DNA of 64,000 nt from Pyruvatibacter sp. HU-CL02332 (GTDB lineage: Bacteria > Pseudomonadota > Alphaproteobacteria > CGMCC-115125): positions 124,001 through 188,000 of the forward strand of contig NZ_BAABWK010000002.1 in NCBI RefSeq assembly GCF_040362765.1, in the 5' to 3' direction. The position numbers and the translations under genes were made by a program. Shown piece after piece: positions 1 through 64,000 of the stretch; the stretch's first letter is position 1; every line of letters starts with the position of its first letter. The notes below the pieces were generated by a model. That model did no database searches. It worked only from the letters and a program-made list of their open reading frames with translations, and was not told the origin of the DNA.

Positions 1-825
1 TGTGAGGCTCTCAAACACGTCCTTGTTGAAGACAGTCGCAAGGGCAGCACCGGGCTCATGGAAGCCGGGCCAGTAGTAGTATTTGGTGACTTTGTAAAAA
101 CCCTGCGCCAGGTCGTTCCAGGGGCCGACCCATTCGGTTGCGTCGATGGCGCCGGTCTGCAGGGCCTGATAAATGTCCGGACCCGGAAGGCTGACGGCGG
201 CGGCGCCGAGCTGACGGAGCACTTCGCCACCAAGACCCGGCATGCGGATCTTGAGGCCTTTCAAGTCTTCGAGGCTTTCAATGCGTTTGTTGAACCAACC
301 GCCCATCTGCACGCCGGTATTGGCAGACAGAAAGCCCTTGAGGTTGAACTGGGCCGAGAGTTCGTCCCACAGCTCCTGTCCGCCACCGTGGTAGATCCAG
401 GCGGTTAGTTCATTGGCCGTCATGCCGAAGGGGACAGCGGTAAAGAATGAGAACCCGACGGACTTGCCCTGCCAGTAGTACTCAGCCCCATTGTAGCAGT
501 CAGCTGTGCCGGTGGAGACAGCGTCAAAGCACTCAAAGGCTGGGACCAGTTCACCGGCGGCGTAGACCTTGATGGAGACCTGGCCGTCGGTCGCGTCTTC
601 AATGCGTTTGGCGACGCGTTCAGCGGATGTGCCCAGTCCTGGAAAATTCTTCTGCCAGGTCGTCACCATTTTCAACTTGCGCTTGCCGGTCAGAATGGCC
701 GGGCTCGCAGGCGTTGTTTCTGTGCTGGCGGTCGTCGTTGAGGCGTTGTCACAGCCGGCAACAGCCAGCGTAGCGGCAGCGGCACCGGTAACGGCGGCGC
801 CGGTCAGGAAATCCCTGCGTTTCAT
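1..825 (-). CDS. TRAP transporter substrate-binding protein, DctP family (3' end cut by window)
   Basis: Periplasmic solute receptor of a tripartite ATP-independent transporter. It would capture an organic acid (often a keto- or hydroxy-acid) and deliver it to DctQM-type membrane partners. The start at 825 gives MKRRDFLTG, a twin-arginine-like n-region, followed by an Ala-rich h-region and a VAGC lipobox-like cysteine near residue 28. The mature part shows DctP family features: the KMVTTWQKNFPG strand, GAEYYWQGKS, and the AIDATEWVGPWND segment that carries the ligand-binding region. About 275 residues are visible of a usual 350-370, so the C-terminus and the stop codon lie outside the window. 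The membrane partners may also lie to the left. The substrate cannot be named from this sequence. Confidence 0.88.
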   Translation of the reverse strand, partial: MKRRDFLTGAAVTGAAAATLAVAGCDNASTTTASTETTPASPAILTGKRKLKMVTTWQKNFPGLGTSAERVAKRIEDATDGQVSIKVYAAGELVPAFECFDAVSTGTADCYNGAEYYWQGKSVGFSFFTAVPFGMTANELTAWIYHGGGQELWDELSAQFNLKGFLSANTGVQMGGWFNKRIESLEDLKGLKIRMPGLGGEVLRQLGAAAVSLPGPDIYQALQTGAIDATEWVGPWNDLAQGFYKVTKYYYWPGFHEPGAALATVFNKDVFESLT

Positions 826-882
826 CTTAGTCTCCCCGGAGATATTTGACGCGCAGTATAGGGATGGGGAGGCGTGGCGCAA

Positions 883-1662
883 TCAGGCGTTGGAAGTGGT
901 GTCAGACGGAGGTGCGAGGGGTGCCCAGCCATCCATGGTAAGGGCCTCCAGCGGCTGATATTTGGCCTTGTAGGCCATCTTCCGGCAGTCATCTATCCAG
1001 TAGCCCAGATAGACATAGGGCAGACCCATTTCGCGGGCTTTCTTCACATGATCCAAAATCATGTAGCTGCCCAGGCTGCGGGCTGATTCTGATGGGTCGA
1101 AAAAGCTGTACACCATGGACAGACCATCATCGATGACGTCCGTGACGGACGCGCCTACAAGCTTCTGGCGGCCCAGCGGTTCCTGGGTTTCATCGGTCAG
1201 GTCAGACCTGGTCCAGTATTCAAAAATGAGCGTGTCGACGGTGGTCTCTTCCACCATGGCGGAGAAGTCGTCCTCGTCCATGTCCGACATGCCGCCATTG
1301 GCGTGGCGATCCTGAAGGTAGGTGTGCAGCAACTCGAATTGGGGCTCGGTGGCAATCGGCTCACGGGGCACGCGTTCGAGATCCGTGTTCTTCTTGATGA
1401 TGCGGCGTTGAGACGTGGAGGGTGCAAATATATCGACGGGGATGCGAACAGAGACGCAGGCTGAACATCCATCGCAAGCGGGCTTGTAGGCAATGGTCTG
1501 GCTGCGCCTGAAACCGGCACCGGTGAGCATGGAATTGATCGTATTGGCGTCCACATCGAGGAGATGGGTGAACACCTTTCGCTCAAGCTTTCCTTCCAGA
1601 TACGGGCAGGGGGCTTCAGCGGTCAGATAAAATCGCGGGGCGGTTTTGCCCGGGTGTGTCAC
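883..1662 (-). CDS. bpt: Aspartate/glutamate leucyltransferase (Bpt)
   Basis: Cytosolic aminoacyl-tRNA-protein transferase. It adds Leu from Leu-tRNA to proteins with N-terminal Asp or Glu, creating N-degrons for ClpAPS. The 259-residue length is standard for the family. The ATE N-domain cysteines are present as C19 and the CDGCSAC cluster (about residues 63-69), and the C-terminal ATE domain follows with the YLGYWI and KMAYKAKYQPLE motifs. The gene follows the SLC13 permease on the same strand with a gap of about 33 bases, so co-transcription is possible. The leucyl rather than arginyl specificity is inferred from the bacterial Bpt subgroup. Confidence 0.95.
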   Translation of the reverse strand: MTHPGKTAPRFYLTAEAPCPYLEGKLERKVFTHLLDVDANTINSMLTGAGFRRSQTIAYKPACDGCSACVSVRIPVDIFAPSTSQRRIIKKNTDLERVPREPIATEPQFELLHTYLQDRHANGGMSDMDEDDFSAMVEETTVDTLIFEYWTRSDLTDETQEPLGRQKLVGASVTDVIDDGLSMVYSFFDPSESARSLGSYMILDHVKKAREMGLPYVYLGYWIDDCRKMAYKAKYQPLEALTMDGWAPLAPPSDTTSNA

Positions 1663-1695
1663 GTAAGGCTCCGAGTCATGCAGGACATGGTCACT

Positions 1696-3561
1696 CTACA
1701 GACCATAATACCATGGTGCGAAGAGAGAAAAAGCAAGCCACAGAATGATCACCAGTGGCGCGCCTGCCTTCATAAAGTCCGAAAATTTGTAGTGACCCGG
1801 ACCAAGGACCAAGAGGTTGGTCTGGTAGCCCATGGGGGTGGCGAAAGAGCAGTTGGCCGCGAAGATCACAGCATAGACAAAGACCATAGGATCGACGCCT
1901 AGCCCGTTTGCCGTGCTGATGGCGATGGGTACAAACAGAACGGCGGTTGCGTTGTTGCTCAGGACGTTGGTGAGGATGGCCACCAGCAGGAAGAACACGG
2001 ACAGCACCACTGCCGGCCCCAGAGACGCAAACACAGTGATAACCTGCTGGGCGATATAGGTTGCCCCGCCGGTCATTTCCAACGACGTGCCAAGAGCAAG
2101 AGCTGCACCCACCAGCAGGAAAATCTGCCGGTCGATGGCACGTGAACCCTGACGGATGTTGAGGCAGCCTGAGGCGATCATGGCGAAGGCGCCAAGAACG
2201 GCAGCAACGGCAATGGGAACAATGCCAAAGGCAGCTGCTGCGACCGTGCCACCAAGAATGATCTGCGCCTTGCGGGCGTTGCTTAGGTCTGGAATTTCGG
2301 TCGCAGACCACTCAAGCAGCAGGACGTCGCGGCTGGTACGCAGACCGCGCACGCTTTCGCGGGTACCGACAATCAGCAGCACGTCACCGGCCTCAAGACG
2401 TATGTCGCTCATCCGGGCACGGATCATACGGCTGCGGCGCTGAACACCGAGTACGATGCAATCGGTTTCCATCCGGAAACCCGCCTGTTCTACATTGCGA
2501 CCGATAAGGCGCGAGCCCGGGGCAACGATGCTTTCGGCGAGCATGAGGTCGCGAACCGGGCGCTGCTCGTCCCCGTCGTCAGGGTCACTGGGGCCGCCAT
2601 CCTGATGGATCAAGCCCTGAAAAATCTCAGGGTCCTGCTTGAGGGACTCAGTCAGCGTCGCGCGGGTGGCCGCGATGATCAGTGTGTCGCCCGGGCGCAG
2701 AACCAGATCTTCAAAGGGTGGCAGAAATGCATGCTCGCCGCGTTGAACCATGCGGACTGTGATGTTCTTGAGGGCCGGAAACATGCCGCCGGTGGCTTTG
2801 CTTCCAACCATTGGGTGGCCATAGCCCAATTGAAGCTGGGCAATGAACTGTTTGCCTGAGCCTTCCATTTCCTGCGCGAGATTGGCCCGAGAGGGAAGCA
2901 GTCGGGGCAGGATGCCAGCCACATACACAATGCCGACGGCGGCAAGGAACATGCCCGGTATGGTGAAGTCAAAAAAGCCGATGCGGTCCATTCCCGCTCG
3001 CTCGGCAGCACCGGAGGCCAGCAGGTTGGTGGATGACCCGATAAGCGTGGTCATGCCGCCGAGGATCGACGCATAGGAGAGCGGGATCATCATCTTGGAG
3101 GATGAGACCGCTGCCTTGGCTGCAAGGGCACTGACGACCGGGATGAAGATCACGGCGACGGGCGTGTTGTTCATGAAGCCTGAGACAATCAGGACAACCA
3201 CAAGCATGACGCCGAGGGTGAGGTAGGGCGCGCGTGTCGCGTTTGCATTGCTGAGCTGGGCCAGGTCTTCAAGGGCGCCGGTCTGGAACAGGCCCTGACC
3301 GACCACCAGCAGCGCCAACACTGCGATAAGGGCAGGGTCCGCAAACCCGGCCAGCAGCACGCGGGCATCCAGAAGGTTGTTACCAGCGCCAACTTCGACC
3401 GGGAAGATATGGAAAAAGGCAAGCAACCCCGCGACAAGCGCAAGGGATGTCAGCTCAAGGGGAATGTCTTCCGAGGCATAGGCGGCGATGGCCACGATGA
3501 TCGCAGCAAACACCACCCACATCTGCCAGACGTGAGAAAAATCGGCCTCCATAGGCCGCAT
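1696..3561 (-). CDS. SLC13/DASS family permease with two RCK_C (TrkA-C) domains
   Basis: Inner-membrane secondary transporter of the divalent anion:Na+ symporter type. The N-terminal helices (about residues 10-230) and the C-terminal helices (about 430-620) form the two transporter halves. Between them lie two consecutive RCK_C domains of about 80 residues each, recognisable by the paired LRPGDTLIIAATRATL and LEAGDVLLIVGTRES segments. The motif SSTNLLASG, with a matching SNNATAVLF in the second half, corresponds to the substrate/Na+ hairpins of the family. Bacterial relatives with this layout have been linked to sulfate or dicarboxylate uptake, but nothing here fixes the substrate. The gene sits between an RDD gene and bpt on the same strand. 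Confidence 0.88.
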   Translation of the reverse strand: MRPMEADFSHVWQMWVVFAAIIVAIAAYASEDIPLELTSLALVAGLLAFFHIFPVEVGAGNNLLDARVLLAGFADPALIAVLALLVVGQGLFQTGALEDLAQLSNANATRAPYLTLGVMLVVVLIVSGFMNNTPVAVIFIPVVSALAAKAAVSSSKMMIPLSYASILGGMTTLIGSSTNLLASGAAERAGMDRIGFFDFTIPGMFLAAVGIVYVAGILPRLLPSRANLAQEMEGSGKQFIAQLQLGYGHPMVGSKATGGMFPALKNITVRMVQRGEHAFLPPFEDLVLRPGDTLIIAATRATLTESLKQDPEIFQGLIHQDGGPSDPDDGDEQRPVRDLMLAESIVAPGSRLIGRNVEQAGFRMETDCIVLGVQRRSRMIRARMSDIRLEAGDVLLIVGTRESVRGLRTSRDVLLLEWSATEIPDLSNARKAQIILGGTVAAAAFGIVPIAVAAVLGAFAMIASGCLNIRQGSRAIDRQIFLLVGAALALGTSLEMTGGATYIAQQVITVFASLGPAVVLSVFFLLVAILTNVLSNNATAVLFVPIAISTANGLGVDPMVFVYAVIFAANCSFATPMGYQTNLLVLGPGHYKFSDFMKAGAPLVIILWLAFSLFAPWYYGL

Positions 3562-3621
3562 CTAGGCATGGAGGAGGACGAAAGCCAAGCAGCGTTTTTG
3601 CTTGTTTTGTGGGGGAATCTT

Positions 3622-4155
3622 CTAGTGAGAAATCACCTGCGCATCGGGCGGAATGCTGGACGGCGAGTTAATGACAACCGTTCCAATCAGATAGTCATGC
3701 AGACAGCGTCGGCGTTTGTTGAAGAATGGGAACAGGAATAAAATGATGGTCGTTGACCAGGAGAGATAGAACACCAGCGTCTGCAATGCGCCCTGCAGAT
3801 ACTCAGGCCGTGCGCCGTCCCATGTCCGGACCTCGATACCCATGAAGCGCATGCCCGGAGTGGCCGAACTCGGACTGCCAATGGTGAAGGTGAAATAGGC
3901 CAGCCACATAAGCGGCGTTGCAAATGGCAGGGCAGCCCAGGCCAGTCCGAACGTCAAAACGCCAAGCACCACGAAGACAATCGTGAGAAATACGGTGGCG
4001 ACCGCCAGAAGGAGCCAGTCAATGACGAAGGCCATAAAGCGCTTTTTCAGGATACCGTCGAACAGCTCCGGGTAGCGATCCGCATCAATATGGATGGCGT
4101 CGGCACCAGAGGCATCTCGCCAGTGTACCGGACCTGCGCGGTCAACCGTCGTCAT
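3622..4155 (-). CDS. RDD family membrane protein
   Basis: Small integral membrane protein of 177 residues. The RDD domain spans roughly residues 33-160, with three predicted hydrophobic segments (around LLLAVATVFLTIVFVV, WLAYFTFTIG and LVFYLSWSTTIILFLF). The family motif region PGMRFMGIEVRTWDG is present. RDD proteins are of unclear function; some act in ion or compatible-solute transport. The gene is transcribed towards the SLC13 permease, 60 bases upstream of it. RDD next to bpt is a recurrent alphaproteobacterial neighbourhood, here interrupted by the permease. Confidence 0.85.
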   Translation of the reverse strand: MTTVDRAGPVHWRDASGADAIHIDADRYPELFDGILKKRFMAFVIDWLLLAVATVFLTIVFVVLGVLTFGLAWAALPFATPLMWLAYFTFTIGSPSSATPGMRFMGIEVRTWDGARPEYLQGALQTLVFYLSWSTTIILFLFPFFNKRRRCLHDYLIGTVVINSPSSIPPDAQVISH

Positions 4156-4244
4156 TCACGTCTCCTGAAATCCACGTTCGTTAACGTAAAATGGGGACCG
4201 AGAGAACGAAGTGCAATAGGGGCGGTTTAAGAGAGTAGTTTCGC

Positions 4245-5186
4245 CTAGCGCATCTGGCTTGGCGGCAGAACCGGGGCTTCGCGCAGCAACACAATGGAAA
4301 TGCGCCGGTTTGCAGCCATAAACGGGTCTTCCGGGAACAGCGGCTCGGAATCCGACTTGCCGGCAACCTGATAGACGCGATTGCCATCAAGGCCGTTTTC
4401 CATAAGCACACGCCGCGCGGCATTGGCACGCTCGGAGGTGAGTTCCCATGCGGTGTAGTCGTCGCCGGTGCTCATGGGCGTTGAATCGGTATGACCACCG
4501 ATGGTTATGCGGTTGGGAAGCAGATTGAGCGTCTTGCCAATGGCGTCCAGCAGGACCCGGGTGCGCTCGTAAGGCACAGCGCTTTCGGCCGGGAACATGG
4601 ACCGGCCTTCCTGGTCCACAAGCTGGATACGCAGGCCTTCGGGTGTTTCATCAATGATGATGTGCTTGGAAAGCTCTGCGAGTTCCGGCAGATCATTGAG
4701 GCTCTGTCGGATCGACATTTCAGCGCGTGCGAAAGAACGGGCTTCCTGTTTTGCTTCGCCATTGTCGATCAGCAACTGGCTCTCATGAGCCATTTCAGCG
4801 CCATCTTCTTTCTTGTCGCCGATTTGGCCTTCACCAGGTGTCTCGCCCTTGTCCTTGCCTTCGTCTTCCTTCTGTGCCGGCGGGGCGATGGAGACGACAA
4901 CAGCTGTGATCGCGCCGCCTTCCTTGGCACCGCGGCTGTCATGGGCTGTACCGGCGAGAATGCCACCGGAGCCTGAGTTTGAGCGGCTGATGTTTGGGGG
5001 CGCGAAGTAATCTGCCAGCCCGTCTTTTTGCTCGGGCGTGGTCATGGAGATCAGCCACATGAGCAGGAAAAAGGCCATCATGGCGGTCACGAAGTCGGCG
5101 TAGGCGATCTTCCACGCGCCACCGTGGTGGCCGTGTGCGGCTTTCTTGACCCGCTTGATGATGATCGGCTGTTCGTTGCTCGACAT
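4245..5186 (-). CDS. motB: Flagellar motor stator protein MotB
   Basis: Stator subunit anchoring MotA to peptidoglycan and carrying the proton path. It has a cytosolic N-tail rich in Lys/His and a single membrane helix at about residues 30-48 containing YADFVTAMMAFF. D31 there matches the proton-binding Asp of MotB. A hydrophilic linker follows, then a C-terminal OmpA-like domain (about 185-300) with the NRITIGGHTDSTP signature. The 313-residue length is normal. It starts 41 bases after motA on the same strand. No other flagellar gene is visible in the window. Confidence 0.95.
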   Translation of the reverse strand: MSSNEQPIIIKRVKKAAHGHHGGAWKIAYADFVTAMMAFFLLMWLISMTTPEQKDGLADYFAPPNISRSNSGSGGILAGTAHDSRGAKEGGAITAVVVSIAPPAQKEDEGKDKGETPGEGQIGDKKEDGAEMAHESQLLIDNGEAKQEARSFARAEMSIRQSLNDLPELAELSKHIIIDETPEGLRIQLVDQEGRSMFPAESAVPYERTRVLLDAIGKTLNLLPNRITIGGHTDSTPMSTGDDYTAWELTSERANAARRVLMENGLDGNRVYQVAGKSDSEPLFPEDPFMAANRRISIVLLREAPVLPPSQMR

Positions 5187-5227
5187 GTGTGCGCCTTGAT
5201 CCTTCTGGCGTGGCGGTCAGGTGCGGC

Positions 5228-6088
5228 CTAGACAGGCTGCAGCGAGCCTGTGCGTTCTTCGAGTTCAGCAAATGTGGGACGCGTGTCGCTCAGCAGGGCC
5301 TTGCGGCCGAACTCCACAGACACCGCAGGCGGGTATCCGGAGAGATGCGCGAGCAGGGCTGCCTTGATGCACTGGAAGTATTTGGCTTCCGCGTCATAGG
5401 TGTGCTTCAGCGACGCGGTCATCGGCGCAAAGAAGCCATAGGCCACGAACACGCCGAGGAAGGTACCCACAAGGGCACCACCAATGAGCTTACCGAGAAT
5501 TTCCGGCGGTTCGTTGATCGAGCCCATGGTTTTGATCACGCCCAACACGGCGGCCACAATCCCCAGAGCCGGTGTGCCATCTGCCAGCGCCTGCATGGCG
5601 TCGATCAGGTGGTGGCGTTCTTCGTGATGGGTTTCTAGTTCCTCATCAATGAGCGCTTCAAGCTCGTGCGGATTTTCCGTGCCAAGAGTAATCAGCCGGA
5701 TGTAGTCGCAGATGAAATCGACCGCGTGGTGATTGTCCATGACGGTGGGAAACTGTTTGAAGATGTCTGAGTCATGTGGATTTTCCACGTGGGCTTCCAG
5801 CGCCAGGTTGCCCTTGGCCTTGGCCAGCTTGAAGAACTGGAACAGGCAGCTGAGGAGCTCCAGATAGGATTCCTTGTTATAGGGTGATCCCTTCATGAGC
5901 GCGCCCATGGCGCCGCCCATCTGTTTGATGACGTGTCCCGGATTGGCAATGATGAAGGCGCCCATGGCGGCACCCAGAATGATCACGCCTTCGAAGGGCT
6001 GCCAGAGCACATAGAGCTTGCCGCCCATGGCCGCGTAGCCGCCCAGCACGCAGACAAACACAGTAATAATGCCGATAATCAGTTTCAT
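5228..6088 (-). CDS. motA: Flagellar motor stator protein MotA
   Basis: Proton-channel stator component. The 286 residues contain four hydrophobic helices (near residues 1-20, 28-45, about 170-195 and 205-230) and a large cytosolic loop between helices 2 and 3 that carries the charged residues interacting with FliG. The segment GIVAAVLGVIKTMGSI and the following GGALVGTFLGVFVAYGF are typical of TM3/TM4. It is the first gene of a motA-motB pair. The upstream intergenic region carries two CtrA-like near-matches (listed separately). Confidence 0.96.
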   Translation of the reverse strand: MKLIIGIITVFVCVLGGYAAMGGKLYVLWQPFEGVIILGAAMGAFIIANPGHVIKQMGGAMGALMKGSPYNKESYLELLSCLFQFFKLAKAKGNLALEAHVENPHDSDIFKQFPTVMDNHHAVDFICDYIRLITLGTENPHELEALIDEELETHHEERHHLIDAMQALADGTPALGIVAAVLGVIKTMGSINEPPEILGKLIGGALVGTFLGVFVAYGFFAPMTASLKHTYDAEAKYFQCIKAALLAHLSGYPPAVSVEFGRKALLSDTRPTFAELEERTGSLQPV

Positions 6089-6182
6089 CGCGCCGACGGT
6101 CCCAACCGAGTACTACGCCTCCGCACCCTGTGTGCTGAGACTTTTGCTGACATAATCTGAAGGGAAGTGTCCCCAAATCGCG

Positions 6183-6227
6183 TTAACACGCGGTTGAGGT
6201 TGATAAGCGTGGTTAATGCTTTGCTAA
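6183..6227. promoter_or_regulatory. Pair of candidate CtrA-binding sites upstream of motA
   Basis: TTAA-CACGCGG-TTGA at 6183-6197 and TTAA-TGCTTTG-CTAA at 6213-6227 each differ by one base from the TTAA-N7-TTAA box of the master regulator CtrA. Their starts are 30 bp apart, about three helical turns, and lie about 95-140 bp before motA. CtrA commonly controls motility in Alphaproteobacteria. Single near-matches occur by chance, so the pairing and location are the main support. Confidence 0.4.
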
Positions 6228-6316
6228 AGCAGCAGGTTGCCACTAACCAAAGCGTCGCCTAGAACGGCACAAATGCTTGCATTCCCGCCCAACGCCCATC
6301 CTCAGGCAATTCCTTT

Positions 6317-6799
6317 ATGACCGACAATTCTCGAGATTTTCGTAACGCGCTTGGTTGTTTTGCGACCGGTGTCACTGTTGTGACGACACGAAAGGCGGAT
6401 GGCACCCCTGTAGGGATCACCGCCAACTCCTTTTCGTCGGTCTCGCTGGACCCGCCTTTGGTGCTGTGGTGTATCGATAAATCCTCGGACACGCTGGCGG
6501 ATTTTGATGCGGCAGGGCAGTTCGCCATTAATGTTCTGAGTGCTGAAGATATGAATGTCAGCAACGAGATGGCCAAACCGGGCCGTCATTCCATGGAAGA
6601 ACATGTGGGCGGCAAGGGCGCCAAGACGGGGCTTCCTGTGGTGGAGACGGCGCTTGCTACCTTCGAGTGTGACGTGGAGAGCCGCCACGATGCGGGCGAC
6701 CACATCATCATGGTTGGCAGGGTTGTTGGTTTCACCTCCACAACTGAAGGTGACCCGCTGCTCTACTTCCGCAGCAAATATGCGACGGCTGCCAAGTAG
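6317..6799 (+). CDS. Flavin reductase family protein (FMN-binding split barrel)
   Basis: Cytosolic NAD(P)H:flavin oxidoreductase-like protein of 160 residues, the usual size. The N-terminal signature FRNALGCFATGVTVVTT and the flavin-binding GITANSFSSVSLDPPLV segment are clear. These enzymes supply reduced flavin to two-component monooxygenases or act as free flavin reductases. The gene is divergent from motA and convergent with the MarR gene, with stops only 2 bases apart. No monooxygenase partner is adjacent, so the physiological partner is unknown. Confidence 0.92.
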   Translation: MTDNSRDFRNALGCFATGVTVVTTRKADGTPVGITANSFSSVSLDPPLVLWCIDKSSDTLADFDAAGQFAINVLSAEDMNVSNEMAKPGRHSMEEHVGGKGAKTGLPVVETALATFECDVESRHDAGDHIIMVGRVVGFTSTTEGDPLLYFRSKYATAAK

Positions 6800-6801
6800 G
6801 C

Positions 6802-7299
6802 TTATCCGCCGGTTTCGTCTTTCAGCTTTTTGAGATTGTCCCGCATGGCGGTCAGCACTTTGACCGCGTGGGCATAGTCCTTTTTCGATACGCCTTCGAT
6901 GGCGCGGGCGTGGATCATCGTGAACACACCCTGACCCAGAAACTTCACCGAGTGAAAATAGGGCGTGAGCCAGACCTGCTTTGAGCGGCGATCCGTGGGG
7001 TGGGGGCGGCGCTCCACAAGTCCCTGCTGCACCAGTTCATCCACATGGGCTCCGACCGAGACCTTGTGCATGACCATCTCATCGGCCAGCTCGGTCTGGG
7101 TGCGGCCGTCATTTTCCATGAGGAGGGCCACAACGGCTGATTGTCCCCGGCTCATGGGCATTCGACGGTCATATTCACCAGAGAGCAGACGCCCGAATTC
7201 CTGCAGAAGACTGGAAAATGCCAGCGCTTCTTCAATTTCCTTTTGATCCGGACGGGGGCCCGCCAGCGGAAGAGGAATCTTGGTGTCCTGGTCGCTCAT
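6802..7299 (-). CDS. MarR-family transcriptional regulator
   Basis: Winged-helix repressor-like protein. I chose the ATG at 7299 (MSDQDTKIPLPLAG, 165 residues) over the in-frame upstream start at 7338, because the extra 13 residues are not family-like. The winged HTH includes the recognition region TQTELADEMVMHKVSVGAHVDE and the wing with RRPHPTDRRSKQ, the conserved DxRxxx pattern of MarR proteins. It is transcribed away from the penicillin-acylase gene terminus on the same strand, which lies just upstream (stop at 7354), so the two may form one unit. The ligand is unknown. Confidence 0.9.
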   Translation of the reverse strand: MSDQDTKIPLPLAGPRPDQKEIEEALAFSSLLQEFGRLLSGEYDRRMPMSRGQSAVVALLMENDGRTQTELADEMVMHKVSVGAHVDELVQQGLVERRPHPTDRRSKQVWLTPYFHSVKFLGQGVFTMIHARAIEGVSKKDYAHAVKVLTAMRDNLKKLKDETGG

Positions 7300-7353
7300 G
7301 TTCCCACTATACCGACTTGGCGGCGTCGCGGAAAACAAACGCCCGCGCAGGCC

Positions 7354-9756
7354 CTAGTTGTGAGCCGGTCGCAATGTCAGCATGCCGATTGATCCCGTCT
7401 CGATTTCCGCGCGATCCGTGGTCATGCGAATGTGCCCGCCATCCGCCCAGAGCGTGGCGAATGTATCGTAATAGTCCGACGCCGGATTGCCGGACTGGCC
7501 CGTTGATATGATGTAGACGGAGTTGTTCATGTCATCGAAGTCAAAGACGGCGCGATAGCCCGCTGCATGAACATTGGCAAAGGGGCGGGCGCCGGACCCC
7601 GTCTGTCCGCGATTGACCGTGTACGGACCACCGGCGCTTGGGCGTTCGATATTGAAGATGTTGCGGACACCGGGAATGAAACCCATGGGCAGGTGATTGT
7701 TCACCACTGGGTGGGCATCACCCCAGTTCCACTTGCTCATGTCGTTGCCGTAGAGGTTGTTGAGGTCCTCAAGGCCCGCCGCAAGGGCGGTGCGAACTAC
7801 ATCCGTGCAGTGCTCGGTTTCAGTTGTTGTGGTGTTGTCGCACCAGCGTGCGGCCATCTCATCCCCGGAAAGGGCATTGAGGAGGAATGTCTCACGGCGG
7901 CGGCCCACACTATCTGCCAGCTCTCCAAGTTCATCCGCGTACAGTTTCTTGTGCAGCTGCTTCAGGGCGGCATGGAAGATCAAAGGCTGCGCAAGCTCCT
8001 TTTCCATGGTGGCATCCCAGTCGCGCAACAAGGCCTGTGCTTCTGCCATCTGGTCTGTTTCCGGTTCCACGCTGGTGAAGTAGGGGACCAGAAGAGCCGC
8101 CAATTCGGACTTGTTGTCGGCCAGCATGGCTTCAAAGCTTGCCACATCGTGCAGCCGCGTCGCCTCGATCATGTCCTCAATGCGGTTGGCCCGGTAAGGC
8201 CCATCCCAGCTTGAGGAAATGTAGTAGGGGAAATCATCCGCGATGATCTTGTTGTTGGCGGTCGCGATGTAGCCATGGGACGGGTTGATGACGCGCGGAA
8301 GTCCTTCGTGGGGGATCATGCCCAGCCAGTCATTGGCGGGATTGGCGCCGGACGCAGGCAGCAGTCCGCCGGTCTCATGCTCGTCGCTGCGCACAGGAAC
8401 AGCAGCAGGGGCAATCATGCCGATGTTTCCGTCCACGTCAGCCACCACCATGCTCTGCATGGGCGACACCTGGAGGCGCGTAGCCTCGTCAAATTCCGCC
8501 ACCGTGCGGGCCTTGGTGTAGCGGAAGCCCGCTTCAATGGTCGTGTCTTCGCTGGTGAGCGCCGTCCACTTGAGAGCAACGACCTGACCGTCGGCGACGA
8601 CGTCGTCAAAGGTATCTGCAATGGCATCGAGGACAGGGCCATTGCGGGTTTCGCGTACCACAAGTGTTTCATCCGATCCCAGACGAACAACAATCTCTTC
8701 TTCGCGGATCGCAAAGTCCGCCCAGCCTTCAGGTGTCCGGTACTGCTCCGGGTTGTTCGGGTTTACGTCTTCAATCGCCATGTCCTGAGTGTCCGGACCG
8801 GTATTGGTGAAGCCCCAACCGATATGATTGTTGCGACCCAGTACGACGGACGGAATGCCAGGAATGGTAACGCCGATGACATTGCTGTCGCCGACACTCA
8901 GATGCGCGGCGTACCAGATGGAGGGTGCGAGCATGCCCAAATGTGGGTCGTTGGCCAGCAGAGGCTTCTGGCTCTTTGTCCATTTGCCATCCACCACCCA
9001 GTTGTTTGAGGCGCCGGGCGGACCCGTGTCGGGAATGGCGGCAATGATCCGCTCCAGGCCAAGCGTGCGATAGAGCGATGCGAGATCACGCACCGCCGGT
9101 TTGCTGTCGGCCGGGTAGGGCGGGTCAAAGGTCTTCATGTCTTCATCGTCCAGCACTTCCATGAGGCGGGTGCGCAGGACTTCCGAGAAGGCATTGCCGG
9201 ACAGGCCGGCTGCCAGAAGCTTGACCATGCCGACCGAGTCAGCGGGCTGCCATGGTTCAGGTGTATGCATCAGAACCTGAAACTCCGGCGGATAAGGCCG
9301 GGTTGATTCAGACATGTAGGCGTTGACCCCGGCCGCATAGGCATCAAGCACCGCGCGAAGCTCCGGGGAGAGCACCGCAAGCGACCGTTCGGAATGCCCA
9401 TAGAAATCCAGCGTGCGGATGATCTTGTCCGCGGGCAGGGCAGCGGAGCCAAACACTTCGGACAGGCGTCCCTGAACCACACGGCGGAAGAGTTCCATCT
9501 GCCAGAGCCGATCCTGCGCGTGGGAGACGCCTAGCGCGAATGCGGCGTCAGGGTCCGACTCAGCAAAGATGTGGGGAACGGCATGTTCGTCCCGAATGAC
9601 CTCAACCGGGGCTGACAGGCCGGGCAAATCCATGGTGCCTGCGTAGTCCGGCACGGCACGCTCTGCGAGGCCGAGAAGCTGCAGCACCAGCAGGCCAATA
9701 ACCACGGCCAGCGCGGCAAGCGTGATGGCTGCCCAGCGAAGTATCTTGATCGTCAT
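7354..9756 (-). CDS. Penicillin acylase family (Ntn hydrolase) protein
   Basis: Putative periplasmic amidohydrolase of the penicillin G acylase/AHL acylase superfamily, 800 residues from the ATG at 9756. That start gives MTIKILRWAA and a strong N-terminal hydrophobic helix acting as signal or anchor. The precursor should self-cleave before the nucleophile Ser at about residue 250 in PPGASNNWVVDG, producing alpha and beta chains. Downstream LLANDPHLG and GRNNHIGWGFTN are hallmark beta-chain motifs. Known substrates in the family include penicillins and acyl-homoserine lactones; the substrate here cannot be inferred. An in-frame ORF extends upstream to 9894 but lacks signal-like sequence at its start. 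Confidence 0.93.
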   Translation of the reverse strand: MTIKILRWAAITLAALAVVIGLLVLQLLGLAERAVPDYAGTMDLPGLSAPVEVIRDEHAVPHIFAESDPDAAFALGVSHAQDRLWQMELFRRVVQGRLSEVFGSAALPADKIIRTLDFYGHSERSLAVLSPELRAVLDAYAAGVNAYMSESTRPYPPEFQVLMHTPEPWQPADSVGMVKLLAAGLSGNAFSEVLRTRLMEVLDDEDMKTFDPPYPADSKPAVRDLASLYRTLGLERIIAAIPDTGPPGASNNWVVDGKWTKSQKPLLANDPHLGMLAPSIWYAAHLSVGDSNVIGVTIPGIPSVVLGRNNHIGWGFTNTGPDTQDMAIEDVNPNNPEQYRTPEGWADFAIREEEIVVRLGSDETLVVRETRNGPVLDAIADTFDDVVADGQVVALKWTALTSEDTTIEAGFRYTKARTVAEFDEATRLQVSPMQSMVVADVDGNIGMIAPAAVPVRSDEHETGGLLPASGANPANDWLGMIPHEGLPRVINPSHGYIATANNKIIADDFPYYISSSWDGPYRANRIEDMIEATRLHDVASFEAMLADNKSELAALLVPYFTSVEPETDQMAEAQALLRDWDATMEKELAQPLIFHAALKQLHKKLYADELGELADSVGRRRETFLLNALSGDEMAARWCDNTTTTETEHCTDVVRTALAAGLEDLNNLYGNDMSKWNWGDAHPVVNNHLPMGFIPGVRNIFNIERPSAGGPYTVNRGQTGSGARPFANVHAAGYRAVFDFDDMNNSVYIISTGQSGNPASDYYDTFATLWADGGHIRMTTDRAEIETGSIGMLTLRPAHN

Positions 9757-9887
9757 GGCCTGCGGCCTCCCCACACCCTCGATATTTGATCCGGTGTACG
9801 TATTCCGGTCCCGAGTGGTTTCATGTTTAGTGCGCCCAATACATATGAGCGGCTCCACACATAGGAGCATTCCCCAGGAGATACCAC

Positions 9888-10769
9888 ATGGCACGCGTTG
9901 CGTTTATCGGACTTGGCGTTATGGGCTTCCCCATGGCCGGACATCTGGCCGAGGCCGGACATCAGGTAACGGTCTACAACCGCACCACCATCAAGGCCAA
10001 GCAGTGGCGTGAGGCCTACAAAGGGTCTCATGGGGGTTCCGGTGCGTGGACGCCCGCAAAGGCGGCAGCGGAGGCTGAGATTGTTTTCACCTGTGTGGGC
10101 AATGACGATGATCTGCGATCGGTGACCCTGGGGCCGGACGGCGTGTTTCAGACCATGCAGCCGGGCACGGTGTTTGTGGACCATACGACGGCGTCCGCCG
10201 ATATTGCTCGCGAACTGGCTGCTGAAGCAGAAAAGCGGGGCTTTGGTGCCATTGATGCGCCTGTCTCGGGCGGGCAGGCAGGGGCGGAAAACGGTCAGCT
10301 CACCATCATGTGTGGCGGCGATCCCTATCACTACAAGACGGCGGAACCGGTCATGGCGGCCTATGCCAAGCAGTCGCGCCTGCTGGGGCCTGCCGGGTCC
10401 GGGCAGCTGACCAAGATGGTCAACCAGATTTGCATTGGCGGCCTTGTGCAGGGGCTGTCCGAAGCCATTCATTTTGCCCAGAAGGCCGATCTGGATGTGG
10501 CGGGCGTCATGGATGTCATCTCCAAGGGGGCCGCTCAAAGCTGGCAGATGGAAAACCGCTGGGAGACCATGAATGACGGCAAGTTCGATTTCGGCTTTGC
10601 CGTGGACTGGATGCGCAAGGACCTTGCCATCTGTCTGGCGGAAGCGGCCCGCAATGGAGCAGACCTTCCGGTCACCAAAATCGTCGATGGCTATTACGCC
10701 GAGGTGCAGGAGATGGGCGGCAATCGCTGGGATACCTCGAGCCTCATTGCGCGTCTCACCAAGGACTAG
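9888..10769 (+). CDS. NAD(P)-dependent beta-hydroxyacid dehydrogenase (3-hydroxyisobutyrate dehydrogenase-like)
   Basis: Cytosolic 293-residue oxidoreductase of the beta-HAD family. The N-terminal Rossmann fingerprint is GLGVMGFPMAGHLAEAGH. The substrate-binding DAPVSGGQAGAENGQL motif lies at about residues 123-138, and the catalytic Lys is in GSGQLTKMVNQI. It is a paralogue of the mmsB-type gene at 15658. The latter sits inside a valine operon, so this solitary copy probably acts on another 3-hydroxyacid (e.g. tartronate semialdehyde or a succinic-semialdehyde-type substrate). It is divergent from the penicillin-acylase gene. Confidence 0.9.
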   Translation: MARVAFIGLGVMGFPMAGHLAEAGHQVTVYNRTTIKAKQWREAYKGSHGGSGAWTPAKAAAEAEIVFTCVGNDDDLRSVTLGPDGVFQTMQPGTVFVDHTTASADIARELAAEAEKRGFGAIDAPVSGGQAGAENGQLTIMCGGDPYHYKTAEPVMAAYAKQSRLLGPAGSGQLTKMVNQICIGGLVQGLSEAIHFAQKADLDVAGVMDVISKGAAQSWQMENRWETMNDGKFDFGFAVDWMRKDLAICLAEAARNGADLPVTKIVDGYYAEVQEMGGNRWDTSSLIARLTKD

Positions 10770-11131
10770 GCGTGCGTCACCGGCCTCGCGCCACCCGTTT
10801 GGGGCAAGGGCTGGCACAAAAGAGGGAAACGCTGCCATAGCGGGTCCTGTCCGTGTGTCCGTGTCCTGAATGTCCGTTGTCCGTGTCCGGTCAGACCGCC
10901 ATGGCAACGCATCCCACGCCACCGGCCGGGGACTGACCAGCAGCGCACCTCACGCGGTTGAGACGCGAGGCTGTGAACAGGATACGGGTGGTCTGAGGGG
11001 CGGGGATAAGTTTTTGTTTTCCGGAACAGTCCGCATGGCCCCCACGGTCAAGCCGTGGCATGGCGGCGATATTTTATTGAAACCAAACAACGCCATTGCG
11101 CGGTTTAACCGGACAATCCTTTGAGCGCTTG
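10770..11131. other. Non-coding gap with TGTCCG repeats and a hairpin
   Basis: This 362-base gap lies between convergent genes. It contains five copies of TGTCCG plus one TGTCCT within 10848-10889 and a perfect 6-bp stem CCACGG/CCGTGG at 11042-11058 flanked by ATGGC repeats. The hairpin resembles the dispersed 'tcaagccgtggcatgg' type intergenic elements found in many alphaproteobacterial genomes. I see no convincing coding ORF here. Confidence 0.5.
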
Positions 11132-12912
<1,781 letters not shown>

Positions 12913-12925
12913 CCACCGTTCACCT

Positions 12926-13207
12926 TCAGGCTTTGAAGTGTGTGAATACAGACCAGCTTCCGATCAGAATGAACCCGATGCCTGCCAGCAGTCTGATGGG
13001 CACCATGTCCAGATATTTGGCTGCGTAAGAGCCGAGCAGTACGGCGATACCTGTGGAGGCCGTCAGGGCAAGCGACGCGGCGGCAAAGACCAGCCACGGA
13101 TTGAGGTCCTCATCGGTTGCAAACAGGAGCGAGGCCACCTGGGTCTTGTCGCCAAGTTCGGCAAGAAAGACGGTTATGAAGACCGGGATCAGGGCGTAAA
13201 GGCTCAT
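12926..13207 (-). CDS. TMEM165/GDT1 (UPF0016) family cation transporter, single-repeat form
   Basis: Small inner-membrane protein of 93 residues from the ATG at 13207. It has three hydrophobic stretches and the family signature ELGDKT (about residues 14-19). Eukaryotic GDT1/TMEM165 and bacterial MneA-type proteins carry two such repeats and export Mn2+ or Ca2+. The single-repeat form is expected to dimerise. No partner half-gene is adjacent, so homodimerisation is the simplest inference. Confidence 0.88.
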   Translation of the reverse strand: MSLYALIPVFITVFLAELGDKTQVASLLFATDEDLNPWLVFAAASLALTASTGIAVLLGSYAAKYLDMVPIRLLAGIGFILIGSWSVFTHFKA

Positions 13208-13448
13208 TGATTGCTCCAATAATGGTGTTTGTGGCGGTGTCTGATCGTCCACTCAGATCTTTCGACGGTGTGTAGAGGATGGGCTGAGTCGTCTCAATCC
13301 CAGTGTTCCCCTTGGTCAATCCGGGCAGCCAATCCTGACAAATGCGGAGGCAATGATGGCGCGATTGCTCCGCGTTGACGCGCCAATGCGGCCTAGCTAC
13401 ACCCGTCATCACACAAACAAGAAAGAGCGGACGGGAGTAGGGCGGCAG

Positions 13449-14588
13449 ATGGATTTTGCTCTGACGGAAGATCAAAGGGCTTTCTTCGACACGGCTTCAG
13501 ATTTTGCTGCCAATGAACTGGCTCCCCATGCGGCTGAGTGGGACGAGAAAGCCATCTTTCCCGTGGACACCATGCGCAAGGCCGCAGCCCTCGGTTTTGC
13601 CGGCATTTACGTGCGCGAGGATGTTGGCGGGTCGGCACTGACCCGGCTCGATGCAGCGCTCATCTTTGAAGCACTGTCCCAGGGTTGCACCTCGACGGCC
13701 GCCTATATCTCGATCCACAACATGGCCGCGTGGATGATTGATACGTTCGGCAATGAGGACCAGCGCCAGAAGTGGCTGCCGAAGCTCACATCGATGGATC
13801 TCATCGCGAGCTATTGCCTGACTGAGCCAAGCGCAGGCTCGGATGCGGCTTCCCTCAAGACCAAGGCCGTGCGTGACGGCGACCACTATGTGATCAACGG
13901 CTCCAAGGCGTTCATTTCAGGCTCGGGGACGTCTGACGTGTATGTCTGCATGATCCGGACAGGGGGCGACGGCGCAGGCGGTGTGTCCTGTATCGTGGTG
14001 GAGAAGGGCACTCCCGGGCTGTCCTTTGGCGCGACCGAAAAGAAGATGGGTTGGAATTCGCAACCCACAGCCGCTGTCATCTTTGAAGACTGCCGCGTGC
14101 CCGTGGAAAATCTCATCGGCAACGAAGGGGACGGCTTCAAGATTGCCATGAAGGGTCTTGATGGCGGGCGCCTCAACATCGGTGCCTGTTCGATAGGGAC
14201 TGCGCAGGTGGCACTTGATACAGCCATGGCCTACGCAAAAGACCGCCAGCAATTCGGCAAGGCGATTTCGACGTTTCAGGCGACCCAGTTCAAGCTCGCC
14301 GACATGGCAACTGAACTTGAAGCGGCCCGTCTTCTGCTGCGACAGGCGGCCACCAAGCTGGACCAGAAATCACCGGACGCCACCCAGCACTGCGCCATGG
14401 CCAAACGTCTGGCGACGGACACGGGCTTTGAGGTGGTCAATCAGGCACTGCAGATCCATGGCGGCTATGGATATCTCAAGGACTATCCTCTGGAACGGCA
14501 TCTGCGCGATGTGCGGGTGCACCAGATCCTTGAAGGTACAAACGAAATCATGCGGGTGATCATCTCCCGCGAAATGCTGAACCGGTAG
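13449..14588 (+). CDS. Acyl-CoA dehydrogenase, probable isobutyryl-CoA dehydrogenase
   Basis: FAD-dependent dehydrogenase of 379 residues starting at the ATG at 13449 (MDFALTEDQ). Family signatures are [14 protein letters not shown] in the middle beta domain and the C-terminal LEGTNEIMR. The C-terminal [14 protein letters not shown] is typical of short-branched acyl-CoA dehydrogenases. It is directly followed by a 3-hydroxyisobutyryl-CoA hydrolase-like gene (8-base gap) and a 3-hydroxyisobutyrate dehydrogenase gene. This context supports isobutyryl-CoA to methacrylyl-CoA in valine breakdown. Electrons would go to ETF. Confidence 0.93.
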
Positions 14589-14596
14589 CTGAGTAC

Positions 14597-15637
14597 ATGT
14601 CTGAAGCTGAAATTCTTTTTGAGGTCAAAGGCGCTGCGGGTGTCATCACCCTCAACCGCCCCAAAGCACTTAACGCATTCACGCTGAACATGATGCACGC
14701 GCTGCATCCCCAGCTTATTGCCTGGGCGGATGATCCCAGGGTTGAACGGATCATCGTCAAGGCCGCCGGAGACCGGGCCTTCTGTGCGGGCGGTGACATC
14801 CGTGCCTTGTATGACTGGGGCACGTCGAACGACCCCATGGCGATTGATTTCTATAATCAGGAATACAAGCTCAACACTTTCATCAAGGAATACCCAAAAC
14901 CTTACATCGCATTCATGGATGGCATCACCATGGGCGGCGGTGTGGGCTTGTCCGTACACGGATCACACCGTGTGGCGACCGAGAAAACGATGTTTGCCAT
15001 GCCCGAAACCGGCATTGGCCTTTTTCCGGATGTAGGCGGTACATACTTTCTGCCTCGCACGCCGGGTCATACCGGTATGTGGCTGTCGCTCACGGGTGCT
15101 CGCCTTAAAGCTGCGGACGCGCTTTATGCGGGGATTGCGACCCATTACATGCCATCGGCGGATCTGGATGAACTGGAAGAGACCCTTTGCGCGTCCGGCG
15201 TCAATGTTAACGCCGCACTGACGATACATGCGTCACAGCCGGACGGCGGTTCACTTGAAGACCTGCAAGGTGACATTTCGCGGCTGTTCAATGGATCAAG
15301 CGTTGAGGATATTCTCAGTGCGCTTGATGCCGATGGCGGTGAGTGGGCGACCGCACAGGCATCTACCATTCGCACCAAGTCGCCAACGAGCCTCAAGGTG
15401 GCCCATCGGCAGATGGTGGATGGCGCAGACGCAGACTTCCGCACCTGCATGACAGTCGAATACCGCATTGTGTCGCGCATCATGAAGCGTCCGGATTTTT
15501 ATGAAGGCGTGCGTGCCGCGATCATTGACAAGGACAACGCACCCAATTGGCAACCGGACACGCTGGAAGCCGTGAGTGACGACGACATCAACATGATCTT
15601 CGCCCCCGCTGATGGCGGCGATATTGACCTGGGCTAA
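14597..15637 (+). CDS. 3-hydroxyisobutyryl-CoA hydrolase (enoyl-CoA hydratase/isomerase superfamily)
   Basis: Crotonase-fold thioesterase of 346 residues, longer than a plain enoyl-CoA hydratase (about 260) and matching the HIBYL-CoA hydrolase/HIBCH group. Features: ITLNRPKALNAF at the N-terminus, the oxyanion-hole FCAGGDIRALYDWG, DGITMGGGVGLS, and the active-site region MPETGIGLFPDVGGTY. It would release 3-hydroxyisobutyrate from its CoA ester, protecting against methacrylyl-CoA. It is the second gene of the valine unit, 20 bases before the dehydrogenase. Confidence 0.93.
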   Translation: MSEAEILFEVKGAAGVITLNRPKALNAFTLNMMHALHPQLIAWADDPRVERIIVKAAGDRAFCAGGDIRALYDWGTSNDPMAIDFYNQEYKLNTFIKEYPKPYIAFMDGITMGGGVGLSVHGSHRVATEKTMFAMPETGIGLFPDVGGTYFLPRTPGHTGMWLSLTGARLKAADALYAGIATHYMPSADLDELEETLCASGVNVNAALTIHASQPDGGSLEDLQGDISRLFNGSSVEDILSALDADGGEWATAQASTIRTKSPTSLKVAHRQMVDGADADFRTCMTVEYRIVSRIMKRPDFYEGVRAAIIDKDNAPNWQPDTLEAVSDDDINMIFAPADGGDIDLG

Positions 15638-15657
15638 ACCGGGCAGGGGAGACACGT

Positions 15658-16548
15658 ATGAGCACCATCGGATTTATCGGGCTTGGCAATATGGGCGGGC
15701 CTATGGCACGCAATCTGTTGAAGGCCGGCCACGACGTCACCGTGTTTGATCTCAGCGCGGACGCTGTTGCTGGATTGAAAGAGGCAGGTGCGTCCGTTGC
15801 TGCCAGTGCCGGTGATGCTGCTTCTGGAGTCGAGATTGTCGTCTCCATGCTTCCCGCCGGTCGTCACGTGGAAGCCGTCTATGGCGGTGACGATGGGGTC
15901 ATTGCCCGTGCCGGGTCTGGAACGCTGCTCATCGACAGTTCCACCATTGATGTGGCCACAGCCCGCAGTGTAGCCGCCATGGCGACCGACAAGGGCCTGG
16001 CAATGGTTGATGCCCCAGTGTCCGGTGGCGTTGGCGGCGCGGAAGGCGGGACGCTCACCTTCATGGTTGGCGGTGAAAAAGATGATTTTGCCCGTGCGCA
16101 GCCAATTCTTGAAAACATGGGTAAAAATGTGTTTCACGCAGGCGGTGCCGGGAACGGGCAGGCCGCCAAGATCTGCAACAACATGCTGCTTGGCATCTCG
16201 ATGATCGGCACGGCCGAAGCCTTCAACCTGGCTGACAAGTTGGGTCTCGATGCACAGACATTCTTCGATATTTCGTCCACGGCTTCAGGTCAGTGCTGGT
16301 CAATGACGAGCTACTGCCCCGCCGAAGGACCAGTCCCCACGTCGCCAGCCAACAATGACTACCAACCCGGCTTTGCTGCGGGAATGATGCTTAAGGATTT
16401 ACGACTGGCGCAGGAAGCGGCTGCTCAATCCAAGGCACCAACGCCGCTTGGGAATGAAGCTGCATCGCTTTACGGCCTGATGGAAGCGGCAGGAAAAGAC
16501 GGCCTCGATTTCTCCGGCATCATCAAGATGTTGCGCGGTGATTTGTAG
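15658..16548 (+). CDS. mmsB: 3-hydroxyisobutyrate dehydrogenase
   Basis: NAD-dependent oxidation of 3-hydroxyisobutyrate to methylmalonate semialdehyde, 296 residues. Rossmann motif GLGNMGGPMARNLLKAGH; substrate motif DAPVSGGVGGAEGGTLTF; catalytic Lys in GNGQAAKICNNMLLG. The insertion ending SPANNDYQPGFAAGMMLKDLRLA is diagnostic of the mmsB type and is absent from the paralogue at 9888. It is the third gene of the valine operon. No methylmalonate-semialdehyde dehydrogenase (mmsA) is in the window. Confidence 0.95.
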   Translation: MSTIGFIGLGNMGGPMARNLLKAGHDVTVFDLSADAVAGLKEAGASVAASAGDAASGVEIVVSMLPAGRHVEAVYGGDDGVIARAGSGTLLIDSSTIDVATARSVAAMATDKGLAMVDAPVSGGVGGAEGGTLTFMVGGEKDDFARAQPILENMGKNVFHAGGAGNGQAAKICNNMLLGISMIGTAEAFNLADKLGLDAQTFFDISSTASGQCWSMTSYCPAEGPVPTSPANNDYQPGFAAGMMLKDLRLAQEAAAQSKAPTPLGNEAASLYGLMEAAGKDGLDFSGIIKMLRGDL

Positions 16549-16644
16549 GTTCAGGTGACCCCTCTTCTTATGCGTGCGGCCTAAGTTGTTATTCACGCTT
16601 TGCGGGTAATTTTTCTCCGAATGATACTTCGAGGGGAAAAATTC

Positions 16645-17076
16645 ATGACGCCAGAACAAATTGAACTCGTGCAGCGCAGCTTTGCCAAAGTGGTTCCGAT
16701 TGCAGCTAAAGCGGCTCAGATTTTTTACGGCAGGCTGTTTGAGATCGCGCCGGAACTGAAGCCGATGTTCAAGAGCAACATGGACGATCAGGGCCGTATG
16801 CTCATGTCCATGCTGGCGTCGGTCGTTGCCGGTCTTAACGATTTGGCAACCATCCTCCCCACGGCAGAGTCTCTAGCGCTCCGTCATCGCGACTATGGTG
16901 TTGTCCCGGAACAATACGAAACCGTCGGTGAGGCCTTGCTGTGGACTCTGGAGCAGGGGATTGGTGAAGACTTTACTACCGATGTCAGGGATGCATGGGT
17001 TGAAGCCTATGGGGCGCTCTCAGGCGCCATGATCAATGCTGCTGAGAATGCCGCTCTGCCGGTCGCCGCTGAGTAA
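16645..17076 (+). CDS. Single-domain globin
   Basis: 143-residue hemoglobin-like protein starting at the ATG at 16645 (MTPEQIELVQRSF), preceded by GAGGGG. The N-terminal A-helix MTPEQIELVQRSFAKV and the F-helix ALRHRDYGVVPEQYETVG, with the proximal His, match the globin domain of flavohemoglobins and Vitreoscilla-type hemoglobins, but no reductase domain follows. Likely roles are NO detoxification or oxygen binding. A second, truncated-type globin is at 62611. Confidence 0.9.
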   Translation: MTPEQIELVQRSFAKVVPIAAKAAQIFYGRLFEIAPELKPMFKSNMDDQGRMLMSMLASVVAGLNDLATILPTAESLALRHRDYGVVPEQYETVGEALLWTLEQGIGEDFTTDVRDAWVEAYGALSGAMINAAENAALPVAAE

Positions 17077-17206
17077 ATTGATTAAACTTTGAAATACATT
17101 GCGCCAGCAGTTTCGCGATCCATTAAGGCGGGACGCGTAAAGTTGCCACCGAGTTCGAGATAAATCCCGTCTAGAAAGGCGGGCTGGTATCGAAGAAACC
17201 GGGAGT

Positions 17207-17725
17207 ATGAGTATGAATATGAGCGCTGCTGTGGCCGTTGATGAGACGCCGGAAACAGATGTATCCGCCCTCAAGGCCCATTACCTCGAAACGCTGACAT
17301 TTGTGGAGCGGCTACACCGCTGCCTGCTTGATGTCATCAAGGACGAGCTTGATCGTATTGGCTGCGACGAGATCAACAGTGTGCAGGCATTGCTGCTGTT
17401 CAACATCGGCGATGCCGAGTTGACCGCAGGTGAGCTGCGGACACGTGGTCACTATCTTGGGTCCAACGTTTCCTACAATCTGAAGAAGCTGGTGGACACA
17501 GGTTACATCCACCACAAGCGGTCTGAAGCAGACCGCCGTTCAGTGCGTGTGAGCCTTACCGAGAAGGGTATGGAGATCAACGAACTGGTGGATGAGCTCT
17601 ATGAGCGTCACCTGTTGTCTCTGCAGCCCGTTGGTGAAGTACGCGAAGACGACCTGTCGGTGATCAACACAACACTGCGCCGTCTTGAGCGCTTCTGGAC
17701 AGACCAGATCCGCTACCGGCTCTAA
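17207..17725 (+). CDS. ldtR: LdtR-like MarR family transcriptional regulator
   Basis: 172-residue winged-helix regulator. The core has LTAGELRTRGHYLGSNVSYN as the DNA-recognition element and IHHKRSEADRRSVRVSLTEKG as the wing. This pattern, including the YLGSNVSYNLKKLVDTGYI segment, is that of LdtR, first described in Liberibacter, where it controls an adjacent L,D-transpeptidase gene. Here a DUF1295 gene lies between it and the L,D-transpeptidase at 18921. The symbol is assigned from sequence pattern plus context. The start at 17207 gives MSMNMSAAV; starts a few codons inward are also possible. Confidence 0.85.
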   Translation: MSMNMSAAVAVDETPETDVSALKAHYLETLTFVERLHRCLLDVIKDELDRIGCDEINSVQALLLFNIGDAELTAGELRTRGHYLGSNVSYNLKKLVDTGYIHHKRSEADRRSVRVSLTEKGMEINELVDELYERHLLSLQPVGEVREDDLSVINTTLRRLERFWTDQIRYRL

Positions 17726-17744
17726 TTGCCTTCTTCCCCTGTCG

Positions 17745-18524
17745 CTACTTCCGGGGCGGCAGGGGAATAAACGCACTGGTCCGGGCCACATAGGCATCAT
17801 AGCCCGGCCGGGACTGGTGCAGCCCACCCTCCAGCAGCGCCACACCGGAAATCTTCAAAATCAGCCACGTCATTACGACCGGTCCTACAACCGTCCACAG
17901 GTTTGCCGTGTCTGACGCCGCAATAAGGAACAGTCCCCACCAGATAAGCGTATTGCCGAAATAGTTTGGGTGGCGGGACCAGGCCCACAGGCCTTTGTCC
18001 ATCACTGTGCCTTCATTGTCCTTGTCGCGCTTGAACGCGGCGAGCTGACTGTCAGCCAGGGACTCGCACATGAAGCCGGCGGTGAAGAAGACGACGCCCA
18101 TGGCATCGAGCCAGCCCAAAGGGGCCTGTGCGTTGGCAATGCCAAAGATGACGGGAACACCGACCATGACGATCAACGCTCCCTGGAGGCCGAAGACGAC
18201 ATAGATGCTTTGCCATCTGAAATAGGGCCGGTTGCGGCGCATCGCCTGATATCGCTTGTCCTCATGGGGCTCTGAGAGCCAGCGCGACAAAAGGTAGATG
18301 CCCAAACGAAGTGCCCACAGGCTGGCGAAGCCCAAGAGTAATGTTGCCCGACCATGTTCCACATCGGCGGCCAGATAGGTGGTCCAGGCAACGACGCCAA
18401 AGCCGACCGGCCAGAAGGCATCGACGAAGCTGACATCATTGAGACGAAGACTGAGTAGCCACAGACCAAGTACGACAAGGCCGACAACAAGCAGATTGAG
18501 ACCGATGAGACTTAGAGCCGTCAA
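17745..18524 (-). CDS. DUF1295 membrane protein (steroid 5-alpha reductase-like fold)
   Basis: Integral membrane protein of 259 residues with about six hydrophobic segments. The C-terminal part contains GLWAWSRHPNYFGNTLIWWGLFL, the hallmark of the DUF1295/isoprenylcysteine methyltransferase-like superfamily, and ends in a conserved YVARTSAFIPLPPRK-type tail. Members are proposed NAD(P)H-dependent reductases of lipid-like substrates, but the bacterial function is unproven. It is convergent with ldtR and divergent from the L,D-transpeptidase. Confidence 0.88.
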   Translation of the reverse strand: MTALSLIGLNLLVVGLVVLGLWLLSLRLNDVSFVDAFWPVGFGVVAWTTYLAADVEHGRATLLLGFASLWALRLGIYLLSRWLSEPHEDKRYQAMRRNRPYFRWQSIYVVFGLQGALIVMVGVPVIFGIANAQAPLGWLDAMGVVFFTAGFMCESLADSQLAAFKRDKDNEGTVMDKGLWAWSRHPNYFGNTLIWWGLFLIAASDTANLWTVVGPVVMTWLILKISGVALLEGGLHQSRPGYDAYVARTSAFIPLPPRK

Positions 18525-18920
18525 AACTGAAATGCCTTTGGTCTGGCCGCTTGCGCGGGATGGAGGTCAAAGCGTTGCTGCAGGTCGTGCAGGAACGGTG
18601 CCTGTTTATGGTCGTAGGTGGCAGCTTGGCGACAAGATCGTGGTTAACAAACTATTACCTAGCGGGCTGGCGCAAAGGGCGCTAGATTTTTTCCCGTGGC
18701 TGCAGGCGCTTGGGGGAGCGATGTCGCCACGTCGCTTGTCGCAAATTGGCGGATGGAGTGGCATTTCTCGGTTGGCTCATGCCTGCGGGAACCGGGGGGT
18801 TTTCAGTGAACAAACACGCTGGTCCCCGTTGGGTTCCGTAGGTCTTATTGTTGCATGGAGTAGGGGAATTCTAAGGGTTTCCCCCCTCAAGCCGCCTATT
18901 AGAATTGGGATCGTTCCGTT
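18525..18920. promoter_or_regulatory. Long leader of the L,D-transpeptidase gene with an 8-bp dyad
   Basis: A 396-base stretch without a credible gene. Just before the transpeptidase start is a perfect inverted repeat AATTCTAA (18867-18874) / TTAGAATT (18899-18906) with a 24-base spacer. Because the nearby ldtR gene encodes the presumed regulator, this dyad is a candidate operator. I found no clear -35/-10 pair. The open frame reading through 18379-18936 on the plus strand is the shadow of the DUF1295 gene. Confidence 0.4.
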
Positions 18921-20267
18921 TTGGCACGCACACTGATCAAGTCCGTCCTATTTGCTGCCACAGTCATGGCCCTTGGTGCCTTGGCTGCTGTTGCAGCCAA
19001 TGCCGAGCCTGCGCGGTCCTACGATATTTTTGGCGACAGCCCCGCTGCTGCGCCGACAGCCCCTTCCAAGGACTATTCCGACCGCTCGTCTCCCAGCAGT
19101 TCCTTTGTGGATGACCCCTGGGCTGTTGACTGGATCGACCCGTGGGATGCGCCACGTCGCATTGAAGATTTTGAGAATGCCAAAGCACCGATGTCGGATG
19201 CACCCACGCTGGGTGATGCTGGCTACTGGCCGCTTCTGCGTGCCATCTCCATGTACAAGAACATTGTCGAGTGGGGTGGCTGGGACCGCATTCCAAAGAC
19301 CGGCGGTAAGCTTGAAGAGGGCATTGTGGATGAGCTGCGTGTGCCGCTGCTTCGCAAGCGCCTTATTGCAACGGGCGACCTTACCGGTGCCGGTGGCAAC
19401 CCAACTGTGTTCGATGCGGACGTCACGCGGGCCGTGCAGCGCTTTCAGTCACGCAACGGCCTTCTGCCGGACGGTGTCATCGGTCGCCGCACACTCGAAG
19501 CGCTCAACATGTCTGCGAAGGCACGTCTTGCGTTGCTTGAACGCAATCTCAAGCGCATCAACAAACTCTCCACCACACTTGGCGATCGCTACATCTTCGT
19601 GAACATCGCGGGCCAGAAACTCGAAGCTGTTTCAAACGGTCGGGTTGAACGTCGCCACCGTGTGGTGATTGGCAAGGTCGATCGTCAGACCCCGGAATAT
19701 ACGTCCAAGATTACGTTCCTTGCCTTCAACCCCTATTGGCACGTGCCGCAGTCGATTGCCCGCAAGGACATTCTGCCTCAGGTCCGTCGTGATCCGAGCT
19801 ACCTCAAGCGGCTGAACATGCGCGTCTATCGCGGGTATGGCGGGCGTGAAGTCAATCCATACAATGTCAACTGGAACCAGGTGAACGAAAGCACGTTCCT
19901 GTTCCGTCAGGACCCGGGTCCGCGTAACTCCCTGGGCACGGTCAAAATTCACTTCCCCAATCCGCATGCAGTCTATCTGCATGACACGCCCTCCAAGAGC
20001 CTGTTCGGGCGCAACGTCCGTGCAAACTCATCGGGCTGTGTGCGTGTAGAGCATGTGCATGATCTGTCCACATGGATCCTCAAAGAGCAGGGCTGGGACC
20101 GCAAACGGGTGGATGAGTTGGTGGCCAGTGGTGCGCGCAAGGATGTGCGTCTGAAAAAGACAGTGCCGGTTTACATGCTCTATCTCACCGCGTGGGTGGA
20201 CGAGCATGGTGTTGTTAATTTCCGCGACGACATTTATGGCCGCGACGGACGTCACGCTTCCCTCTAG
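18921..20267 (+). CDS. L,D-transpeptidase with peptidoglycan-binding domain
   Basis: Periplasmic peptidoglycan cross-linking enzyme making 3-3 bonds or attaching proteins. 448 residues. The only upstream start that yields a full signal peptide is TTG at 18921 (MARTLIKSVLFAATVMALG, cleavage near VAANA). The next ATG (18966) would truncate it. A PG_binding_1 domain is visible at about residues 165-200 (AVQRFQSRNGLLPDGVIG). The YkuD catalytic domain runs from about 225 to 390 with the conserved His in YLHDTPSKSLFG and catalytic Cys373 in SSGCVRVEH. It belongs to the YcbB-like class. It lies 9 bases before the glycerophosphodiesterase gene. Confidence 0.93.
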   Translation: MARTLIKSVLFAATVMALGALAAVAANAEPARSYDIFGDSPAAAPTAPSKDYSDRSSPSSSFVDDPWAVDWIDPWDAPRRIEDFENAKAPMSDAPTLGDAGYWPLLRAISMYKNIVEWGGWDRIPKTGGKLEEGIVDELRVPLLRKRLIATGDLTGAGGNPTVFDADVTRAVQRFQSRNGLLPDGVIGRRTLEALNMSAKARLALLERNLKRINKLSTTLGDRYIFVNIAGQKLEAVSNGRVERRHRVVIGKVDRQTPEYTSKITFLAFNPYWHVPQSIARKDILPQVRRDPSYLKRLNMRVYRGYGGREVNPYNVNWNQVNESTFLFRQDPGPRNSLGTVKIHFPNPHAVYLHDTPSKSLFGRNVRANSSGCVRVEHVHDLSTWILKEQGWDRKRVDELVASGARKDVRLKKTVPVYMLYLTAWVDEHGVVNFRDDIYGRDGRHASL

Positions 20268-20276
20268 ACTCTGTGT

Positions 20277-21044
20277 ATGAGTCGACCAGCAAAATTTGCT
20301 TATCTTGAGCATGACGGAATCCTGGCGTTTGCCCATCGCGGTGGCGCAGTGGATTTTCCTGAAAATACGATGGCGGCTTTTCAAGCGGCCGTGGATATGG
20401 GCTACCGGTACATAGAGACCGATGCCTATGCGACCCGTGATGGCGTGTTGCTGTCCTTCCATGATGACCGGCTGGACCGGGTGACCAATCAAAAGGGCGC
20501 GATCGAGGAGCTCGATTACGCAGAGGTCAAAACCGCGCTGATTGAAGGGCGTGAACCCATTCCCCTGATGGAAGACTTGCTGGGGTCATTTCCCGAAACC
20601 CGTTTCAACATCGACCCCAAACATGATGCCTGTGTGGTTCCGTTGATTGAGGCCATTCGACGGACCAATGCGGTCGAGCGCGTAGGGATCGGGTCCTTCT
20701 CTGACAGGCGCCTGCAGCAGATGCGAGACGCGCTGGGTCCAAAGCTGTGCACCAGTATGGGGCCTTGGGCCACATCGTGGATGAGATTTCGGGCCTGGGG
20801 ACTTCCCATCGGCAGCTACAAGGCGTTTGGCTGCACACAGATCCCCGTGGTCCAGTTCGGTGTGACCCTTGGAAACAAGTCCTTTGTCGACACCTGTCAC
20901 GCGAATGGCTTGCAGGTACACATCTGGACGATTGATGACCCGGTTGAAATGAATCGGTTGCTGGATATGGGCGTGGATGGGCTGATGACAGATAAGCCGG
21001 CGCTGCTCAAACAGGTGCTTGAGGAGCGGGGACTTTGGGCCTGA
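20277..21044 (+). CDS. Glycerophosphodiester phosphodiesterase
   Basis: GDPD TIM-barrel enzyme of 255 residues hydrolysing glycerophosphodiesters to glycerol-3-phosphate and an alcohol. Catalytic motifs: FAHRGGAVDFPENTMAAF, YIETDAYATRDG and FHDDRLDRVT, supplying the two His and the metal ligands. The later HIWTIDDPVEMNRLLDMGVDG segment is the family C-terminal signature. There is no signal peptide, so it is cytosolic (UgpQ-like). It directly follows the L,D-transpeptidase gene with a 9-base gap. Confidence 0.94.
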   Translation: MSRPAKFAYLEHDGILAFAHRGGAVDFPENTMAAFQAAVDMGYRYIETDAYATRDGVLLSFHDDRLDRVTNQKGAIEELDYAEVKTALIEGREPIPLMEDLLGSFPETRFNIDPKHDACVVPLIEAIRRTNAVERVGIGSFSDRRLQQMRDALGPKLCTSMGPWATSWMRFRAWGLPIGSYKAFGCTQIPVVQFGVTLGNKSFVDTCHANGLQVHIWTIDDPVEMNRLLDMGVDGLMTDKPALLKQVLEERGLWA

Positions 21045-21071
21045 CACCGGCCAGAGGTGGGTGACAGGGAG

Positions 21072-21095
21072 GCCAGATAGAAATTTCTGGCTTTT
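21072..21095 (+). terminator. Probable rho-independent terminator after the glycerophosphodiesterase gene
   Basis: A stem GCCAGA (21072-21077) / TCTGGC (21086-21091) is followed by TTTT, 27 bases after the stop codon at 21044. The stem is short (6 bp), so the terminator is probably weak. Confidence 0.5.
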
Positions 21096-21352
21096 AAGCG
21101 CATTGGACCCCATTTTCGTGCGGCAATCCGCACTTTGCGGACTTTGGCTACGTGGCATAGATTGAAGGTCACAGATTGATCACAAGTCGCGATCCTTAGA
21201 CGTGGATCAAAGACACCGGCAAAGTGGCCGGGTTAACAAAGCGTCAACCATAATCCCGTGAGAGTTGTCGCGGGAGGGGCTTTGCAACCCACCGTCCATG
21301 GATGGGGCGGGTGGTGCAAGGGCTTCTACGGGAAGACGGAGAGGGCCGGCAA
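21096..21352. promoter_or_regulatory. Leader region of hemA
   Basis: The 308-base gap before hemA holds the terminator above and then no coding sequence. TTAA-CAAAGCG-TCAA at 21233-21247 is a one-mismatch match to a CtrA box but is isolated. TTGATCAC at about 21176 resembles an FNR half-site but lacks the partner at the right distance. I could not identify a confident promoter. Confidence 0.3.
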
Positions 21353-22582
21353 ATGAACCGGATTAACTATGACGACGCCTTGCAGGGTGCTTTGGACACC
21401 TTGCGTGCTGAGGGCCGCTATCGGGTTTTTGCCGAACTCGAGCGGCAGCAAGGCGCGTATCCGACGGCCAAACGCTACATAGATGGGGTCCTCGACGACA
21501 CTATCACCGTGTGGTGCTCGAATGACTATCTGGGCATGGGACAACACCCCAAGGTGCTGGAAGCCATGCACACTGCTCTTGAAGTGACCGGTGCTGGATC
21601 AGGCGGCACGCGGAACATCTCCGGCACGCACCACTATCACATCGAGCTTGAGCGCGAACTCGCAGACCTTCACCAGAAGGAAGCGGCGCTGCTCTTTACG
21701 TCCGGCTATGTCGCCAATGAGGCAACGCTCTCAAGCCTTGCCCGCATTCTCAAAGGCTGTGTGATTTTCTCTGACGAAATGAACCACGCGTCGATGATTG
21801 AAGGCATTCGCCACGGTGGTGGTCCCAAGCGCATTTTCCGGCACAACGACCTTGAGCATCTCGAAGAGCTGCTGGCTGAGTCAGATCCGTCGGTTCCAAA
21901 GGTTGTTGCCTTTGAAAGCGTCTACTCCATGGACGGTGACATTGCCGACATTGGTGCGATTTGTGATCTCGCCAAAAAGTACAATGCGCTGACCTATCTT
22001 GATGAAGTGCATGCGGTTGGCCTCTATGGCCAGCGGGGCGGCGGTATCGCGGATCGGGATGATGTTCTCGACAAGGTCGATATCATCGAAGGCACGCTTG
22101 CCAAGGGCTTTGGCGTGATGGGCGGCTACATTGCGGCCTCCGCCCGTATTGTCGATGTGGTGCGCTCCTACGCGCAGAGCTTCATCTTTACGACTTCATT
22201 GTCGCCCGTACTGGCGGCAGGCGTTCTGGCCAGCGTGCGGCATCTCAAGGCCAGTAGTGCTGAGCGTGAAGCACAGCAGACACAGGCAGCTAAACTCAAA
22301 GCAGACCTGAAAGCCCGCGGGCTTCCGGTGCTGGATACGCCAAGCCACATTGTGCCGGTGATGGTGTGGGATCCTGTGGCCTGCAAAGCCATCTCGGATC
22401 GTCTTCTCGAAGCGCACAATATCTATGTACAGCCGATCAACTACCCAACCGTTCCGCGTGGCACTGAGCGCCTGCGGTTCACGCCCGGGCCGTTCCATGA
22501 CGATGGCAAGATTGCTGCTTTGGTGGATGCGCTGGACCAGGTGTTCAGCGAGTTCAAGATTGATCGCAGTCGGGCGGCCTAA
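21353..22582 (+). CDS. hemA: 5-aminolevulinate synthase (C4 pathway)
   Basis: PLP enzyme condensing glycine and succinyl-CoA to 5-aminolevulinate, the alphaproteobacterial entry to heme. 409 residues from the ATG at 21353 ([11 protein letters not shown]). Signatures: [45 protein letters not shown] and the PLP-lysine motif [17 protein letters not shown]. The C-terminal domain [20 protein letters not shown] confirms ALAS over its relatives KBL and BioF. The upstream in-frame extension to 21302 is not family-like. A 73-residue gene follows 5 bases after. Confidence 0.97.
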
Positions 22583-22587
22583 TCCCC

Positions 22588-22809
22588 ATGGTGGGCTCAC
22601 GCAAACCGTCCGGGACTGCGTCAGCTGATCGGGTCTATTTTGAGTTTGTGCCGCGTGGGGCCTACGTGAAGGTGAGCGCCGTTCATGAAGGGACGGGAAC
22701 CGAGGTCTCGATTGTTGGAGATGCCCGCGTTACCGAGGCTGATCTCAAACGCATCGCATTGCGCAAGCTTGAGAAAGCTCTTGCAGACCTTCCAAAAAAA
22801 AGGCGCTGA
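22588..22809 (+). CDS. Small conserved protein of unknown function downstream of hemA
   Basis: 73-residue basic protein, MVGSRKPSGTAS at the N-terminus, with a compact beta-rich core (VYFEFVPRGAYVKVSAVHEGTG, EVSIVGDARVTEADL) and a Lys/Arg-rich C-terminus (LRKLEKALADLPKKRR). I recognise it only as the kind of small alphaproteobacterial DUF protein found beside hemA or glyA-region genes and cannot assign a function. It is coupled to hemA by a 5-base gap, and its coding sequence runs into the terminator stem. Confidence 0.75.
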   Translation: MVGSRKPSGTASADRVYFEFVPRGAYVKVSAVHEGTGTEVSIVGDARVTEADLKRIALRKLEKALADLPKKRR

Positions 22810-22829
22810 CCTGAAGGGCAGCGCCTTTT
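22800..22829. terminator. Bidirectional rho-independent terminator between the hemA unit and mucR
   Basis: A 9-bp stem AAGGCGCTG (22800-22808) / CAGCGCCTT (22819-22827) is followed by TTTT on the plus strand. A run of A residues before it (22794-22800) gives a T-run on the minus strand. It therefore serves both converging units and overlaps the last codons of the 73-residue gene. Confidence 0.85.
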
Positions 22830-22853
22830 GTTCTTTCGGACCAGACAGAAAGG

Positions 22854-23297
22854 CTACCGCCCTCCGCGGCCGCCTCGGCCACCGGTGCCAAGTCCAATAT
22901 CCTTGGCGAACTGTGAACGCTGCTTGGAGTAATTGGGGGCAACCATCGGATAGTCGGCGGGCAGGTTCCATTTGGAGCGGTAGTCGTCCGGTGACATGCC
23001 GTAGTGGGACCGCAAGTAGCGCTTGAGCATTTTGAGGCGCTTACCGTCTTCCAGGCACACGATGTAATCGGGCGTGACGGACCGCTTGATGGGAACAGCG
23101 GGTTTCTGCTTTTCAGCGGGCGGTGTGGCGTCTGCGCCTGCAGCGCCACCAAGCGCACCGTGAACAGCACGAATTAACTCTGGCAATTCGGCTGGTGAAA
23201 GCTCGTTGTTGCTTACATAAGCGGCAATAACGTCTGCTGTCAGGCGTACGACTTCTTCGCGATCAATGGCGTCCAAGTCTTTGTCAAAGTCGCTCAT
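22854..23297 (-). CDS. mucR: MucR/Ros family zinc-finger transcriptional regulator
   Basis: 147-residue global regulator (ATG at 23297, MSDFDKDLDAID). The Ros/MucR domain spans about residues 72-135: SVTPDYIVCLEDGKRLKMLK, then RYLRSHYGMSPDDYRSKW and LPADYPMVAPNY, the diagnostic family block with the zinc-finger Cys and His. It ends in a Gly/Arg-rich tail (GTGGRGGRGGR). MucR homologues silence exopolysaccharide, motility and cell-cycle genes by binding AT-rich DNA. The polysaccharide locus and motAB in this window are plausible targets. Confidence 0.95.
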   Translation of the reverse strand: MSDFDKDLDAIDREEVVRLTADVIAAYVSNNELSPAELPELIRAVHGALGGAAGADATPPAEKQKPAVPIKRSVTPDYIVCLEDGKRLKMLKRYLRSHYGMSPDDYRSKWNLPADYPMVAPNYSKQRSQFAKDIGLGTGGRGGRGGR

Positions 23298-23709
23298 TCC
23301 TAGCCTCCGGTTGGGCACTGTTATTTCAACTATTTCCTGCATATAGATGTCTAGGTGTGAGATAGCAATTCAACAGTCGCAAATAAAGGTCACGGAACAT
23401 TGTATTGTCAAAATTAGCCCGCAGTAGTCGTGTCTGGTTGTGTTTAATTCAACTCATTACACCTATGCCGACTATTTCGAGATCGAATTTCTGACCTTCA
23501 ATTGGCACTCTCCCCAGCACCATGCTCCACCTATGTGATAGGTACACGGGAAGAGGCGGGACGTGCGCAAGGCTGGTTTTCGGGCCGCCGACTTGCTTGC
23601 TGGCAGCAACCGGATTACCTCCTCCTGCACAGGCCTTTAGCGAGTCTTTGATGGCCTGACGTACCGCTCAACAAAATGCCACTGCAGCACCCGATATCGA
23701 GGAATGCCC
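23298..23709. promoter_or_regulatory. Divergent mucR-glyA control region with ACACCTA/ACCTAT motifs
   Basis: A 412-base region, AT-richer than its neighbours near mucR. It contains a perfect dyad ACCTAT-GTG-ATAGGT at 23529-23543, the direct half ACACCTAT at 23459-23466 and its inverse TAGGTGT at 23352-23358. A weaker dyad TTCGA-GA-TCGAA lies at 23476-23487. There is no ORF of interest. The spacing suggests a multi-site operator, but the regulator is unknown. Confidence 0.45.
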
Positions 23710-25008
23710 ATGTCACTTCAAGACGCTGATAACACGGCAAATGATGGTTTCTTCAGCCGGTCCTTGGCCGAGACAGACCCGGACGTTTTTGCCTCCGTCG
23801 GTCGTGAGCTGGGTCGGCAGCAAACGCAGATTGAGCTGATTGCGTCCGAGAACATCGTCAGCCGCGCTGTCCTTGAAGCGCAGGGCTCGGTCCTGACCAA
23901 CAAATACGCTGAAGGCTATCCGGGGCGCCGCTACTATGGCGGCTGCGAATTTGTGGACGAAGTTGAAGTGCTGGCGATTGAGCGCGCCAAGCGTTTGTTC
24001 AATTGCGAGTTCGCCAATGTGCAGCCCAACTCTGGCAGTCAGGCCAACCAGGGCGCCATGATGGCGATGATAAAGCCCGGCGATACCATTTTGGGCATGA
24101 GCCTGGATGCGGGCGGTCACCTGACCCATGGCGCAAAGCCGAACCAGTCAGGCAAGTGGTTCAACCCTGTGCAGTACGGCGTTCGCAAGCAGGACGGTCA
24201 CATTGACTATGACGAGGTGGCAAAGCTCGCGCAGGAACATAAGCCCAAGCTGATTATTGCAGGTGGTTCTGCCTATTCTCCGGTCATCGACTTTGCCAAG
24301 TTCCGTGAAATAGCGGACAGCGTTGATGCCTTCTTGATGGTCGACATGGCGCACTTTGCAGGTCTGGTGGCCGGCGGTGTCTATCCCAGCCCGCTGCCCT
24401 ATGCAGATGTCTGCACCACCACCACCCACAAGACGCTTCGTGGCCCTCGCGGCGGCATGATCCTCACCAATGACGAAAAGCTGGCCAAGAAGATCAACTC
24501 AGCGATCTTCCCCGGTATCCAAGGCGGCCCGCTGATGCATGTGATTGCGGGCAAGGCGGTTGCCTTTGGTGAAGCCCTGCAGCCCAGCTTCAAGATCTAC
24601 GCGCAGAACGTTGTCGAGAATGCGCGCGCGCTGTCTGCGGCCCTCCAAAAGGGCGGTGTGGACATTGTGTCCGGCGGCACCGACAGCCACCTGATGCTGG
24701 TGGATCTGCGCCCCAAGAACCTCACCGGCAAGGCAGCTGAGCATTCCCTCGAAAATGCGCACATCACCTGCAACAAGAATGGCGTCCCGTTTGACCCAGC
24801 CCCTCCGGCCATTACGTCCGGGGTTCGCCTGGGAACACCGGCCGGCACAACACGCGGCTTTGGCGTTGCCGAGTTCTCGCTCGTTGGAGACCTCATCACC
24901 GAAGTTCTGGATGGTCTCGTGGCCAATCCTGAGGACAACGGGGCTGTTGAAGCATCCGTCAAAGAGCGGGTCCTCGAATTGTGTGCACGTTTCCCAATTT
25001 ACGGGTAA
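23710..25008 (+). CDS. glyA: Serine hydroxymethyltransferase
   Basis: PLP enzyme interconverting serine and glycine with tetrahydrofolate as one-carbon acceptor. It also feeds glycine to the HemA reaction encoded nearby. I place the start at 23710 (MSLQDADN), since GAGGA lies 6 bases upstream of it, whereas the ATG at 23704 directly abuts that Shine-Dalgarno. 432 residues. Motifs: [33 protein letters not shown], and the PLP lysine in [14 protein letters not shown]. It is followed by nrdR after an 80-base gap. Confidence 0.97.
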
Positions 25009-25087
25009 ACAGAGACCCGGGCTTGATTCAGGCCTCTGCCTATATTGAGCCTATCGTCGAAGTCCGGTTTTCTGGGGATATTGGGAC

Positions 25088-25564
25088 ATGCGCTGCCCAT
25101 TTTGCGGCAATGAAGACACGCAGGTTAAGGACTCACGGCCAACAGAAGATGCGGCCGCGATCCGTCGGCGTCGGTTCTGTCCGGCCTGTGGTGCCCGCTT
25201 TACAACTTTTGAACGCGTCCAGCTTCGTGATCTGACGGTCGTCAAGCGGAACGGCAAGCGGGAACCGTTTGACCGGGACAAGCTGATGCGGTCACTGCAA
25301 ATATCCTTGCGCAAACGTCCGGTTGAGCCAGAACGGGTGGAGCGTATGGTGTCTGGGATCGTGCGTGAGCTCGAGAGTACCGGCGAATCCGACATTCCGG
25401 CCTCGATGGTTGGTGAACTGATGATGGAACGCCTGAAGCTGCTTGATGAAGTGGCCTATGTGCGGTTTGCATCGGTGTACCGGAATTTCCGGGAAGCCAA
25501 AGACTTTGAAAATTTCCTCGGTGGCCTCGGCGACGGTGAGGACGAAAACGGCGACGAAGACTAA
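25088..25564 (+). CDS. nrdR: Transcriptional repressor NrdR
   Basis: ATP/dATP-sensing repressor of ribonucleotide reductase genes, 158 residues. The N-terminal zinc ribbon has MRCPFCGN and [13 protein letters not shown]. The ATP-cone follows from about residue 48 ([20 protein letters not shown]), and the family ending [19 protein letters not shown] is present. It heads the standard nrdR-ribD-ribE-ribBX-ribH-nusB-thiL order. Confidence 0.97.
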
Positions 25565-25630
25565 CAGCGCATTCTCGATGCCGCATGGTGCGGCCCGGCA
25601 GTGCGCACAAGCACAAGACCGGAGATGAGG

Positions 25631-26773
25631 GTGGATCTATCCCCCAAGGAACAGGCGGCGGCGGACATACGGTTTATGCGTATGGCGCTTGTGCTTGCGC
25701 GTCGCGGTCTTGGCCAGGTGGCTCCCAATCCATCTGTCGGCTGTGTGCTTGTTGATACGTCCGGTGATGTTCCCATGGTCGTTGGCCGTGGATGGACGCA
25801 ACCAGGCGGGCGTCCCCATGCAGAGACACAGGCCATCGGTCGGGCAGGCGCAAGAGCGCGTGGCACAACGGCCTATGTCACGCTTGAACCATGTGCCCAC
25901 ACCGGCAAGACGGGCCCCTGTGCGCAGGCGCTTATTGATGCCGGCATTTCCCGTGCTGTTGTGGCGTGTACGGATGATGACCCTCGGGTGAATGGTCAGG
26001 GCGTCGCCATGCTCAAGGCGGGCGGCATTTCGGTGACGGAAGGCGTGCTTGAGGAGGAGGCCAGGGACGCCAATTCCGGGTTCACCTGCCGGGTCACCAA
26101 AAACCGTCCTGAAGTTCTGTTGAAAATTGCCTCAACGCTGGACGGTAAGATTGCGACCCATACCGGCAAGAGCCATTGGATCACCGGTGAAATGGCGCGC
26201 GAGCGGACCCACCTCATGCGGGCACAGGCCGACGCCATCATGATTGGCAGCGCAACGGCCATTGTTGATGACCCGCAGCTGACATGTCGGCTGCCCGGGC
26301 TCTCTGGCCGGTCGCCCATTCGCGTGATCGCGGATGGACGTCTCAGACTTCCCCTGACATCAAAGCTTGTACGCACCGCTTCTGATACGCCGGTCATTCT
26401 TCTGACACGTGAGGACGCTGACAAGGATCGTGCTGAGGCCTTTGAAGAGCAGGGTATTGAGCTGGTCCGAGTGCCCCTTGGCCCGGACAATCAGATGAAC
26501 ATGAGCGCGGCTTTGACGCTGCTGGCTGAACGCGGCATCACGCGGGTGATGGTGGAGGGCGGCGCCCGCCTTGCTGCCAGTCTGTTGCGCGACAATCTGA
26601 TTGACCGCATCGAGTGGTTTCAGGCGCCAAAGATTATTGGCGACGACGGCTATTCTGCTGTCGCCGGGCTCGGGCTTGATGACATTGACCTTGATGCTGG
26701 CTTCGAGCGTCAGGCGGTCACTGCCTTGGGCGAGGACGTGCTGACTAGCCTGCGCGTCCGTCACGACATTTAG
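25631..26773 (+). CDS. ribD: Bifunctional diaminohydroxyphosphoribosylaminopyrimidine deaminase/reductase
   Basis: Second and third steps of riboflavin synthesis. The N-terminal deaminase (about residues 10-140) has the Zn motif PHAETQAIG and LEPCAHTGKTGPC. The C-terminal NADPH reductase (from about 155) has KIASTLDGKIATHTG and VMVEGGARLAASLL. I prefer the GTG start at 25631 (380 residues), because GGAG lies 6 bases upstream. ATG at 25625 and GTG at 25601 are in frame but have no proper ribosome site. Next comes ribE after 19 bases. Confidence 0.95.
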   Translation: MDLSPKEQAAADIRFMRMALVLARRGLGQVAPNPSVGCVLVDTSGDVPMVVGRGWTQPGGRPHAETQAIGRAGARARGTTAYVTLEPCAHTGKTGPCAQALIDAGISRAVVACTDDDPRVNGQGVAMLKAGGISVTEGVLEEEARDANSGFTCRVTKNRPEVLLKIASTLDGKIATHTGKSHWITGEMARERTHLMRAQADAIMIGSATAIVDDPQLTCRLPGLSGRSPIRVIADGRLRLPLTSKLVRTASDTPVILLTREDADKDRAEAFEEQGIELVRVPLGPDNQMNMSAALTLLAERGITRVMVEGGARLAASLLRDNLIDRIEWFQAPKIIGDDGYSAVAGLGLDDIDLDAGFERQAVTALGEDVLTSLRVRHDI

Positions 26774-26792
26774 CGAAACACGAGAGATACAC

Positions 26793-27401
26793 ATGTTTAC
26801 CGGCATCATTACCGACATCGGCAAAGTTACTGAGATCGAAGAACGCGGCGACACCCGCTTTCGGATCGCCACCATCTATGAGGCGGACGGCATTGACCTT
26901 GGAGCATCCATTGCCTGCTCCGGTGCCTGCCTGACGGTGATCGAGAAGGGCCGGGTGGATGACAAGACCTTCTGGTTTGATGTTGAGGCCTCCGGCGAGA
27001 CCCTCAATCTGACCAAGCTGGGTTCCTGGAAGGAAGGGACGCGGATCAACCTTGAGCGCGCCCTCAAGGCGGGTGACGAGTTGGGCGGCCACATTGTAAG
27101 CGGTCATGTTGATGGCGTTGGCAGCCTGGTGAGCCAGAAACCCGAAGGCGACAGCTGGCGGCTGACCTTCAAGGCACCTGCGGATCTCATGCCTTATATC
27201 GCCTCAAAAGGCTCGATCACTATCGATGGCATCTCGCTGACAGTGAATGAAGTGGGGCAGGACACCTTCGGCGTGAACATCATTCCCCACACCCAAACAC
27301 AGACGACACTGGGCGATCTTAAGGATGGTGACCCGGTAAATCTGGAAATTGACATGCTGGCGCGCTATGTCGCTCGCCAGATAGAGTTTGCAGGCCAGTA
27401 G
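26793..27401 (+). CDS. ribE: Riboflavin synthase, alpha subunit
   Basis: Dismutates two 6,7-dimethyl-8-ribityllumazine molecules to riboflavin. 202 residues with the two homologous lumazine-binding barrels: MFTGIITDIGKVTEIEERG with IACSGACLTVIEKG in the first, and GHIVSGHVDGVGSLVSQ with TIDGISLTVNEVG in the second. Start MFTGII is invariant in the family. It belongs to the rib operon. Confidence 0.97.
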   Translation: MFTGIITDIGKVTEIEERGDTRFRIATIYEADGIDLGASIACSGACLTVIEKGRVDDKTFWFDVEASGETLNLTKLGSWKEGTRINLERALKAGDELGGHIVSGHVDGVGSLVSQKPEGDSWRLTFKAPADLMPYIASKGSITIDGISLTVNEVGQDTFGVNIIPHTQTQTTLGDLKDGDPVNLEIDMLARYVARQIEFAGQ

Positions 27402-27491
27402 AATTTAGTCGGACGTTTGGGCAAAACACCGCCTAACCCCAATAGAAACACAAGAAATCCAAGCGGCCGAACGGCCTGGCAAGGAGCACGT

Positions 27492-28610
27492 ATGAGCGAG
27501 TTTTCCGAATTCCTGTCCCCGATCGAGGATGTCATCGAAGACGCCCGTAATGGCAAGATGTTCATTCTGGTGGATGCGGAGGATCGCGAGAACGAAGGCG
27601 ATCTGGTGATCCCGGCGCAGATGGCGACCCCGGATGCGATCAACTTCATGGCCAAATATGGTCGTGGCCTGATCTGCCTTTCGATGACGGAAGAGCGGTC
27701 CGAGCAGCTCAATCTGCATTTGATGTCGTCGCACAATCAGTCGAGGCACCAGACGGCTTTCACGATTTCCATCGAGGCGCGCGAAGGCGTCACCACCGGC
27801 ATCTCGGCCCATGACCGTGCCCTCACGATCGCGGTCGCTGTTGATCCCACCAAGAACTACACAGATATCGCGACGCCGGGGCACGTGTTTCCTCTGGTCG
27901 CCAAAGAGGGTGGCGTGCTTGTTCGCGCGGGCCACACCGAAGCTGCCGTTGATGTTTCGCGCCTGGCCGGTTTGAACCCGGCTGGTGTGATCTGCGAGAT
28001 CATGAACGATGACGGCACCATGGCACGTCTGCCGGATCTCATTCAGTTCTCACAGCTGCATAATCTCAAGGTCGCGACCATCGCAGACCTGATTGCCTAT
28101 CGCCGCAAGCATGACAATTTCATGCAGCGCGCCGTTGACCGGACATTTGAAACGGAAAACGCTGGCGAGTTCCAGATGATCGTCTACAAGAATAATGTTC
28201 AGTATTCTGAGCATATTGCTCTTGTGAAGGGCGACATCAGCACGCCTGATCCCGTGCTTGTGCGTATGCACGCCATCAATGTGTTTGATGACATTCTGGG
28301 CGCCAAGGGCGGCCGGTCGCATCTCATTGAAGAATCCATGAAGGCCATCGAAAAAGAGGGCCGCGGCGTTATCGTCATCATTCGCGATACGGACGCGACC
28401 ATCGTGTCGGACATGCTGCTGACCGATGAAGAAACCCGGTCGCAGCAGGGGCCACGTCGCCTGCGCGAATACGGGGTTGGCGCGCAGATCCTTCTCGATC
28501 TTGGTATCCGCAAGATGGAACTCCTTTCAAATTCACCCAATCCCACCATTGTCGGTATCGACGGGTACGGCCTTGAGGTTGTCGGCATGCGTCCGATCAC
28601 CAAGAGCTGA
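27492..28610 (+). CDS. ribB: 3,4-dihydroxy-2-butanone-4-phosphate synthase fused to a degenerate GTP cyclohydrolase II domain (RibBX type)
   Basis: 372 residues from the ATG at 27492 with AAGGAG upstream. The N-domain (about 1-205) is a complete DHBP synthase: [26 protein letters not shown] and [22 protein letters not shown]. The C-domain (about 210-370) has the GCH II fold but where zinc cysteines are expected (CLTGD...RCDCG in true RibA) it reads [19 protein letters not shown] with no cysteine. It is therefore unlikely to open GTP. This matches the RibBX proteins described in rhizobia. Synthesis from GTP must rely on a separate ribA outside this window. Confidence 0.93.
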
Positions 28611-28629
28611 TCCAGATAAAAGAAAAACC

Positions 28630-29097
28630 ATGAGTAAGAAAAACCCACATATTCTGATTATCGAAGCCCGCTTTTATCCCGAGCTCACGGATGAAATGGC
28701 GCGCGGTGCCATTGCAGAAATTGAAGCTGCCGGCGGCACCTATGAGCGCATGGAAGTTCCCGGCGTTCTGGAGATCCCGGCGGCTGTGGTTTACGCGCTT
28801 CGGGCCATGAAGGTGACCGGTGGCCAGACGTCCTATGATGGCTTTGTGACCCTTGGCTGTGTCATACGTGGCGAAACAGCGCATTTTGATATTGTTGCAT
28901 TTGAAAGCGCACGGGCGCTTATGGACCTGAGCGTCGAGCACGCGCTGGCCCTGGGCAACGGTATTCAGACTGTTGAGAACGAAGATCAGGCCTGGGCGCG
29001 GGCCAAGGTAGACGACAAGAACAAGGGTGGCGGCGCTGCTGCTGCCACATTGGCGATGATCGCCCACAAACGCGCCATGAAGGTGGATGGACTTTGA
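28630..29097 (+). CDS. ribH: 6,7-dimethyl-8-ribityllumazine synthase
   Basis: Penultimate riboflavin step, joining the RibB and RibD products. 155 residues from the ATG at 28630 (MSKKNPHILIIEARF). Family motifs: VPGVLEIPAAVVYAL, GFVTLGCVIRGETAHFDIV and LALGNGIQTVENEDQAWAR. The active-site His is in the GETAHFD segment. Its stop overlaps the nusB start (TTGA). Confidence 0.96.
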   Translation: MSKKNPHILIIEARFYPELTDEMARGAIAEIEAAGGTYERMEVPGVLEIPAAVVYALRAMKVTGGQTSYDGFVTLGCVIRGETAHFDIVAFESARALMDLSVEHALALGNGIQTVENEDQAWARAKVDDKNKGGGAAAATLAMIAHKRAMKVDGL

Positions 29098-29582
29098 GCA
29101 AGAAGCCCGCACGACAACAGCCCCACGAAGCCCGCAGCAATTCGCGGTTGGCGGCTGTGCAGGCGCTCTACCAGATGGACATCGGCAGTGCTGACATCGG
29201 CGACGTGATCGCCGAGTTTCGCGCCGCCCGTCTTGGCCGCACCTATGACGGTGAAACTGCAGAAGAACTGAACGACGACAATCCGGCTGACGCGGACTTT
29301 TTTGAATCCATCGTCCGCGGTGTCGTGGAGAAGCAGGCGGAACTTGATCCGGCCATTGACAAGGCACTGGCATCAGGTTGGCGGCTGCCTCGGCTGGACG
29401 CCACGTTGCGCGCGACGCTTCGGGCCGGAACCTTTGAAATCTACGGGCGCTCCGACGTACCGCCCAAGGCGGTCATCAATGAATATGTGGGCGTGGCCCG
29501 CGCCTTCTTTGATGGGGACGAGCCAAAGGTCGTCAATGCGGTGCTGGACCGTCTGGCCCGCGAGCTGCTGGGTGATGTCTAG
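29094..29582 (+). CDS. nusB: Transcription antitermination factor NusB
   Basis: RNA-binding antitermination factor for rRNA operons, 162 residues, all-helical. Recognisable: RSNSRLAAVQALYQMDIG at the N-terminus and VPPKAVINEYVGVARAFFDGDEPKVVNAVLDRLARE at the C-terminus (listed in parts: VPPKAVINEYVGVA, AFFDGDEPKVVNAVL). The start is TTG at 29094 overlapping the ribH stop as TTGA; the first internal ATG would remove helix 1. An insertion of acidic residues (DGETAEELNDDNPADADF) is typical of alphaproteobacterial NusB. Confidence 0.95.
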   Translation: MSKKPARQQPHEARSNSRLAAVQALYQMDIGSADIGDVIAEFRAARLGRTYDGETAEELNDDNPADADFFESIVRGVVEKQAELDPAIDKALASGWRLPRLDATLRATLRAGTFEIYGRSDVPPKAVINEYVGVARAFFDGDEPKVVNAVLDRLARELLGDV

Positions 29583-30577
29583 TGGCAAAGCAGGACGGCA
29601 GCTCTGAAACAGAGTTTGACTTGATTGCCCGCCTGTTTGCCCCCTTGTCCGACAGCAGCCACGGCCTGAACCTGACAGATGATGTCGGGCTTGTTCCTGA
29701 TACGGATGGTCGAAGCTGCATCACCAGCGACATGATTGTTGCCGGCGTACACTTTCTTGCTGATGACCCTGCAGACCAGATTGCCCAGAAGCTTGTGCGG
29801 GTGAACGTATCCGACCTTGCAGCCAAAGGTGCACAGCCGGTCGGCTGTCTTCTGTCAGCGGCCTTCAACCAGCAGCGGGATGTCGCGTGGCTTGAGGCGT
29901 TTACAAAAGGGCTGGCTGAGGATCTTGCAGCCTATGGTCTTGTTCTCATCGGCGGAGACACGGTCAGGACACCGGGCCCCGACACCTTTTCTTTGACCGC
30001 TATCGGAAGGCTGGGCGAGGGGGGCATGGTAACCCGTGCTGGGGCCAAGGCAGGTGACGGTCTTTATGTCACCGGCACCATTGGAGACGCCGGACTTGGT
30101 CTCAGGATATTGCGGGAAGAATTGGGAGCGGTTGCCCTTGGGACCCGCACGCGCCTTGAAGGACGCTATCGTCTGCCACAGCCAAGGGTCGATTTTGGTC
30201 GCAAGCTTTCGGGCTTTGCCTCCGCCTCCTTGGACGTATCGGATGGTCTGATTGCGGACGCCGGCCATATGGCTGAAGCCTCAGGTCTGGCCGCGCGCAT
30301 CGATTTTGATCGGGTGCCGCTGTCGTCCTCGGCAGCCCGGGTTGTGAAAAAGGACAGATCGTTGCATCTGTCGCTTCTGGGCGCGGGCGACGACTATGAA
30401 ATCCTGTTCGCTGCATCGCCTGATGCAGCAGAGGCGATTGCAGAGGCCTCCGGTGATACCGAAACGCCTGTGACCCGGATCGGTGAACTGGCAGCAGGCA
30501 AGGTCGGTGAAGTCAGCGTTGTTGATACCCAAGGTGACACCCTCGATGTCCCGAAGTCCGGCTATCGACATTTCTAA
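29582..30577 (+). CDS. thiL: Thiamine-monophosphate kinase
   Basis: ATP-dependent phosphorylation of thiamine monophosphate to the diphosphate cofactor, 331 residues, PurM/AIR synthase fold. GTG start at 29582 directly overlaps the nusB stop (TAGTG). Motifs: DDVGLVPD at the N-terminus, LVRVNVSDLAAKGAQPVG, GGDTVRTPG and the C-terminal DVSDGLIADAGHMAEASG, plus GAGDDYEILFAA. It is the last gene of the rib-nusB-thiL unit. Confidence 0.96.
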   Translation: MAKQDGSSETEFDLIARLFAPLSDSSHGLNLTDDVGLVPDTDGRSCITSDMIVAGVHFLADDPADQIAQKLVRVNVSDLAAKGAQPVGCLLSAAFNQQRDVAWLEAFTKGLAEDLAAYGLVLIGGDTVRTPGPDTFSLTAIGRLGEGGMVTRAGAKAGDGLYVTGTIGDAGLGLRILREELGAVALGTRTRLEGRYRLPQPRVDFGRKLSGFASASLDVSDGLIADAGHMAEASGLAARIDFDRVPLSSSAARVVKKDRSLHLSLLGAGDDYEILFAASPDAAEAIAEASGDTETPVTRIGELAAGKVGEVSVVDTQGDTLDVPKSGYRHF

Positions 30578-30648
30578 GCGCCGCTAAGGTTCTTATTCCT
30601 CTCCGAATCGCCCACGCTTTGATGTCCACACACATCGAGGAAACCGAG

Positions 30649-31257
30649 ATGTCGATCGAGGTAATTGAGGGATATGAGGCATCCGCTGCCGAGCTGATCC
30701 CGCGATATGAGTCCATCCCGACCGATACTGTGCTTGGTCCCATCCTTGATGCGTTGCCCGGTACCCCGTGCCGTGTGCTGGACGTGGGGGCGGGGGCTGG
30801 TCGAAACCCTGCCTGGTTTGCGGAGCAGGGGCATGCGGTCACGGCATGTGAACCGGTCGATGCCTTTCGAGAGGCCGCGTCTCATAAGTATGCCGATGCA
30901 GGGATCAGATGGCTGGACGCCGCCTTGCCCGGTCTTGAGGCAGCTGTGTCCCTAGGGGAAACCTATGATTTTGTGCTTCTGAGTGCCGTCTGGCAGCACA
31001 TAGAATTACCCAGACGCGCTGCGGCAATGGCCACATTGAGGTCTGTGATGGCGCACAAGGCAACGCTGGCAATGTCTGTGAGGCATGGGCCCGGTGCTGC
31101 TGGCCGGCCAGTCTTCGGTGGGACCGATAAAGAGACACAGGCGCTGGCACATGACTGTGGGCTCACCGTGCGCTTTACCCGGCACACAGCCTCCATTCAG
31201 GCCGCCAACAAGGCTGCTGGGGTGACCTGGTCGTGGATGGTGTTTGACGCTCCCTGA
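30649..31257 (+). CDS. Class I SAM-dependent methyltransferase
   Basis: 202-residue protein (MSIEVIEGYEASAAELIPRY). I chose the ATG at 30649 because a GAGG site lies 8 bases upstream; an ATG at 30622 is in frame. SAM motif I reads VLDVGAGAGRNPAWFAEQGH, followed by VTACEPVDAFREAA and YDFVLLSAVWQHIE. The substrate is unknown. It is a stand-alone gene between thiL and hppA. Confidence 0.87.
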   Translation: MSIEVIEGYEASAAELIPRYESIPTDTVLGPILDALPGTPCRVLDVGAGAGRNPAWFAEQGHAVTACEPVDAFREAASHKYADAGIRWLDAALPGLEAAVSLGETYDFVLLSAVWQHIELPRRAAAMATLRSVMAHKATLAMSVRHGPGAAGRPVFGGTDKETQALAHDCGLTVRFTRHTASIQAANKAAGVTWSWMVFDAP

Positions 31258-31444
31258 CAGCCCTGTAAGTGCCCTGTTCCCGCGGTTTCCATGCGGCCTG
31301 CCGGACAGTTAACGCGGTTGCCTTGACCGGGGACCTTTGGCATTGTGGCGCCATCAATCGCGGGGGAGGGGTTGGTTGCGCCGGATGCGGTCCGGCACGG
31401 CCTTAACAGGGCTTCACCCGTCGAAATACAAACCAATAGATTGG

Positions 31445-31487
31445 CTGCCGGCCCTCCGGCAGACCTAGTCAGGGGAAATTTCCGAAA
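31445..31487 (+). promoter_or_regulatory. Hairpin and palindrome in the hppA leader
   Basis: CTGCCGG-CCCT-CCGGCAG (31445-31462) is a perfect 7-bp stem with a 4-base loop. The palindrome GGAAATTTCC follows at 31474-31483 and overlaps the purine-rich ribosome-binding region before the ATG at 31488. The hairpin does not cover the start codon, so an effect on translation is only a possibility. Confidence 0.35.
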
Positions 31488-33605
31488 ATGAGTACAACCA
31501 TGATGGCCATTCTGGCCGCGGGCGTTCTTTCGCTCGTCTATGGCGCGTGGGCAATTCGCTCCGTGCTGGCGGCGAGCCCGGGCAATGCGCGCATGCAGGA
31601 AATCGCAAGCGCTATTCAGGAAGGTGCTTCTGCCTACCTCAATCGCCAGTACACCACGATCGGCCTTGTCGGGGTGGTGATCTTTGCAATCGTCTGGGCG
31701 CTGCTGGGCATGCTGACCGCAATCGGTTTTGCGGCTGGTGCCATTCTGTCAGGCCTTGCCGGTTACATCGGCATGGTCGTGTCCGTGCGCGCCAATGTGC
31801 GCACGACGCAGGCCTCATCTGAAAGCCTTGCTGCTGGCCTCGACATTGCGTTCAAGTCCGGTGCTGTTACAGGCATGCTGGTGGCTGGTCTCGCCCTGCT
31901 GGGTGTGGCTGTCTACTACACAGTCCTCACAGACACGCTGGGCCACGCGGCCAATTCCCGTCAGGTGATTGATGCGCTGGTGGCTCTTGGCTTCGGTGCG
32001 TCGCTCATTTCAATCTTTGCGCGTCTTGGCGGCGGTATCTTCACCAAGGGTGCGGATGTGGGCGGTGACCTTGTGGGTAAGGTTGAAGCCGGTATTCCGG
32101 AAGATGACCCCCGTAACCCTGCGACCATCGCTGATAACGTTGGCGACAACGTGGGCGACTGCGCGGGCATGGCGGCTGACCTGTTCGAAACCTATGCGGT
32201 GACGATCGTGGCCACCATGGTTCTGGCCTCCATCTTCTTTGTCGGTGCTGCCGGCGAAGCCATGATGATCTATCCGCTGGTTATTGGTGCGACCTGCATC
32301 GTGACCTCGATCATCGGCACGTTCTTCGTGCGTCTCGGCTCGAACGGTTCCATCATGGGTGCGCTGTACAAGGGCTTCATCGCCTCAGCCGTTCTGTCGC
32401 TGATCGCCTTGTACTTCACGACCGACTACGTGGTTGGTCTTGAAACGACCTACACCCTGGCGAGCGGTCTGGCCTTCACAGGCATGGACCTCTATCTCTG
32501 CGGCATTTTGGGTCTGGTCATTACCGGCCTCATCATCTGGATCACCGAGTACTACACAGGCACCAACTACCGTCCTGTGCAGTCTGTGGCGGCGGCTTCC
32601 AACTCCGGTCACGGCACAAACGTGATCCAGGGTCTGGCTGTCTCGCTTGAAGCAACGGCGCTTCCGGCTCTTGTCATCGTTGCGGGCATCGTTGCCACGT
32701 TCAACCTGGCGGGTCTGTTCGGCATTGCAATTGCGGTGTCAACAATGCTGGCTCTTGCAGGCATGGTTGTGGCGCTCGATGCGTTTGGTCCGGTGACGGA
32801 CAATGCTGGTGGTATCGCTGAAATGGCCGAGCTGGACGAAAGCGTCCGCAAGACCACTGATGCGCTTGATGCTGTTGGCAACACCACAAAGGCTGTGACC
32901 AAGGGCTATGCCATTGGCTCTGCGGGTCTGGGTGCGCTGGTGCTGTTTGCGGCTTACACGGAGGACCTCAAGTTCTTCGCGGCAAGCCCTGAGCTCTATC
33001 CGTACTTTGCCGGCATCAATGTCGACTTCTCGCTGTCCAACCCATATGTCGTGGTTGGCCTGCTGGTTGGCGGCATGCTGCCTTACCTCTTCGGTGCCAT
33101 GGGCATGATGGCTGTGGGTCGCTCCGCGGCTGCCATCGTTGAAGAAGTTCGGCGTCAGTTCAAAGCCAAGCCAGGCATCATGCAGGGCACGGAGAAGCCG
33201 GACTACGGCCAGGCCGTTGACCTGCTGACCAAGGCGGCCATCCGCGAGATGATCGTCCCGTCGATGCTGCCGGTGCTGTCACCTGTTGTCCTGTTCTTCG
33301 TGATCTCGGCTGTGGCTGACAAGTCCGCTGCATTCTCAGCACTTGGTGCGATGCTGCTGGGCGTTATCGTGACAGGTCTCTTCGTGGCCATCTCCATGAC
33401 TGCCGGTGGCGGTGCATGGGACAACGCCAAGAAGGTGATTGAAGACGGTGCCCATGGCGGCAAGGGCTCAGACGCCCATAAGGCTGCTGTGACAGGCGAC
33501 ACTGTTGGTGATCCTTACAAGGACACTGCTGGTCCGGCTGTGAACCCGATGATCAAGATCACGAACATCGTGGCTCTGCTGCTACTGGCCGTTCTGGCTC
33601 ACTAA
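31488..33605 (+). CDS. hppA: Proton-translocating membrane pyrophosphatase, K+-independent type
   Basis: Hydrolyses pyrophosphate and pumps H+ across the inner membrane. 705 residues, about 16 membrane helices. The cytosolic catalytic loop reads [20 protein letters not shown], then [20 protein letters not shown], the diagnostic acidic motifs. The segment [18 protein letters not shown] has Lys where K+-dependent enzymes have Ala, which marks the K+-independent H+-pumping class. C-terminal [20 protein letters not shown] is conserved. It is monocistronic with a strong terminator after it. Confidence 0.97.
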
Positions 33606-33628
33606 GCGTCAGACCATCCAAGACAAAG

Positions 33629-33666
33629 AAGGCGGCGTCCCATGTCGGGGCGCCGCCTTTTTCTTT
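33629..33666 (+). terminator. Rho-independent terminator of hppA
   Basis: A 9-bp GC-rich stem AAGGCGGCG (33629-33637) / CGCCGCCTT (33651-33659) with a 13-base loop is followed by TTTTTCTTT. It lies 23 bases after the hppA stop. Confidence 0.88.
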
Positions 33667-33699
33667 GCCTGTTTCCAGGTTGCAATTGGCATTTCGGCC

Positions 33700-34155
33700 T
33701 CAGTCCTGCCGTGCCGCATAGGCTTGAATGATCGCGGTATAATCGTCCAACTCCGGAAATTTCTCAAAGCTGTGCGGGGTTTCAAGCTTTACCCAGTCGA
33801 GCTTTTCACTGGTGTAGCTCTCAACATAGGGCTCTGTGCCGGATGTGTCGTCCAGCATCGGAGAGCGCACATTGATGAAGGCGCCATCCATAACTCGGGT
33901 GAATACCCAGCTCATGCAGTTGGGACAGAACATGTGGTCGATTTCGTCGCCCTTGAGACCGCCGACAACGGGCTGGCCCTTGGTGACCTCAAAGGCGTCA
34001 CCGGCAACCATGGCGCTGAGCGAGTAGGGGCCGCCGGTCATCTTCTGACACCCGGTGCAATGGCAGGCCATCGTGATCATCGGCGGCCACGGTATCCGGA
34101 AGCGAAGCTGTCCACATCGACAGCCTCCTTCGCGGATATGAGCACTATCAGCCAA
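33700..34155 (-). CDS. GFA family protein (glutathione-dependent formaldehyde-activating enzyme-like, CENP-V domain)
   Basis: 151-residue zinc-binding protein. The cysteine sets GGCRCGQLRF, CHCTGCQKMTGGPYS and FCPNCMSWVF are those of the Gfa/CENP-V fold, binding two zinc ions. The founding member catalyses or assists S-hydroxymethylglutathione formation, but most family members are uncharacterised. It lies 3 bases downstream of bamE on the same strand. Confidence 0.92.
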   Translation of the reverse strand: MADSAHIREGGCRCGQLRFRIPWPPMITMACHCTGCQKMTGGPYSLSAMVAGDAFEVTKGQPVVGGLKGDEIDHMFCPNCMSWVFTRVMDGAFINVRSPMLDDTSGTEPYVESYTSEKLDWVKLETPHSFEKFPELDDYTAIIQAYAARQD

Positions 34156-34158
34156 AGA

Positions 34159-34650
34159 TTAGAGACCCGGTGTGGGGTCGGCGCGCGTTGCACCGCCAAA
34201 GCGACCGAGGTTGCCGAACATCTGCTGCAGGAACGTCAGTTCCTTGCCGCGGGTTGGCGTTTCCTGGTTGATGAAATTCACGATCTTGCCGTCTTCGAGG
34301 CCGTAATAGCCGAGCTGTTTGACGTTCTCGTTTTCATCGAAATAGACCGCCACGATTTCACGATCGACGGCTTCTTCGCGATAGAACATCAGCTGTTCAT
34401 GGATGCTTGAGATGTAATACCAGGAGTCGCCTTCCACGGTGGACACAGTGGAGGGTGAGCCAAAACTGGTGAGCACGCTGTCTTTATTGTCGATGCCAAC
34501 CCGGATTTCGGAGATCAGGTCTTCGTTTGGCACGTACCCGCGCTGGGTGACGGTTGGCACGCATGCCGCCAGACCCGCGGCCAGCACAACGGCCAAAGCG
34601 GACCCCTTAAGGATTTTGCGGGTAAAGATTTTGTCGGTGCCTGCGCCCAT
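34159..34650 (-). CDS. bamE: Outer membrane assembly lipoprotein BamE
   Basis: Small subunit of the beta-barrel assembly machinery, tethered in the outer membrane. The ATG at 34650 gives MGAGTDKIFTRKILKG, a lipoprotein signal peptide and lipobox LAAC (Cys about 29), for 163 residues. The SmpA/OmlA domain includes ISEIRVGIDNKDSVLTSFGSPS and SWYYISSIHEQLMFYREE. The longer in-frame ORF to 34794 has no signal-like start. It is divergent from the cytochrome chaperone gene. Confidence 0.93.
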   Translation of the reverse strand: MGAGTDKIFTRKILKGSALAVVLAAGLAACVPTVTQRGYVPNEDLISEIRVGIDNKDSVLTSFGSPSTVSTVEGDSWYYISSIHEQLMFYREEAVDREIVAVYFDENENVKQLGYYGLEDGKIVNFINQETPTRGKELTFLQQMFGNLGRFGGATRADPTPGL

Positions 34651-34850
34651 GAGCCACAGTGAAATTGGGGAATGCGTGCGCACTTTACTCTCCGTAGATG
34701 GCGGGCGCTGAGACAAAAATCGGCGATATCGTCCAACGCACCAAATCATATGCCAATTCATGAAGAGCGAGGGCCTTCTTGGCAAGAGGGTCATTTGGGC
34801 TTAATGCAGGCAGCGCCTTCACATGTTGGAGTGCACCAGAGAGGACGACC

Positions 34851-35408
34851 ATGGTTTTAGACCGCATCCTGGCCCCATTCCGGGCCAACAAGAGCCATCA
34901 ACCGGTGCTGGAGGCGCTGTACACCTCCATCATGACGCAATCGCGTGACCCGCATTTCTATGCGGCTCTGGGGGTGCCAGACAGCGTCGATGGGCGGTTC
35001 GATATGCTCGTGATGCACTGCTATCTCGTCGTGGCGCGGCTTCGTGATGGAGATGAGGCGGCGGGAGACCTGTCCCAGGAGCTTTTCGACCACATGTTCC
35101 GTGACATGGACCATGCCCTTCGGGAGCTGGGTGTTGGAGACATGGGTATCAGCAAGCGCATTCAGAAGATGGCCGCCAAATTCTATGGGCGCGGCGAGGC
35201 TTATGATGAGGCTCTGGCCCAACCCAATGACGTGGCGCTGATTGAGGCGATTGACCGGAACGTTTTTGCTGACGCAACTGCGGATCCCGGCAGCCTGGCG
35301 ACGCTGGCGTCCTATCTGCGCGCAGCTCAAGCGTCGCTGGCGTCACAGTCGATTGATGCCATCGGTGACGGGCGCGTTGAATTTCCCAAGGTGAATGCAA
35401 ATGGCTGA
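34851..35408 (+). CDS. Ubiquinol-cytochrome c chaperone family protein (UQCC1/CBP3-like)
   Basis: 185-residue cytosolic protein (ATG at 34851 after a GAGGA site). The domain includes HFYAALGVPDSVDGRFDML and LSQELFDHMFRDMDHALREL, then GVGDMGISKRIQKMAAKFYG, characteristic of the ubiquinol-cyt_C_chap family. Mitochondrial CBP3 assists cytochrome b assembly; bacterial members are assumed to act in bc1 complex biogenesis. It overlaps the next gene (yceD) by 8 bases. Confidence 0.93.
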   Translation: MVLDRILAPFRANKSHQPVLEALYTSIMTQSRDPHFYAALGVPDSVDGRFDMLVMHCYLVVARLRDGDEAAGDLSQELFDHMFRDMDHALRELGVGDMGISKRIQKMAAKFYGRGEAYDEALAQPNDVALIEAIDRNVFADATADPGSLATLASYLRAAQASLASQSIDAIGDGRVEFPKVNANG

Positions 35409-35964
35409 CGCTGGTTCTGATGAGACCCACGTACCCGAGTACTCCTATGTTGTGGATGTGGCTTCCCTCCCTGCAACCGGCATAGAGAGGCCCATCCGGC
35501 CGTCGGACGCTGAGATGGCTGCCGTTGCGGAGCGTCTCGGTTTGCAGGCCATTGAGCGTTTTGACATTCGCATTGCAGTGCGTCCCTGGCGGGGGTCCGG
35601 CGCGCGTATGACCGCGTCGTTCGAAGCTGACGTGGTGCAGACATGCGTTGTCACTCTGGAGCCTGTGCCCGCAACGGTGCGAGACGAGTTTGAAGTGAAG
35701 TTCCTGCCGGCAAAGATGATCGATGACCCCAAGCCGGGTCAGGAGATTGATGTGTCGCCGGATGAAGACGCGCCGGAGCCATTGGGCGGGGAGACCGGCA
35801 CAAGTTTTGATGCGGGCGACGTGACCGTTCAGTATCTGTCGCTTGCCCTTGATCCTTATCCGCGAAAGGCAGATGCGGCGATTCCCGAAGAGGCGACGAC
35901 ACCTGAGGAACCGTCACCATTCGCGGCGCTGGCTGCATTAAAGCCCAACGGCAAAGATCAATAA
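35401..35964 (+). CDS. YceD family protein (DUF177)
   Basis: 187-residue acidic protein. The conserved metal-binding-like core in this family is the CVVTLEPVPATV element with one cysteine and EVKFLP, then acidic DEDAPEPLGG. In Escherichia coli yceD sits before rpmF-plsX and influences 23S rRNA processing. Here rpmF is absent and plsX follows after 182 bases, the usual alphaproteobacterial form. Start at 35401 overlaps the preceding gene; the ATG at 35395 is equally in frame. Confidence 0.9.
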   Translation: MADAGSDETHVPEYSYVVDVASLPATGIERPIRPSDAEMAAVAERLGLQAIERFDIRIAVRPWRGSGARMTASFEADVVQTCVVTLEPVPATVRDEFEVKFLPAKMIDDPKPGQEIDVSPDEDAPEPLGGETGTSFDAGDVTVQYLSLALDPYPRKADAAIPEEATTPEEPSPFAALAALKPNGKDQ

Positions 35965-36146
35965 AAACAAATAGTTAGTGTCAAGGTTGAGTTGCTGCGG
36001 CGTTGCTTTATGTTGCACGCCGCCTGCGCCGGGGTCCTTTCTCGTGGATTCGTTTCCTATTTGTGGCTGCAGGCATTCATTCCTGTTCCGGTGCCGGGGG
36101 CTTGTCCCCGTGCCAGCCGGGCAACTGATTTGAAGCGGAGTTCTTA

Positions 36147-37220
36147 TTGGCCAGCAGCATTACCATCGCTCTGGATGCCATGGGTGGCGATCTGGGATGT
36201 GAAGCTGTGGTCAGTGGGGCGGGTATTGCTCGCGTTCGCCAGCCCGATGTTCACTACGAATTTCACGGCGACGAAGCGCAGCTAAAGCCGCTTCTGGATG
36301 CGGATGCCGAACTCAAGGCCGTCTCCACGATCCACCACACAGACGTTGCCATCTCCATGGATGACAAACCAAGCCAGGCACTGCGTGCCGGGCGCAAGGT
36401 CTCGAGCATGTGGCTGGCCATTGATGCCGTGAAGCAGGGACGTGCACATGCTGCTGTCAGTTGTGGCAACACCGGCGCTCTCACTGTCATGGCGCGGATG
36501 GTGTTGCGCACCATGCCCGGCATCAGCCGCCCGGCACTGGCGGCGATCTGGCCCACCATGCGCGGCGAAACCGTGGTGTTGGACGTAGGTGCCAATGTGG
36601 TGGCTGAGCATGACGCGCTGGTGAACTTTGCCATCATGGGCGAAGCCATGGCGCGGACGGCGCTGGGACAGCCCAAGCCAAAGGTTGGTCTGCTGAACAT
36701 CGGTGCCGAAGAGATGAAGGGCAACGAAGAGATCAAGGCCGCCGCAGAGGTTCTGCGCTCAACGCATATGGATTTCGAGTTTGTCGGTTTCGTTGAAGGC
36801 GACGACATTTCAAAGGGCACAGTGGATGTCGTGGTCACCGATGGTTTCACCGGCAACATCGCTCTCAAGACTGCTGAAGGCACAGCGCGTTTGATTGGCG
36901 ATTATCTGTCCAACGCCATGCGCCGGTCGCTGGCATCGCGTATCGGATATCTGTTTGCGCGCGGGGCATTCAACATTCTGCGTCAGCGCATGGATCCAAG
37001 CCGCGTCAATGGCGGCGTGTTCCTTGGCCTTAACGGGGTCGTGGTCAAAAGCCATGGCTCGGCAACCGCTGAAGGCATCGCAGCAGCCCTCGATCTGGCC
37101 ATCGACATGGCCCGCAACGACATCATCAAGAAAATCGCCGTCGACCTCGAAGAAGTTCATGGCGAGCGCGAAGAAGCAGCACAGCAGGCACAAGCAACAC
37201 CGGAGCCCAGCACGGTATGA
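36147..37220 (+). CDS. plsX: Phosphate acyltransferase PlsX
   Basis: Makes acyl-phosphate from acyl-ACP for phosphatidic acid synthesis. 357 residues. The start is TTG at 36147 with GCGGAG 6 bases upstream. This gives the canonical N-terminus [14 protein letters not shown], and no ATG precedes that motif. Other motifs: [33 protein letters not shown] and [18 protein letters not shown]. The stop overlaps fabH (ATGA). Confidence 0.96.
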
Positions 37221-38185
37221 TCCGTTCAATTGTAAAAGGCGTCGGCGCGTATCTGCCGGAGCGCATCATTACCAATGCCGAAATGGCCACCTTGGTGGAC
37301 ACGTCCGACGACTGGATTACCGCCCGCACGGGCATTCATCAGCGCCACATAGCAGCCGATGGTGAGCTGACCTCCGATCTGGCCATTGCAGCCTCAAAGG
37401 ATGCCCTGGCCAATGCCGGTGTCCATGCGGATGATCTGGATCTGATCATTCTGGCAACAGCCACGCCCGACGATACGTTCCCCGCAACTGCCACCGTTGT
37501 GCAGGCAGCACTGGGCATGGAGCGCGGGTTTGCGTTTGACATGCAGGCCGTGTGCTCGGGCTTTGTGTATGCCGTCGCGACGGCTGACAATTTCATCAAG
37601 GCCGGCCAAGCTAAAAACGTCCTGGTGATCGGGGCTGAAACCTTCTCGCGCATTCTTGACTGGGAAGACCGCACGACGGCTGTTCTGTTCGGCGATGGTG
37701 CAGGGGCCCTGGTACTGCAGGCAGGGGAAGGCGAGGGGTCCAATACGGATCGTGGCGTCCTGACAAGTCATCTGCATTCTGATGGTCGTCATCGCAGCAA
37801 GCTTTACGTGGACAGTGGTCCGTCGCGCGGCTCTGTTGGTCACCTGCGCATGGAAGGCAAGGAAGTGTTTCGCCATGCTGTGGTGAACATTGCTGAAGCC
37901 ATCGATGAGGCGCTGGACGCAACAGGCCTTGAGGCCAAGGACATCGACTGGTTCGTGCCGCATCAGGCCAACAAGCGCATTCTGGATGCGACGGCCAAAC
38001 GCATCGGTCTTGCGCCTGAAACAGTGGTGATGACAGTCGGGCAGCACGCCAATACGTCGGCCGCCTCTGTGCCTCTGGCCCTGGATGTTGCGGTCAAGGA
38101 TGGGCGTATCAAGCAGGGCGACATGGTCCTGCTGGAAGCGATGGGCGGCGGCTTTACGTGGGGATCGGCCCTCATTCGCTGGTAG
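37217..38185 (+). CDS. fabH: Beta-ketoacyl-ACP synthase III
   Basis: Initiates fatty-acid elongation by condensing acetyl-CoA with malonyl-ACP. 322 residues, thiolase fold. Catalytic triad visible: Cys in [11 protein letters not shown] (about 113), His in [11 protein letters not shown] and Asn in [16 protein letters not shown]-terminal [20 protein letters not shown] and ending [14 protein letters not shown] are standard. It is translationally coupled to plsX by a 4-base overlap. Confidence 0.97.
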
Positions 38186-38203
38186 GTCACCCGCGCGAAC
38201 GCA

Positions 38204-38220
38204 TTAACTTTTTGAGTTAA
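38204..38220. promoter_or_regulatory. TTAACT/AGTTAA dyad upstream of ihfA
   Basis: A perfect 6-bp inverted repeat (38204-38209 and 38215-38220) with a 5-base T-rich centre lies 74 bases before the ihfA start and 19 bases after the fabH stop. It could be a weak terminator of fabH or an operator. It lacks a downstream T-run, so I favour a protein site. Confidence 0.35.
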
Positions 38221-38293
38221 GCTATTGGGGACATTGGGGTTGCGGCATTTAAGCAGCTTGCGATAAGACCGCTTGAGGAGTACAAAAGTAGCC

Positions 38294-38629
38294 ATGAGTC
38301 GTACACTTACACGCGCAAATCTGAGCGAGGCCGTCTATCAGGAAGTCGGCCTTTCCCGCAATGAATCCGCTGACTTTGTCGAGCGGGTGCTGGAAGAGAT
38401 TTCGTCCAGCCTTGAGCAGGGTGAAACCGTCAAGGTCTCATCCTTCGGCGCTTTTTCGGTGCGCGAAAAAGGCGGTCGTGTGGGACGTAACCCGAAAACG
38501 GGCGAAGAAGTCCCCATCAAGCCACGACGTGTACTGGTCTTCCGGCCAAGCCATGTGCTCAAGGACCGGGTCAACAAGTCCGCACCACGCGACGATGCGC
38601 CGGTTGCTGACAGTCCCGAAGTCGCCTAA
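38294..38629 (+). CDS. ihfA: Integration host factor subunit alpha
   Basis: DNA-bending nucleoid protein, 111 residues from the ATG at 38294 ([16 protein letters not shown]). The HU/IHF fold is complete; the beta-arm region [20 protein letters not shown] with the intercalating Pro and the ending [12 protein letters not shown] identify the alpha subunit. A short acidic tail of about 15 residues ([12 protein letters not shown]) extends beyond the usual C-terminus. It partners with IhfB encoded elsewhere. Confidence 0.95.
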
Positions 38630-38664
38630 CCCGGTTGAGCCCCGATTCCGGGCCTGAGGGTTCC

Positions 38665-39174
38665 ATGAACGTGCAGAAGTCACCAGACGCTTTTAGAACC
38701 ATATCCGAGGTCGCCATGGACCTTGATGTGCCTCAGCACGTGCTGCGTTTCTGGGAGACCAAGTTCACACAGATCAAGCCACTGAAGCGCGGCGGCGGCC
38801 GGCGCTACTACCGGCCTGAGGACGTCGATCTGCTGCGCGGCATTCGCACGCTGCTCTATCACGACGGTTACACAATCAAGGGCGTGCAGAAAGTCTTCCG
38901 CGAGCAGGGCGTACGCCATGTGAGTGAAATCGGCCGCGAGGAATACGCAGCGGAGCTGGCCGAGGCGGAAGCCGCCGGTGAGGGTGCAGAGCCGCTTGTG
39001 GAAGAGCGGGTGCCAGCCACACCTGCGCCCGCATCAACGCAGCATGTGGCTCCGGCGCCATTTCCACCTGTGCCGCTTACGGAAGATCAGCAGATTGAAC
39101 TTGAGCTGCTTCTCGAAGAGCTGGAGGGCCTCAAAGCCAAGCTTGAGAACGCCCGCGCGGCGACGTGGTTCTGA
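38665..39174 (+). CDS. MerR family transcriptional regulator
   Basis: 169-residue protein (ATG at 38665 with GAGGG upstream). The N-terminal MerR helix-turn-helix covers about residues 10-80: [18 protein letters not shown], then [18 protein letters not shown] and [15 protein letters not shown]. There is no cysteine-rich effector domain. The C-terminus is Pro/Ala-rich, then a Glu-rich helix ([17 protein letters not shown]), likely a coiled coil. This gene follows ihfA in many Alphaproteobacteria; its targets are unknown. Confidence 0.92.
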
Positions 39175-39209
39175 TCCGGAACTGAGCGCAATTTCTGGCG
39201 GAGATGGCG

Positions 39210-39238
39210 TTGCGGATCGGCAGAACCGCCCCTATAGT
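39210..39238 (+). promoter_or_regulatory. Sigma-70 type promoter of tRNA-Pro
   Basis: TTGCGG (39210-39215), a 17-base spacer and TATAGT (39233-39238) lie about 44 bases before the tRNA. The -10 context CTATAGTCCGCC is shared with the promoter at 54181-54208. Confidence 0.7.
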
Positions 39239-39281
39239 CCGCCTCCCTCCCGGCGGGATTTGACGTCCTGTCGCGATCTAA

Positions 39282-39358
39282 CGGAGCGTAGCGCAGCCTG
39301 GTAGCGCACTTGTCTGGGGGACAAGGGGTCGTCGGTTCAAATCCGGCCGCTCCGACCA
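39282..39358 (+). tRNA. tRNA-Pro (anticodon GGG)
   Basis: A 77-nucleotide cloverleaf. The acceptor stem CGGAGCG (39282-39288) pairs with CGCTCCG (39348-39354), followed by A and an encoded CCA. The anticodon stem CTTGT/ACAAG encloses the loop CTGGGGG, anticodon GGG. The T-arm contains GGTTCAAATCC. It reads CCC/CCU proline codons. Confidence 0.97.
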
Positions 39359-39421
39359 TATTCGGCGATAAGCCACTTAGCAGGCCGTGTTTGACGTGAT
39401 GTCAGGCGCGGCCTGTTTGTT

Positions 39422-40681
39422 TCAGCGGCGCGCGTGGGTAGCAGGCGGTGCTGCCAGCATCAGGCCCCAGATCATCCCCATCAGCACATACAAATGCCGC
39501 CAGTGGTTGATGTCGATGATGATGGCCTCGGCAATGAGACCGATGAAGCTTGCAAACGCGACGATGAAGACGCCTCGCCTTGGGCCATGCATGGCGTATT
39601 TGAAGCCTCGCACCAGCGTCAGGCCGAAGGCCCCCACCAGGCCCACAAGGCTGATGAAGCCGCCGCTCACAAACACATTCAGATAGACATTGTGGGTGTC
39701 CTGGGCTGCGAGCATTCCCCAGTTGTTGGCGCCGATGCCAAAAGGATTGATCATCGCCATCTTCAGGGCTTCAAACTGGCCGGAAAACCGGCCGCCCTGT
39801 TTGGTGTCATAGGACTGCAGGCCCAGTCGCTGTTCGAGCAGCTCACGCACTTCGGGAATTGTGATGGCCCAGCCGATGGCGAGGGTGAGCATGACGCCTA
39901 GCAGAATGGTGATCATCACGATGCGGCCGCGCTGCCCACGTGTTTCAGGCGCCATGCTGGCCAGCACCGCAAAGGCAGCCGCGGAGAGCATCATGTGCAG
40001 CCACGCGCCGCGTGAAAAGCTGAGGAACAGCCCAAGCACCAGCACTGTTGCAATCGGCCCCCAGAAGAAGACGGCAGGCGTTACGCCGCGCGTCGTCATC
40101 CGCCAGATGGCATAGATGGTGGGCGGCACCAGGAACGGTCCGTATACGTTGGGGTCTTCAAACAGTCCCTTGGCGCGACCTGACCCCAGCAGAATGTCAG
40201 CACCGGGAATGAACCCGAGATAGCCGCCAATGCCCAAGGCAGCCGCGCACAGGCCTGCGAAGATGTAGCCACCCCACAGCGCCTTGAGTGCCCGGTCGGG
40301 TGAGGCCGTCACCACTGCCGTGTAGAACACGAAGGTGAGGGTGAGATATGTCGATGTCTGCAGAAACTTGATCGACATATCGATGTAGCGCGCGCCGGTG
40401 CCGCCGATCATGTAGCCGCACAGAACCAGAACCATCAGACCAAACGGCAATGCCACGCCGGCAGGAATACGCAGACCCAGCATGAACAGCATGCCGGCCG
40501 TTGCGACCATCAGCAGGTCATAGGGTGCAGGTTCGCGCAGCACATAATGAGAGATCGCCATCAGGCAAAACAGCAGGACCGAGGCAAAGGCCGTGTTTGC
40601 GATGTCGAGGCCGTGGCTCCAACGCGCCGACGAAGACATATCCTGCGTCTGCGGTGCTGGATGAGCTGCATAAGCAGACAT
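39422..40681 (-). CDS. O-antigen ligase/polymerase (Wzy-like) membrane protein
   Basis: 419-residue protein with about eleven hydrophobic helices and a large periplasmic loop near residues 280-340 (EVRELLEQRLGLQSYDTKQG) typical of the Wzy_C/WaaL domain. FEDPNVYGPFLVPP and AAQDTHNVYLNVFVSGG are family motifs; the loop His in THNVYL is the conserved one of O-antigen ligases. It would polymerise lipid-linked repeat units exported by the flippase at 47410, or ligate them. It begins 1 base after the GT4 stop, so it is the third gene of the wza-GT4-wzy unit. Confidence 0.88.
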   Translation of the reverse strand: MSAYAAHPAPQTQDMSSSARWSHGLDIANTAFASVLLFCLMAISHYVLREPAPYDLLMVATAGMLFMLGLRIPAGVALPFGLMVLVLCGYMIGGTGARYIDMSIKFLQTSTYLTLTFVFYTAVVTASPDRALKALWGGYIFAGLCAAALGIGGYLGFIPGADILLGSGRAKGLFEDPNVYGPFLVPPTIYAIWRMTTRGVTPAVFFWGPIATVLVLGLFLSFSRGAWLHMMLSAAAFAVLASMAPETRGQRGRIVMITILLGVMLTLAIGWAITIPEVRELLEQRLGLQSYDTKQGGRFSGQFEALKMAMINPFGIGANNWGMLAAQDTHNVYLNVFVSGGFISLVGLVGAFGLTLVRGFKYAMHGPRRGVFIVAFASFIGLIAEAIIIDINHWRHLYVLMGMIWGLMLAAPPATHARR

Positions 40682-40682
40682 G

Positions 40683-41918
40683 TCAGGCCCCGTTGGCAGA
40701 ATGCGGTGTTGCGGGGCTCAACATCTGAGGCACGCCATCGCGAACAGGAAGGCCGGTCAGAGCCGTGCGATAGACGTCATCCACCCCACGCACCATGGTT
40801 CCGACTGAGAAGCGATGGGCAATGTCCTGACGCATCTGTTTTGCAACGGTATCCGCCTGCGCCGGTGCATTCAGTGTGCGGGTGATGGCATCTGCCAGCG
40901 CCAGAGCGTCTCCGGGCGGCACGAGGCTGTCGGCGCGTCCGGCAAAGATTTCCGGGATGCCGCCGCAATTGGTTGCGACCAGCGGCATGGCAGCGGCCAG
41001 TGCTTCCAAAACGATGTAGGGCAGGGACTCTGCCAGGGAGGGCACCACCAACATTCCGGCAGATGCAAAAACCTCACGAGCCGGCATCGCACCGGGAAAG
41101 GTGACCATGGGGGCCAGGCCTAGATTGCAGGCCCGGTCGATGAAATGCTCGCGATCTGGTCCATCGCCTGCGATGACGACCCGCAGATTGCGTCCGCGCA
41201 TGGTTGCCAGCGCATCCAGCAGCACGTCGATGCCTTTCAGCATGCGCAGCTCACCCACAAAGGCGATGTCGTAGGTGCTCTTGCGGTTGGGCAGCGGCAG
41301 AAAGTCTGTTTCGCCCACGCCGTTATGCACGATCTGGGACTTGCCTTTTGGGGCGCCTATCTTTTGCGCGAAGACACTGCGCGCGAACTCGCTTTCAAAA
41401 ATGAAGGCGTCGGTTCGGCTGTTCAGCAGTTTTTCGATGGCGAGATACGCCATGCCTGAAAGAGACGTGGCGTCATAGTGCAGTGATCCACCATGAGGTG
41501 TGTAGATGGAGCGCGCTCTGCGGTCCGGAGTGATGTCACTGGGTGGCCGGTGCACAGCCAATCGGGCCATCAGGCCGCCTTTTGCGCCATGCCCGTGCAC
41601 GATATCCAGTTCCTGGCTCGACCGCAGGGCGCGCACCGTCGTAACGGCCGCAATATCTCGGGGGTCCGCCAGGCGCGACATGAAGATGCGCCGCATACCA
41701 AGCGCCAGATCAGGCTCCAACGCAGACAGTGCTTCTTCAGCAGCGGGCGATGTCCCGTTTGAGGCGCACACCACGCCAACACTGTGGCCAGCGGCTACCT
41801 GCCCACGCACCAAATCCTGCACATGACGAAACAGCCCACCGGCAGGTGCGCGAAACACATGCAGTATATTGAGCTTGCGCTCGGTCTCATGCTCGATGTG
41901 CTGGATTGGGTCGGTCAT
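40683..41918 (-). CDS. Glycosyltransferase family 4
   Basis: Cytosolic GT-B enzyme of 411 residues adding a sugar to the growing repeat unit. N-domain: LNILHVFRAPAGGLFRHVQD with the Gly-rich loop, and YTPHGGSLHYD. C-domain: VAFVGELRMLKGIDVLLDAL and the donor-binding EX7E region SLAESLPYIVLEALAAAMPL, then VATNCGGIPEIF. It is 9 bases downstream of the wza-like gene and 1 base before the polymerase gene. Donor and acceptor are unknown. Confidence 0.93.
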   Translation of the reverse strand: MTDPIQHIEHETERKLNILHVFRAPAGGLFRHVQDLVRGQVAAGHSVGVVCASNGTSPAAEEALSALEPDLALGMRRIFMSRLADPRDIAAVTTVRALRSSQELDIVHGHGAKGGLMARLAVHRPPSDITPDRRARSIYTPHGGSLHYDATSLSGMAYLAIEKLLNSRTDAFIFESEFARSVFAQKIGAPKGKSQIVHNGVGETDFLPLPNRKSTYDIAFVGELRMLKGIDVLLDALATMRGRNLRVVIAGDGPDREHFIDRACNLGLAPMVTFPGAMPAREVFASAGMLVVPSLAESLPYIVLEALAAAMPLVATNCGGIPEIFAGRADSLVPPGDALALADAITRTLNAPAQADTVAKQMRQDIAHRFSVGTMVRGVDDVYRTALTGLPVRDGVPQMLSPATPHSANGA

Positions 41919-41927
41919 GATCTGGTC

Positions 41928-42566
41928 TTAGAAAAACCGTTCGCGGATGAAGATGGTGTCGCCGGGCATAACAAGGGCGTTCGTCTCAGCCTTGAATTCG
42001 TTGGAGGCAGTGCGTGTGATGCGCGCGCGTGACGTGTTGGCGCGATAGGTGTACCCACCGGCGATGGCCACAGCCGTCTCAACAGTCATGCCGGAGACGA
42101 ACGGATATTGTCCCGGAGAGTTGACCTGCCCGAGAATGAAGAACGGGCGAAACCGCGACACTTCAACAGACACATTTGGATTGCGGAGCAATGTCTGCGA
42201 CAGGGCCTGCTCAATGGACGTCTTGGTCTGTGCAGTAGACAGCCCGCGCACACCCAAAGGCGGCAGCAGGGGCATTGTGATGGAGCCTGAATCATCGACA
42301 CGGAATGTGCCGGACAGGTTTTCCTGGCCAAACACGATCACACGCAGTTCATCGCCAGCGTCCAGTTGATACTGGGATATGCGTCCGGGCATGGGCGCAG
42401 CATGCTGCATGGGCTGCTGACTGGCGGCCTGAGGATGGGCCGGCATCGGAGCTGCAGCAGCCTGCATCTGCGGTTCATTGGAAAAGCCGCCGCAACCCGC
42501 CAAAACGAGTGTCGACAAGAGGCTCAATCCACCAAACAGTTTTTGATACGCACGCATGGCTGTCAC
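41928..42566 (-). CDS. Polysaccharide export lipoprotein (Wza/BexD family)
   Basis: Outer-membrane export channel subunit, 212 residues (the ATG four residues further in, MRAYQKLF, is an alternative start). Signal peptide with lipobox LVLAGCGG (Cys about 25). Poly_export domain about 65-140: YQLDAGDELRVIVFGQENLS and VSVEVSRFRPFFILGQV, then a SLBB-like repeat INSPGQYPFVSGMTVETAVA-type region and TRTASNEFKAE. It is shorter than E. coli Wza (about 380) because it lacks further SLBB repeats. First gene of its unit, divergent from the Wzc-like gene. Confidence 0.92.
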   Translation of the reverse strand: MTAMRAYQKLFGGLSLLSTLVLAGCGGFSNEPQMQAAAAPMPAHPQAASQQPMQHAAPMPGRISQYQLDAGDELRVIVFGQENLSGTFRVDDSGSITMPLLPPLGVRGLSTAQTKTSIEQALSQTLLRNPNVSVEVSRFRPFFILGQVNSPGQYPFVSGMTVETAVAIAGGYTYRANTSRARITRTASNEFKAETNALVMPGDTIFIRERFF

Positions 42567-42614
42567 CGCTACACCTTCGAAATTTTGTCAGGTGTGCGAG
42601 CCTAGCCCCGTCAC

Positions 42615-42706
42615 GGTTACCATCGCCTTAGCGTGGGGAGGTAACAGGTGCTCCAAAATCAGCAGGAAATCCGGGAAAATTAATGCGGGTTAACATCCCG
42701 GTTACC
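42615..42706. promoter_or_regulatory. Three GTTACC motifs in the divergent wza-wzc control region
   Basis: The hexamer GTTACC occurs at 42616-42621 and 42701-42706 (plus) and as GGTAAC at 42640-42645 (minus). A CCGGGA/TCCCGG inverted repeat (42671-42676, 42696-42701) surrounds an AT-rich TTAATGCGGGTTAA stretch. This suggests a shared operator for both polysaccharide units; the binding protein is unknown. Confidence 0.4.
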
Positions 42707-42826
42707 TTAAGGCCGCTAAAAAACAAGCTGGATCATTTTTGCGCGCGAAGCGATTCGCGGGCGTATGTCCGCTGTCTGCCTTGACCTTTGGTGACCAGCG
42801 GTAATGAGGAGCAGTCTAGCTCGCCC

Positions 42827-45136
42827 ATGTCTTACGGTGTGCCCAATCAGGATCGGGATATGTCCGCAGGCGCTCGACCGGCTGACGGGTCTGCTGGTCT
42901 GGACGTCTGGGCATTGCTGTCGCGCATCTGGGCCCGCAAGTGGTTCCTGATGCTCTTTGTGCTCTCGGGGATTGTACTTTCCTATGCAGCCCTCAGCACG
43001 GTGACACCGCACTACACCGGCGAAGTTCGCATTCTAATTGAAGGGCAGACCCCTGACCCGACCACACCGCTGGCCAATCAGGCTGTGCGCGAAGCGGATC
43101 AGAAGAAGATCGAAAGCGAAATTCAGGTCCTGCTCTCGCGCTCTCTCGCGGACCAGGTCGTGACCCAGCTGAAGCTCGACACATGGGATGAGTTCTCAAC
43201 GACCGGCGGCGGCATGTTTGGGTTCGGTGCCCGCAAGCCCGCCAACCGTGCGGCTGTTATTGGCGCCTATTTCGAACGCCTGAATGTCTATCAGGTTGGC
43301 GAGTCCCGCGTTATCGCGATTGATTTTTGGGCCGAACATCCACGCAGCGCCATGATGGTCGCCAATGCCATTGCTGATCTTTACGTAGGCGGACAACTGG
43401 ATGCCCAGGCTGCCGTGACACGCCGGGCAAGTTCCTGGCTTGATGAGCAGGTGGACAAGCTTCGCGCCCAGGTGCAGGCATCAGAAGCAGCCGTCAGTGA
43501 ATTCCGCCGCAAGTCCGGCATCTTTGAATCAAACGGCAACCTTCTCAAAAATACAGAGCTTGCCGCTCTCAATGCGCAGCTCATCACGGCAAGCGCTGCA
43601 CGGTCTGAAGTGAAGGCGCGCTTGGACAGTGCACGGGCGTTGATGCAGTCACCGGCCGGCATCGAAACATCCTCTGAAGTGCTTGATAACCCGCTCATTC
43701 GCCAGTTGCGCCAGCAGGAAGTGGCATTGCAGCGGCAGATCACGGATCTGTCTGCGGACCTTCTGCCGCAGCACCCCGATATGATTGCGCGCCTGGCCGA
43801 ACTTGATGATCTGCGCCGTGCCATTTCAGCTGAAGTCGGCAAGATTGCCCGCCGTCTGGAAAATGATGTGCGTGTGGCAACCGCGCGTGAGAGAACGCTG
43901 CGGTCATCCATCGCGCGGCTCAAAAAAGATGTAACCGAGGAAAAGCAGCAGGAAAGCGAGTTGCGCTCCCTTGAACGTGAAGCCGTCGCCAACCGTGGGC
44001 TGCTGGAATCGTTTCTTCTTCGCGCCAGTGAGGCAGGTGCCCGTGACGACCGGTCCATTCAGCGGCCTGAAGCGCGCATCATCTCCCGTGCAGAAACACC
44101 TGAAAGCCCATCCTTCCCGAAGAAGGCGCCTATCCTGATGCTGGCCTTCATGGCTTCGCTGACGTTTGGACTGTTGATTGTACTCGCAACAGAAATGCTC
44201 TCAGGCGCGGCAACACCCGCGCCACGCTATGCTGCGGCACCTTCCATGCGTCGGTCCGCGCCGGTAGCGCCTCCACAAACGGTGCCTGCCGCCTATGGCG
44301 GGTCTTACGCCCCTCAAAATGCCTACGCCTATCAGCAGCAGCCTGCGCGGGTTCCGGTGCAGCACTATGCCCAGCAGCCGCAACGGCGCCAGGCGACGCC
44401 TGCTTACGCGGTGAATGGCGCACCTGATCCATTTGAGCCTCAGCAGCGCCCGCAAATGCAGGCCCACATGCAGCCGCAGCAGGTTTACAGATCCGCGCCT
44501 CCGCCAGCTCCGCCACCGATGCCCAACCATGCAGCCCCACAACAGATGGCACCTCGCCAGCCTGTGACGCAGATGATTGCGCGGCTGCCAGCCAATCCAA
44601 CGCTGACGCAGCATGACCAATGGGTGCTGAGCCAGTCAGCTCAGGAAATCCTGCGTTTTATTGCCTCGCGCCCCAGCCGTTATGGCCAGCACGTTCCTGG
44701 TCGTGTGGTGCGTGTGGCATGTGGCCAGTCCGGCCCCAAAGGCCTCGTCGGCCTTGCAAGGCTGCTGGCACAACAGGGGCAGAGTGTTGTTGTCGTGGGG
44801 ACATCGCCACAGCCCACTATGGGTCTGACGGATGTCATGAGCCGTCGGTGTGGCTTCGCAGATGTCATGCAGCCCGACACTCAGTCGACCGCGCGCTTCA
44901 TCGGTTGGGGGTCAATCCCTGTTCACGATGATCCTGCATTGATTGCAAGCGCCATGCAGGCCCTGGCTCAATCAGCACAGATTGTTCTGGTTGGAGATAC
45001 AGATAGCGTCGTTCTGGGCCTTGCGGCTTCGTTCGACCGCGCGTCTGACACGAGCCTCGTTCTCCTGCGGGGCACCAATGCGCCGACACAGGCATTGCCG
45101 CAGACAGATACGGCAGGTCTCATTCAAATCGCCTAA
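42827..45136 (+). CDS. Wzz/GumC-type chain-length protein with a P-loop-less kinase-like domain
   Basis: Inner-membrane polysaccharide co-polymerase, about 769 residues from the ATG at 42827 (TTG 42788, GTG 42791 and ATG 42860 are alternatives). Layout: membrane helix near residue 40 (WFLMLFVLSGIVLSY), Wzz domain, long periplasmic coiled coil (about 195-395), second helix near 430 (PILMLAFMASLTFGLLIVL), a Gln/Pro-rich linker of about 120 residues, and a C-terminal Rossmann-like domain (about 600-769). Where BY-kinases have a Walker A (GKS/T), it reads VACGQSGPKGLVGLA, and no Tyr-rich tail follows. It is probably a structural, catalytically dead partner. Confidence 0.9.
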   Translation: MSYGVPNQDRDMSAGARPADGSAGLDVWALLSRIWARKWFLMLFVLSGIVLSYAALSTVTPHYTGEVRILIEGQTPDPTTPLANQAVREADQKKIESEIQVLLSRSLADQVVTQLKLDTWDEFSTTGGGMFGFGARKPANRAAVIGAYFERLNVYQVGESRVIAIDFWAEHPRSAMMVANAIADLYVGGQLDAQAAVTRRASSWLDEQVDKLRAQVQASEAAVSEFRRKSGIFESNGNLLKNTELAALNAQLITASAARSEVKARLDSARALMQSPAGIETSSEVLDNPLIRQLRQQEVALQRQITDLSADLLPQHPDMIARLAELDDLRRAISAEVGKIARRLENDVRVATARERTLRSSIARLKKDVTEEKQQESELRSLEREAVANRGLLESFLLRASEAGARDDRSIQRPEARIISRAETPESPSFPKKAPILMLAFMASLTFGLLIVLATEMLSGAATPAPRYAAAPSMRRSAPVAPPQTVPAAYGGSYAPQNAYAYQQQPARVPVQHYAQQPQRRQATPAYAVNGAPDPFEPQQRPQMQAHMQPQQVYRSAPPPAPPPMPNHAAPQQMAPRQPVTQMIARLPANPTLTQHDQWVLSQSAQEILRFIASRPSRYGQHVPGRVVRVACGQSGPKGLVGLARLLAQQGQSVVVVGTSPQPTMGLTDVMSRRCGFADVMQPDTQSTARFIGWGSIPVHDDPALIASAMQALAQSAQIVLVGDTDSVVLGLAASFDRASDTSLVLLRGTNAPTQALPQTDTAGLIQIA

Positions 45137-46047
45137 GGCGTGGCAGCTGCGCCGCGCAGCACGTGTCTCTTCACAAACTGTCGCGCCTTCTTGTTGTTCC
45201 GAATGGGATCCACGACTGTATTGAGGGCGTCGTAAGCGGCGGCTTTCAGCTTGTCTTTCCCTGACAGTATTCCGGCGCGGTCCTGCGGCAGTCCAATGCG
45301 CCGTAGCATGTGGTTGACGGTTGCCACCTTGCGCCGCTGCCATGTTTCAAGATCATGAAACGTAATGCCCATCGAGATGGATACCTCGTCACCATTCTTC
45401 ACATAGTGAGGATCGTTGAACGGCACACAAACGGCATCGCCTGCACTCAACTCAAACTTCTGTTCCAGCGGCGCAAAGCCGGGCTGGTACTGGATGTATC
45501 GGCTTTTGGCGGGTGAGAGTTCGGTGTCTTCAGCAGTTGTCGTTGCCTGATGAGGCAGGATGGTGATCGTTTTTTTACCGGACATCTGGAGAAGGAAATT
45601 GTGCTCCGAGTCCAGATGATAGGGCGTGACGCCACCTGGTGAGGTAACGAAACCAAGGGCCACACGATGATCAAAAGCTGAAGTGGCCACACCACTCAAG
45701 CAGGCCAGATCATCAATCAGTTCGTCGAGCAGTGCATTGTAGGCGGGGACATGCTCCATGCCCTTGAGCACGATCCATGATCCGCACGTCTCAATCTCCT
45801 TGATCGTATTCGCAGCGGACAAGCCGTTGAACGGGACATGCTTTCCGGAGACATCGACAGGGAGATTTGCGAGATTGTAATCCACCTTGTCGCGCGGCAA
45901 CTCATTTGCCAGATCAGCCATGGCTTCGAGGCTGAACAAGGGATTGCCTGCCAGATCATGACGCATCTTGAACGGCGACATACCTACATGCATGTCGATG
46001 TTGCCTTCATGAGCTGAGAAATGTTCCGCGTTTGATGTCTGGTTCAT
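45133..46047 (-). CDS. JmjC/cupin-like protein 1 (putative Fe(II)/2-oxoglutarate oxygenase)
   Basis: 304-residue cytosolic protein. The cupin core has the metal facial triad H144-x-D146 in TPYHLDSEHNFLL and distal H214 in FNDPHYVKNG. Lys in MSGKKTITILP is in the place of the 2-oxoglutarate-binding Lys of JmjC/Cupin_8 enzymes. The C-terminal helical tail is basic (IRNNKKARQFVKRHVL). Its start overlaps the GNAT1 stop by 4 bases, so the two are co-translated; its stop overlaps the Wzc-like stop in a convergent manner. It resembles the protein at 50084 in core and tail. Oxygenation of a sugar or acyl group of the polysaccharide is an inference. Confidence 0.8.
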   Translation of the reverse strand: MNQTSNAEHFSAHEGNIDMHVGMSPFKMRHDLAGNPLFSLEAMADLANELPRDKVDYNLANLPVDVSGKHVPFNGLSAANTIKEIETCGSWIVLKGMEHVPAYNALLDELIDDLACLSGVATSAFDHRVALGFVTSPGGVTPYHLDSEHNFLLQMSGKKTITILPHQATTTAEDTELSPAKSRYIQYQPGFAPLEQKFELSAGDAVCVPFNDPHYVKNGDEVSISMGITFHDLETWQRRKVATVNHMLRRIGLPQDRAGILSGKDKLKAAAYDALNTVVDPIRNNKKARQFVKRHVLRGAAATP

Positions 46048-47309
46048 GCTGCTTTCCTTTTCAGCAGACTCTTTTTGATGGTCTTGGTCACTGTCTGGAT
46101 TTGACGTTTTGCAGATGCTGCGGATTTTTCACTGAGGGCTGTGATGCTGAGCAACGCTGCTGATGTTGGTTTGGATGTCGTCAGGGTGATGTCCTGCATG
46201 GCCCGGCGTTCGCGCCACAGGTGATCAATCATCGGGTGATCGGGATTGGCGCAGCTGTCGACCCAGGCAACATCCCTTGACGTCAGGGCGCGGGCGGTCA
46301 TCTCGAGTTCCAGAAGAACGCCGGGCGAGAAGCGCGCATAGCTTTCGTCATAGGCGATCTTGAAAGAGAACAAGCCGTCGCCGTGGGTTCCGTGCCCTTT
46401 GAAGTTGATGATGCTTGCGATCGGTTTGTTGTCCAGACGCAGGGTCAGTGGTGACAGACCGCCAGCGGCTGCAGCCGCGCGACACGCGTCAATGAAGAAC
46501 CGGGCCTCAGCGGGGCGGGTGGCGATGGCCGTGCCGGCCTGACCCTTCCAGCCCGTGCGTTCGAGTTCAAGGAACTCAAGCACCACGCCCTCTACACAGG
46601 CGGGGTCACTCATATCAGGGGTTTCGAAGGTGACGTCCCCTTCGTCGGTAAGACGCCGTTTTAGCCGCCCATATTCCTTGCGTTTCTTTTTCGAGATGCT
46701 GGCCGTCAGATAGGCCTCTGCATCCAATTCGCTGTTCAGGATTGCGCGCTCAAAGGTGCGGGTCGTGGCAATGGTCGTATCGGCCACTTCGCGCACTGCT
46801 TCGCTCACCGGGCCATCGGCGGCCATGTGGTGCAGGCGCAGCAGGGGAATGCCTTCTGCCGCCAGATGCGCCATCAGGCCGGTCACAGCATCTTTTTCAT
46901 AGTCCGCGCGCACCAGCGGTGTTGCGAGGAAGGTATGGATGTGTCGCCAGGGGGCGGCGCATTTGGCGGGAATGCCGCGATAGGTTGAGGTGATCTTCAG
47001 GGGCACCAGCATCACCAGCCGGTTGGCCATGAGCCTGTCGCGAATGGTCAAGACCCTGACCTGTTTGTGCCCGGGCAGATGGGCCAAAGCCGCCAGCAGG
47101 AGTGGCGGTTCATAAAAGGGATTTGGTTCGCTGGCTGAGGCCGCGAGCTCGGTCCATTCGGCGATGAAATCAGCATCCAGTGTTTCGGCGGCCATCCACT
47201 GGCTGCTGAAACGTGGGTTGGCGATTGCGGCTGGCGGCACGGTCTGGCCGCGCAGAAGCGGCGCAGGCATTTGCGCTGTTTGGGGATATTTGGTCTCAAT
47301 CAGGCTCAT
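46044..47309 (-). CDS. GNAT/BioF2-like acyltransferase 1 (CelD-type) of the polysaccharide cluster
   Basis: 421-residue protein from the ATG at 47309 (MSLIETKYPQT), which has AGGA 7 bases upstream; ATG 47339 is an alternative. Two tandem GNAT-like halves of the FemAB/BioF2 superfamily. The central basic helix ISKKKRKEYGRLKRRL is shared in position with the other two acyltransferases here, and FKIAYDESYARFSPGVLLEL matches the acyl-donor region of the Acetyltransf_6 fold. It is the most divergent of the three paralogues. It lies in an operon between the flippase and JmjC-like-1. Likely transfers an acyl or aminoacyl group to a sugar amine. Confidence 0.85.
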   Translation of the reverse strand: MSLIETKYPQTAQMPAPLLRGQTVPPAAIANPRFSSQWMAAETLDADFIAEWTELAASASEPNPFYEPPLLLAALAHLPGHKQVRVLTIRDRLMANRLVMLVPLKITSTYRGIPAKCAAPWRHIHTFLATPLVRADYEKDAVTGLMAHLAAEGIPLLRLHHMAADGPVSEAVREVADTTIATTRTFERAILNSELDAEAYLTASISKKKRKEYGRLKRRLTDEGDVTFETPDMSDPACVEGVVLEFLELERTGWKGQAGTAIATRPAEARFFIDACRAAAAAGGLSPLTLRLDNKPIASIINFKGHGTHGDGLFSFKIAYDESYARFSPGVLLELEMTARALTSRDVAWVDSCANPDHPMIDHLWRERRAMQDITLTTSKPTSAALLSITALSEKSAASAKRQIQTVTKTIKKSLLKRKAA

Positions 47310-47409
47310 TTGGCTTCCTGATGCAGCCGATTGTGCCATTGGGGCACAGACGGTCGGGGGTCATGCTGTTACGCAGCAATCCCAATGCCATGCGGACCCA
47401 AACCCATCC

Positions 47410-48819
47410 CTAGCGTCCTGGACGCAGTAGGAACGCGTTGATGCCGAGTTTTTGGTACACGGCAATGGCCAGCGCCGTGAGGTTCGCGATCATCGCAATA
47501 ATGGTCGCCAGTGCCGCGCCGAGTGTTCCCAATTCAGGTATCAGCAGCAGGTTGAGTCCGGCGTTGAAGACGGCGGAAGCGCAGATGATCTTCGTGGCTG
47601 TCATCTGTCTGCCGGTCATCGACAGAAGATATTCCAGCGGACCAACCGTGCATCGGGCGATGTAACCGATGGAGAGGATTACGAGGATCAAATAACCATC
47701 CTCAAACCCGTCCCCGAACATGCCGAGGATGTATTGGCCAATGACGAGCAGAACCAGCACGCCCATGAAGCTTGGCCAGAAGCTGACACGGTTCACGCCA
47801 TCGAGAAACTTCTGGAGGTCTTCGCGTGTGCCGGACGCATTGATCTCGGAGAACTTGGGAACCGTGCGGGCTGTCGTTGCGAAATAGACAAAACCGATGA
47901 GGCTCGCGGTGCGCGCGGCTGCGTAATAGATGGCGACGGAGGCGGGGTCCTCGATCTGTCCCAGCATGATGACATCTGTGGACGACATCAAAAGGTACGC
48001 GCCTTCAAAAACCAGCATCGGTATGGAAATCATCAGCCAGTAGCCGGCATGGGTGCGGGGCTTGGCGCGAGGTACGGTTGCACGGATGCTGCGCACAAGG
48101 ATGACAGCCTGAACTGCGATGCCGATGGCAGTTGCGGTAATCATGGCAAACAGCGCGGCAATGGCGTCCGGGGCAATACCCACAAGGACCAGGGCACCGA
48201 TGCCGAGCAACAGCAGGAGCGGCCGCATCAGATACGGGATGATATAGGCGAGCGTTACCCAGCCGAAGGCCCGCGCTGTCCCTTCCTGCGTGTCCAGCAG
48301 GGCATAGAGCGGCAGTACAAGAAGTGCCACGGCAAAGGGCAAAACGTAATAGTCATCGATGTAGGGGTGCACGATCCAAAGCGTGATGCCGCCCAGGACG
48401 GATGCCGTGGTCGCTGCGGCGAGCACGATCAGATGCGCTTGCGTCAGCAGTCCCCAAATACGTCCCCAGCGCTGACGGGCCATGTATTCGGGGATAAACC
48501 GCATCAAGGACGTGTTGAGGCCGAGCGGCGCCATGGTGCCGACAAAGATGATCCACGTCCAAACGTAGGCGTAGATGCCAAACTCGAACGCGCCCATCCA
48601 GCGGGCGAGCAGGGCCAGAGAGACGAAGCTGACACAGGCACCAGCCACGCGAATTGCCATGACCGATGCAGCACCGCGCAGGACGGAGGCAAGATCATCG
48701 GCATTGTCCAAGAGGCCTGACAGCTTCGTGGCAATCGGTGCGGGAAGTCTTGATACGATCCTGGCCGTCAGGCGCACAAAGCTGTTTGTCGCAGACTGCT
48801 GTGTGTCGAGGGCGGTCAT
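47410..48819 (-). CDS. Wzx-like polysaccharide flippase
   Basis: Inner-membrane translocase of lipid-linked repeat units, 469 residues with about 12-14 helices (MATE/MVF superfamily, Polysacc_synt). The start at 48819 overlaps the GNAT2 stop as ATGA, so the longer in-frame frame to 48993 is not used. Typical segments: RVAGACVSFVSLALLARWMG at TM1, FVGTMAPLGLNTSLMRFIPEY and IYYAAARTASLIGFVYFATT. It sits at the centre of the GNAT/JmjC operon, tying those enzymes to repeat-unit assembly before export. Confidence 0.9.
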   Translation of the reverse strand: MTALDTQQSATNSFVRLTARIVSRLPAPIATKLSGLLDNADDLASVLRGAASVMAIRVAGACVSFVSLALLARWMGAFEFGIYAYVWTWIIFVGTMAPLGLNTSLMRFIPEYMARQRWGRIWGLLTQAHLIVLAAATTASVLGGITLWIVHPYIDDYYVLPFAVALLVLPLYALLDTQEGTARAFGWVTLAYIIPYLMRPLLLLLGIGALVLVGIAPDAIAALFAMITATAIGIAVQAVILVRSIRATVPRAKPRTHAGYWLMISIPMLVFEGAYLLMSSTDVIMLGQIEDPASVAIYYAAARTASLIGFVYFATTARTVPKFSEINASGTREDLQKFLDGVNRVSFWPSFMGVLVLLVIGQYILGMFGDGFEDGYLILVILSIGYIARCTVGPLEYLLSMTGRQMTATKIICASAVFNAGLNLLLIPELGTLGAALATIIAMIANLTALAIAVYQKLGINAFLLRPGR

Positions 48820-50057
48820 GCAGGGAAGACTGAACGCACGATCCGACGTGCAGACAGTGCCAGGTGGAACAGGGCAGGTGATGCCTTGATCCGTCGCTTG
48901 AGCGTATCCTTGATCCGCGAAGGCAGTGCGGACACGTACCCGGCCAGTGTCAGCGAGATACGGATGTCGATGAGATCCAGATGCGCGTCGCACCAGTCCT
49001 TCTTGTATCCCTCGTCGCCGACCGTGAGGTCAAAGGCCGAAATGTTGTTGGCAAAGCACCAGCGCAGCAACTCATGCAGATGGATTGTACCTGGTGAGTG
49101 GCGCGAGGCTTCACCCTCGGCAACGCTGCCAATCACCGCATAAAAACGGTCGCCCCTGACAAACCCGACATTCCCGGCGATGACGTTGCCATCGAGGGTG
49201 AGGGCGGACAGATGAAGGCTGCTGCGCGCGGTGTGATCATCAATCAGGCCGTGCAGAAATGCTTTCACTTCGTCTGAACCAAACGGGTCAATAATGCCGC
49301 GCTCGTTCAGCCAAACAGACTTTTGCTGAAGGATGGCATCAAGCATGGCGTGCTGGTCTGCCTGCGTCGTGGGGATGGTGAAGGCCACATCACCGCTTTC
49401 GTCCAGCCGCCGGCGACGCTGGCGATCCCGCTTGCGCGTCGATTTGCTGCGCAGGGACGCGTAGAACGCCTCAAAGTCATCATGGTCCAGTGAGATGGCA
49501 TGGCCGGATGAGGGGTGGGCTGCATGCGGAAGCAGGCCAAGGGGATTTTTGAAACCATCGATCTCGGCAAGGGTCTTGGTGAGACTGAAGGCATCAGCCT
49601 TTGGAATACTGGACGCCACAACATTCAAAATGCGGCCCAGCTCTTTGCGTGGCGTCTGACTATTCCATTTGGGATGGATTAGAGGCCCGTGATAGTCCGC
49701 CTCATCCTGGGCAAGCCAAACCAGTGTCGACACACCCATCGCGCGCTCAATGGCGAAGGGCAGGATCATTACCAGTTCGCCGTCCGGGTCGCGAACCAGC
49801 GCAATGCGCGGTTCAACCTGTCGGGCTTTGCCGACAGTTACCATCCAGGCGCTGAGCCATGCGTGTTGTTGAAAGGCCGTTGCGATGGCCGTCTGTTCAA
49901 ACAGACGCCACGCAACAGCGCAATCATCAAGGTTTTGATAGATAGAAACGCGGTACTGCAAATCGTCAATCGACCTGACAATCCGAAGGGGTACATCCGC
50001 CGCCCGCGCAGCGGACGGGGTCATCACAGAGGTTGGTGAAGAAGCGTTCTGGGACAT
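48816..50057 (-). CDS. GNAT/BioF2-like acyltransferase 2 (CelD-type) of the polysaccharide cluster
   Basis: 413-residue protein (MSQNASSPTSVM). N-domain contains AFQQHAWLSAWMVTVGKAR and LVWLAQDEADYHGPLIHP; the basic helix is SKSTRKRDRQRRRRL; the C-domain has RHSPGTIHLHELLRWCF and FDLTVGDEGYKKDWCD, the PF13480-type hallmark. A basic amphipathic tail (LKRRIKASPALFHLALSARR) ends the protein and may bind the membrane. It is close to the protein at 51101 and distantly related to 46044. Operon member between JmjC-like-2 (26 bases before) and the flippase (4-base overlap). Confidence 0.87.
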   Translation of the reverse strand: MSQNASSPTSVMTPSAARAADVPLRIVRSIDDLQYRVSIYQNLDDCAVAWRLFEQTAIATAFQQHAWLSAWMVTVGKARQVEPRIALVRDPDGELVMILPFAIERAMGVSTLVWLAQDEADYHGPLIHPKWNSQTPRKELGRILNVVASSIPKADAFSLTKTLAEIDGFKNPLGLLPHAAHPSSGHAISLDHDDFEAFYASLRSKSTRKRDRQRRRRLDESGDVAFTIPTTQADQHAMLDAILQQKSVWLNERGIIDPFGSDEVKAFLHGLIDDHTARSSLHLSALTLDGNVIAGNVGFVRGDRFYAVIGSVAEGEASRHSPGTIHLHELLRWCFANNISAFDLTVGDEGYKKDWCDAHLDLIDIRISLTLAGYVSALPSRIKDTLKRRIKASPALFHLALSARRIVRSVFPA

Positions 50058-50083
50058 ATGTGCACCCGCCGGATCATCGAGCG

Positions 50084-51013
50084 CTAGGCCCGATGACCCT
50101 CAAATTCGATGTACCCAAGTTCCTTCGACGGATCGACTTCAAAAGTCGTAACGAACTCGCGTTCGTTGGCTTCGAGAAAACCCGTCTTCTTGACCACAAA
50201 AGCCAGACAGCACTTTATCAGCGCGGCAATGCCCTTGGTGTCAACGCTCTTGGGGTTCATGCCGAACAGGCGACGCAGCACACCATTGCCGTAGATAACG
50301 CCATACTGCTTCATGGCTTCCGGCGTGTAGTAAGCCGTTGTCATGGACACATTGAGACCTTCAATGTTGTCCACGCGATGCGGTGCCTGCATCTCCCAGG
50401 ACAGAAGATCGCCTGGCTGCAGATCAAAGACCTGCGCGTGCTTGTCCATGTCCTCGGTGTAGGGGACTTCCTCTTCGGTCTCACGCAGCACAACCTGTTC
50501 GCGAGAGTGATTGGAAATGAACTCTTCCGTGTTCGGATAGAGCCAAAGACGCTTGGCACCCCGGACGTGGCACAAAACGACTGGTGAGATATCGCAATGA
50601 TAAAGCACGCGGGCTGACGGGCTGGAAATCAGAATACCCGTGTTGTGGCGCATGTGCTTGAGCTTGGGATTTTTCTCGTTGATTTCTTCGAAGGAGCGGG
50701 CCACCAGCGCGTGGTAGCGCGGTGCAACTTCTTCCATGTGCTGGAGATTGATCCAGAGCTTGCCACGCTTGATGGCCTCGACCACGTCAGCCCCGGTACG
50801 GCCCTTTATGGAGCCATGACGCCACGTCTCCACGCCATCTGGGTTAAGCGTTGTGGTGTGGATGCTCATATGCTCTTCGGGATAGCCTTCAATCAGCTCC
50901 GCGAGCGCATCATCATCAAACAGACCGCTTTCAACAAAGTGGTGTTTGGCTTGAACCGTGCCGGTCGAAAAACGGTCGGCGTTGTCCTGTGTAATATCCA
51001 GAATGCGGGACAT
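50084..51013 (-). CDS. JmjC/cupin-like protein 2 (putative Fe(II)/2-oxoglutarate oxygenase)
   Basis: 309-residue cytosolic protein. The metal triad is H139-x-D141 in VLYHCDISPVVLCHV and distal H212 in QAPHRVDNIEG. VRGAKRLWLYPN carries a Lys in the 2-oxoglutarate position. The N-domain and the C-terminal helix (GNGVLRRLFGMNPKS) align in pattern with JmjC-like-1. A conserved GDLLSWEMQAPHRV, known from aspartyl hydroxylase-like cupins, supports the oxygenase fold. It lies between GNAT3 and GNAT2 in one unit. The substrate is unknown. Confidence 0.8.
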   Translation of the reverse strand: MSRILDITQDNADRFSTGTVQAKHHFVESGLFDDDALAELIEGYPEEHMSIHTTTLNPDGVETWRHGSIKGRTGADVVEAIKRGKLWINLQHMEEVAPRYHALVARSFEEINEKNPKLKHMRHNTGILISSPSARVLYHCDISPVVLCHVRGAKRLWLYPNTEEFISNHSREQVVLRETEEEVPYTEDMDKHAQVFDLQPGDLLSWEMQAPHRVDNIEGLNVSMTTAYYTPEAMKQYGVIYGNGVLRRLFGMNPKSVDTKGIAALIKCCLAFVVKKTGFLEANEREFVTTFEVDPSKELGYIEFEGHRA

Positions 51014-51100
51014 GCTTGGGGCTCCCCAAAAGTGTCAGTTCACTAAAATCAAAGCCGGTGCTGGCTGTGTGTTCAGCAAAACAGTCGCATAAGGGAGTTA

Positions 51101-52318
51101 CTAAGCCGTGTGCGTACGGTAGTCGTAGAGCCGTTTTCTGAGCTTTTTTGCCAGTGGCCACAGGCGTGGTGACTGCTTGATGTAGCGCTTTGCGGCACGT
51201 GCTTTGCCATGCAGCCAAGCTGCAGCGCGGCCTTTGATGGTTAAGCCAATGTAAACGTCAAAAAGGTCTGTCGAAGTGTCGCACCAGTCGTCCTTGTAGT
51301 CCTCATCACCCACCGTGAAATCAAACACTTTAAATCCACGAACGGTGCTCCATTCAATCAGCTCATTGAGGTGCAACTGGCCAGGCGAGTGGCATCGATA
51401 TTCGCCGTCCGTCATGGTGGACAGAACGTAGTAGTATCGGTCACCCCAGGTGAGGCCCCAGTTGGTCGCAACGATGTCGTCACCGGCTTTGAAAGTGGAC
51501 AGCTGGCATATCTCGGGATGCTGTTCTGCAAGCGCCCGATAGAACGCACGCACATTGGACGTCGCAAAGATGTCGTCAGCGCCCATTTCAGCGAGGCGGG
51601 CACGTTTTTGCTCGATCATTACGGAGATGGCTTCTGACCGCGCCTGAGGTGTGCGGGCGACTTTGAATTTCGTGGGGCCTGCCGCCTGTGTCAGCCGTCG
51701 TGACCGTTGCCGGAGTTTCTTGCGTGACGACGCGCCGCGTCTTGCCTTGTAGAGATCATCAAACTTGGCATTGAGCGTAAGAGAGTGTGTGCCGGCCGGC
51801 CCCCGCTGACTGGGGTAGACGAGCAGGGGGTTAAGCTGGTCGTTCAGAATTTCCGGCATGTCGAGCAGCTTGACCGCGTCAATGCCCCGGGTCAGCCGAA
51901 AGGCTTCATCGAAGAGCTTTTTTGCCGTGTCAGTGGTCAGACCTGCCATCAGGTCCCGATCGATCACCGGGCCTTTGAAGTCTGCATGTTCGTCACCGAG
52001 CCAGAGCAGCGTCCGCAGACCGGAGCGTGTCTCAATGCCCATGGGAAGAAGCGCCCGCATCACGCCGTCACGGCTGGTTGCCATGATGATGTGCGGCGTG
52101 ATTCCACGCGCCTTGCCGATGTATGTGTGCCAATTCGAGACCCAGGCCCATGTCTGGAACACATGTGTTGCACTTCGCTGCTCCAGGTTGCGCCAGACGC
52201 GTTGGAGCGACGCAATATCGCTGGTGGTGCTGAAGACCATCTCGTCAGTCCTCTGGGGATCGACAAGCTGTTGATTATTCAGCGTTTCTGCGTGTTTCAG
52301 GGCCGCAATGGCGTTCAT
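51101..52318 (-). CDS. GNAT/BioF2-like acyltransferase 3 (CelD-type) of the polysaccharide cluster
   Basis: 405-residue protein; the ATG at 52318 (MNAIAALKHAETLN) has GAAGG 7 bases upstream and is preferred to 52393. N-domain HVFQTWAWVSNWHTYIGKAR and LLWLGDEHADFKGPVIDR; basic helix ASSRKKLRQRSRRL; C-domain RCHSPGQLHLNELIEWS and FDFTVGDEDYKDDWCD. The tail AKRYIKQSPRLWPLAKKLRK is basic and amphipathic like that of GNAT2. It is the first gene of the minus-strand unit and is divergent from the deacetylase at 52466. Confidence 0.87.
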   Translation of the reverse strand: MNAIAALKHAETLNNQQLVDPQRTDEMVFSTTSDIASLQRVWRNLEQRSATHVFQTWAWVSNWHTYIGKARGITPHIIMATSRDGVMRALLPMGIETRSGLRTLLWLGDEHADFKGPVIDRDLMAGLTTDTAKKLFDEAFRLTRGIDAVKLLDMPEILNDQLNPLLVYPSQRGPAGTHSLTLNAKFDDLYKARRGASSRKKLRQRSRRLTQAAGPTKFKVARTPQARSEAISVMIEQKRARLAEMGADDIFATSNVRAFYRALAEQHPEICQLSTFKAGDDIVATNWGLTWGDRYYYVLSTMTDGEYRCHSPGQLHLNELIEWSTVRGFKVFDFTVGDEDYKDDWCDTSTDLFDVYIGLTIKGRAAAWLHGKARAAKRYIKQSPRLWPLAKKLRKRLYDYRTHTA

Positions 52319-52465
52319 GACAGTACCTTCGGGGGTCAGATTTCTACTGTTACTCCCGCAAAAAGGGTGCCATTGCGGCACTTGTGACCGCACAGAGCCT
52401 CGTCAATCGCTTGGCAATCAGTGGGCGTTAATCTGTGCGCCTGTTGAGTGCAACCGAGAGTTTGA

Positions 52466-53527
52466 ATGATGCGTTTGGTCGGCAGTGATGTCTTGAAGTT
52501 TGGATTGAGCACCCTGCGTACGACGCGGGCACATCGGGTGCTGGGCAATAGCTGGCGGGGCCTTGGTGCCATCTTCATGCTGCATCGCGTGGTAGAGCAT
52601 GCGCCCCTGCCGCATGATTTCGCGCCAAACCGGGGACTGGAAGTAACACCCGCCTTTCTTGATGCGGTGATCTCCCGGGTTCGCGACCTGGGCTATGACA
52701 TTGTCGATCTGGACGAGATGGTTCGCCGCCTGCGCAAAGGAGGCCCAGGTCCCTTTGCTGCCTTTACCTTTGATGATGGCTATCTCGACAACGCCGAACT
52801 GGCGCTGCCGATCTTTGAGAAACATGACGCGCCGTTCGCGGTCTATGTGGCGTCTGACCTACCGGACGGCATCGCCGATCTTTGGTGGCTGACGCTTGAA
52901 GCGTCCATCCGGGCGCTGGACCATGTGGAAATGGATATCGGGGGAGAGACGATCTCCCACGCTGCGCGCACCGAAAAGGAAATGCGCGGCGCGTGGGAAA
53001 GCGTCTATTGGCGGCTGCGTGACGTCAGCGAGGACGATGCGCGTTACGCGGTTGCTCGTCTCGCAGAACTTGCCGGTATCGACGGACAGTCGCTGGCATC
53101 GTCACTTTCCATGAGCTGGGACGATGTGCGTCGCCTCAATGCTCATCCACTGTGTACCATTGGTGCGCATACAGCGTCTCACTATGCGCTGGCCAAGCTA
53201 CCCATGGACCGCGCACGTGAAGACATGATGGCGGGAACTGCACGACTTGAATCTGAGCTTGGCGAGCGACCAACCCACTTTGCCTATCCCTATGGGGATG
53301 AAGGCTCCGCTGGTCTGCGTGAGTTTGATTTGTCGTCAGAGCAGCGTTTTGCGTCTGCCGTGACGACGCGCAAGGGCCTGCTGTTTGATGCCCATGGCAA
53401 TCATCTGCGGGCCTTGCCGCGGCTATCGCTCAATGGCGATTTTCAGGATGTTGATCTGGTGGAGGTTCTGTTGGGCGGTGCGCCATTCGCCCTTTGGAAC
53501 AAGTTCCGCCGGGTGAATGTCGCCTGA
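52466..53527 (+). CDS. Polysaccharide deacetylase (NodB/CE4 family)
   Basis: 353-residue CE4 esterase. Catalytic motif 1 FTFDDGYLDNAELALP supplies the Asp base and metal Asp; motif 2 TIGAHTASHYALAK gives the two His metal ligands; motif 3 FAYPYGDEGS is present. N-deacetylation of the polysaccharide or a lipid-linked precursor would create free amines, which the neighbouring acyltransferases could use; this link is inferred. No signal peptide is evident, so the site of action may be cytosolic or the protein may be peripherally attached. It is divergent from GNAT3 by 147 bases. Confidence 0.92.
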   Translation: MMRLVGSDVLKFGLSTLRTTRAHRVLGNSWRGLGAIFMLHRVVEHAPLPHDFAPNRGLEVTPAFLDAVISRVRDLGYDIVDLDEMVRRLRKGGPGPFAAFTFDDGYLDNAELALPIFEKHDAPFAVYVASDLPDGIADLWWLTLEASIRALDHVEMDIGGETISHAARTEKEMRGAWESVYWRLRDVSEDDARYAVARLAELAGIDGQSLASSLSMSWDDVRRLNAHPLCTIGAHTASHYALAKLPMDRAREDMMAGTARLESELGERPTHFAYPYGDEGSAGLREFDLSSEQRFASAVTTRKGLLFDAHGNHLRALPRLSLNGDFQDVDLVEVLLGGAPFALWNKFRRVNVA

Positions 53528-53556
53528 TCAAAGCCGCCTGTGGCTAGTCGTAACGT

Positions 53557-54051
53557 CTACGGCGCAGGGTAGGGGTGGGCGATCATCTTGGTGCCTTCGA
53601 ACACCGCCTTGTCGGCCACTTCGCGTTCGTTGACGAACACAAAGTCAAAAACCTTGTCGTCATTGACGTCGCTGTGAAGCATGACGATGAACATCTCGCC
53701 GGCATCCGGCTCGTCATCAACCGTGATCTCAACGTCCTTGTTGGTGCCATCGCCCACATAAGTGTGGCCGACATAGATGTCGCCATTTGGTTTACCGCCC
53801 TCGAAGGGATGCATCACCAGCCAGCCATTCCCAGCAATGTGAACTTCAGGGAACGTGAAAGTCGCACCGTCACGGGTCGCGCCTTCGGTGATGATCCAGT
53901 TGTCATCGCCATTGCCCAACGTGATCTGTGGTGCGGCCTCGGCGGTTTCTTCGGCCGGGGCAGCATAGTCTTCCGCCATCAAGGGACCTGCAGCGAGGGT
54001 AAAGGCAGCGGCGATAAGGCCTGTGCGAATGGCTGACAAATTGGCTGACAT
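53557..54051 (-). CDS. Secreted DUF7282-like protein
   Basis: 164-residue exported protein. The ATG at 54051 (MSANLSAIRTGLI) has GGAGGA about 6 bases upstream and gives a signal peptide with cleavage after PLMAED-type junction. The mature domain contains GNGWLVMHPFEGGKPNGD, HTYVGDGTNKDVEITVDD and MFIVMLHSDVNDDKVFDF, a beta-sandwich pattern I recognise as DUF7282. It is acidic and has no cysteine in the mature part. Function is unknown. It lies at the edge of the polysaccharide locus, convergent with the deacetylase. Confidence 0.82.
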   Translation of the reverse strand: MSANLSAIRTGLIAAAFTLAAGPLMAEDYAAPAEETAEAAPQITLGNGDDNWIITEGATRDGATFTFPEVHIAGNGWLVMHPFEGGKPNGDIYVGHTYVGDGTNKDVEITVDDEPDAGEMFIVMLHSDVNDDKVFDFVFVNEREVADKAVFEGTKMIAHPYPAP

Positions 54052-54180
54052 GGGTTTCCTCCGGGTCATTGTTTTTGAACGCCTTTTGCGGCTTGGGATC
54101 AGTGTCAGCCCTTGATGCCGGTGCGTCAAAACAAAAATGACCCATGGTCGGAATGGATCAAAAGGCCAAAAAGCCGCATC

Positions 54181-54208
54181 TTGGATTTGAGGCGGAACCC
54201 TCTATAGT
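54181..54208 (+). promoter_or_regulatory. Sigma-70 type promoter of the 26-residue membrane peptide gene
   Basis: TTGGAT (54181-54186), a 16-base spacer and TATAGT (54203-54208), with CTATAGTCCGCC identical in its core to the tRNA-Pro promoter. It lies 62 bases before the small ORF at 54271. Confidence 0.6.
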
Positions 54209-54270
54209 CCGCCGCAGATGATCAAATCACGGCGGCTCTGCGGTGAGTCGCCCCATACGAAAGACATGTC

Positions 54271-54351
54271 ATGTCCGCCATTATCGCCATTGCCATTTTC
54301 ATGGTCGCCTTTCTTGCTCTCAACAAAATGACGTTCGGCCGTTTCGACTAA
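54271..54351 (+). CDS. Probable 26-residue single-pass membrane peptide
   Basis: ATG at 54271 to TAA at 54351 encodes MSAIIAIAIFMVAFLALN, then KMTFGRFD. A hydrophobic helix of about 17 residues is followed by a short polar tail ending FGRFD. The gene is too short for usual gene finders. The promoter just upstream and the membrane-peptide composition favour a real gene. The pattern ALN-x-x-x-FGR-x-D resembles small unannotated alphaproteobacterial peptides I have seen, but this cannot be confirmed here. No clear Shine-Dalgarno except a weak GAAAG. Confidence 0.6.
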   Translation: MSAIIAIAIFMVAFLALNKMTFGRFD

Positions 54352-54410
54352 GCCTTGTTTCTGCCCTTTGCGTCCGCCACATGATGGGGCGCAGGGTAGA
54401 AAGGTGACCT

Positions 54411-55682
54411 ATGCGTATTCTGTTGATGACGTTGGGGTCACGCGGCGATGTTCAGCCGTTCATCGCGCTTGGGTGTGAGCTCAAATCAGACGGTCACGAT
54501 GTGGCTGTTTCAACGGCTGCCAATTTCACAGACATGATTGAAAAGGCGGGGCTTCGGTCAGCGCCTGTGTCCGTTGACATGCAGGCTGAGCTGGAAGGCT
54601 CAGTCCTCATGGATGGCATGCGGTCTCTGCGCGGCCTGATCCGGGCGTGGCGGGCGTCTCAGGATCTGATGCAGACACAGCTGCAGGATGTCTGGGACGT
54701 GGCACATCGCGAACACCCCGATGTCATCGTCTACCACCCCAAAGCCTTTTCAGCGGTTTACGCGGCGCGCGCGCTGGGCATCGTGGCCATGCCTGTTTAC
54801 CTGCAACCGGCCTATACGCTGACAGGTGCATTTCCAAATCCGATCTATCCCTGGCGTCGCTCCGGATTTTTGACGCGACCACTGAACCGCGCCTTCTTGT
54901 GGCTGACGCGGGTGGGCTACGGCTCGCTCCTCAAGAAGTGGTTTGCTAGGAACAAGGACGTCCCGTCCGATCCTCCCATTGATATCCTCACCGGCTATCA
55001 CCCTGCAGGCACGCAGGTCCCGCGCTTTCATGCCTTTAGCCGACACCTTGTTCCGAGTCCGGATGATTACGGCATCCACGAAAAGACAACCGGATACTGG
55101 TTCGTTGAACCCGATGAGACCTGGCAACCACCAGCCGATCTCGAAGCGTTTTTGAGTACTGGTCCCGCGCCTGTCTATGTCGGCTTTGGCAGCATGCCGT
55201 CGCAGGATGCACAGGCACTGACGCGCGATGTTGTGGCTGCATTGGATATGGCCGGGCAACGCGGCATTATCGCGACCGGGTGGAGCGGATTATCCGGCAC
55301 TGACCTTCCGCCGGAGCACTTTGCATTGGAGAGTGCGCCCCACAGCTGGCTGTTCCCGCGCTGTGCCGCCGTCGTGCACCATGGCGGTGCGGGCAGCACG
55401 CACGAAGGTTTGCGCTGGGGCAAGCCGTCCGTCATCTGTCCTGTGTTTGGCGATCAACCGTTCTGGGGGCACGTGGTGGCTGACCTTGGTGCAGGGCCAG
55501 GCCCATTGAAGCAAAAGAAGATCACCGGGCCACTTCTGGCCGACCGCATCACGCAGGCGCTTGATCCGGCCATTGCATCTGCTGCGGCGGACATTGGTAA
55601 CTTGCTAAGGGCAGAAGGCGGCGCACGTCAGGCAGCAAATATCATCACGGAGATCGCCACTGACCGCCAGACGGTGGACTAG
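54411..55682 (+). CDS. GT1-like glycosyltransferase (UGT/sterol glucosyltransferase type)
   Basis: 423-residue GT-B enzyme. N-terminal MRILLMTLGSRGDVQPFIAL is the hallmark of MGT/UGT and sterol 3-beta-glucosyltransferases. The C-terminal donor site reads PRCAAVVHHGGAGSTHEGLR, then GKPSVICPVFGDQPFWG, matching the PSPG-like region of this class. Such enzymes glycosylate lipids, carotenoids, macrolides or sterol-like molecules with UDP-sugars. It is not obviously part of the polysaccharide units but borders them. The convergent DUF2842 gene overlaps its stop by 4 bases. Confidence 0.9.
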   Translation: MRILLMTLGSRGDVQPFIALGCELKSDGHDVAVSTAANFTDMIEKAGLRSAPVSVDMQAELEGSVLMDGMRSLRGLIRAWRASQDLMQTQLQDVWDVAHREHPDVIVYHPKAFSAVYAARALGIVAMPVYLQPAYTLTGAFPNPIYPWRRSGFLTRPLNRAFLWLTRVGYGSLLKKWFARNKDVPSDPPIDILTGYHPAGTQVPRFHAFSRHLVPSPDDYGIHEKTTGYWFVEPDETWQPPADLEAFLSTGPAPVYVGFGSMPSQDAQALTRDVVAALDMAGQRGIIATGWSGLSGTDLPPEHFALESAPHSWLFPRCAAVVHHGGAGSTHEGLRWGKPSVICPVFGDQPFWGHVVADLGAGPGPLKQKKITGPLLADRITQALDPAIASAAADIGNLLRAEGGARQAANIITEIATDRQTVD

Positions 55683-55915
55683 ATCTGCTGGGGTGGCGAA
55701 CCGGGATCAGGAATCTGCATCCACTTGATCAGGAAGCCTGCCGGAATGGCCCACAGAATGCCGGCTGCCAGAAAATAGGCAAACTCCAGCACGCCGTTTT
55801 CGGGGAGTTTGTAGACCGCAAAGGTCATCACAAACATCGCATAGAGGAACATGAACACCAGCAGCACCACGAGGCCAATGAGTTTGCGCCAGCGCATGGG
55901 AATGCCGAATGTCAT
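55679..55915 (-). CDS. DUF2842 small membrane protein
   Basis: 78-residue protein (MTFGIPMRWRKLIGLVV; ATG seven residues inward is possible) with two hydrophobic helices: LIGLVVLLVFMFLYAMFVMTF and FAYFLAAGILWAIPAGFLI. The ending LIKWMQIPDP matches DUF2842, a small alphaproteobacterial family of unknown function. It is divergent from ctaA, which starts 163 bases away. Confidence 0.85.
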   Translation of the reverse strand: MTFGIPMRWRKLIGLVVLLVFMFLYAMFVMTFAVYKLPENGVLEFAYFLAAGILWAIPAGFLIKWMQIPDPGSPPQQI

Positions 55916-56078
55916 GGGCGGTCTCCAAAATCAGTCACGGGTGGACCAGTGCTGTTCTGCCAGTTGATGCGGCATCGCGCCGCTGCGCCTGTCAGGCACA
56001 TCAGTCTATGTTATCGCTCGAACTCAGTCATTTAGGCCGAGATGGCCAAAAGCACCAGCCCGAGCGTCAATCCGTCCC

Positions 56079-57143
56079 ATGAGCACCCCGTTGGAAACCA
56101 GTCGTACAGATACCCGTCCCATTGCCATCTGGTTGCTGGGCGTTGCCGCCCTTGTGGCCCTGATGGTGGTTGTTGGTGGTCTGACCCGATTGACCGAATC
56201 CGGCCTGTCGATCACCGAGTGGAAACCGGTTACCGGGTCGATCCCGCCGCTGAGTGCCGAGATGTGGCAGGAAGAATTCGACAAGTACCGGCAGATTCCC
56301 CAGTACCAGCTGGTCAACAAGGGCATGAGCCTGGATGAGTTCAAGACCATCTATTGGTGGGAGTGGGGCCATCGTTTTCTGGGCCGGTTGATCGGTCTGG
56401 CATTTTTTGTGCCCTTCGTCTGGTTTCTCGCCACAGGCCGCCTACGCGGACGGCTGGCCTGGATTTGCGCTGGCCTGTTTGTGCTGGGCGGGCTGCAGGG
56501 CTTCATGGGCTGGTACATGGTGGCGTCCGGCCTCACCGAGCGTGTCAGCGTCTCCCAATACCGACTGGCCGCCCATCTTGGATTAGCGTTTCTGATTTTC
56601 GCGGCGCTGGTCTGGGTTGCTCTGGACATACTGCGTGGCACGGCTGAGCAGATACAGCGCAGATGGGTCGTGTGGACTGGCGGTCTGGCGCTCCTGGTGT
56701 ATGTGCAGATTGTGCTGGGGGCGTTCGTTGCCGGGCTCGATGCCGGGATGATCTACAACACCTGGCCGCTGATGGACGGGGCCTTTGTGCCTGACGGGAT
56801 TTACACAGTCCCGGCTGCGGCTTTCGAGCAGCATCTCACCGTCCAGTTCAATCACCGGATGGTCGCGTATCTCATTACCATTCTGACTGTGATTTTCTTC
56901 TGGCGCGTTGTGGCCTCAGGAGCCGACAGGCTTCAGCGGCGTGCCGCCATGTGGTTTGCGACAGCGATCAGCGTCCAGATACTCATTGGCATCTGGACGC
57001 TGGTTGCCGTTGTGCCGATCTGGCTTGGCGGGCTTCACCAGTTCGGCGCGGTCATCGTGCTGGGCGTCGCCATGGTGCAACTTCACATTGCTGTCCACGG
57101 CACGCCCGATGCTGGCCGTAATCAGGCCTTGGCCAGCGCCTGA
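56079..57143 (+). CDS. ctaA: Heme A synthase (COX15/CtaA)
   Basis: Oxidises the C8 methyl of heme O to the formyl group of heme A for aa3-type oxidases. 354 residues, eight predicted membrane helices. Motifs: GGLTRLTESGLSITEWKPV, FKTIYWWEWGHRFLGRLIGL (heme-binding His), GFMGWYMVASGL, RLAAHLGLAF and FNHRMVAYL. This is the alphaproteobacterial/mitochondrial type 2 form. The convergent sulfhydrylase gene overlaps its 3' end by 22 bases. Cytochrome oxidase subunits are not in the window. Confidence 0.95.
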   Translation: MSTPLETSRTDTRPIAIWLLGVAALVALMVVVGGLTRLTESGLSITEWKPVTGSIPPLSAEMWQEEFDKYRQIPQYQLVNKGMSLDEFKTIYWWEWGHRFLGRLIGLAFFVPFVWFLATGRLRGRLAWICAGLFVLGGLQGFMGWYMVASGLTERVSVSQYRLAAHLGLAFLIFAALVWVALDILRGTAEQIQRRWVVWTGGLALLVYVQIVLGAFVAGLDAGMIYNTWPLMDGAFVPDGIYTVPAAAFEQHLTVQFNHRMVAYLITILTVIFFWRVVASGADRLQRRAAMWFATAISVQILIGIWTLVAVVPIWLGGLHQFGAVIVLGVAMVQLHIAVHGTPDAGRNQALASA

Positions 57144-58399
57144 TCAATATCAGCGATGATGTCGGCCGCATCTTCAATGCCGACAGAGATACGTACCGTG
57201 TCGTCACCGGCACCCGCAGCTGCGCGTTGCTCCGGTGACAGCTGGGCGTGGGTGGTGGAGGCGGGGTGAATGATCAGCGACTTGGTGTCACCGATATTGG
57301 CCAGGTGGGACAGCATCTCAACTGAATTGCACAATGTCTTGCCTGCCTCAAAACCACCCTTCAGCCCGAAGGTGAAGACAGCGCCTGCGCCCTTGGGGCT
57401 GATCTTCTGCATCATGGCGTGGCCGGGATCATCCTTCAGGCCCGCATAGGACACCCACGAGACCTTGTCGTGGCCTTTGAGGTGCTCTGCCACCGTCACT
57501 GCATTCTGACAGTGACGCTCCATGCGCAGGGCCAGTGTTTCGCAGCCCGTGAGCAGCAGGAACGCGTTCTGCGGCGAGATGGCCGGACCAAGATCGCGCA
57601 GGCCAAGAACTCGGCAGGTGATCGCAAAGGCGATGTTGCCAAAGGTCTCGTGCATCTTCAGGCCATGATAGCTGTCACAGGGTTCGGACAGGGTCGGGTA
57701 GTTGCCGGAGGCTGACCAGTCGAAGGTGCCCGCGTCCACAATGATGCCGCCGATAGAGTTGCCGTGACCACCAATGAACTTGGTCAGTGAATGACAGACA
57801 ATGTCCGCACCCAGTTCGATGGGGCGGCACAGATAAGGCGTCGCCATGGTGTTGTCGACGATGAGCGGAATGCCTGCTTCCTTGGCAATGGCTGCGATCG
57901 CGGAAACGTCCTGAACAACACCACCCGGGTTGGCAATGGACTCCATGAAGATCGCGCGGGTCTTGGGACCAATCGCTGCTTTCACGGCTGCAGGGTCGGC
58001 CATATCGGCCCAGTCCACATGCCAGTCAAACTTCTTGAAGGCATGGCCGAACTGGTTGATGGAGCCGCCGTAGAGCTGCTTTGCCGCCACGAAGCGGTCA
58101 CCGGGCTGCATGATGGCGTGGAAGATCAGCAGCTGGGCTGCGTGACCTGAGGCGGTTGCAAGCGCTGCCGTGCCGCCTTCCAGAGAGGCAATGCGCTCTT
58201 CAAGTACGGCCTGTGTCGGGTTCATGATGCGCGTATAGATGTTGCCGAATTCTTCCAGGCCGAACAGGCGTGCGGCATGGTCCACATCGTTAAAGACGTA
58301 GGATGAGGTCTGATAGATCGGCGTCGCGCGCGCGCCTGTGGTGGGGTCGGGGGCCGCGCCTGCGTGGACGGCGCGTGTTGAAAATCCCTGTTCACTCAT
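57122..58399 (-). CDS. O-acetylhomoserine sulfhydrylase/aminocarboxypropyltransferase
   Basis: PLP enzyme of the Cys/Met metabolism family, 425 residues, converting O-acetylhomoserine plus sulfide (or methanethiol) to homocysteine (or methionine). Motifs: TRAVHAGAAPDPTTGARATP, YTRIMNPTQAVLEERIA, NTMATPYLCRPIE, and the PLP lysine in CHSLTKFIGGHGN. The 425-residue length distinguishes MetY-type enzymes from shorter MetB/MetC. It is 47 bases downstream of the CoA-binding protein gene on the same strand. I searched its leader for a SAM-II-like riboswitch and saw none. Confidence 0.93.
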   Translation of the reverse strand: MSEQGFSTRAVHAGAAPDPTTGARATPIYQTSSYVFNDVDHAARLFGLEEFGNIYTRIMNPTQAVLEERIASLEGGTAALATASGHAAQLLIFHAIMQPGDRFVAAKQLYGGSINQFGHAFKKFDWHVDWADMADPAAVKAAIGPKTRAIFMESIANPGGVVQDVSAIAAIAKEAGIPLIVDNTMATPYLCRPIELGADIVCHSLTKFIGGHGNSIGGIIVDAGTFDWSASGNYPTLSEPCDSYHGLKMHETFGNIAFAITCRVLGLRDLGPAISPQNAFLLLTGCETLALRMERHCQNAVTVAEHLKGHDKVSWVSYAGLKDDPGHAMMQKISPKGAGAVFTFGLKGGFEAGKTLCNSVEMLSHLANIGDTKSLIIHPASTTHAQLSPEQRAAAGAGDDTVRISVGIEDAADIIADIDQALAKA

Positions 58400-58446
58400 C
58401 TGTTGTACTCCCTGTACGGATCATTTGATGGTCTGAAGATGTTGGT

Positions 58447-58866
58447 TTACGCAGCCCGAAGGCGCGGAATTTCGATGGCCGGGCAGCGGTCCATGATGAC
58501 GGTCAGTCCGGCTGCTTCGCCCCGTTTGGCTGCCGCCTCGTCGATGACGCCCAACTGCATCCAAACGGATTTGGCGCCTACCGCAATGGCCTCGTCCACG
58601 GTCTCACCAGCAACGCTCGAATTGCGGAACACATCCACCATGTCGATGGGGACGGGGACGTCTGCAAGGGACGCCAGAACCGTTCGTCCGTGAATTTCCT
58701 GACCGACCTTGAGCGGGTTGACCGGATACACGTCAAAGCCTTCGCGCAGCAAGAACCCCATCACCTCGTTGCTTGCCCGGTGTGCCTTGGGGCTTGCCCC
58801 GACAAGAGCAATGACTTTGGTGCGGTCAAACAGATTGCGGATGAGATCGTCTGAGTAGGAGGGCAT
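58447..58866 (-). CDS. CoA-binding domain protein (YccU-like)
   Basis: 139-residue Rossmann-fold protein of the CoA_binding_2 family. N-terminal [20 protein letters not shown] binds the nucleotide; [20 protein letters not shown] and [17 protein letters not shown] follow. Function is unknown, and some members bind CoA disulfide-like ligands. It precedes the sulfhydrylase gene with 47 bases between, a conserved neighbourhood in several Alphaproteobacteria, suggesting a link to sulfur amino-acid metabolism. Confidence 0.92.
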
Positions 58867-59070
58867 TGGACCATTCCGATTTGTGGACAGGCACTAAACA
58901 CCGGGGGTCATAGGGACGTCCAGTCAGATGGATTGTTGTTTTTGGCCCAATTCCTCATTTTCCCGCCCGGGACCTTTATCCCGAGGTGCAGAAAATACAA
59001 CCATTATACAATCAAAAGTAATTCGACCTTAATCCAATTGCTGTAACCCTGGAGGCAGGAAGGGTCGATC

Positions 59071-59700
59071 ATGCCTGCAGTCCATCTTTTGAACGCCGCC
59101 CATGTGGATGCACTTTCGTGCGTCCATGCCGCGCATTCAGCTACAGATGCACGCACGGCCGACCACGAACACACGGTGGGCCTGCTTGCCAAACATCTGG
59201 CGGCCCATATGGGGTCCTCGCCAGAGGAAGCTAAAGCCATCGGCCTTGCCGCGCGGCTTCATGACGTTGGTAAGATGTCGATCCCTCCAGCCATCCTGCA
59301 TAAGTCAGACGTGCTGACACCGGACCAGCAGGCAATCATGCAGGGGCATGCCCTGGCGGGCGCAAAAATTCTGCGGGCTGGAAAGTTTCCGCTCATGAGA
59401 CTGGCCAGCCAAATTGCCCTTGAGCATCACGAGCATGCAGATGGCTCGGGCTACCCCTATGGCTTGAGAAACAATCAGACGAGTATGGCGTCACGGATCG
59501 TCAGCCTGTGCGACGTCTATGACGCGTTGCGTCGGGAACGGGCCTACAAGCCGGGCATGACTCATGAGGAGGTGTGCGACGCATTGGCCAAAGGGAAAGG
59601 TCGGATTACGCCGGACCTGTTTGATGATCGTGTGCTGCGTGCCTTTCTGGACAACCAGAAACAGCTAGCGGAAATATTCAATCAATCAATGCGCAGGTAG
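59071..59700 (+). CDS. HD-GYP domain protein (putative c-di-GMP phosphodiesterase)
   Basis: 209-residue stand-alone HD-GYP protein. Metal-binding motifs: RLHDVGKMSIPPAILHKSD, GHALAGAKIL, LEHHEHADGSGYPYGL (the GYP signature), and VSLCDVYDALRRERAYKPG. No receiver or PAS domain is attached, unlike most family members. The likely role is to degrade cyclic di-GMP, which often controls polysaccharide export and motility, both represented in this window. Upstream GGAAGG lies 7 bases before the ATG. Confidence 0.9.
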   Translation: MPAVHLLNAAHVDALSCVHAAHSATDARTADHEHTVGLLAKHLAAHMGSSPEEAKAIGLAARLHDVGKMSIPPAILHKSDVLTPDQQAIMQGHALAGAKILRAGKFPLMRLASQIALEHHEHADGSGYPYGLRNNQTSMASRIVSLCDVYDALRRERAYKPGMTHEEVCDALAKGKGRITPDLFDDRVLRAFLDNQKQLAEIFNQSMRR

Positions 59701-59707
59701 CTGCCCG

Positions 59708-60523
59708 CTAGCGATCTTCCCAGGTCGGGTCGCGCTTCTCGATGAAGGCTGTGATCCCTTCCTCCGCATCATGGGCCATCATGTTTTGCACCATGACGTG
59801 ACCGGCGTAGTCGTAGGCATCGTTGAGGCCATGCTCAAGCTGGTCGTAGAAGGCCTGCTTGCCGACGGCCAGCGTGTGGGAAGACTTTTGGGCAATGCGT
59901 TTCGCCCACGCATTCACTTCTTCGTCCAGCATGTCACCGGAAACGCACTGGTTGATCAGGCCGAACTGGGCAGCACGCTTGGCATCGAGCATCTCGCCAA
60001 GCAGCAACATTTCCATGGCGTGCTTGCGTGACACGTTGCGCGACAGCGCCACCATGGGTGTTGAACAGAACAGGCCGATGTTTACGCCGGGCGTTGCAAA
60101 GTGGGCATCGCTGCTCGCCAGAGCCAGATCGCAGCTTGCAACAAGCTGACAGCCTGCCGCCGTCGCAATCCCGTGGACGCGGGCGATGACCGGCTTGGGG
60201 CAACGTACGATCGCCTGCATCATGGCTGAGCAGCGGGACACCAGATCCTGAAAGTAGGCTTTGCCGCCATCCTCGTCCTGCCGGTGTGCCGTCATTTCCT
60301 TCAGGTCATGACCGGCACAAAAGCCGGGGCCAGCCGCATCCAGAATGATGACGCGGGCAGCGGGGTCAGTGCCAAGACGCGTCACGGCTTCATGCAAATC
60401 TGCGATGAGCGCGTCCGACAGGCTGTTGCGCGCCTTGGGGCGGTTCAGCGTCAGGCGGGCGATGCCTTTGTCCAAATGTTCAATCAGAACCGGATCGGAG
60501 ATCGCAGCGGCGGCGTGTGACAT
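59708..60523 (-). CDS. Enoyl-CoA hydratase/isomerase family protein
   Basis: 271-residue crotonase (ATG 60523, MSHAAAAISDPVL). Motifs: RLTLNRPKARNSLSDALI, GFCAGHDLKEMTAHRQDE (oxyanion hole) and VHGIATAAGCQLVASCDLAL. Where hydratases carry the first catalytic Glu, the sequence has GCQL, so it may be an isomerase or a non-hydratase member (the second acidic region is also not canonical). Stands alone, convergent with the HD-GYP gene. Confidence 0.9.
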   Translation of the reverse strand: MSHAAAAISDPVLIEHLDKGIARLTLNRPKARNSLSDALIADLHEAVTRLGTDPAARVIILDAAGPGFCAGHDLKEMTAHRQDEDGGKAYFQDLVSRCSAMMQAIVRCPKPVIARVHGIATAAGCQLVASCDLALASSDAHFATPGVNIGLFCSTPMVALSRNVSRKHAMEMLLLGEMLDAKRAAQFGLINQCVSGDMLDEEVNAWAKRIAQKSSHTLAVGKQAFYDQLEHGLNDAYDYAGHVMVQNMMAHDAEEGITAFIEKRDPTWEDR

Positions 60524-60615
60524 GAGGCATCCTCCCAAATGCGTATGAGGAAAGCCTAAGGCCCCGACGGGACGGCGTCAGCCCCCCAAGCCGCCAAGCC
60601 GCCATGACGCCCGTG

Positions 60616-61233
60616 CTATTTGCGCCGAAGCATACCGCCGATGCTGCGCTTGTCAGGCTCCGGGGCAGGCGCCTCGGCCTGAACCGCAGCGGGTTCCGCC
60701 TCGGCAGGCTCCTGAGCGCGGGCAGGGGCTTCGGAGCCAATGGTACGGATATCACCTTCAAGGCGGGCGCCACGGGTGGCCTGAAACTCGCCATATCGAA
60801 TGGTCCCGCTGACACTCCCGGTTTCATGGACGATCAATTCGTCCTGGACCGTCAACTCACCTTCAAAATGCCCGCGCACCTCTGCGCTCGTCACGACTGC
60901 CTGACCGGTGATGCGTCCGGCCTGGCCAATCACCAGTTCGCCGGCCTCGATGGTGGCCTGACTGAAATCGCCTTCGACCATGACGCTGACTGCATTGGTC
61001 ACGTGGCCTGCCAGGGACACACCCTTGCCGAGCACAAGTTTGCCATCAGCAACCGGGGTTGCCGGTGCAGGTGCTCTTGTGGGCGCCGGAGACGATTGAG
61101 ACAGAGGGCGAGGGGCAGCGGGCCGGGTTGCTGCAGGTGCAGGCGGGGCTGGTGGAGCCTTTTGCGTCGGCGTGTCTGCCGGTTTGGCCTGCGATGAGCC
61201 CTGGCCAGTCGGATTGCTACCGTCGTCCGGCAT
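60616..61233 (-). CDS. Bactofilin family protein
   Basis: 205-residue cytoskeletal protein. A Pro/Ala-rich N-tail (about 1-60) precedes the bactofilin beta-helix (about 65-160) with short repeats: VLGKGVSLAGHVTNAVSVMV, GELVIGQAGRITGQAVV and ELTVQDELIVHETGSVSGTI. A second Pro/Ala/Glu-rich tail follows. Bactofilins polymerise without nucleotide and organise stalk, cell-wall or polysaccharide enzymes. Here it is divergent from rplM. Its partners are unknown. Confidence 0.92.
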   Translation of the reverse strand: MPDDGSNPTGQGSSQAKPADTPTQKAPPAPPAPAATRPAAPRPLSQSSPAPTRAPAPATPVADGKLVLGKGVSLAGHVTNAVSVMVEGDFSQATIEAGELVIGQAGRITGQAVVTSAEVRGHFEGELTVQDELIVHETGSVSGTIRYGEFQATRGARLEGDIRTIGSEAPARAQEPAEAEPAAVQAEAPAPEPDKRSIGGMLRRK

Positions 61234-61569
61234 GATAAGTCCCCCAGTTTACGCGCGCTTCAAAGCGCAAGGTCGTGGCACCACCCCAAGCAATGCCATT
61301 TACCTTTGATTAACTTAGGTTGATTGAAGGGGAATTAGCCCTTCAATTCAATCAATTAGGTGACATCACAATAATTGAGGTATTAAAATACCGCACCTCG
61401 AACCTGCTGGTTTTATTGCGTTTTTTCGGGCATTCGGCGATTGACATGAAACGCGCGGTCCTAGATAAACCGCGCACTGTCAAGTTTCGCCGGGCAATCG
61501 CGTCCGGCGCTTTGTTTTCCGGCAAGGCTCCCAATGGGGCTGCACCTACCAGGATACCCAACAAGTACA
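61234..61569. promoter_or_regulatory. rplM leader: hairpins and promoter
   Basis: 336 bases between bactofilin and rplM. TTGATTGAAGGG...CCCTTC-AATTCAATCAA at 61320-61355 makes a strong imperfect stem, and GGTAT-TAAA-ATACC (about 61378-61391) a small one. A -35 TTGACA at 61441-61446 with TAGATA at 61462 (15-base spacer) or GATAAA at 61465 (18) is the best promoter for rplM-rpsI. No ORF of merit. The transcribed leader of about 90 bases could host L13 autoregulation, unproven. Confidence 0.5.
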
Positions 61570-62034
61570 ATGAAGACTTTTACAGCAACCCCCTCAAATA
61601 TTGAGAAGAAGTGGGTGCTTATCGACGCTGAAGGCCTTGTGGTGGGGCGTATGGCCACCATCATCGCGACGCGCCTTCGCGGCAAGCACAAGCCCACTTT
61701 CACACCGCACATGGATTGCGGTGACAACATCGTCGTCATCAATGCCAGCAAGATTGCGCTGACCGGCAAGAAGATGACCGACAAGATCTATTACCGTCAC
61801 ACGGGCCACCCGGGCGGTATCAAGGAAACCAATCCAACGCGGATTCTTGCCAGCAAGAACCCTGAGGACATCGTCCGTAAAGCCGTGCAGCGCATGCTGC
61901 CGGGCGGACCCCTGTCCCGCGCGCAGATGTCCAACCTGAAGATCTACCCGGGCACTGAGCATCCGCATGAGGCTCAGCAGCCTGAAGTGCTGGATATCGC
62001 GTCCATGAACTCCAAGAATACGCCGAGGGACTAG
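61570..62034 (+). CDS. rplM: 50S ribosomal protein L13
   Basis: 154-residue ribosomal protein from the ATG at 61570 ([19 protein letters not shown]). Core motifs: [38 protein letters not shown] and [19 protein letters not shown]. Forms a two-gene operon with rpsI (3-base gap). Confidence 0.98.
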
Positions 62035-62037
62035 AGA

Positions 62038-62544
62038 ATGTCAGAAACAGAAACCAAGTCCCTGGAAGATCTGGGCGACGCAATGACAGCTGCCGTCTCC
62101 GACGCACCGGTTGTTGATGCAGAACCTGAGGTTCTTCCTGATCCGAAGATTGACGAGCTGGGCCGCTCCTATGCCACTGGCAAGCGTAAGGATGCGGTTG
62201 CCCGCGTCTGGATCAAGCGCGGCACTGGCACCATCACGGTCAATGGCCGTGACCAGGAAAAGTACTTCGCACGCCCTGTGCTGCGGATGCTGGTCAACCA
62301 GCCACTCGTGGTGACTGAGCGCGCGTCGGAGTTCGACATCATCTGCACCGTCACCGGTGGTGGCCTGTCAGGTCAGGCTGGTGCTGTGCGTCATGGCATC
62401 TCCAAAGCCCTGACCCTGTTTGAGCCAGGCCTGCGCCGTACGCTCAAAGCAGGTGGCTTCCTGACACGCGACAGCCGTGTTGTTGAACGTAAGAAGTTTG
62501 GCCGCGCGAAAGCCCGCCGGAGCTTCCAGTTCTCCAAGCGCTAG
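62038..62544 (+). CDS. rpsI: 30S ribosomal protein S9
   Basis: 168-residue protein. The S9 domain occupies about residues 40-168: [39 protein letters not shown] and the invariant C-terminus [13 protein letters not shown] that reaches the P-site. An acidic N-terminal extension of about 40 residues is usual in Alphaproteobacteria. Confidence 0.98.
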
Positions 62545-62570
62545 GCTTCAAACCATTATCAATTGCGGGG

Positions 62571-62601
62571 AGGGCGGTTCTTTGGAGCCGCCCTTTCTTT
62601 T
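62571..62601 (+). terminator. Rho-independent terminator of rplM-rpsI
   Basis: AGGGCGGTTC (62571-62580) pairs with GAGCCGCCCT (62585-62594), one G-U pair, followed by TTCTTTTT. It lies 26 bases after the rpsI stop. Confidence 0.85.
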
Positions 62602-62610
62602 TGGCTGCTG

Positions 62611-63051
62611 TCAGGGCTTCGCCGGCGCAATCACCGCTTCTGCCTTGTAGCGTCCGTGGCACTCGGACACGGACTTTTTGACTATGACCTTGCGAAACAG
62701 CTCGTCGCGCTCCAACCAGATGGCGGCGATGTCTGCGTCAATGCCCACTTCAGCCAGTGCTTCGGCAAGCAGTCCGTGGCGGATGTCAAAGACTTCGTCC
62801 GTAATGAAGAGGTGCGGATGGGCCTTGTTTGGCAGGCGACCTGAATAGGTCATCGGGCCACCGAGAATACCGACGAAAAAATCCGTGAGCTGGTTTTCCT
62901 GATGCTGGCGATCCGAATTGGCAAAGAATCCCTTCAGCCAAGGGTGCGCATAGACCTTGCCGTAAAAGACACGGTGAACCTTGAGAACAACGTCTCTGCC
63001 ACCGATGACGTCGATCAGTGGAACCTCCGATGTGGCACGTTGGGCTTGCAT
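62611..63051 (-). CDS. Truncated hemoglobin-like protein
   Basis: 146-residue globin of the truncated (group II/III-like) type: LKVHRVFYGKVYAHPWLKGF at the helix B/C region and DEVFDIRHGLLAEALAEVGI with the proximal His. It differs from the full-length globin at 16645. Possible roles are O2/NO chemistry or heme handling. It is convergent with rpsI. Confidence 0.8.
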   Translation of the reverse strand: MQAQRATSEVPLIDVIGGRDVVLKVHRVFYGKVYAHPWLKGFFANSDRQHQENQLTDFFVGILGGPMTYSGRLPNKAHPHLFITDEVFDIRHGLLAEALAEVGIDADIAAIWLERDELFRKVIVKKSVSECHGRYKAEAVIAPAKP

Positions 63052-63197
63052 CCTGTGAGACCTGCTCAGTTACTCCTGGTTGTCTGAACACTGCACTGCA
63101 ACCATGAATAATTGTGAAAGAGAGCTGGCCTGGTCCTTGAAGCGTCAGTACGCACCTCTATCTAACTAATAGTAATTCGCAAATACGGGTGATCGAG

Positions 63198-63431
63198 ATG
63201 GCGCGGACGATGACGAAAACAGCGACCTATTCCGTCATGCACATGGTTGTGGCGATCAGCGTGGCCTATGCGCTGACCGGGAGCTGGATTGTGGCCCTTG
63301 GTATCGGGCTGGTGCAGCCTGTCGTGCAAACCGTGGCCTACCATCTGCACGAAAGGGCATGGTCTTTTGGTGATCCGCGTGGCCATAGTCGGCGTAAGGT
63401 TACCATCGACACGGCACAGGCTGCGGCTTAG
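63198..63431 (+). CDS. DUF2061 membrane protein
   Basis: 77-residue protein from the ATG at 63198 (MARTMTKTATYSVMHM), two hydrophobic helices (SVMHMVVAISVAYALTG and IVALGIGLVQPVVQTVAYHL) and a basic tail with HERAWSF, the DUF2061 motif. GTG at 63189 is an in-frame alternative. In some bacteria DUF2061 is fused to or follows sulfur-assimilation genes, but no such gene is adjacent here. Confidence 0.88.
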   Translation: MARTMTKTATYSVMHMVVAISVAYALTGSWIVALGIGLVQPVVQTVAYHLHERAWSFGDPRGHSRRKVTIDTAQAAA

Positions 63432-63544
63432 TTGGCACCCGGACACAATATGTTGGGTTCCAAGGGGGTAGGCGGCGTCTGACAGCAAAACCCGTGATCG
63501 GTGAGCAATTTCAGCGGTCTAGCCGCTCATATGAGGGTCATTGA

Positions 63545-64000
63545 ATGTCAGATATTGGTCACGCTCCGCCTGAAACGCCTCACAAATACCGCCCGATTGC
63601 ACCGCCACGGCCGACTCTCTGGCCGCTGGAAATGCGTGTTCTGGGCGAAGGGGCAGCCCTTGCAGCCGCCTGGCCGGCCCTAGACCGGGCCCCCAATGGC
63701 GACGGCCACGGTGTGATCGTGGTTCCGGGCTTTTCGACAGATGACAACTCGACTGTTCCCCTGCGCCGCTACATCCGCAACCGCGGGTATCACACCCGTG
63801 GCTGGCGCAATGGCCGCAATGATGGCCCGACACAGGCAAATCTCGACGCCATCGTCGATAATGCCAAGGAACTGGCCGACAAGACGGGCGAAAAGGTCTC
63901 GCTTGTGGGCTGGAGCCTGGGCGGGGTTCTTGTTCGCGAAGCCACCCGTCAAAATCCTGAACTTGTGCGTGGCGTCATCACCATGGGCAGTCCGTTCCAG
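63545..64000 (+). CDS. Alpha/beta hydrolase (3' end cut by window)
   Basis: First 152 residues of an alpha/beta-hydrolase-fold protein (MSDIGHAPPETPHKYRPIA). The nucleophile elbow is GWSLGG near residue 123 (VSLVGWSLGGVLVREATR), preceded by GVIVVPGFSTDDNST and the oxyanion-region RYIRNRGYHTRGW. It looks like a lipase/esterase or thioesterase-like hydrolase, but no substrate is evident and the C-terminus, including the catalytic His, lies beyond the window. Confidence 0.85.
   Translation, partial: MSDIGHAPPETPHKYRPIAPPRPTLWPLEMRVLGEGAALAAAWPALDRAPNGDGHGVIVVPGFSTDDNSTVPLRRYIRNRGYHTRGWRNGRNDGPTQANLDAIVDNAKELADKTGEKVSLVGWSLGGVLVREATRQNPELVRGVITMGSPFQ

Follow-up and report, generated by a model that had tools for sequence, protein, structure and literature searches.

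A gene set of GNAT transferases, JmjC-like oxygenases and a Wzx flippase in an exopolysaccharide cluster, and its candidate role in repeat-unit decoration

Six adjacent genes in the 64,000-nucleotide window (the whole stretch of DNA analysed, whose positions are used throughout) probably carry out the modification and flipping steps of an exopolysaccharide pathway of the Wzx/Wzy type, in which a transferase and an oxygenase would together decorate the lipid-linked repeat before it is flipped; we give this reading a probability of roughly 0.55. Membership of the module in such a pathway is well supported, and the pairing of GNAT with JmjC proteins suggests that surface polysaccharides are decorated in two steps by a route not yet described. 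The evidence consists of gene content, conserved linkage, protein folds, catalytic residues and a fusion of the flippase with GNAT1 beside JmjC1. The source is a marine bacterium whose genome groups with Candidatus Phaeomarinobacter, a genus whose described member is associated with a brown alga.

Organization of the cluster

The original prediction had placed six minus-strand genes at 45133-52318, and ORFs were found there in the expected order: JmjC1 (45133-46047), GNAT1 (46044-47339), the Wzx flippase (47410-48819), GNAT2 (48816-50057), JmjC2 (50084-51013) and GNAT3 (51101-52318). From JmjC1 to GNAT3, the intergenic distances are -4, 70, -4, 26 and 87 bp, and both 4-bp overlaps, GNAT1/JmjC1 and GNAT2/Wzx, read ATGA as had been claimed. 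The flippase (Polysacc_synt) has 469 aa counted from its ATG, and the listed ORF extends to 48993. GNAT3 also starts with an ATG, and has an alternative GTG start at 52393.

That these genes belong to a polysaccharide operon is borne out by their neighbors, the order being Wzy-GT4-Wza-Wzc-(JmjC1-GNAT1-Wzx-GNAT2-JmjC2-GNAT3)-CE4. The minus strand carries genes for a Wzy-like polymerase (39422-40681; Wzy_C), a GT4 glycosyltransferase (40683-41918) and a Wza-like export protein (41928-42566; Poly_export and SLBB). On the plus strand are a GumC/Wzc-like co-polymerase (42788-45136; eps_transp_fam), in which a simple pattern did not match a P-loop, and a CE4 polysaccharide deacetylase (52466-53527) divergent from GNAT3, with TFDD at 101, HTASH at 235 and no obvious signal peptide. 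A flippase, a polymerase, an OPX protein (Wza) and a co-polymerase (Wzc/GumC), as in Wzx/Wzy-dependent pathways, thus occur together in one cluster. Bac_transf (PF02397), the initiating phosphoglycosyl transferase, has no match in the window, and the two copies in the genome are on another contig. Rfam and ARAGORN identified a single feature, a tRNA-Pro at 39282, which is not within the six genes.

The same gene classes (Wza, Wzc, Wzx, Wzy, GT, CE4 and GNAT) would be expected if the cluster were a diverged holdfast (hfs) locus, its GNATs corresponding to HfsK and paralogues, its CE4 to HfsH, and the JmjC proteins being accessory. In Maricaulis, Oceanicaulis and Woodsholea, HfsK orthologues indeed cluster with hfs genes (PMC5362036). 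We nevertheless consider such an origin unlikely, since the CE4 protein scores 35.5 bits in the HfsH model (NCBIfam NF050820), far under its cut-off of 400. The Caulobacter crescentus HfsK/HfsH system is informative as a parallel: it likewise uses a GNAT, whose nearest solved relative is FemX, and a CE4 deacetylase to modify a secreted polysaccharide adhesin, and amine exposure followed by acylation has been proposed there (PMC5362036 and PMC8449245). According to the former, the genetics of HfsK, a FemX-like GNAT, and of the deacetylase HfsH fit this order of events. The excerpts of both papers describe no JmjC/2OG oxygenase and place hfsK and its paralogues away from the hfs core, unlike the GNAT genes here, which are inside the cluster. 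In Hirschia, HfsK and its paralogues gave no holdfast-binding phenotype (PMC8449245), a result which counts against the mechanism proposed below.

The transferases

All three GNATs match Acetyltransf_6 (Pfam, 1e-19 to 8e-31), but the original grouping of the three as one type requires revision. The motif said to be shared by GNAT2 and GNAT3 is present (FDLTVGDEGYKKDWCD and FDFTVGDEDYKDDWCD), while GNAT1, correctly described as more distant, carries VDSCANPDHPMIDHLW in its place. GNAT2 and GNAT3 fall into a FemX-like clade in which a Lys (K342 in GNAT3 numbering) is invariant in 28 GNAT2/3 rows; GNAT1 belongs to a separate clade from which this residue is missing.

Structures were predicted for GNAT3 and JmjC2. 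The GNAT3 model (pLDDT 91.3) adopts a tandem GNAT fold, assigned to GNAT2 by homology, and the protein has a basic C-terminal extension. The model is closest to FemX (VIA Z 21.4, 296 aligned, rmsd 3.4), followed by FemA (20.8) and the aa-tRNA-dependent Sba18 (19.5), and scores lower, at Z about 15, against CoA-dependent GNATs and NMT. The likeness to FemABX (FemX of Weissella and FemA) and to Sba18/Sbb17 covers 268-300 residues at Z about 19-21, with an identity of 11-14%; GNAT3 differs from them in belonging to Pfam Acetyltransf_6 and not to FemAB, and in the location of its gene in an EPS cluster. Pfam FemAB was not matched, Acetyltransf_6 and one sub-threshold DUF7842 being the only matches at E<=0.1. 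By range arithmetic on the fold alignment, K342 lies near FemX 304-305, where the counterpart of the catalytic Lys305 is expected; because FemX was not recovered when PDB sequences were searched with the GNAT profile, this correspondence is one of fold ranges. Assignment of GNAT3 to the XrtA/PEP-CTERM-associated FemAB proteins (TIGR03019) was rejected (12.5 against a cut-off of 260). Those are likewise GNATs adjoining EPS genes, but the exosortase link was not seen here and we know of no oxygenase partner for them.

The GNATs might instead be ordinary acyl-CoA-dependent N-acyltransferases and the JmjC proteins might hydroxylate an acyl chain, fatty or short, to yield hydroxyacyl-amino sugars without involvement of aminoacyl-tRNA. 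The lack in GNAT1 of the Lys invariant in GNAT2/3 fits this, as does its sole NCBIfam match, BspF (NF047385), annotated as a crotonyl transferase, although GNAT1 is not itself accepted as BspF at 164 bits for a cut-off of 775; PMC5362036, too, counts HfsK as a member of the N-acetyltransferase family. The closest solved folds of GNAT3, on the other hand, are aminoacyl-tRNA users separated by a clear Z gap from CoA users, and the closest JmjC relatives of known substrate modify the side chain either of an amino acid or of a tRNA base. We regard acyl-CoA dependence as less likely than the favored reading.

The oxygenases and their linkage to GNAT genes

JmjC1 and JmjC2 look like active 2OG oxygenases, a prediction made for JmjC1 from its sequence and for JmjC2 also from its model, and in keeping with what had been proposed. 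Pfam matches are weak: JmjC_2 for JmjC1 (24.3 bits, cut-off 22) and Cupin_8 for JmjC2 (32.5 bits, cut-off 27.4). The claimed HxD and distal His are present in both putative Fe(II)/2OG enzymes, the first with a JmjC/cupin fold assignment (H144-x-D146 and H214 in JmjC1; H139-x-D141 and H212 in JmjC2), as is a Lys 13 residues past the Asp (K159 and K154, respectively) that the earlier description had omitted. The HxD, Lys and His of JmjC2 are invariant in 38 sequences, and its model (pLDDT 92.8) is a confident 2OG-oxygenase fold. The nearest folds, YcfD (VIA Z 17.3), NO66 (16.6), JMJD5 (15.1), TYW5 (14.8) and FIH (14.4), are all 2OG oxygenases and share with JmjC2 the double-stranded beta-helix, the HxD...H facial triad and the 2OG-type Lys. 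As a difference, the JmjC proteins here are bacterial, have about 310 aa and have GNAT and flippase genes as neighbors.

The gene set is not restricted to one strain and is widespread in other genomes. The six-gene order is identical in two further genomes, with a partial contig in a third, and the arrangement is conserved in the genus Candidatus Phaeomarinobacter; G323, from another family, has it without GNAT2 and JmjC2. The arrangement is far from what chance would give: the order holds throughout the genus and, in part, beyond it. JmjC1 orthologues adjoin GNAT1 in four genomes, including G323 and G464, and CE4 is retained in the genus, in G323 and in G012. At 51 of the 80 named JmjC2 loci, an Acetyltransf_6 GNAT lies directly next to the JmjC gene on the same strand; the same holds for 26 of 34 JmjC-positive genomes from a phylum sample not selected for GNATs. 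The background, counted genome-wide by family searches, is 124 Acetyltransf_6 matches in 115 genomes (about 1.1 per genome). Linkage persists in several gene orders (JmjC-GNAT, GNAT-JmjC, JmjC-Wzx-GNAT and JmjC-GNAT-Wzx), and a Mariluticola plasmid carries polyprenyl glycosylphosphotransferase - WecB/TagA/CpsF-family GT - JmjC - GNAT - Wzx - hypothetical - GT4 - GumC.

In G464, the Wzx and GNAT1 orthologues (38% and 35% identity) are a single 889-aa ORF, which overlaps the JmjC1 orthologue (35%) by 4 bp, again ATGA. Among the fusions looked for, this was the only one found; no GNAT-JmjC single chain was supported, and long ORFs at five loci are unsupported as fusions because their frame apparently differs from that of the JmjC match.

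The concern that the JmjC-like genes belong to another pathway, judged by their context elsewhere, holds for a minority of loci: 29 of the 80 JmjC2 homologues are without an adjacent same-strand GNAT (a few owing to a contig end), whereas most are GNAT-linked. Some near homologues (Maritalea, 47%) stand among unrelated genes; in Hyphomicrobium, a GNAT-JmjC pair has aroA and histidine genes as neighbors and is not part of a polysaccharide cluster there; and in G012 about 1.8 Mb separate the JmjC2-Wzx-GNAT1 genes from the core cluster, GNAT-GNAT-CE4. With about a third of the homologues lacking an adjacent GNAT, other roles for JmjC2 are possible. The JmjC proteins could, for example, hydroxylate the sugar or, in the manner of YcfD and JMJD5, a protein, such as one of the ribosome or of the EPS machinery, the GNAT neighborhood reflecting only common service to surface polysaccharide or its regulation. 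The closest folds (YcfD, NO66 and JMJD5) are indeed protein hydroxylases and stand-alone JmjC2 genes occur, but neighboring GNAT or Wzx genes are met repeatedly, in varied arrangements, including beside the Wzx-GNAT1 fusion, and we judge these substrates to be distinctly unlikely.

A possible decoration route

For the favored transferase-plus-oxygenase decoration, we infer the donor, the acceptor and the order of steps as follows. CE4, presumably acting on the cytosolic side of the inner membrane, would deacetylate an N-acetyl-amino sugar in the undecaprenyl-linked repeat and so expose an amine. GNAT2 and GNAT3, both FemX-like, would acylate this amine, the acyl group quite possibly being an amino acid, and GNAT1 would transfer another acyl group. 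The transferred group would then be hydroxylated with Fe(II) and 2-oxoglutarate by the partner JmjC, JmjC2 acting with GNAT2/3 and JmjC1 with GNAT1. The decorated repeat would be flipped by Wzx, polymerized by Wzy and exported by Wzc/Wza. A more specific version is rather doubtful. In it, a widespread and so far undescribed route would yield hydroxy-aminoacylated exopolysaccharide: FemX-like GNATs would transfer amino acids from aminoacyl-tRNA to amines that CE4 has exposed on lipid-linked repeats, JmjC 2OG oxygenases dedicated to this task would hydroxylate these residues, and the flippase would receive the product directly (by way of a Wzx-GNAT fusion in one lineage).

We found no described system with the GNAT-JmjC-Wzx set, and a literature search for JmjC or cupin oxygenases in EPS clusters returned nothing relevant. 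The module is present in Bradyrhizobium, Methylobacterium, Hyphomicrobium, Aureimonas, Tepidicaulis and Candidatus Phaeomarinobacter, and strains for genetics therefore exist. HfsK-type GNATs shape adhesion strength in Caulobacter. The recurrent oxygenase partner narrows the product to an acyl or aminoacyl group that can be hydroxylated, and makes it directly checkable by mass spectrometry. To our knowledge there is no example of a JmjC enzyme in glycan decoration; if the proposal is true, these enzymes would gain a place there and the chemistry of the surface polymer would be tied to the availability of oxygen and 2-oxoglutarate.

A polysaccharide cluster with interleaved transferase and oxygenase genes

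A recheck of ORF coordinates, Pfam matches and overlaps found all six minus-strand genes of the original prediction present as claimed. These are, from left to right, JmjC1 (45133-46047, a putative Fe(II)/2OG oxygenase), GNAT1 (46044-47339, an Acetyltransf_6 putative transferase), the flippase gene wzx (47410-48819), GNAT2 (48816-50057), JmjC2 (50084-51013) and GNAT3 (51101-52318). ATGA overlaps join GNAT1 to JmjC1 and GNAT2 to wzx; JmjC2 lies 26 bp upstream of GNAT2 and GNAT3 87 bp upstream of JmjC2. The left flank carries a gene for a GumC/Wzc-like protein (42788-45136, plus strand) and, beyond it, wza, GT4 and wzy, all on the minus strand. On the right is a divergent CE4 polysaccharide deacetylase gene, whose product has the motifs TFDD and HTASH and no obvious signal peptide in its sequence. 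This is a Wzx/Wzy-type polysaccharide cluster.

The GumC/Wzc-like protein contains an extended Pro/Gln-rich linker and ends in a kinase-like remnant; a simple pattern search gives no P-loop match in it. Adjoining the CE4 gene, 53557-54129 (minus strand) encodes a 190-aa predicted secreted protein with a domain around 'HIAGNGWLVMHPFEGGKPNGDIYVGHTYV'; also adjoining the cluster, 54411-55682 (plus strand) encodes a glycosyltransferase resembling the sterol/rhamnosyl GT1 type (MRILLMTLGSRGDVQPFIALG). The cluster contains no initiating transferase; the genome's two belong to a further polysaccharide region on a different contig (L159, G000:C1:815500-835000), which encodes ManC, two Bac_transf proteins, GDP-mannose dehydratases, epimerases and an APS kinase, a content that suggests sulfated or deoxy sugars.

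Conservation and genomic pairing

Two congeneric genomes (G001 and G002) carry the full set in the same order, and a third (G003) keeps this order as far as its contig end. Recurrence of the order with Wza/Wzc and CE4, the check named in the original prediction, was seen in G001, G002 and G323. The last of these belongs to a different family and reads Wzy-GT4-Wza-Wzc-JmjC1-GNAT1-Wzx-GNAT3-CE4, the window cluster minus the GNAT2/JmjC2 pair. G012, from the family of G323, has Wzy-(519-aa ORF)-GT4-Wza-Wzc-GNAT-GNAT-CE4 without a JmjC gene; its JmjC2-Wzx-GNAT1 set lies at a distance of about 1.8 Mb. Together, these two arrangements distinguish a core cluster from a separable modification module. 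The window probably comes from the genus Candidatus Phaeomarinobacter, whose described species lives in association with brown algae (PMC4110880).

In another genome, G464, a single stop-free 889-aa ORF comprises Wzx (38% to that of the window) followed by a GNAT1 orthologue (35%), and overlaps by ATGA a JmjC1 orthologue (35%), in the order found in the window. Although seen only once, this fusion points more strongly than any other finding to GNAT1 and JmjC1 acting at the flippase step.

Of 80 named JmjC2 loci, selected by JmjC2 and not by GNAT, 51 encode an Acetyltransf_6-like GNAT no more than 400 bp away on the JmjC2 strand. An adjacent same-strand GNAT also occurs in 26 of the 34 genomes with JmjC homologues in a phylum sample of 398. 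The counts include related genomes and are hence non-independent, yet gene order varies by lineage. Conversely, 53 of the 58 GNATs in the 80 loci fall within these limits of strand and distance from JmjC2. Since Acetyltransf_6 genes number about one per genome (124 matches in 115 genomes) among a few thousand genes, chance adjacency would be well below 1%. Bradyrhizobium has JmjC-GNAT, with GH26, GT2 and Wzy genes immediately upstream, and Brevundimonas the reverse, GNAT-JmjC. A wzx gene is included in G012 and a further neighbourhood (L106), as JmjC-Wzx-GNAT1, and also, as JmjC-GNAT-Wzx, in Aureimonas and a Mariluticola plasmid, the latter carrying a polyprenyl glycosylphosphotransferase and GumC as well. 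An adjacent same-strand GNAT is absent at 29 of the 80 JmjC2 homologues, a few of these explained by a nearby contig end; in Maritalea and others the JmjC2 homologue is surrounded by unrelated genes. In Hyphomicrobium the pair adjoins aroA and histidine genes.

An opposite-strand DUF5996 protein gene (L101:12569-13564) follows the Bradyrhizobium pair. In another alphaproteobacterial family, GNAT1-type genes occur in tandem pairs without a JmjC neighbour (L160 and L161, in G316 and G133).

Predicted folds and conserved residues

The nearest solved fold to the JmjC2 model (pLDDT 92.8) is YcfD (Z 17.3, 190 aligned, rmsd 2.9), followed by NO66, JMJD5, TYW5 and FIH. A joint JmjC1/JmjC2 sequence profile also matches JMJD5, TYW5 and FIH (E down to 1.7e-7). 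H139, D141, K154 and H212 of JmjC2 are invariant in 38 aligned homologues, and K154 follows D141 at a distance of 13, just as K214 follows D201 in FIH.

For the GNAT3 model (pLDDT 91.3), FemX, FemA and the aa-tRNA-dependent Sba18/Sbb17 rank highest (Z 19-21), ahead of MprF-type domains (Z about 16-17) and of CoA-using tandem GNATs and NMT (Z about 15). K342, invariant in 28 GNAT2/3 relatives, falls near FemX Lys305 by aligned-range arithmetic, not superposition; Lys305 is the catalytic lysine (PMC12945691). A FemX-like fold is no proof of tRNA use: FemX is also the nearest solved relative of HfsK, the Caulobacter holdfast GNAT with a proposed acylating role (PMC5362036). GNAT1 groups with its relatives in a clade of its own, with full support, whose members lack the GNAT2/3-type lysine (13 of 13 rows). 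The three GNATs are thus of two types, which possibly use different donors.

A proposed modification route before export

The most economical reading is that CE4 would deacetylate the glycan, a GNAT would transfer a group and a JmjC enzyme would hydroxylate it, with flipping, polymerisation and export to follow. In Caulobacter, amine exposure by the CE4 deacetylase HfsH and then acylation by HfsK has been proposed (PMC5362036); the window differs in its added oxygenases. In Hirschia, deletion of hfsK and its paralogues gave no holdfast-binding phenotype (PMC8449245). Enzymes of the YcfD and JMJD5 kind modify the side chains of amino acids, and this analogy favours an aminoacyl group as the one transferred; the product may instead carry a hydroxylated acyl chain. 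The original prediction, that acylation or aminoacylation and then oxygenation precede flipping, is partly supported: the linkage, folds, residues and Wzx-GNAT1 fusion are observed, and donor, acceptor and timing are inferred. A literature search of open-licence papers found no described system with such a GNAT-JmjC module. The module of the window is an EPS modification module, in which FemX-like and GNAT1-type transferases are paired with predicted 2OG oxygenases.
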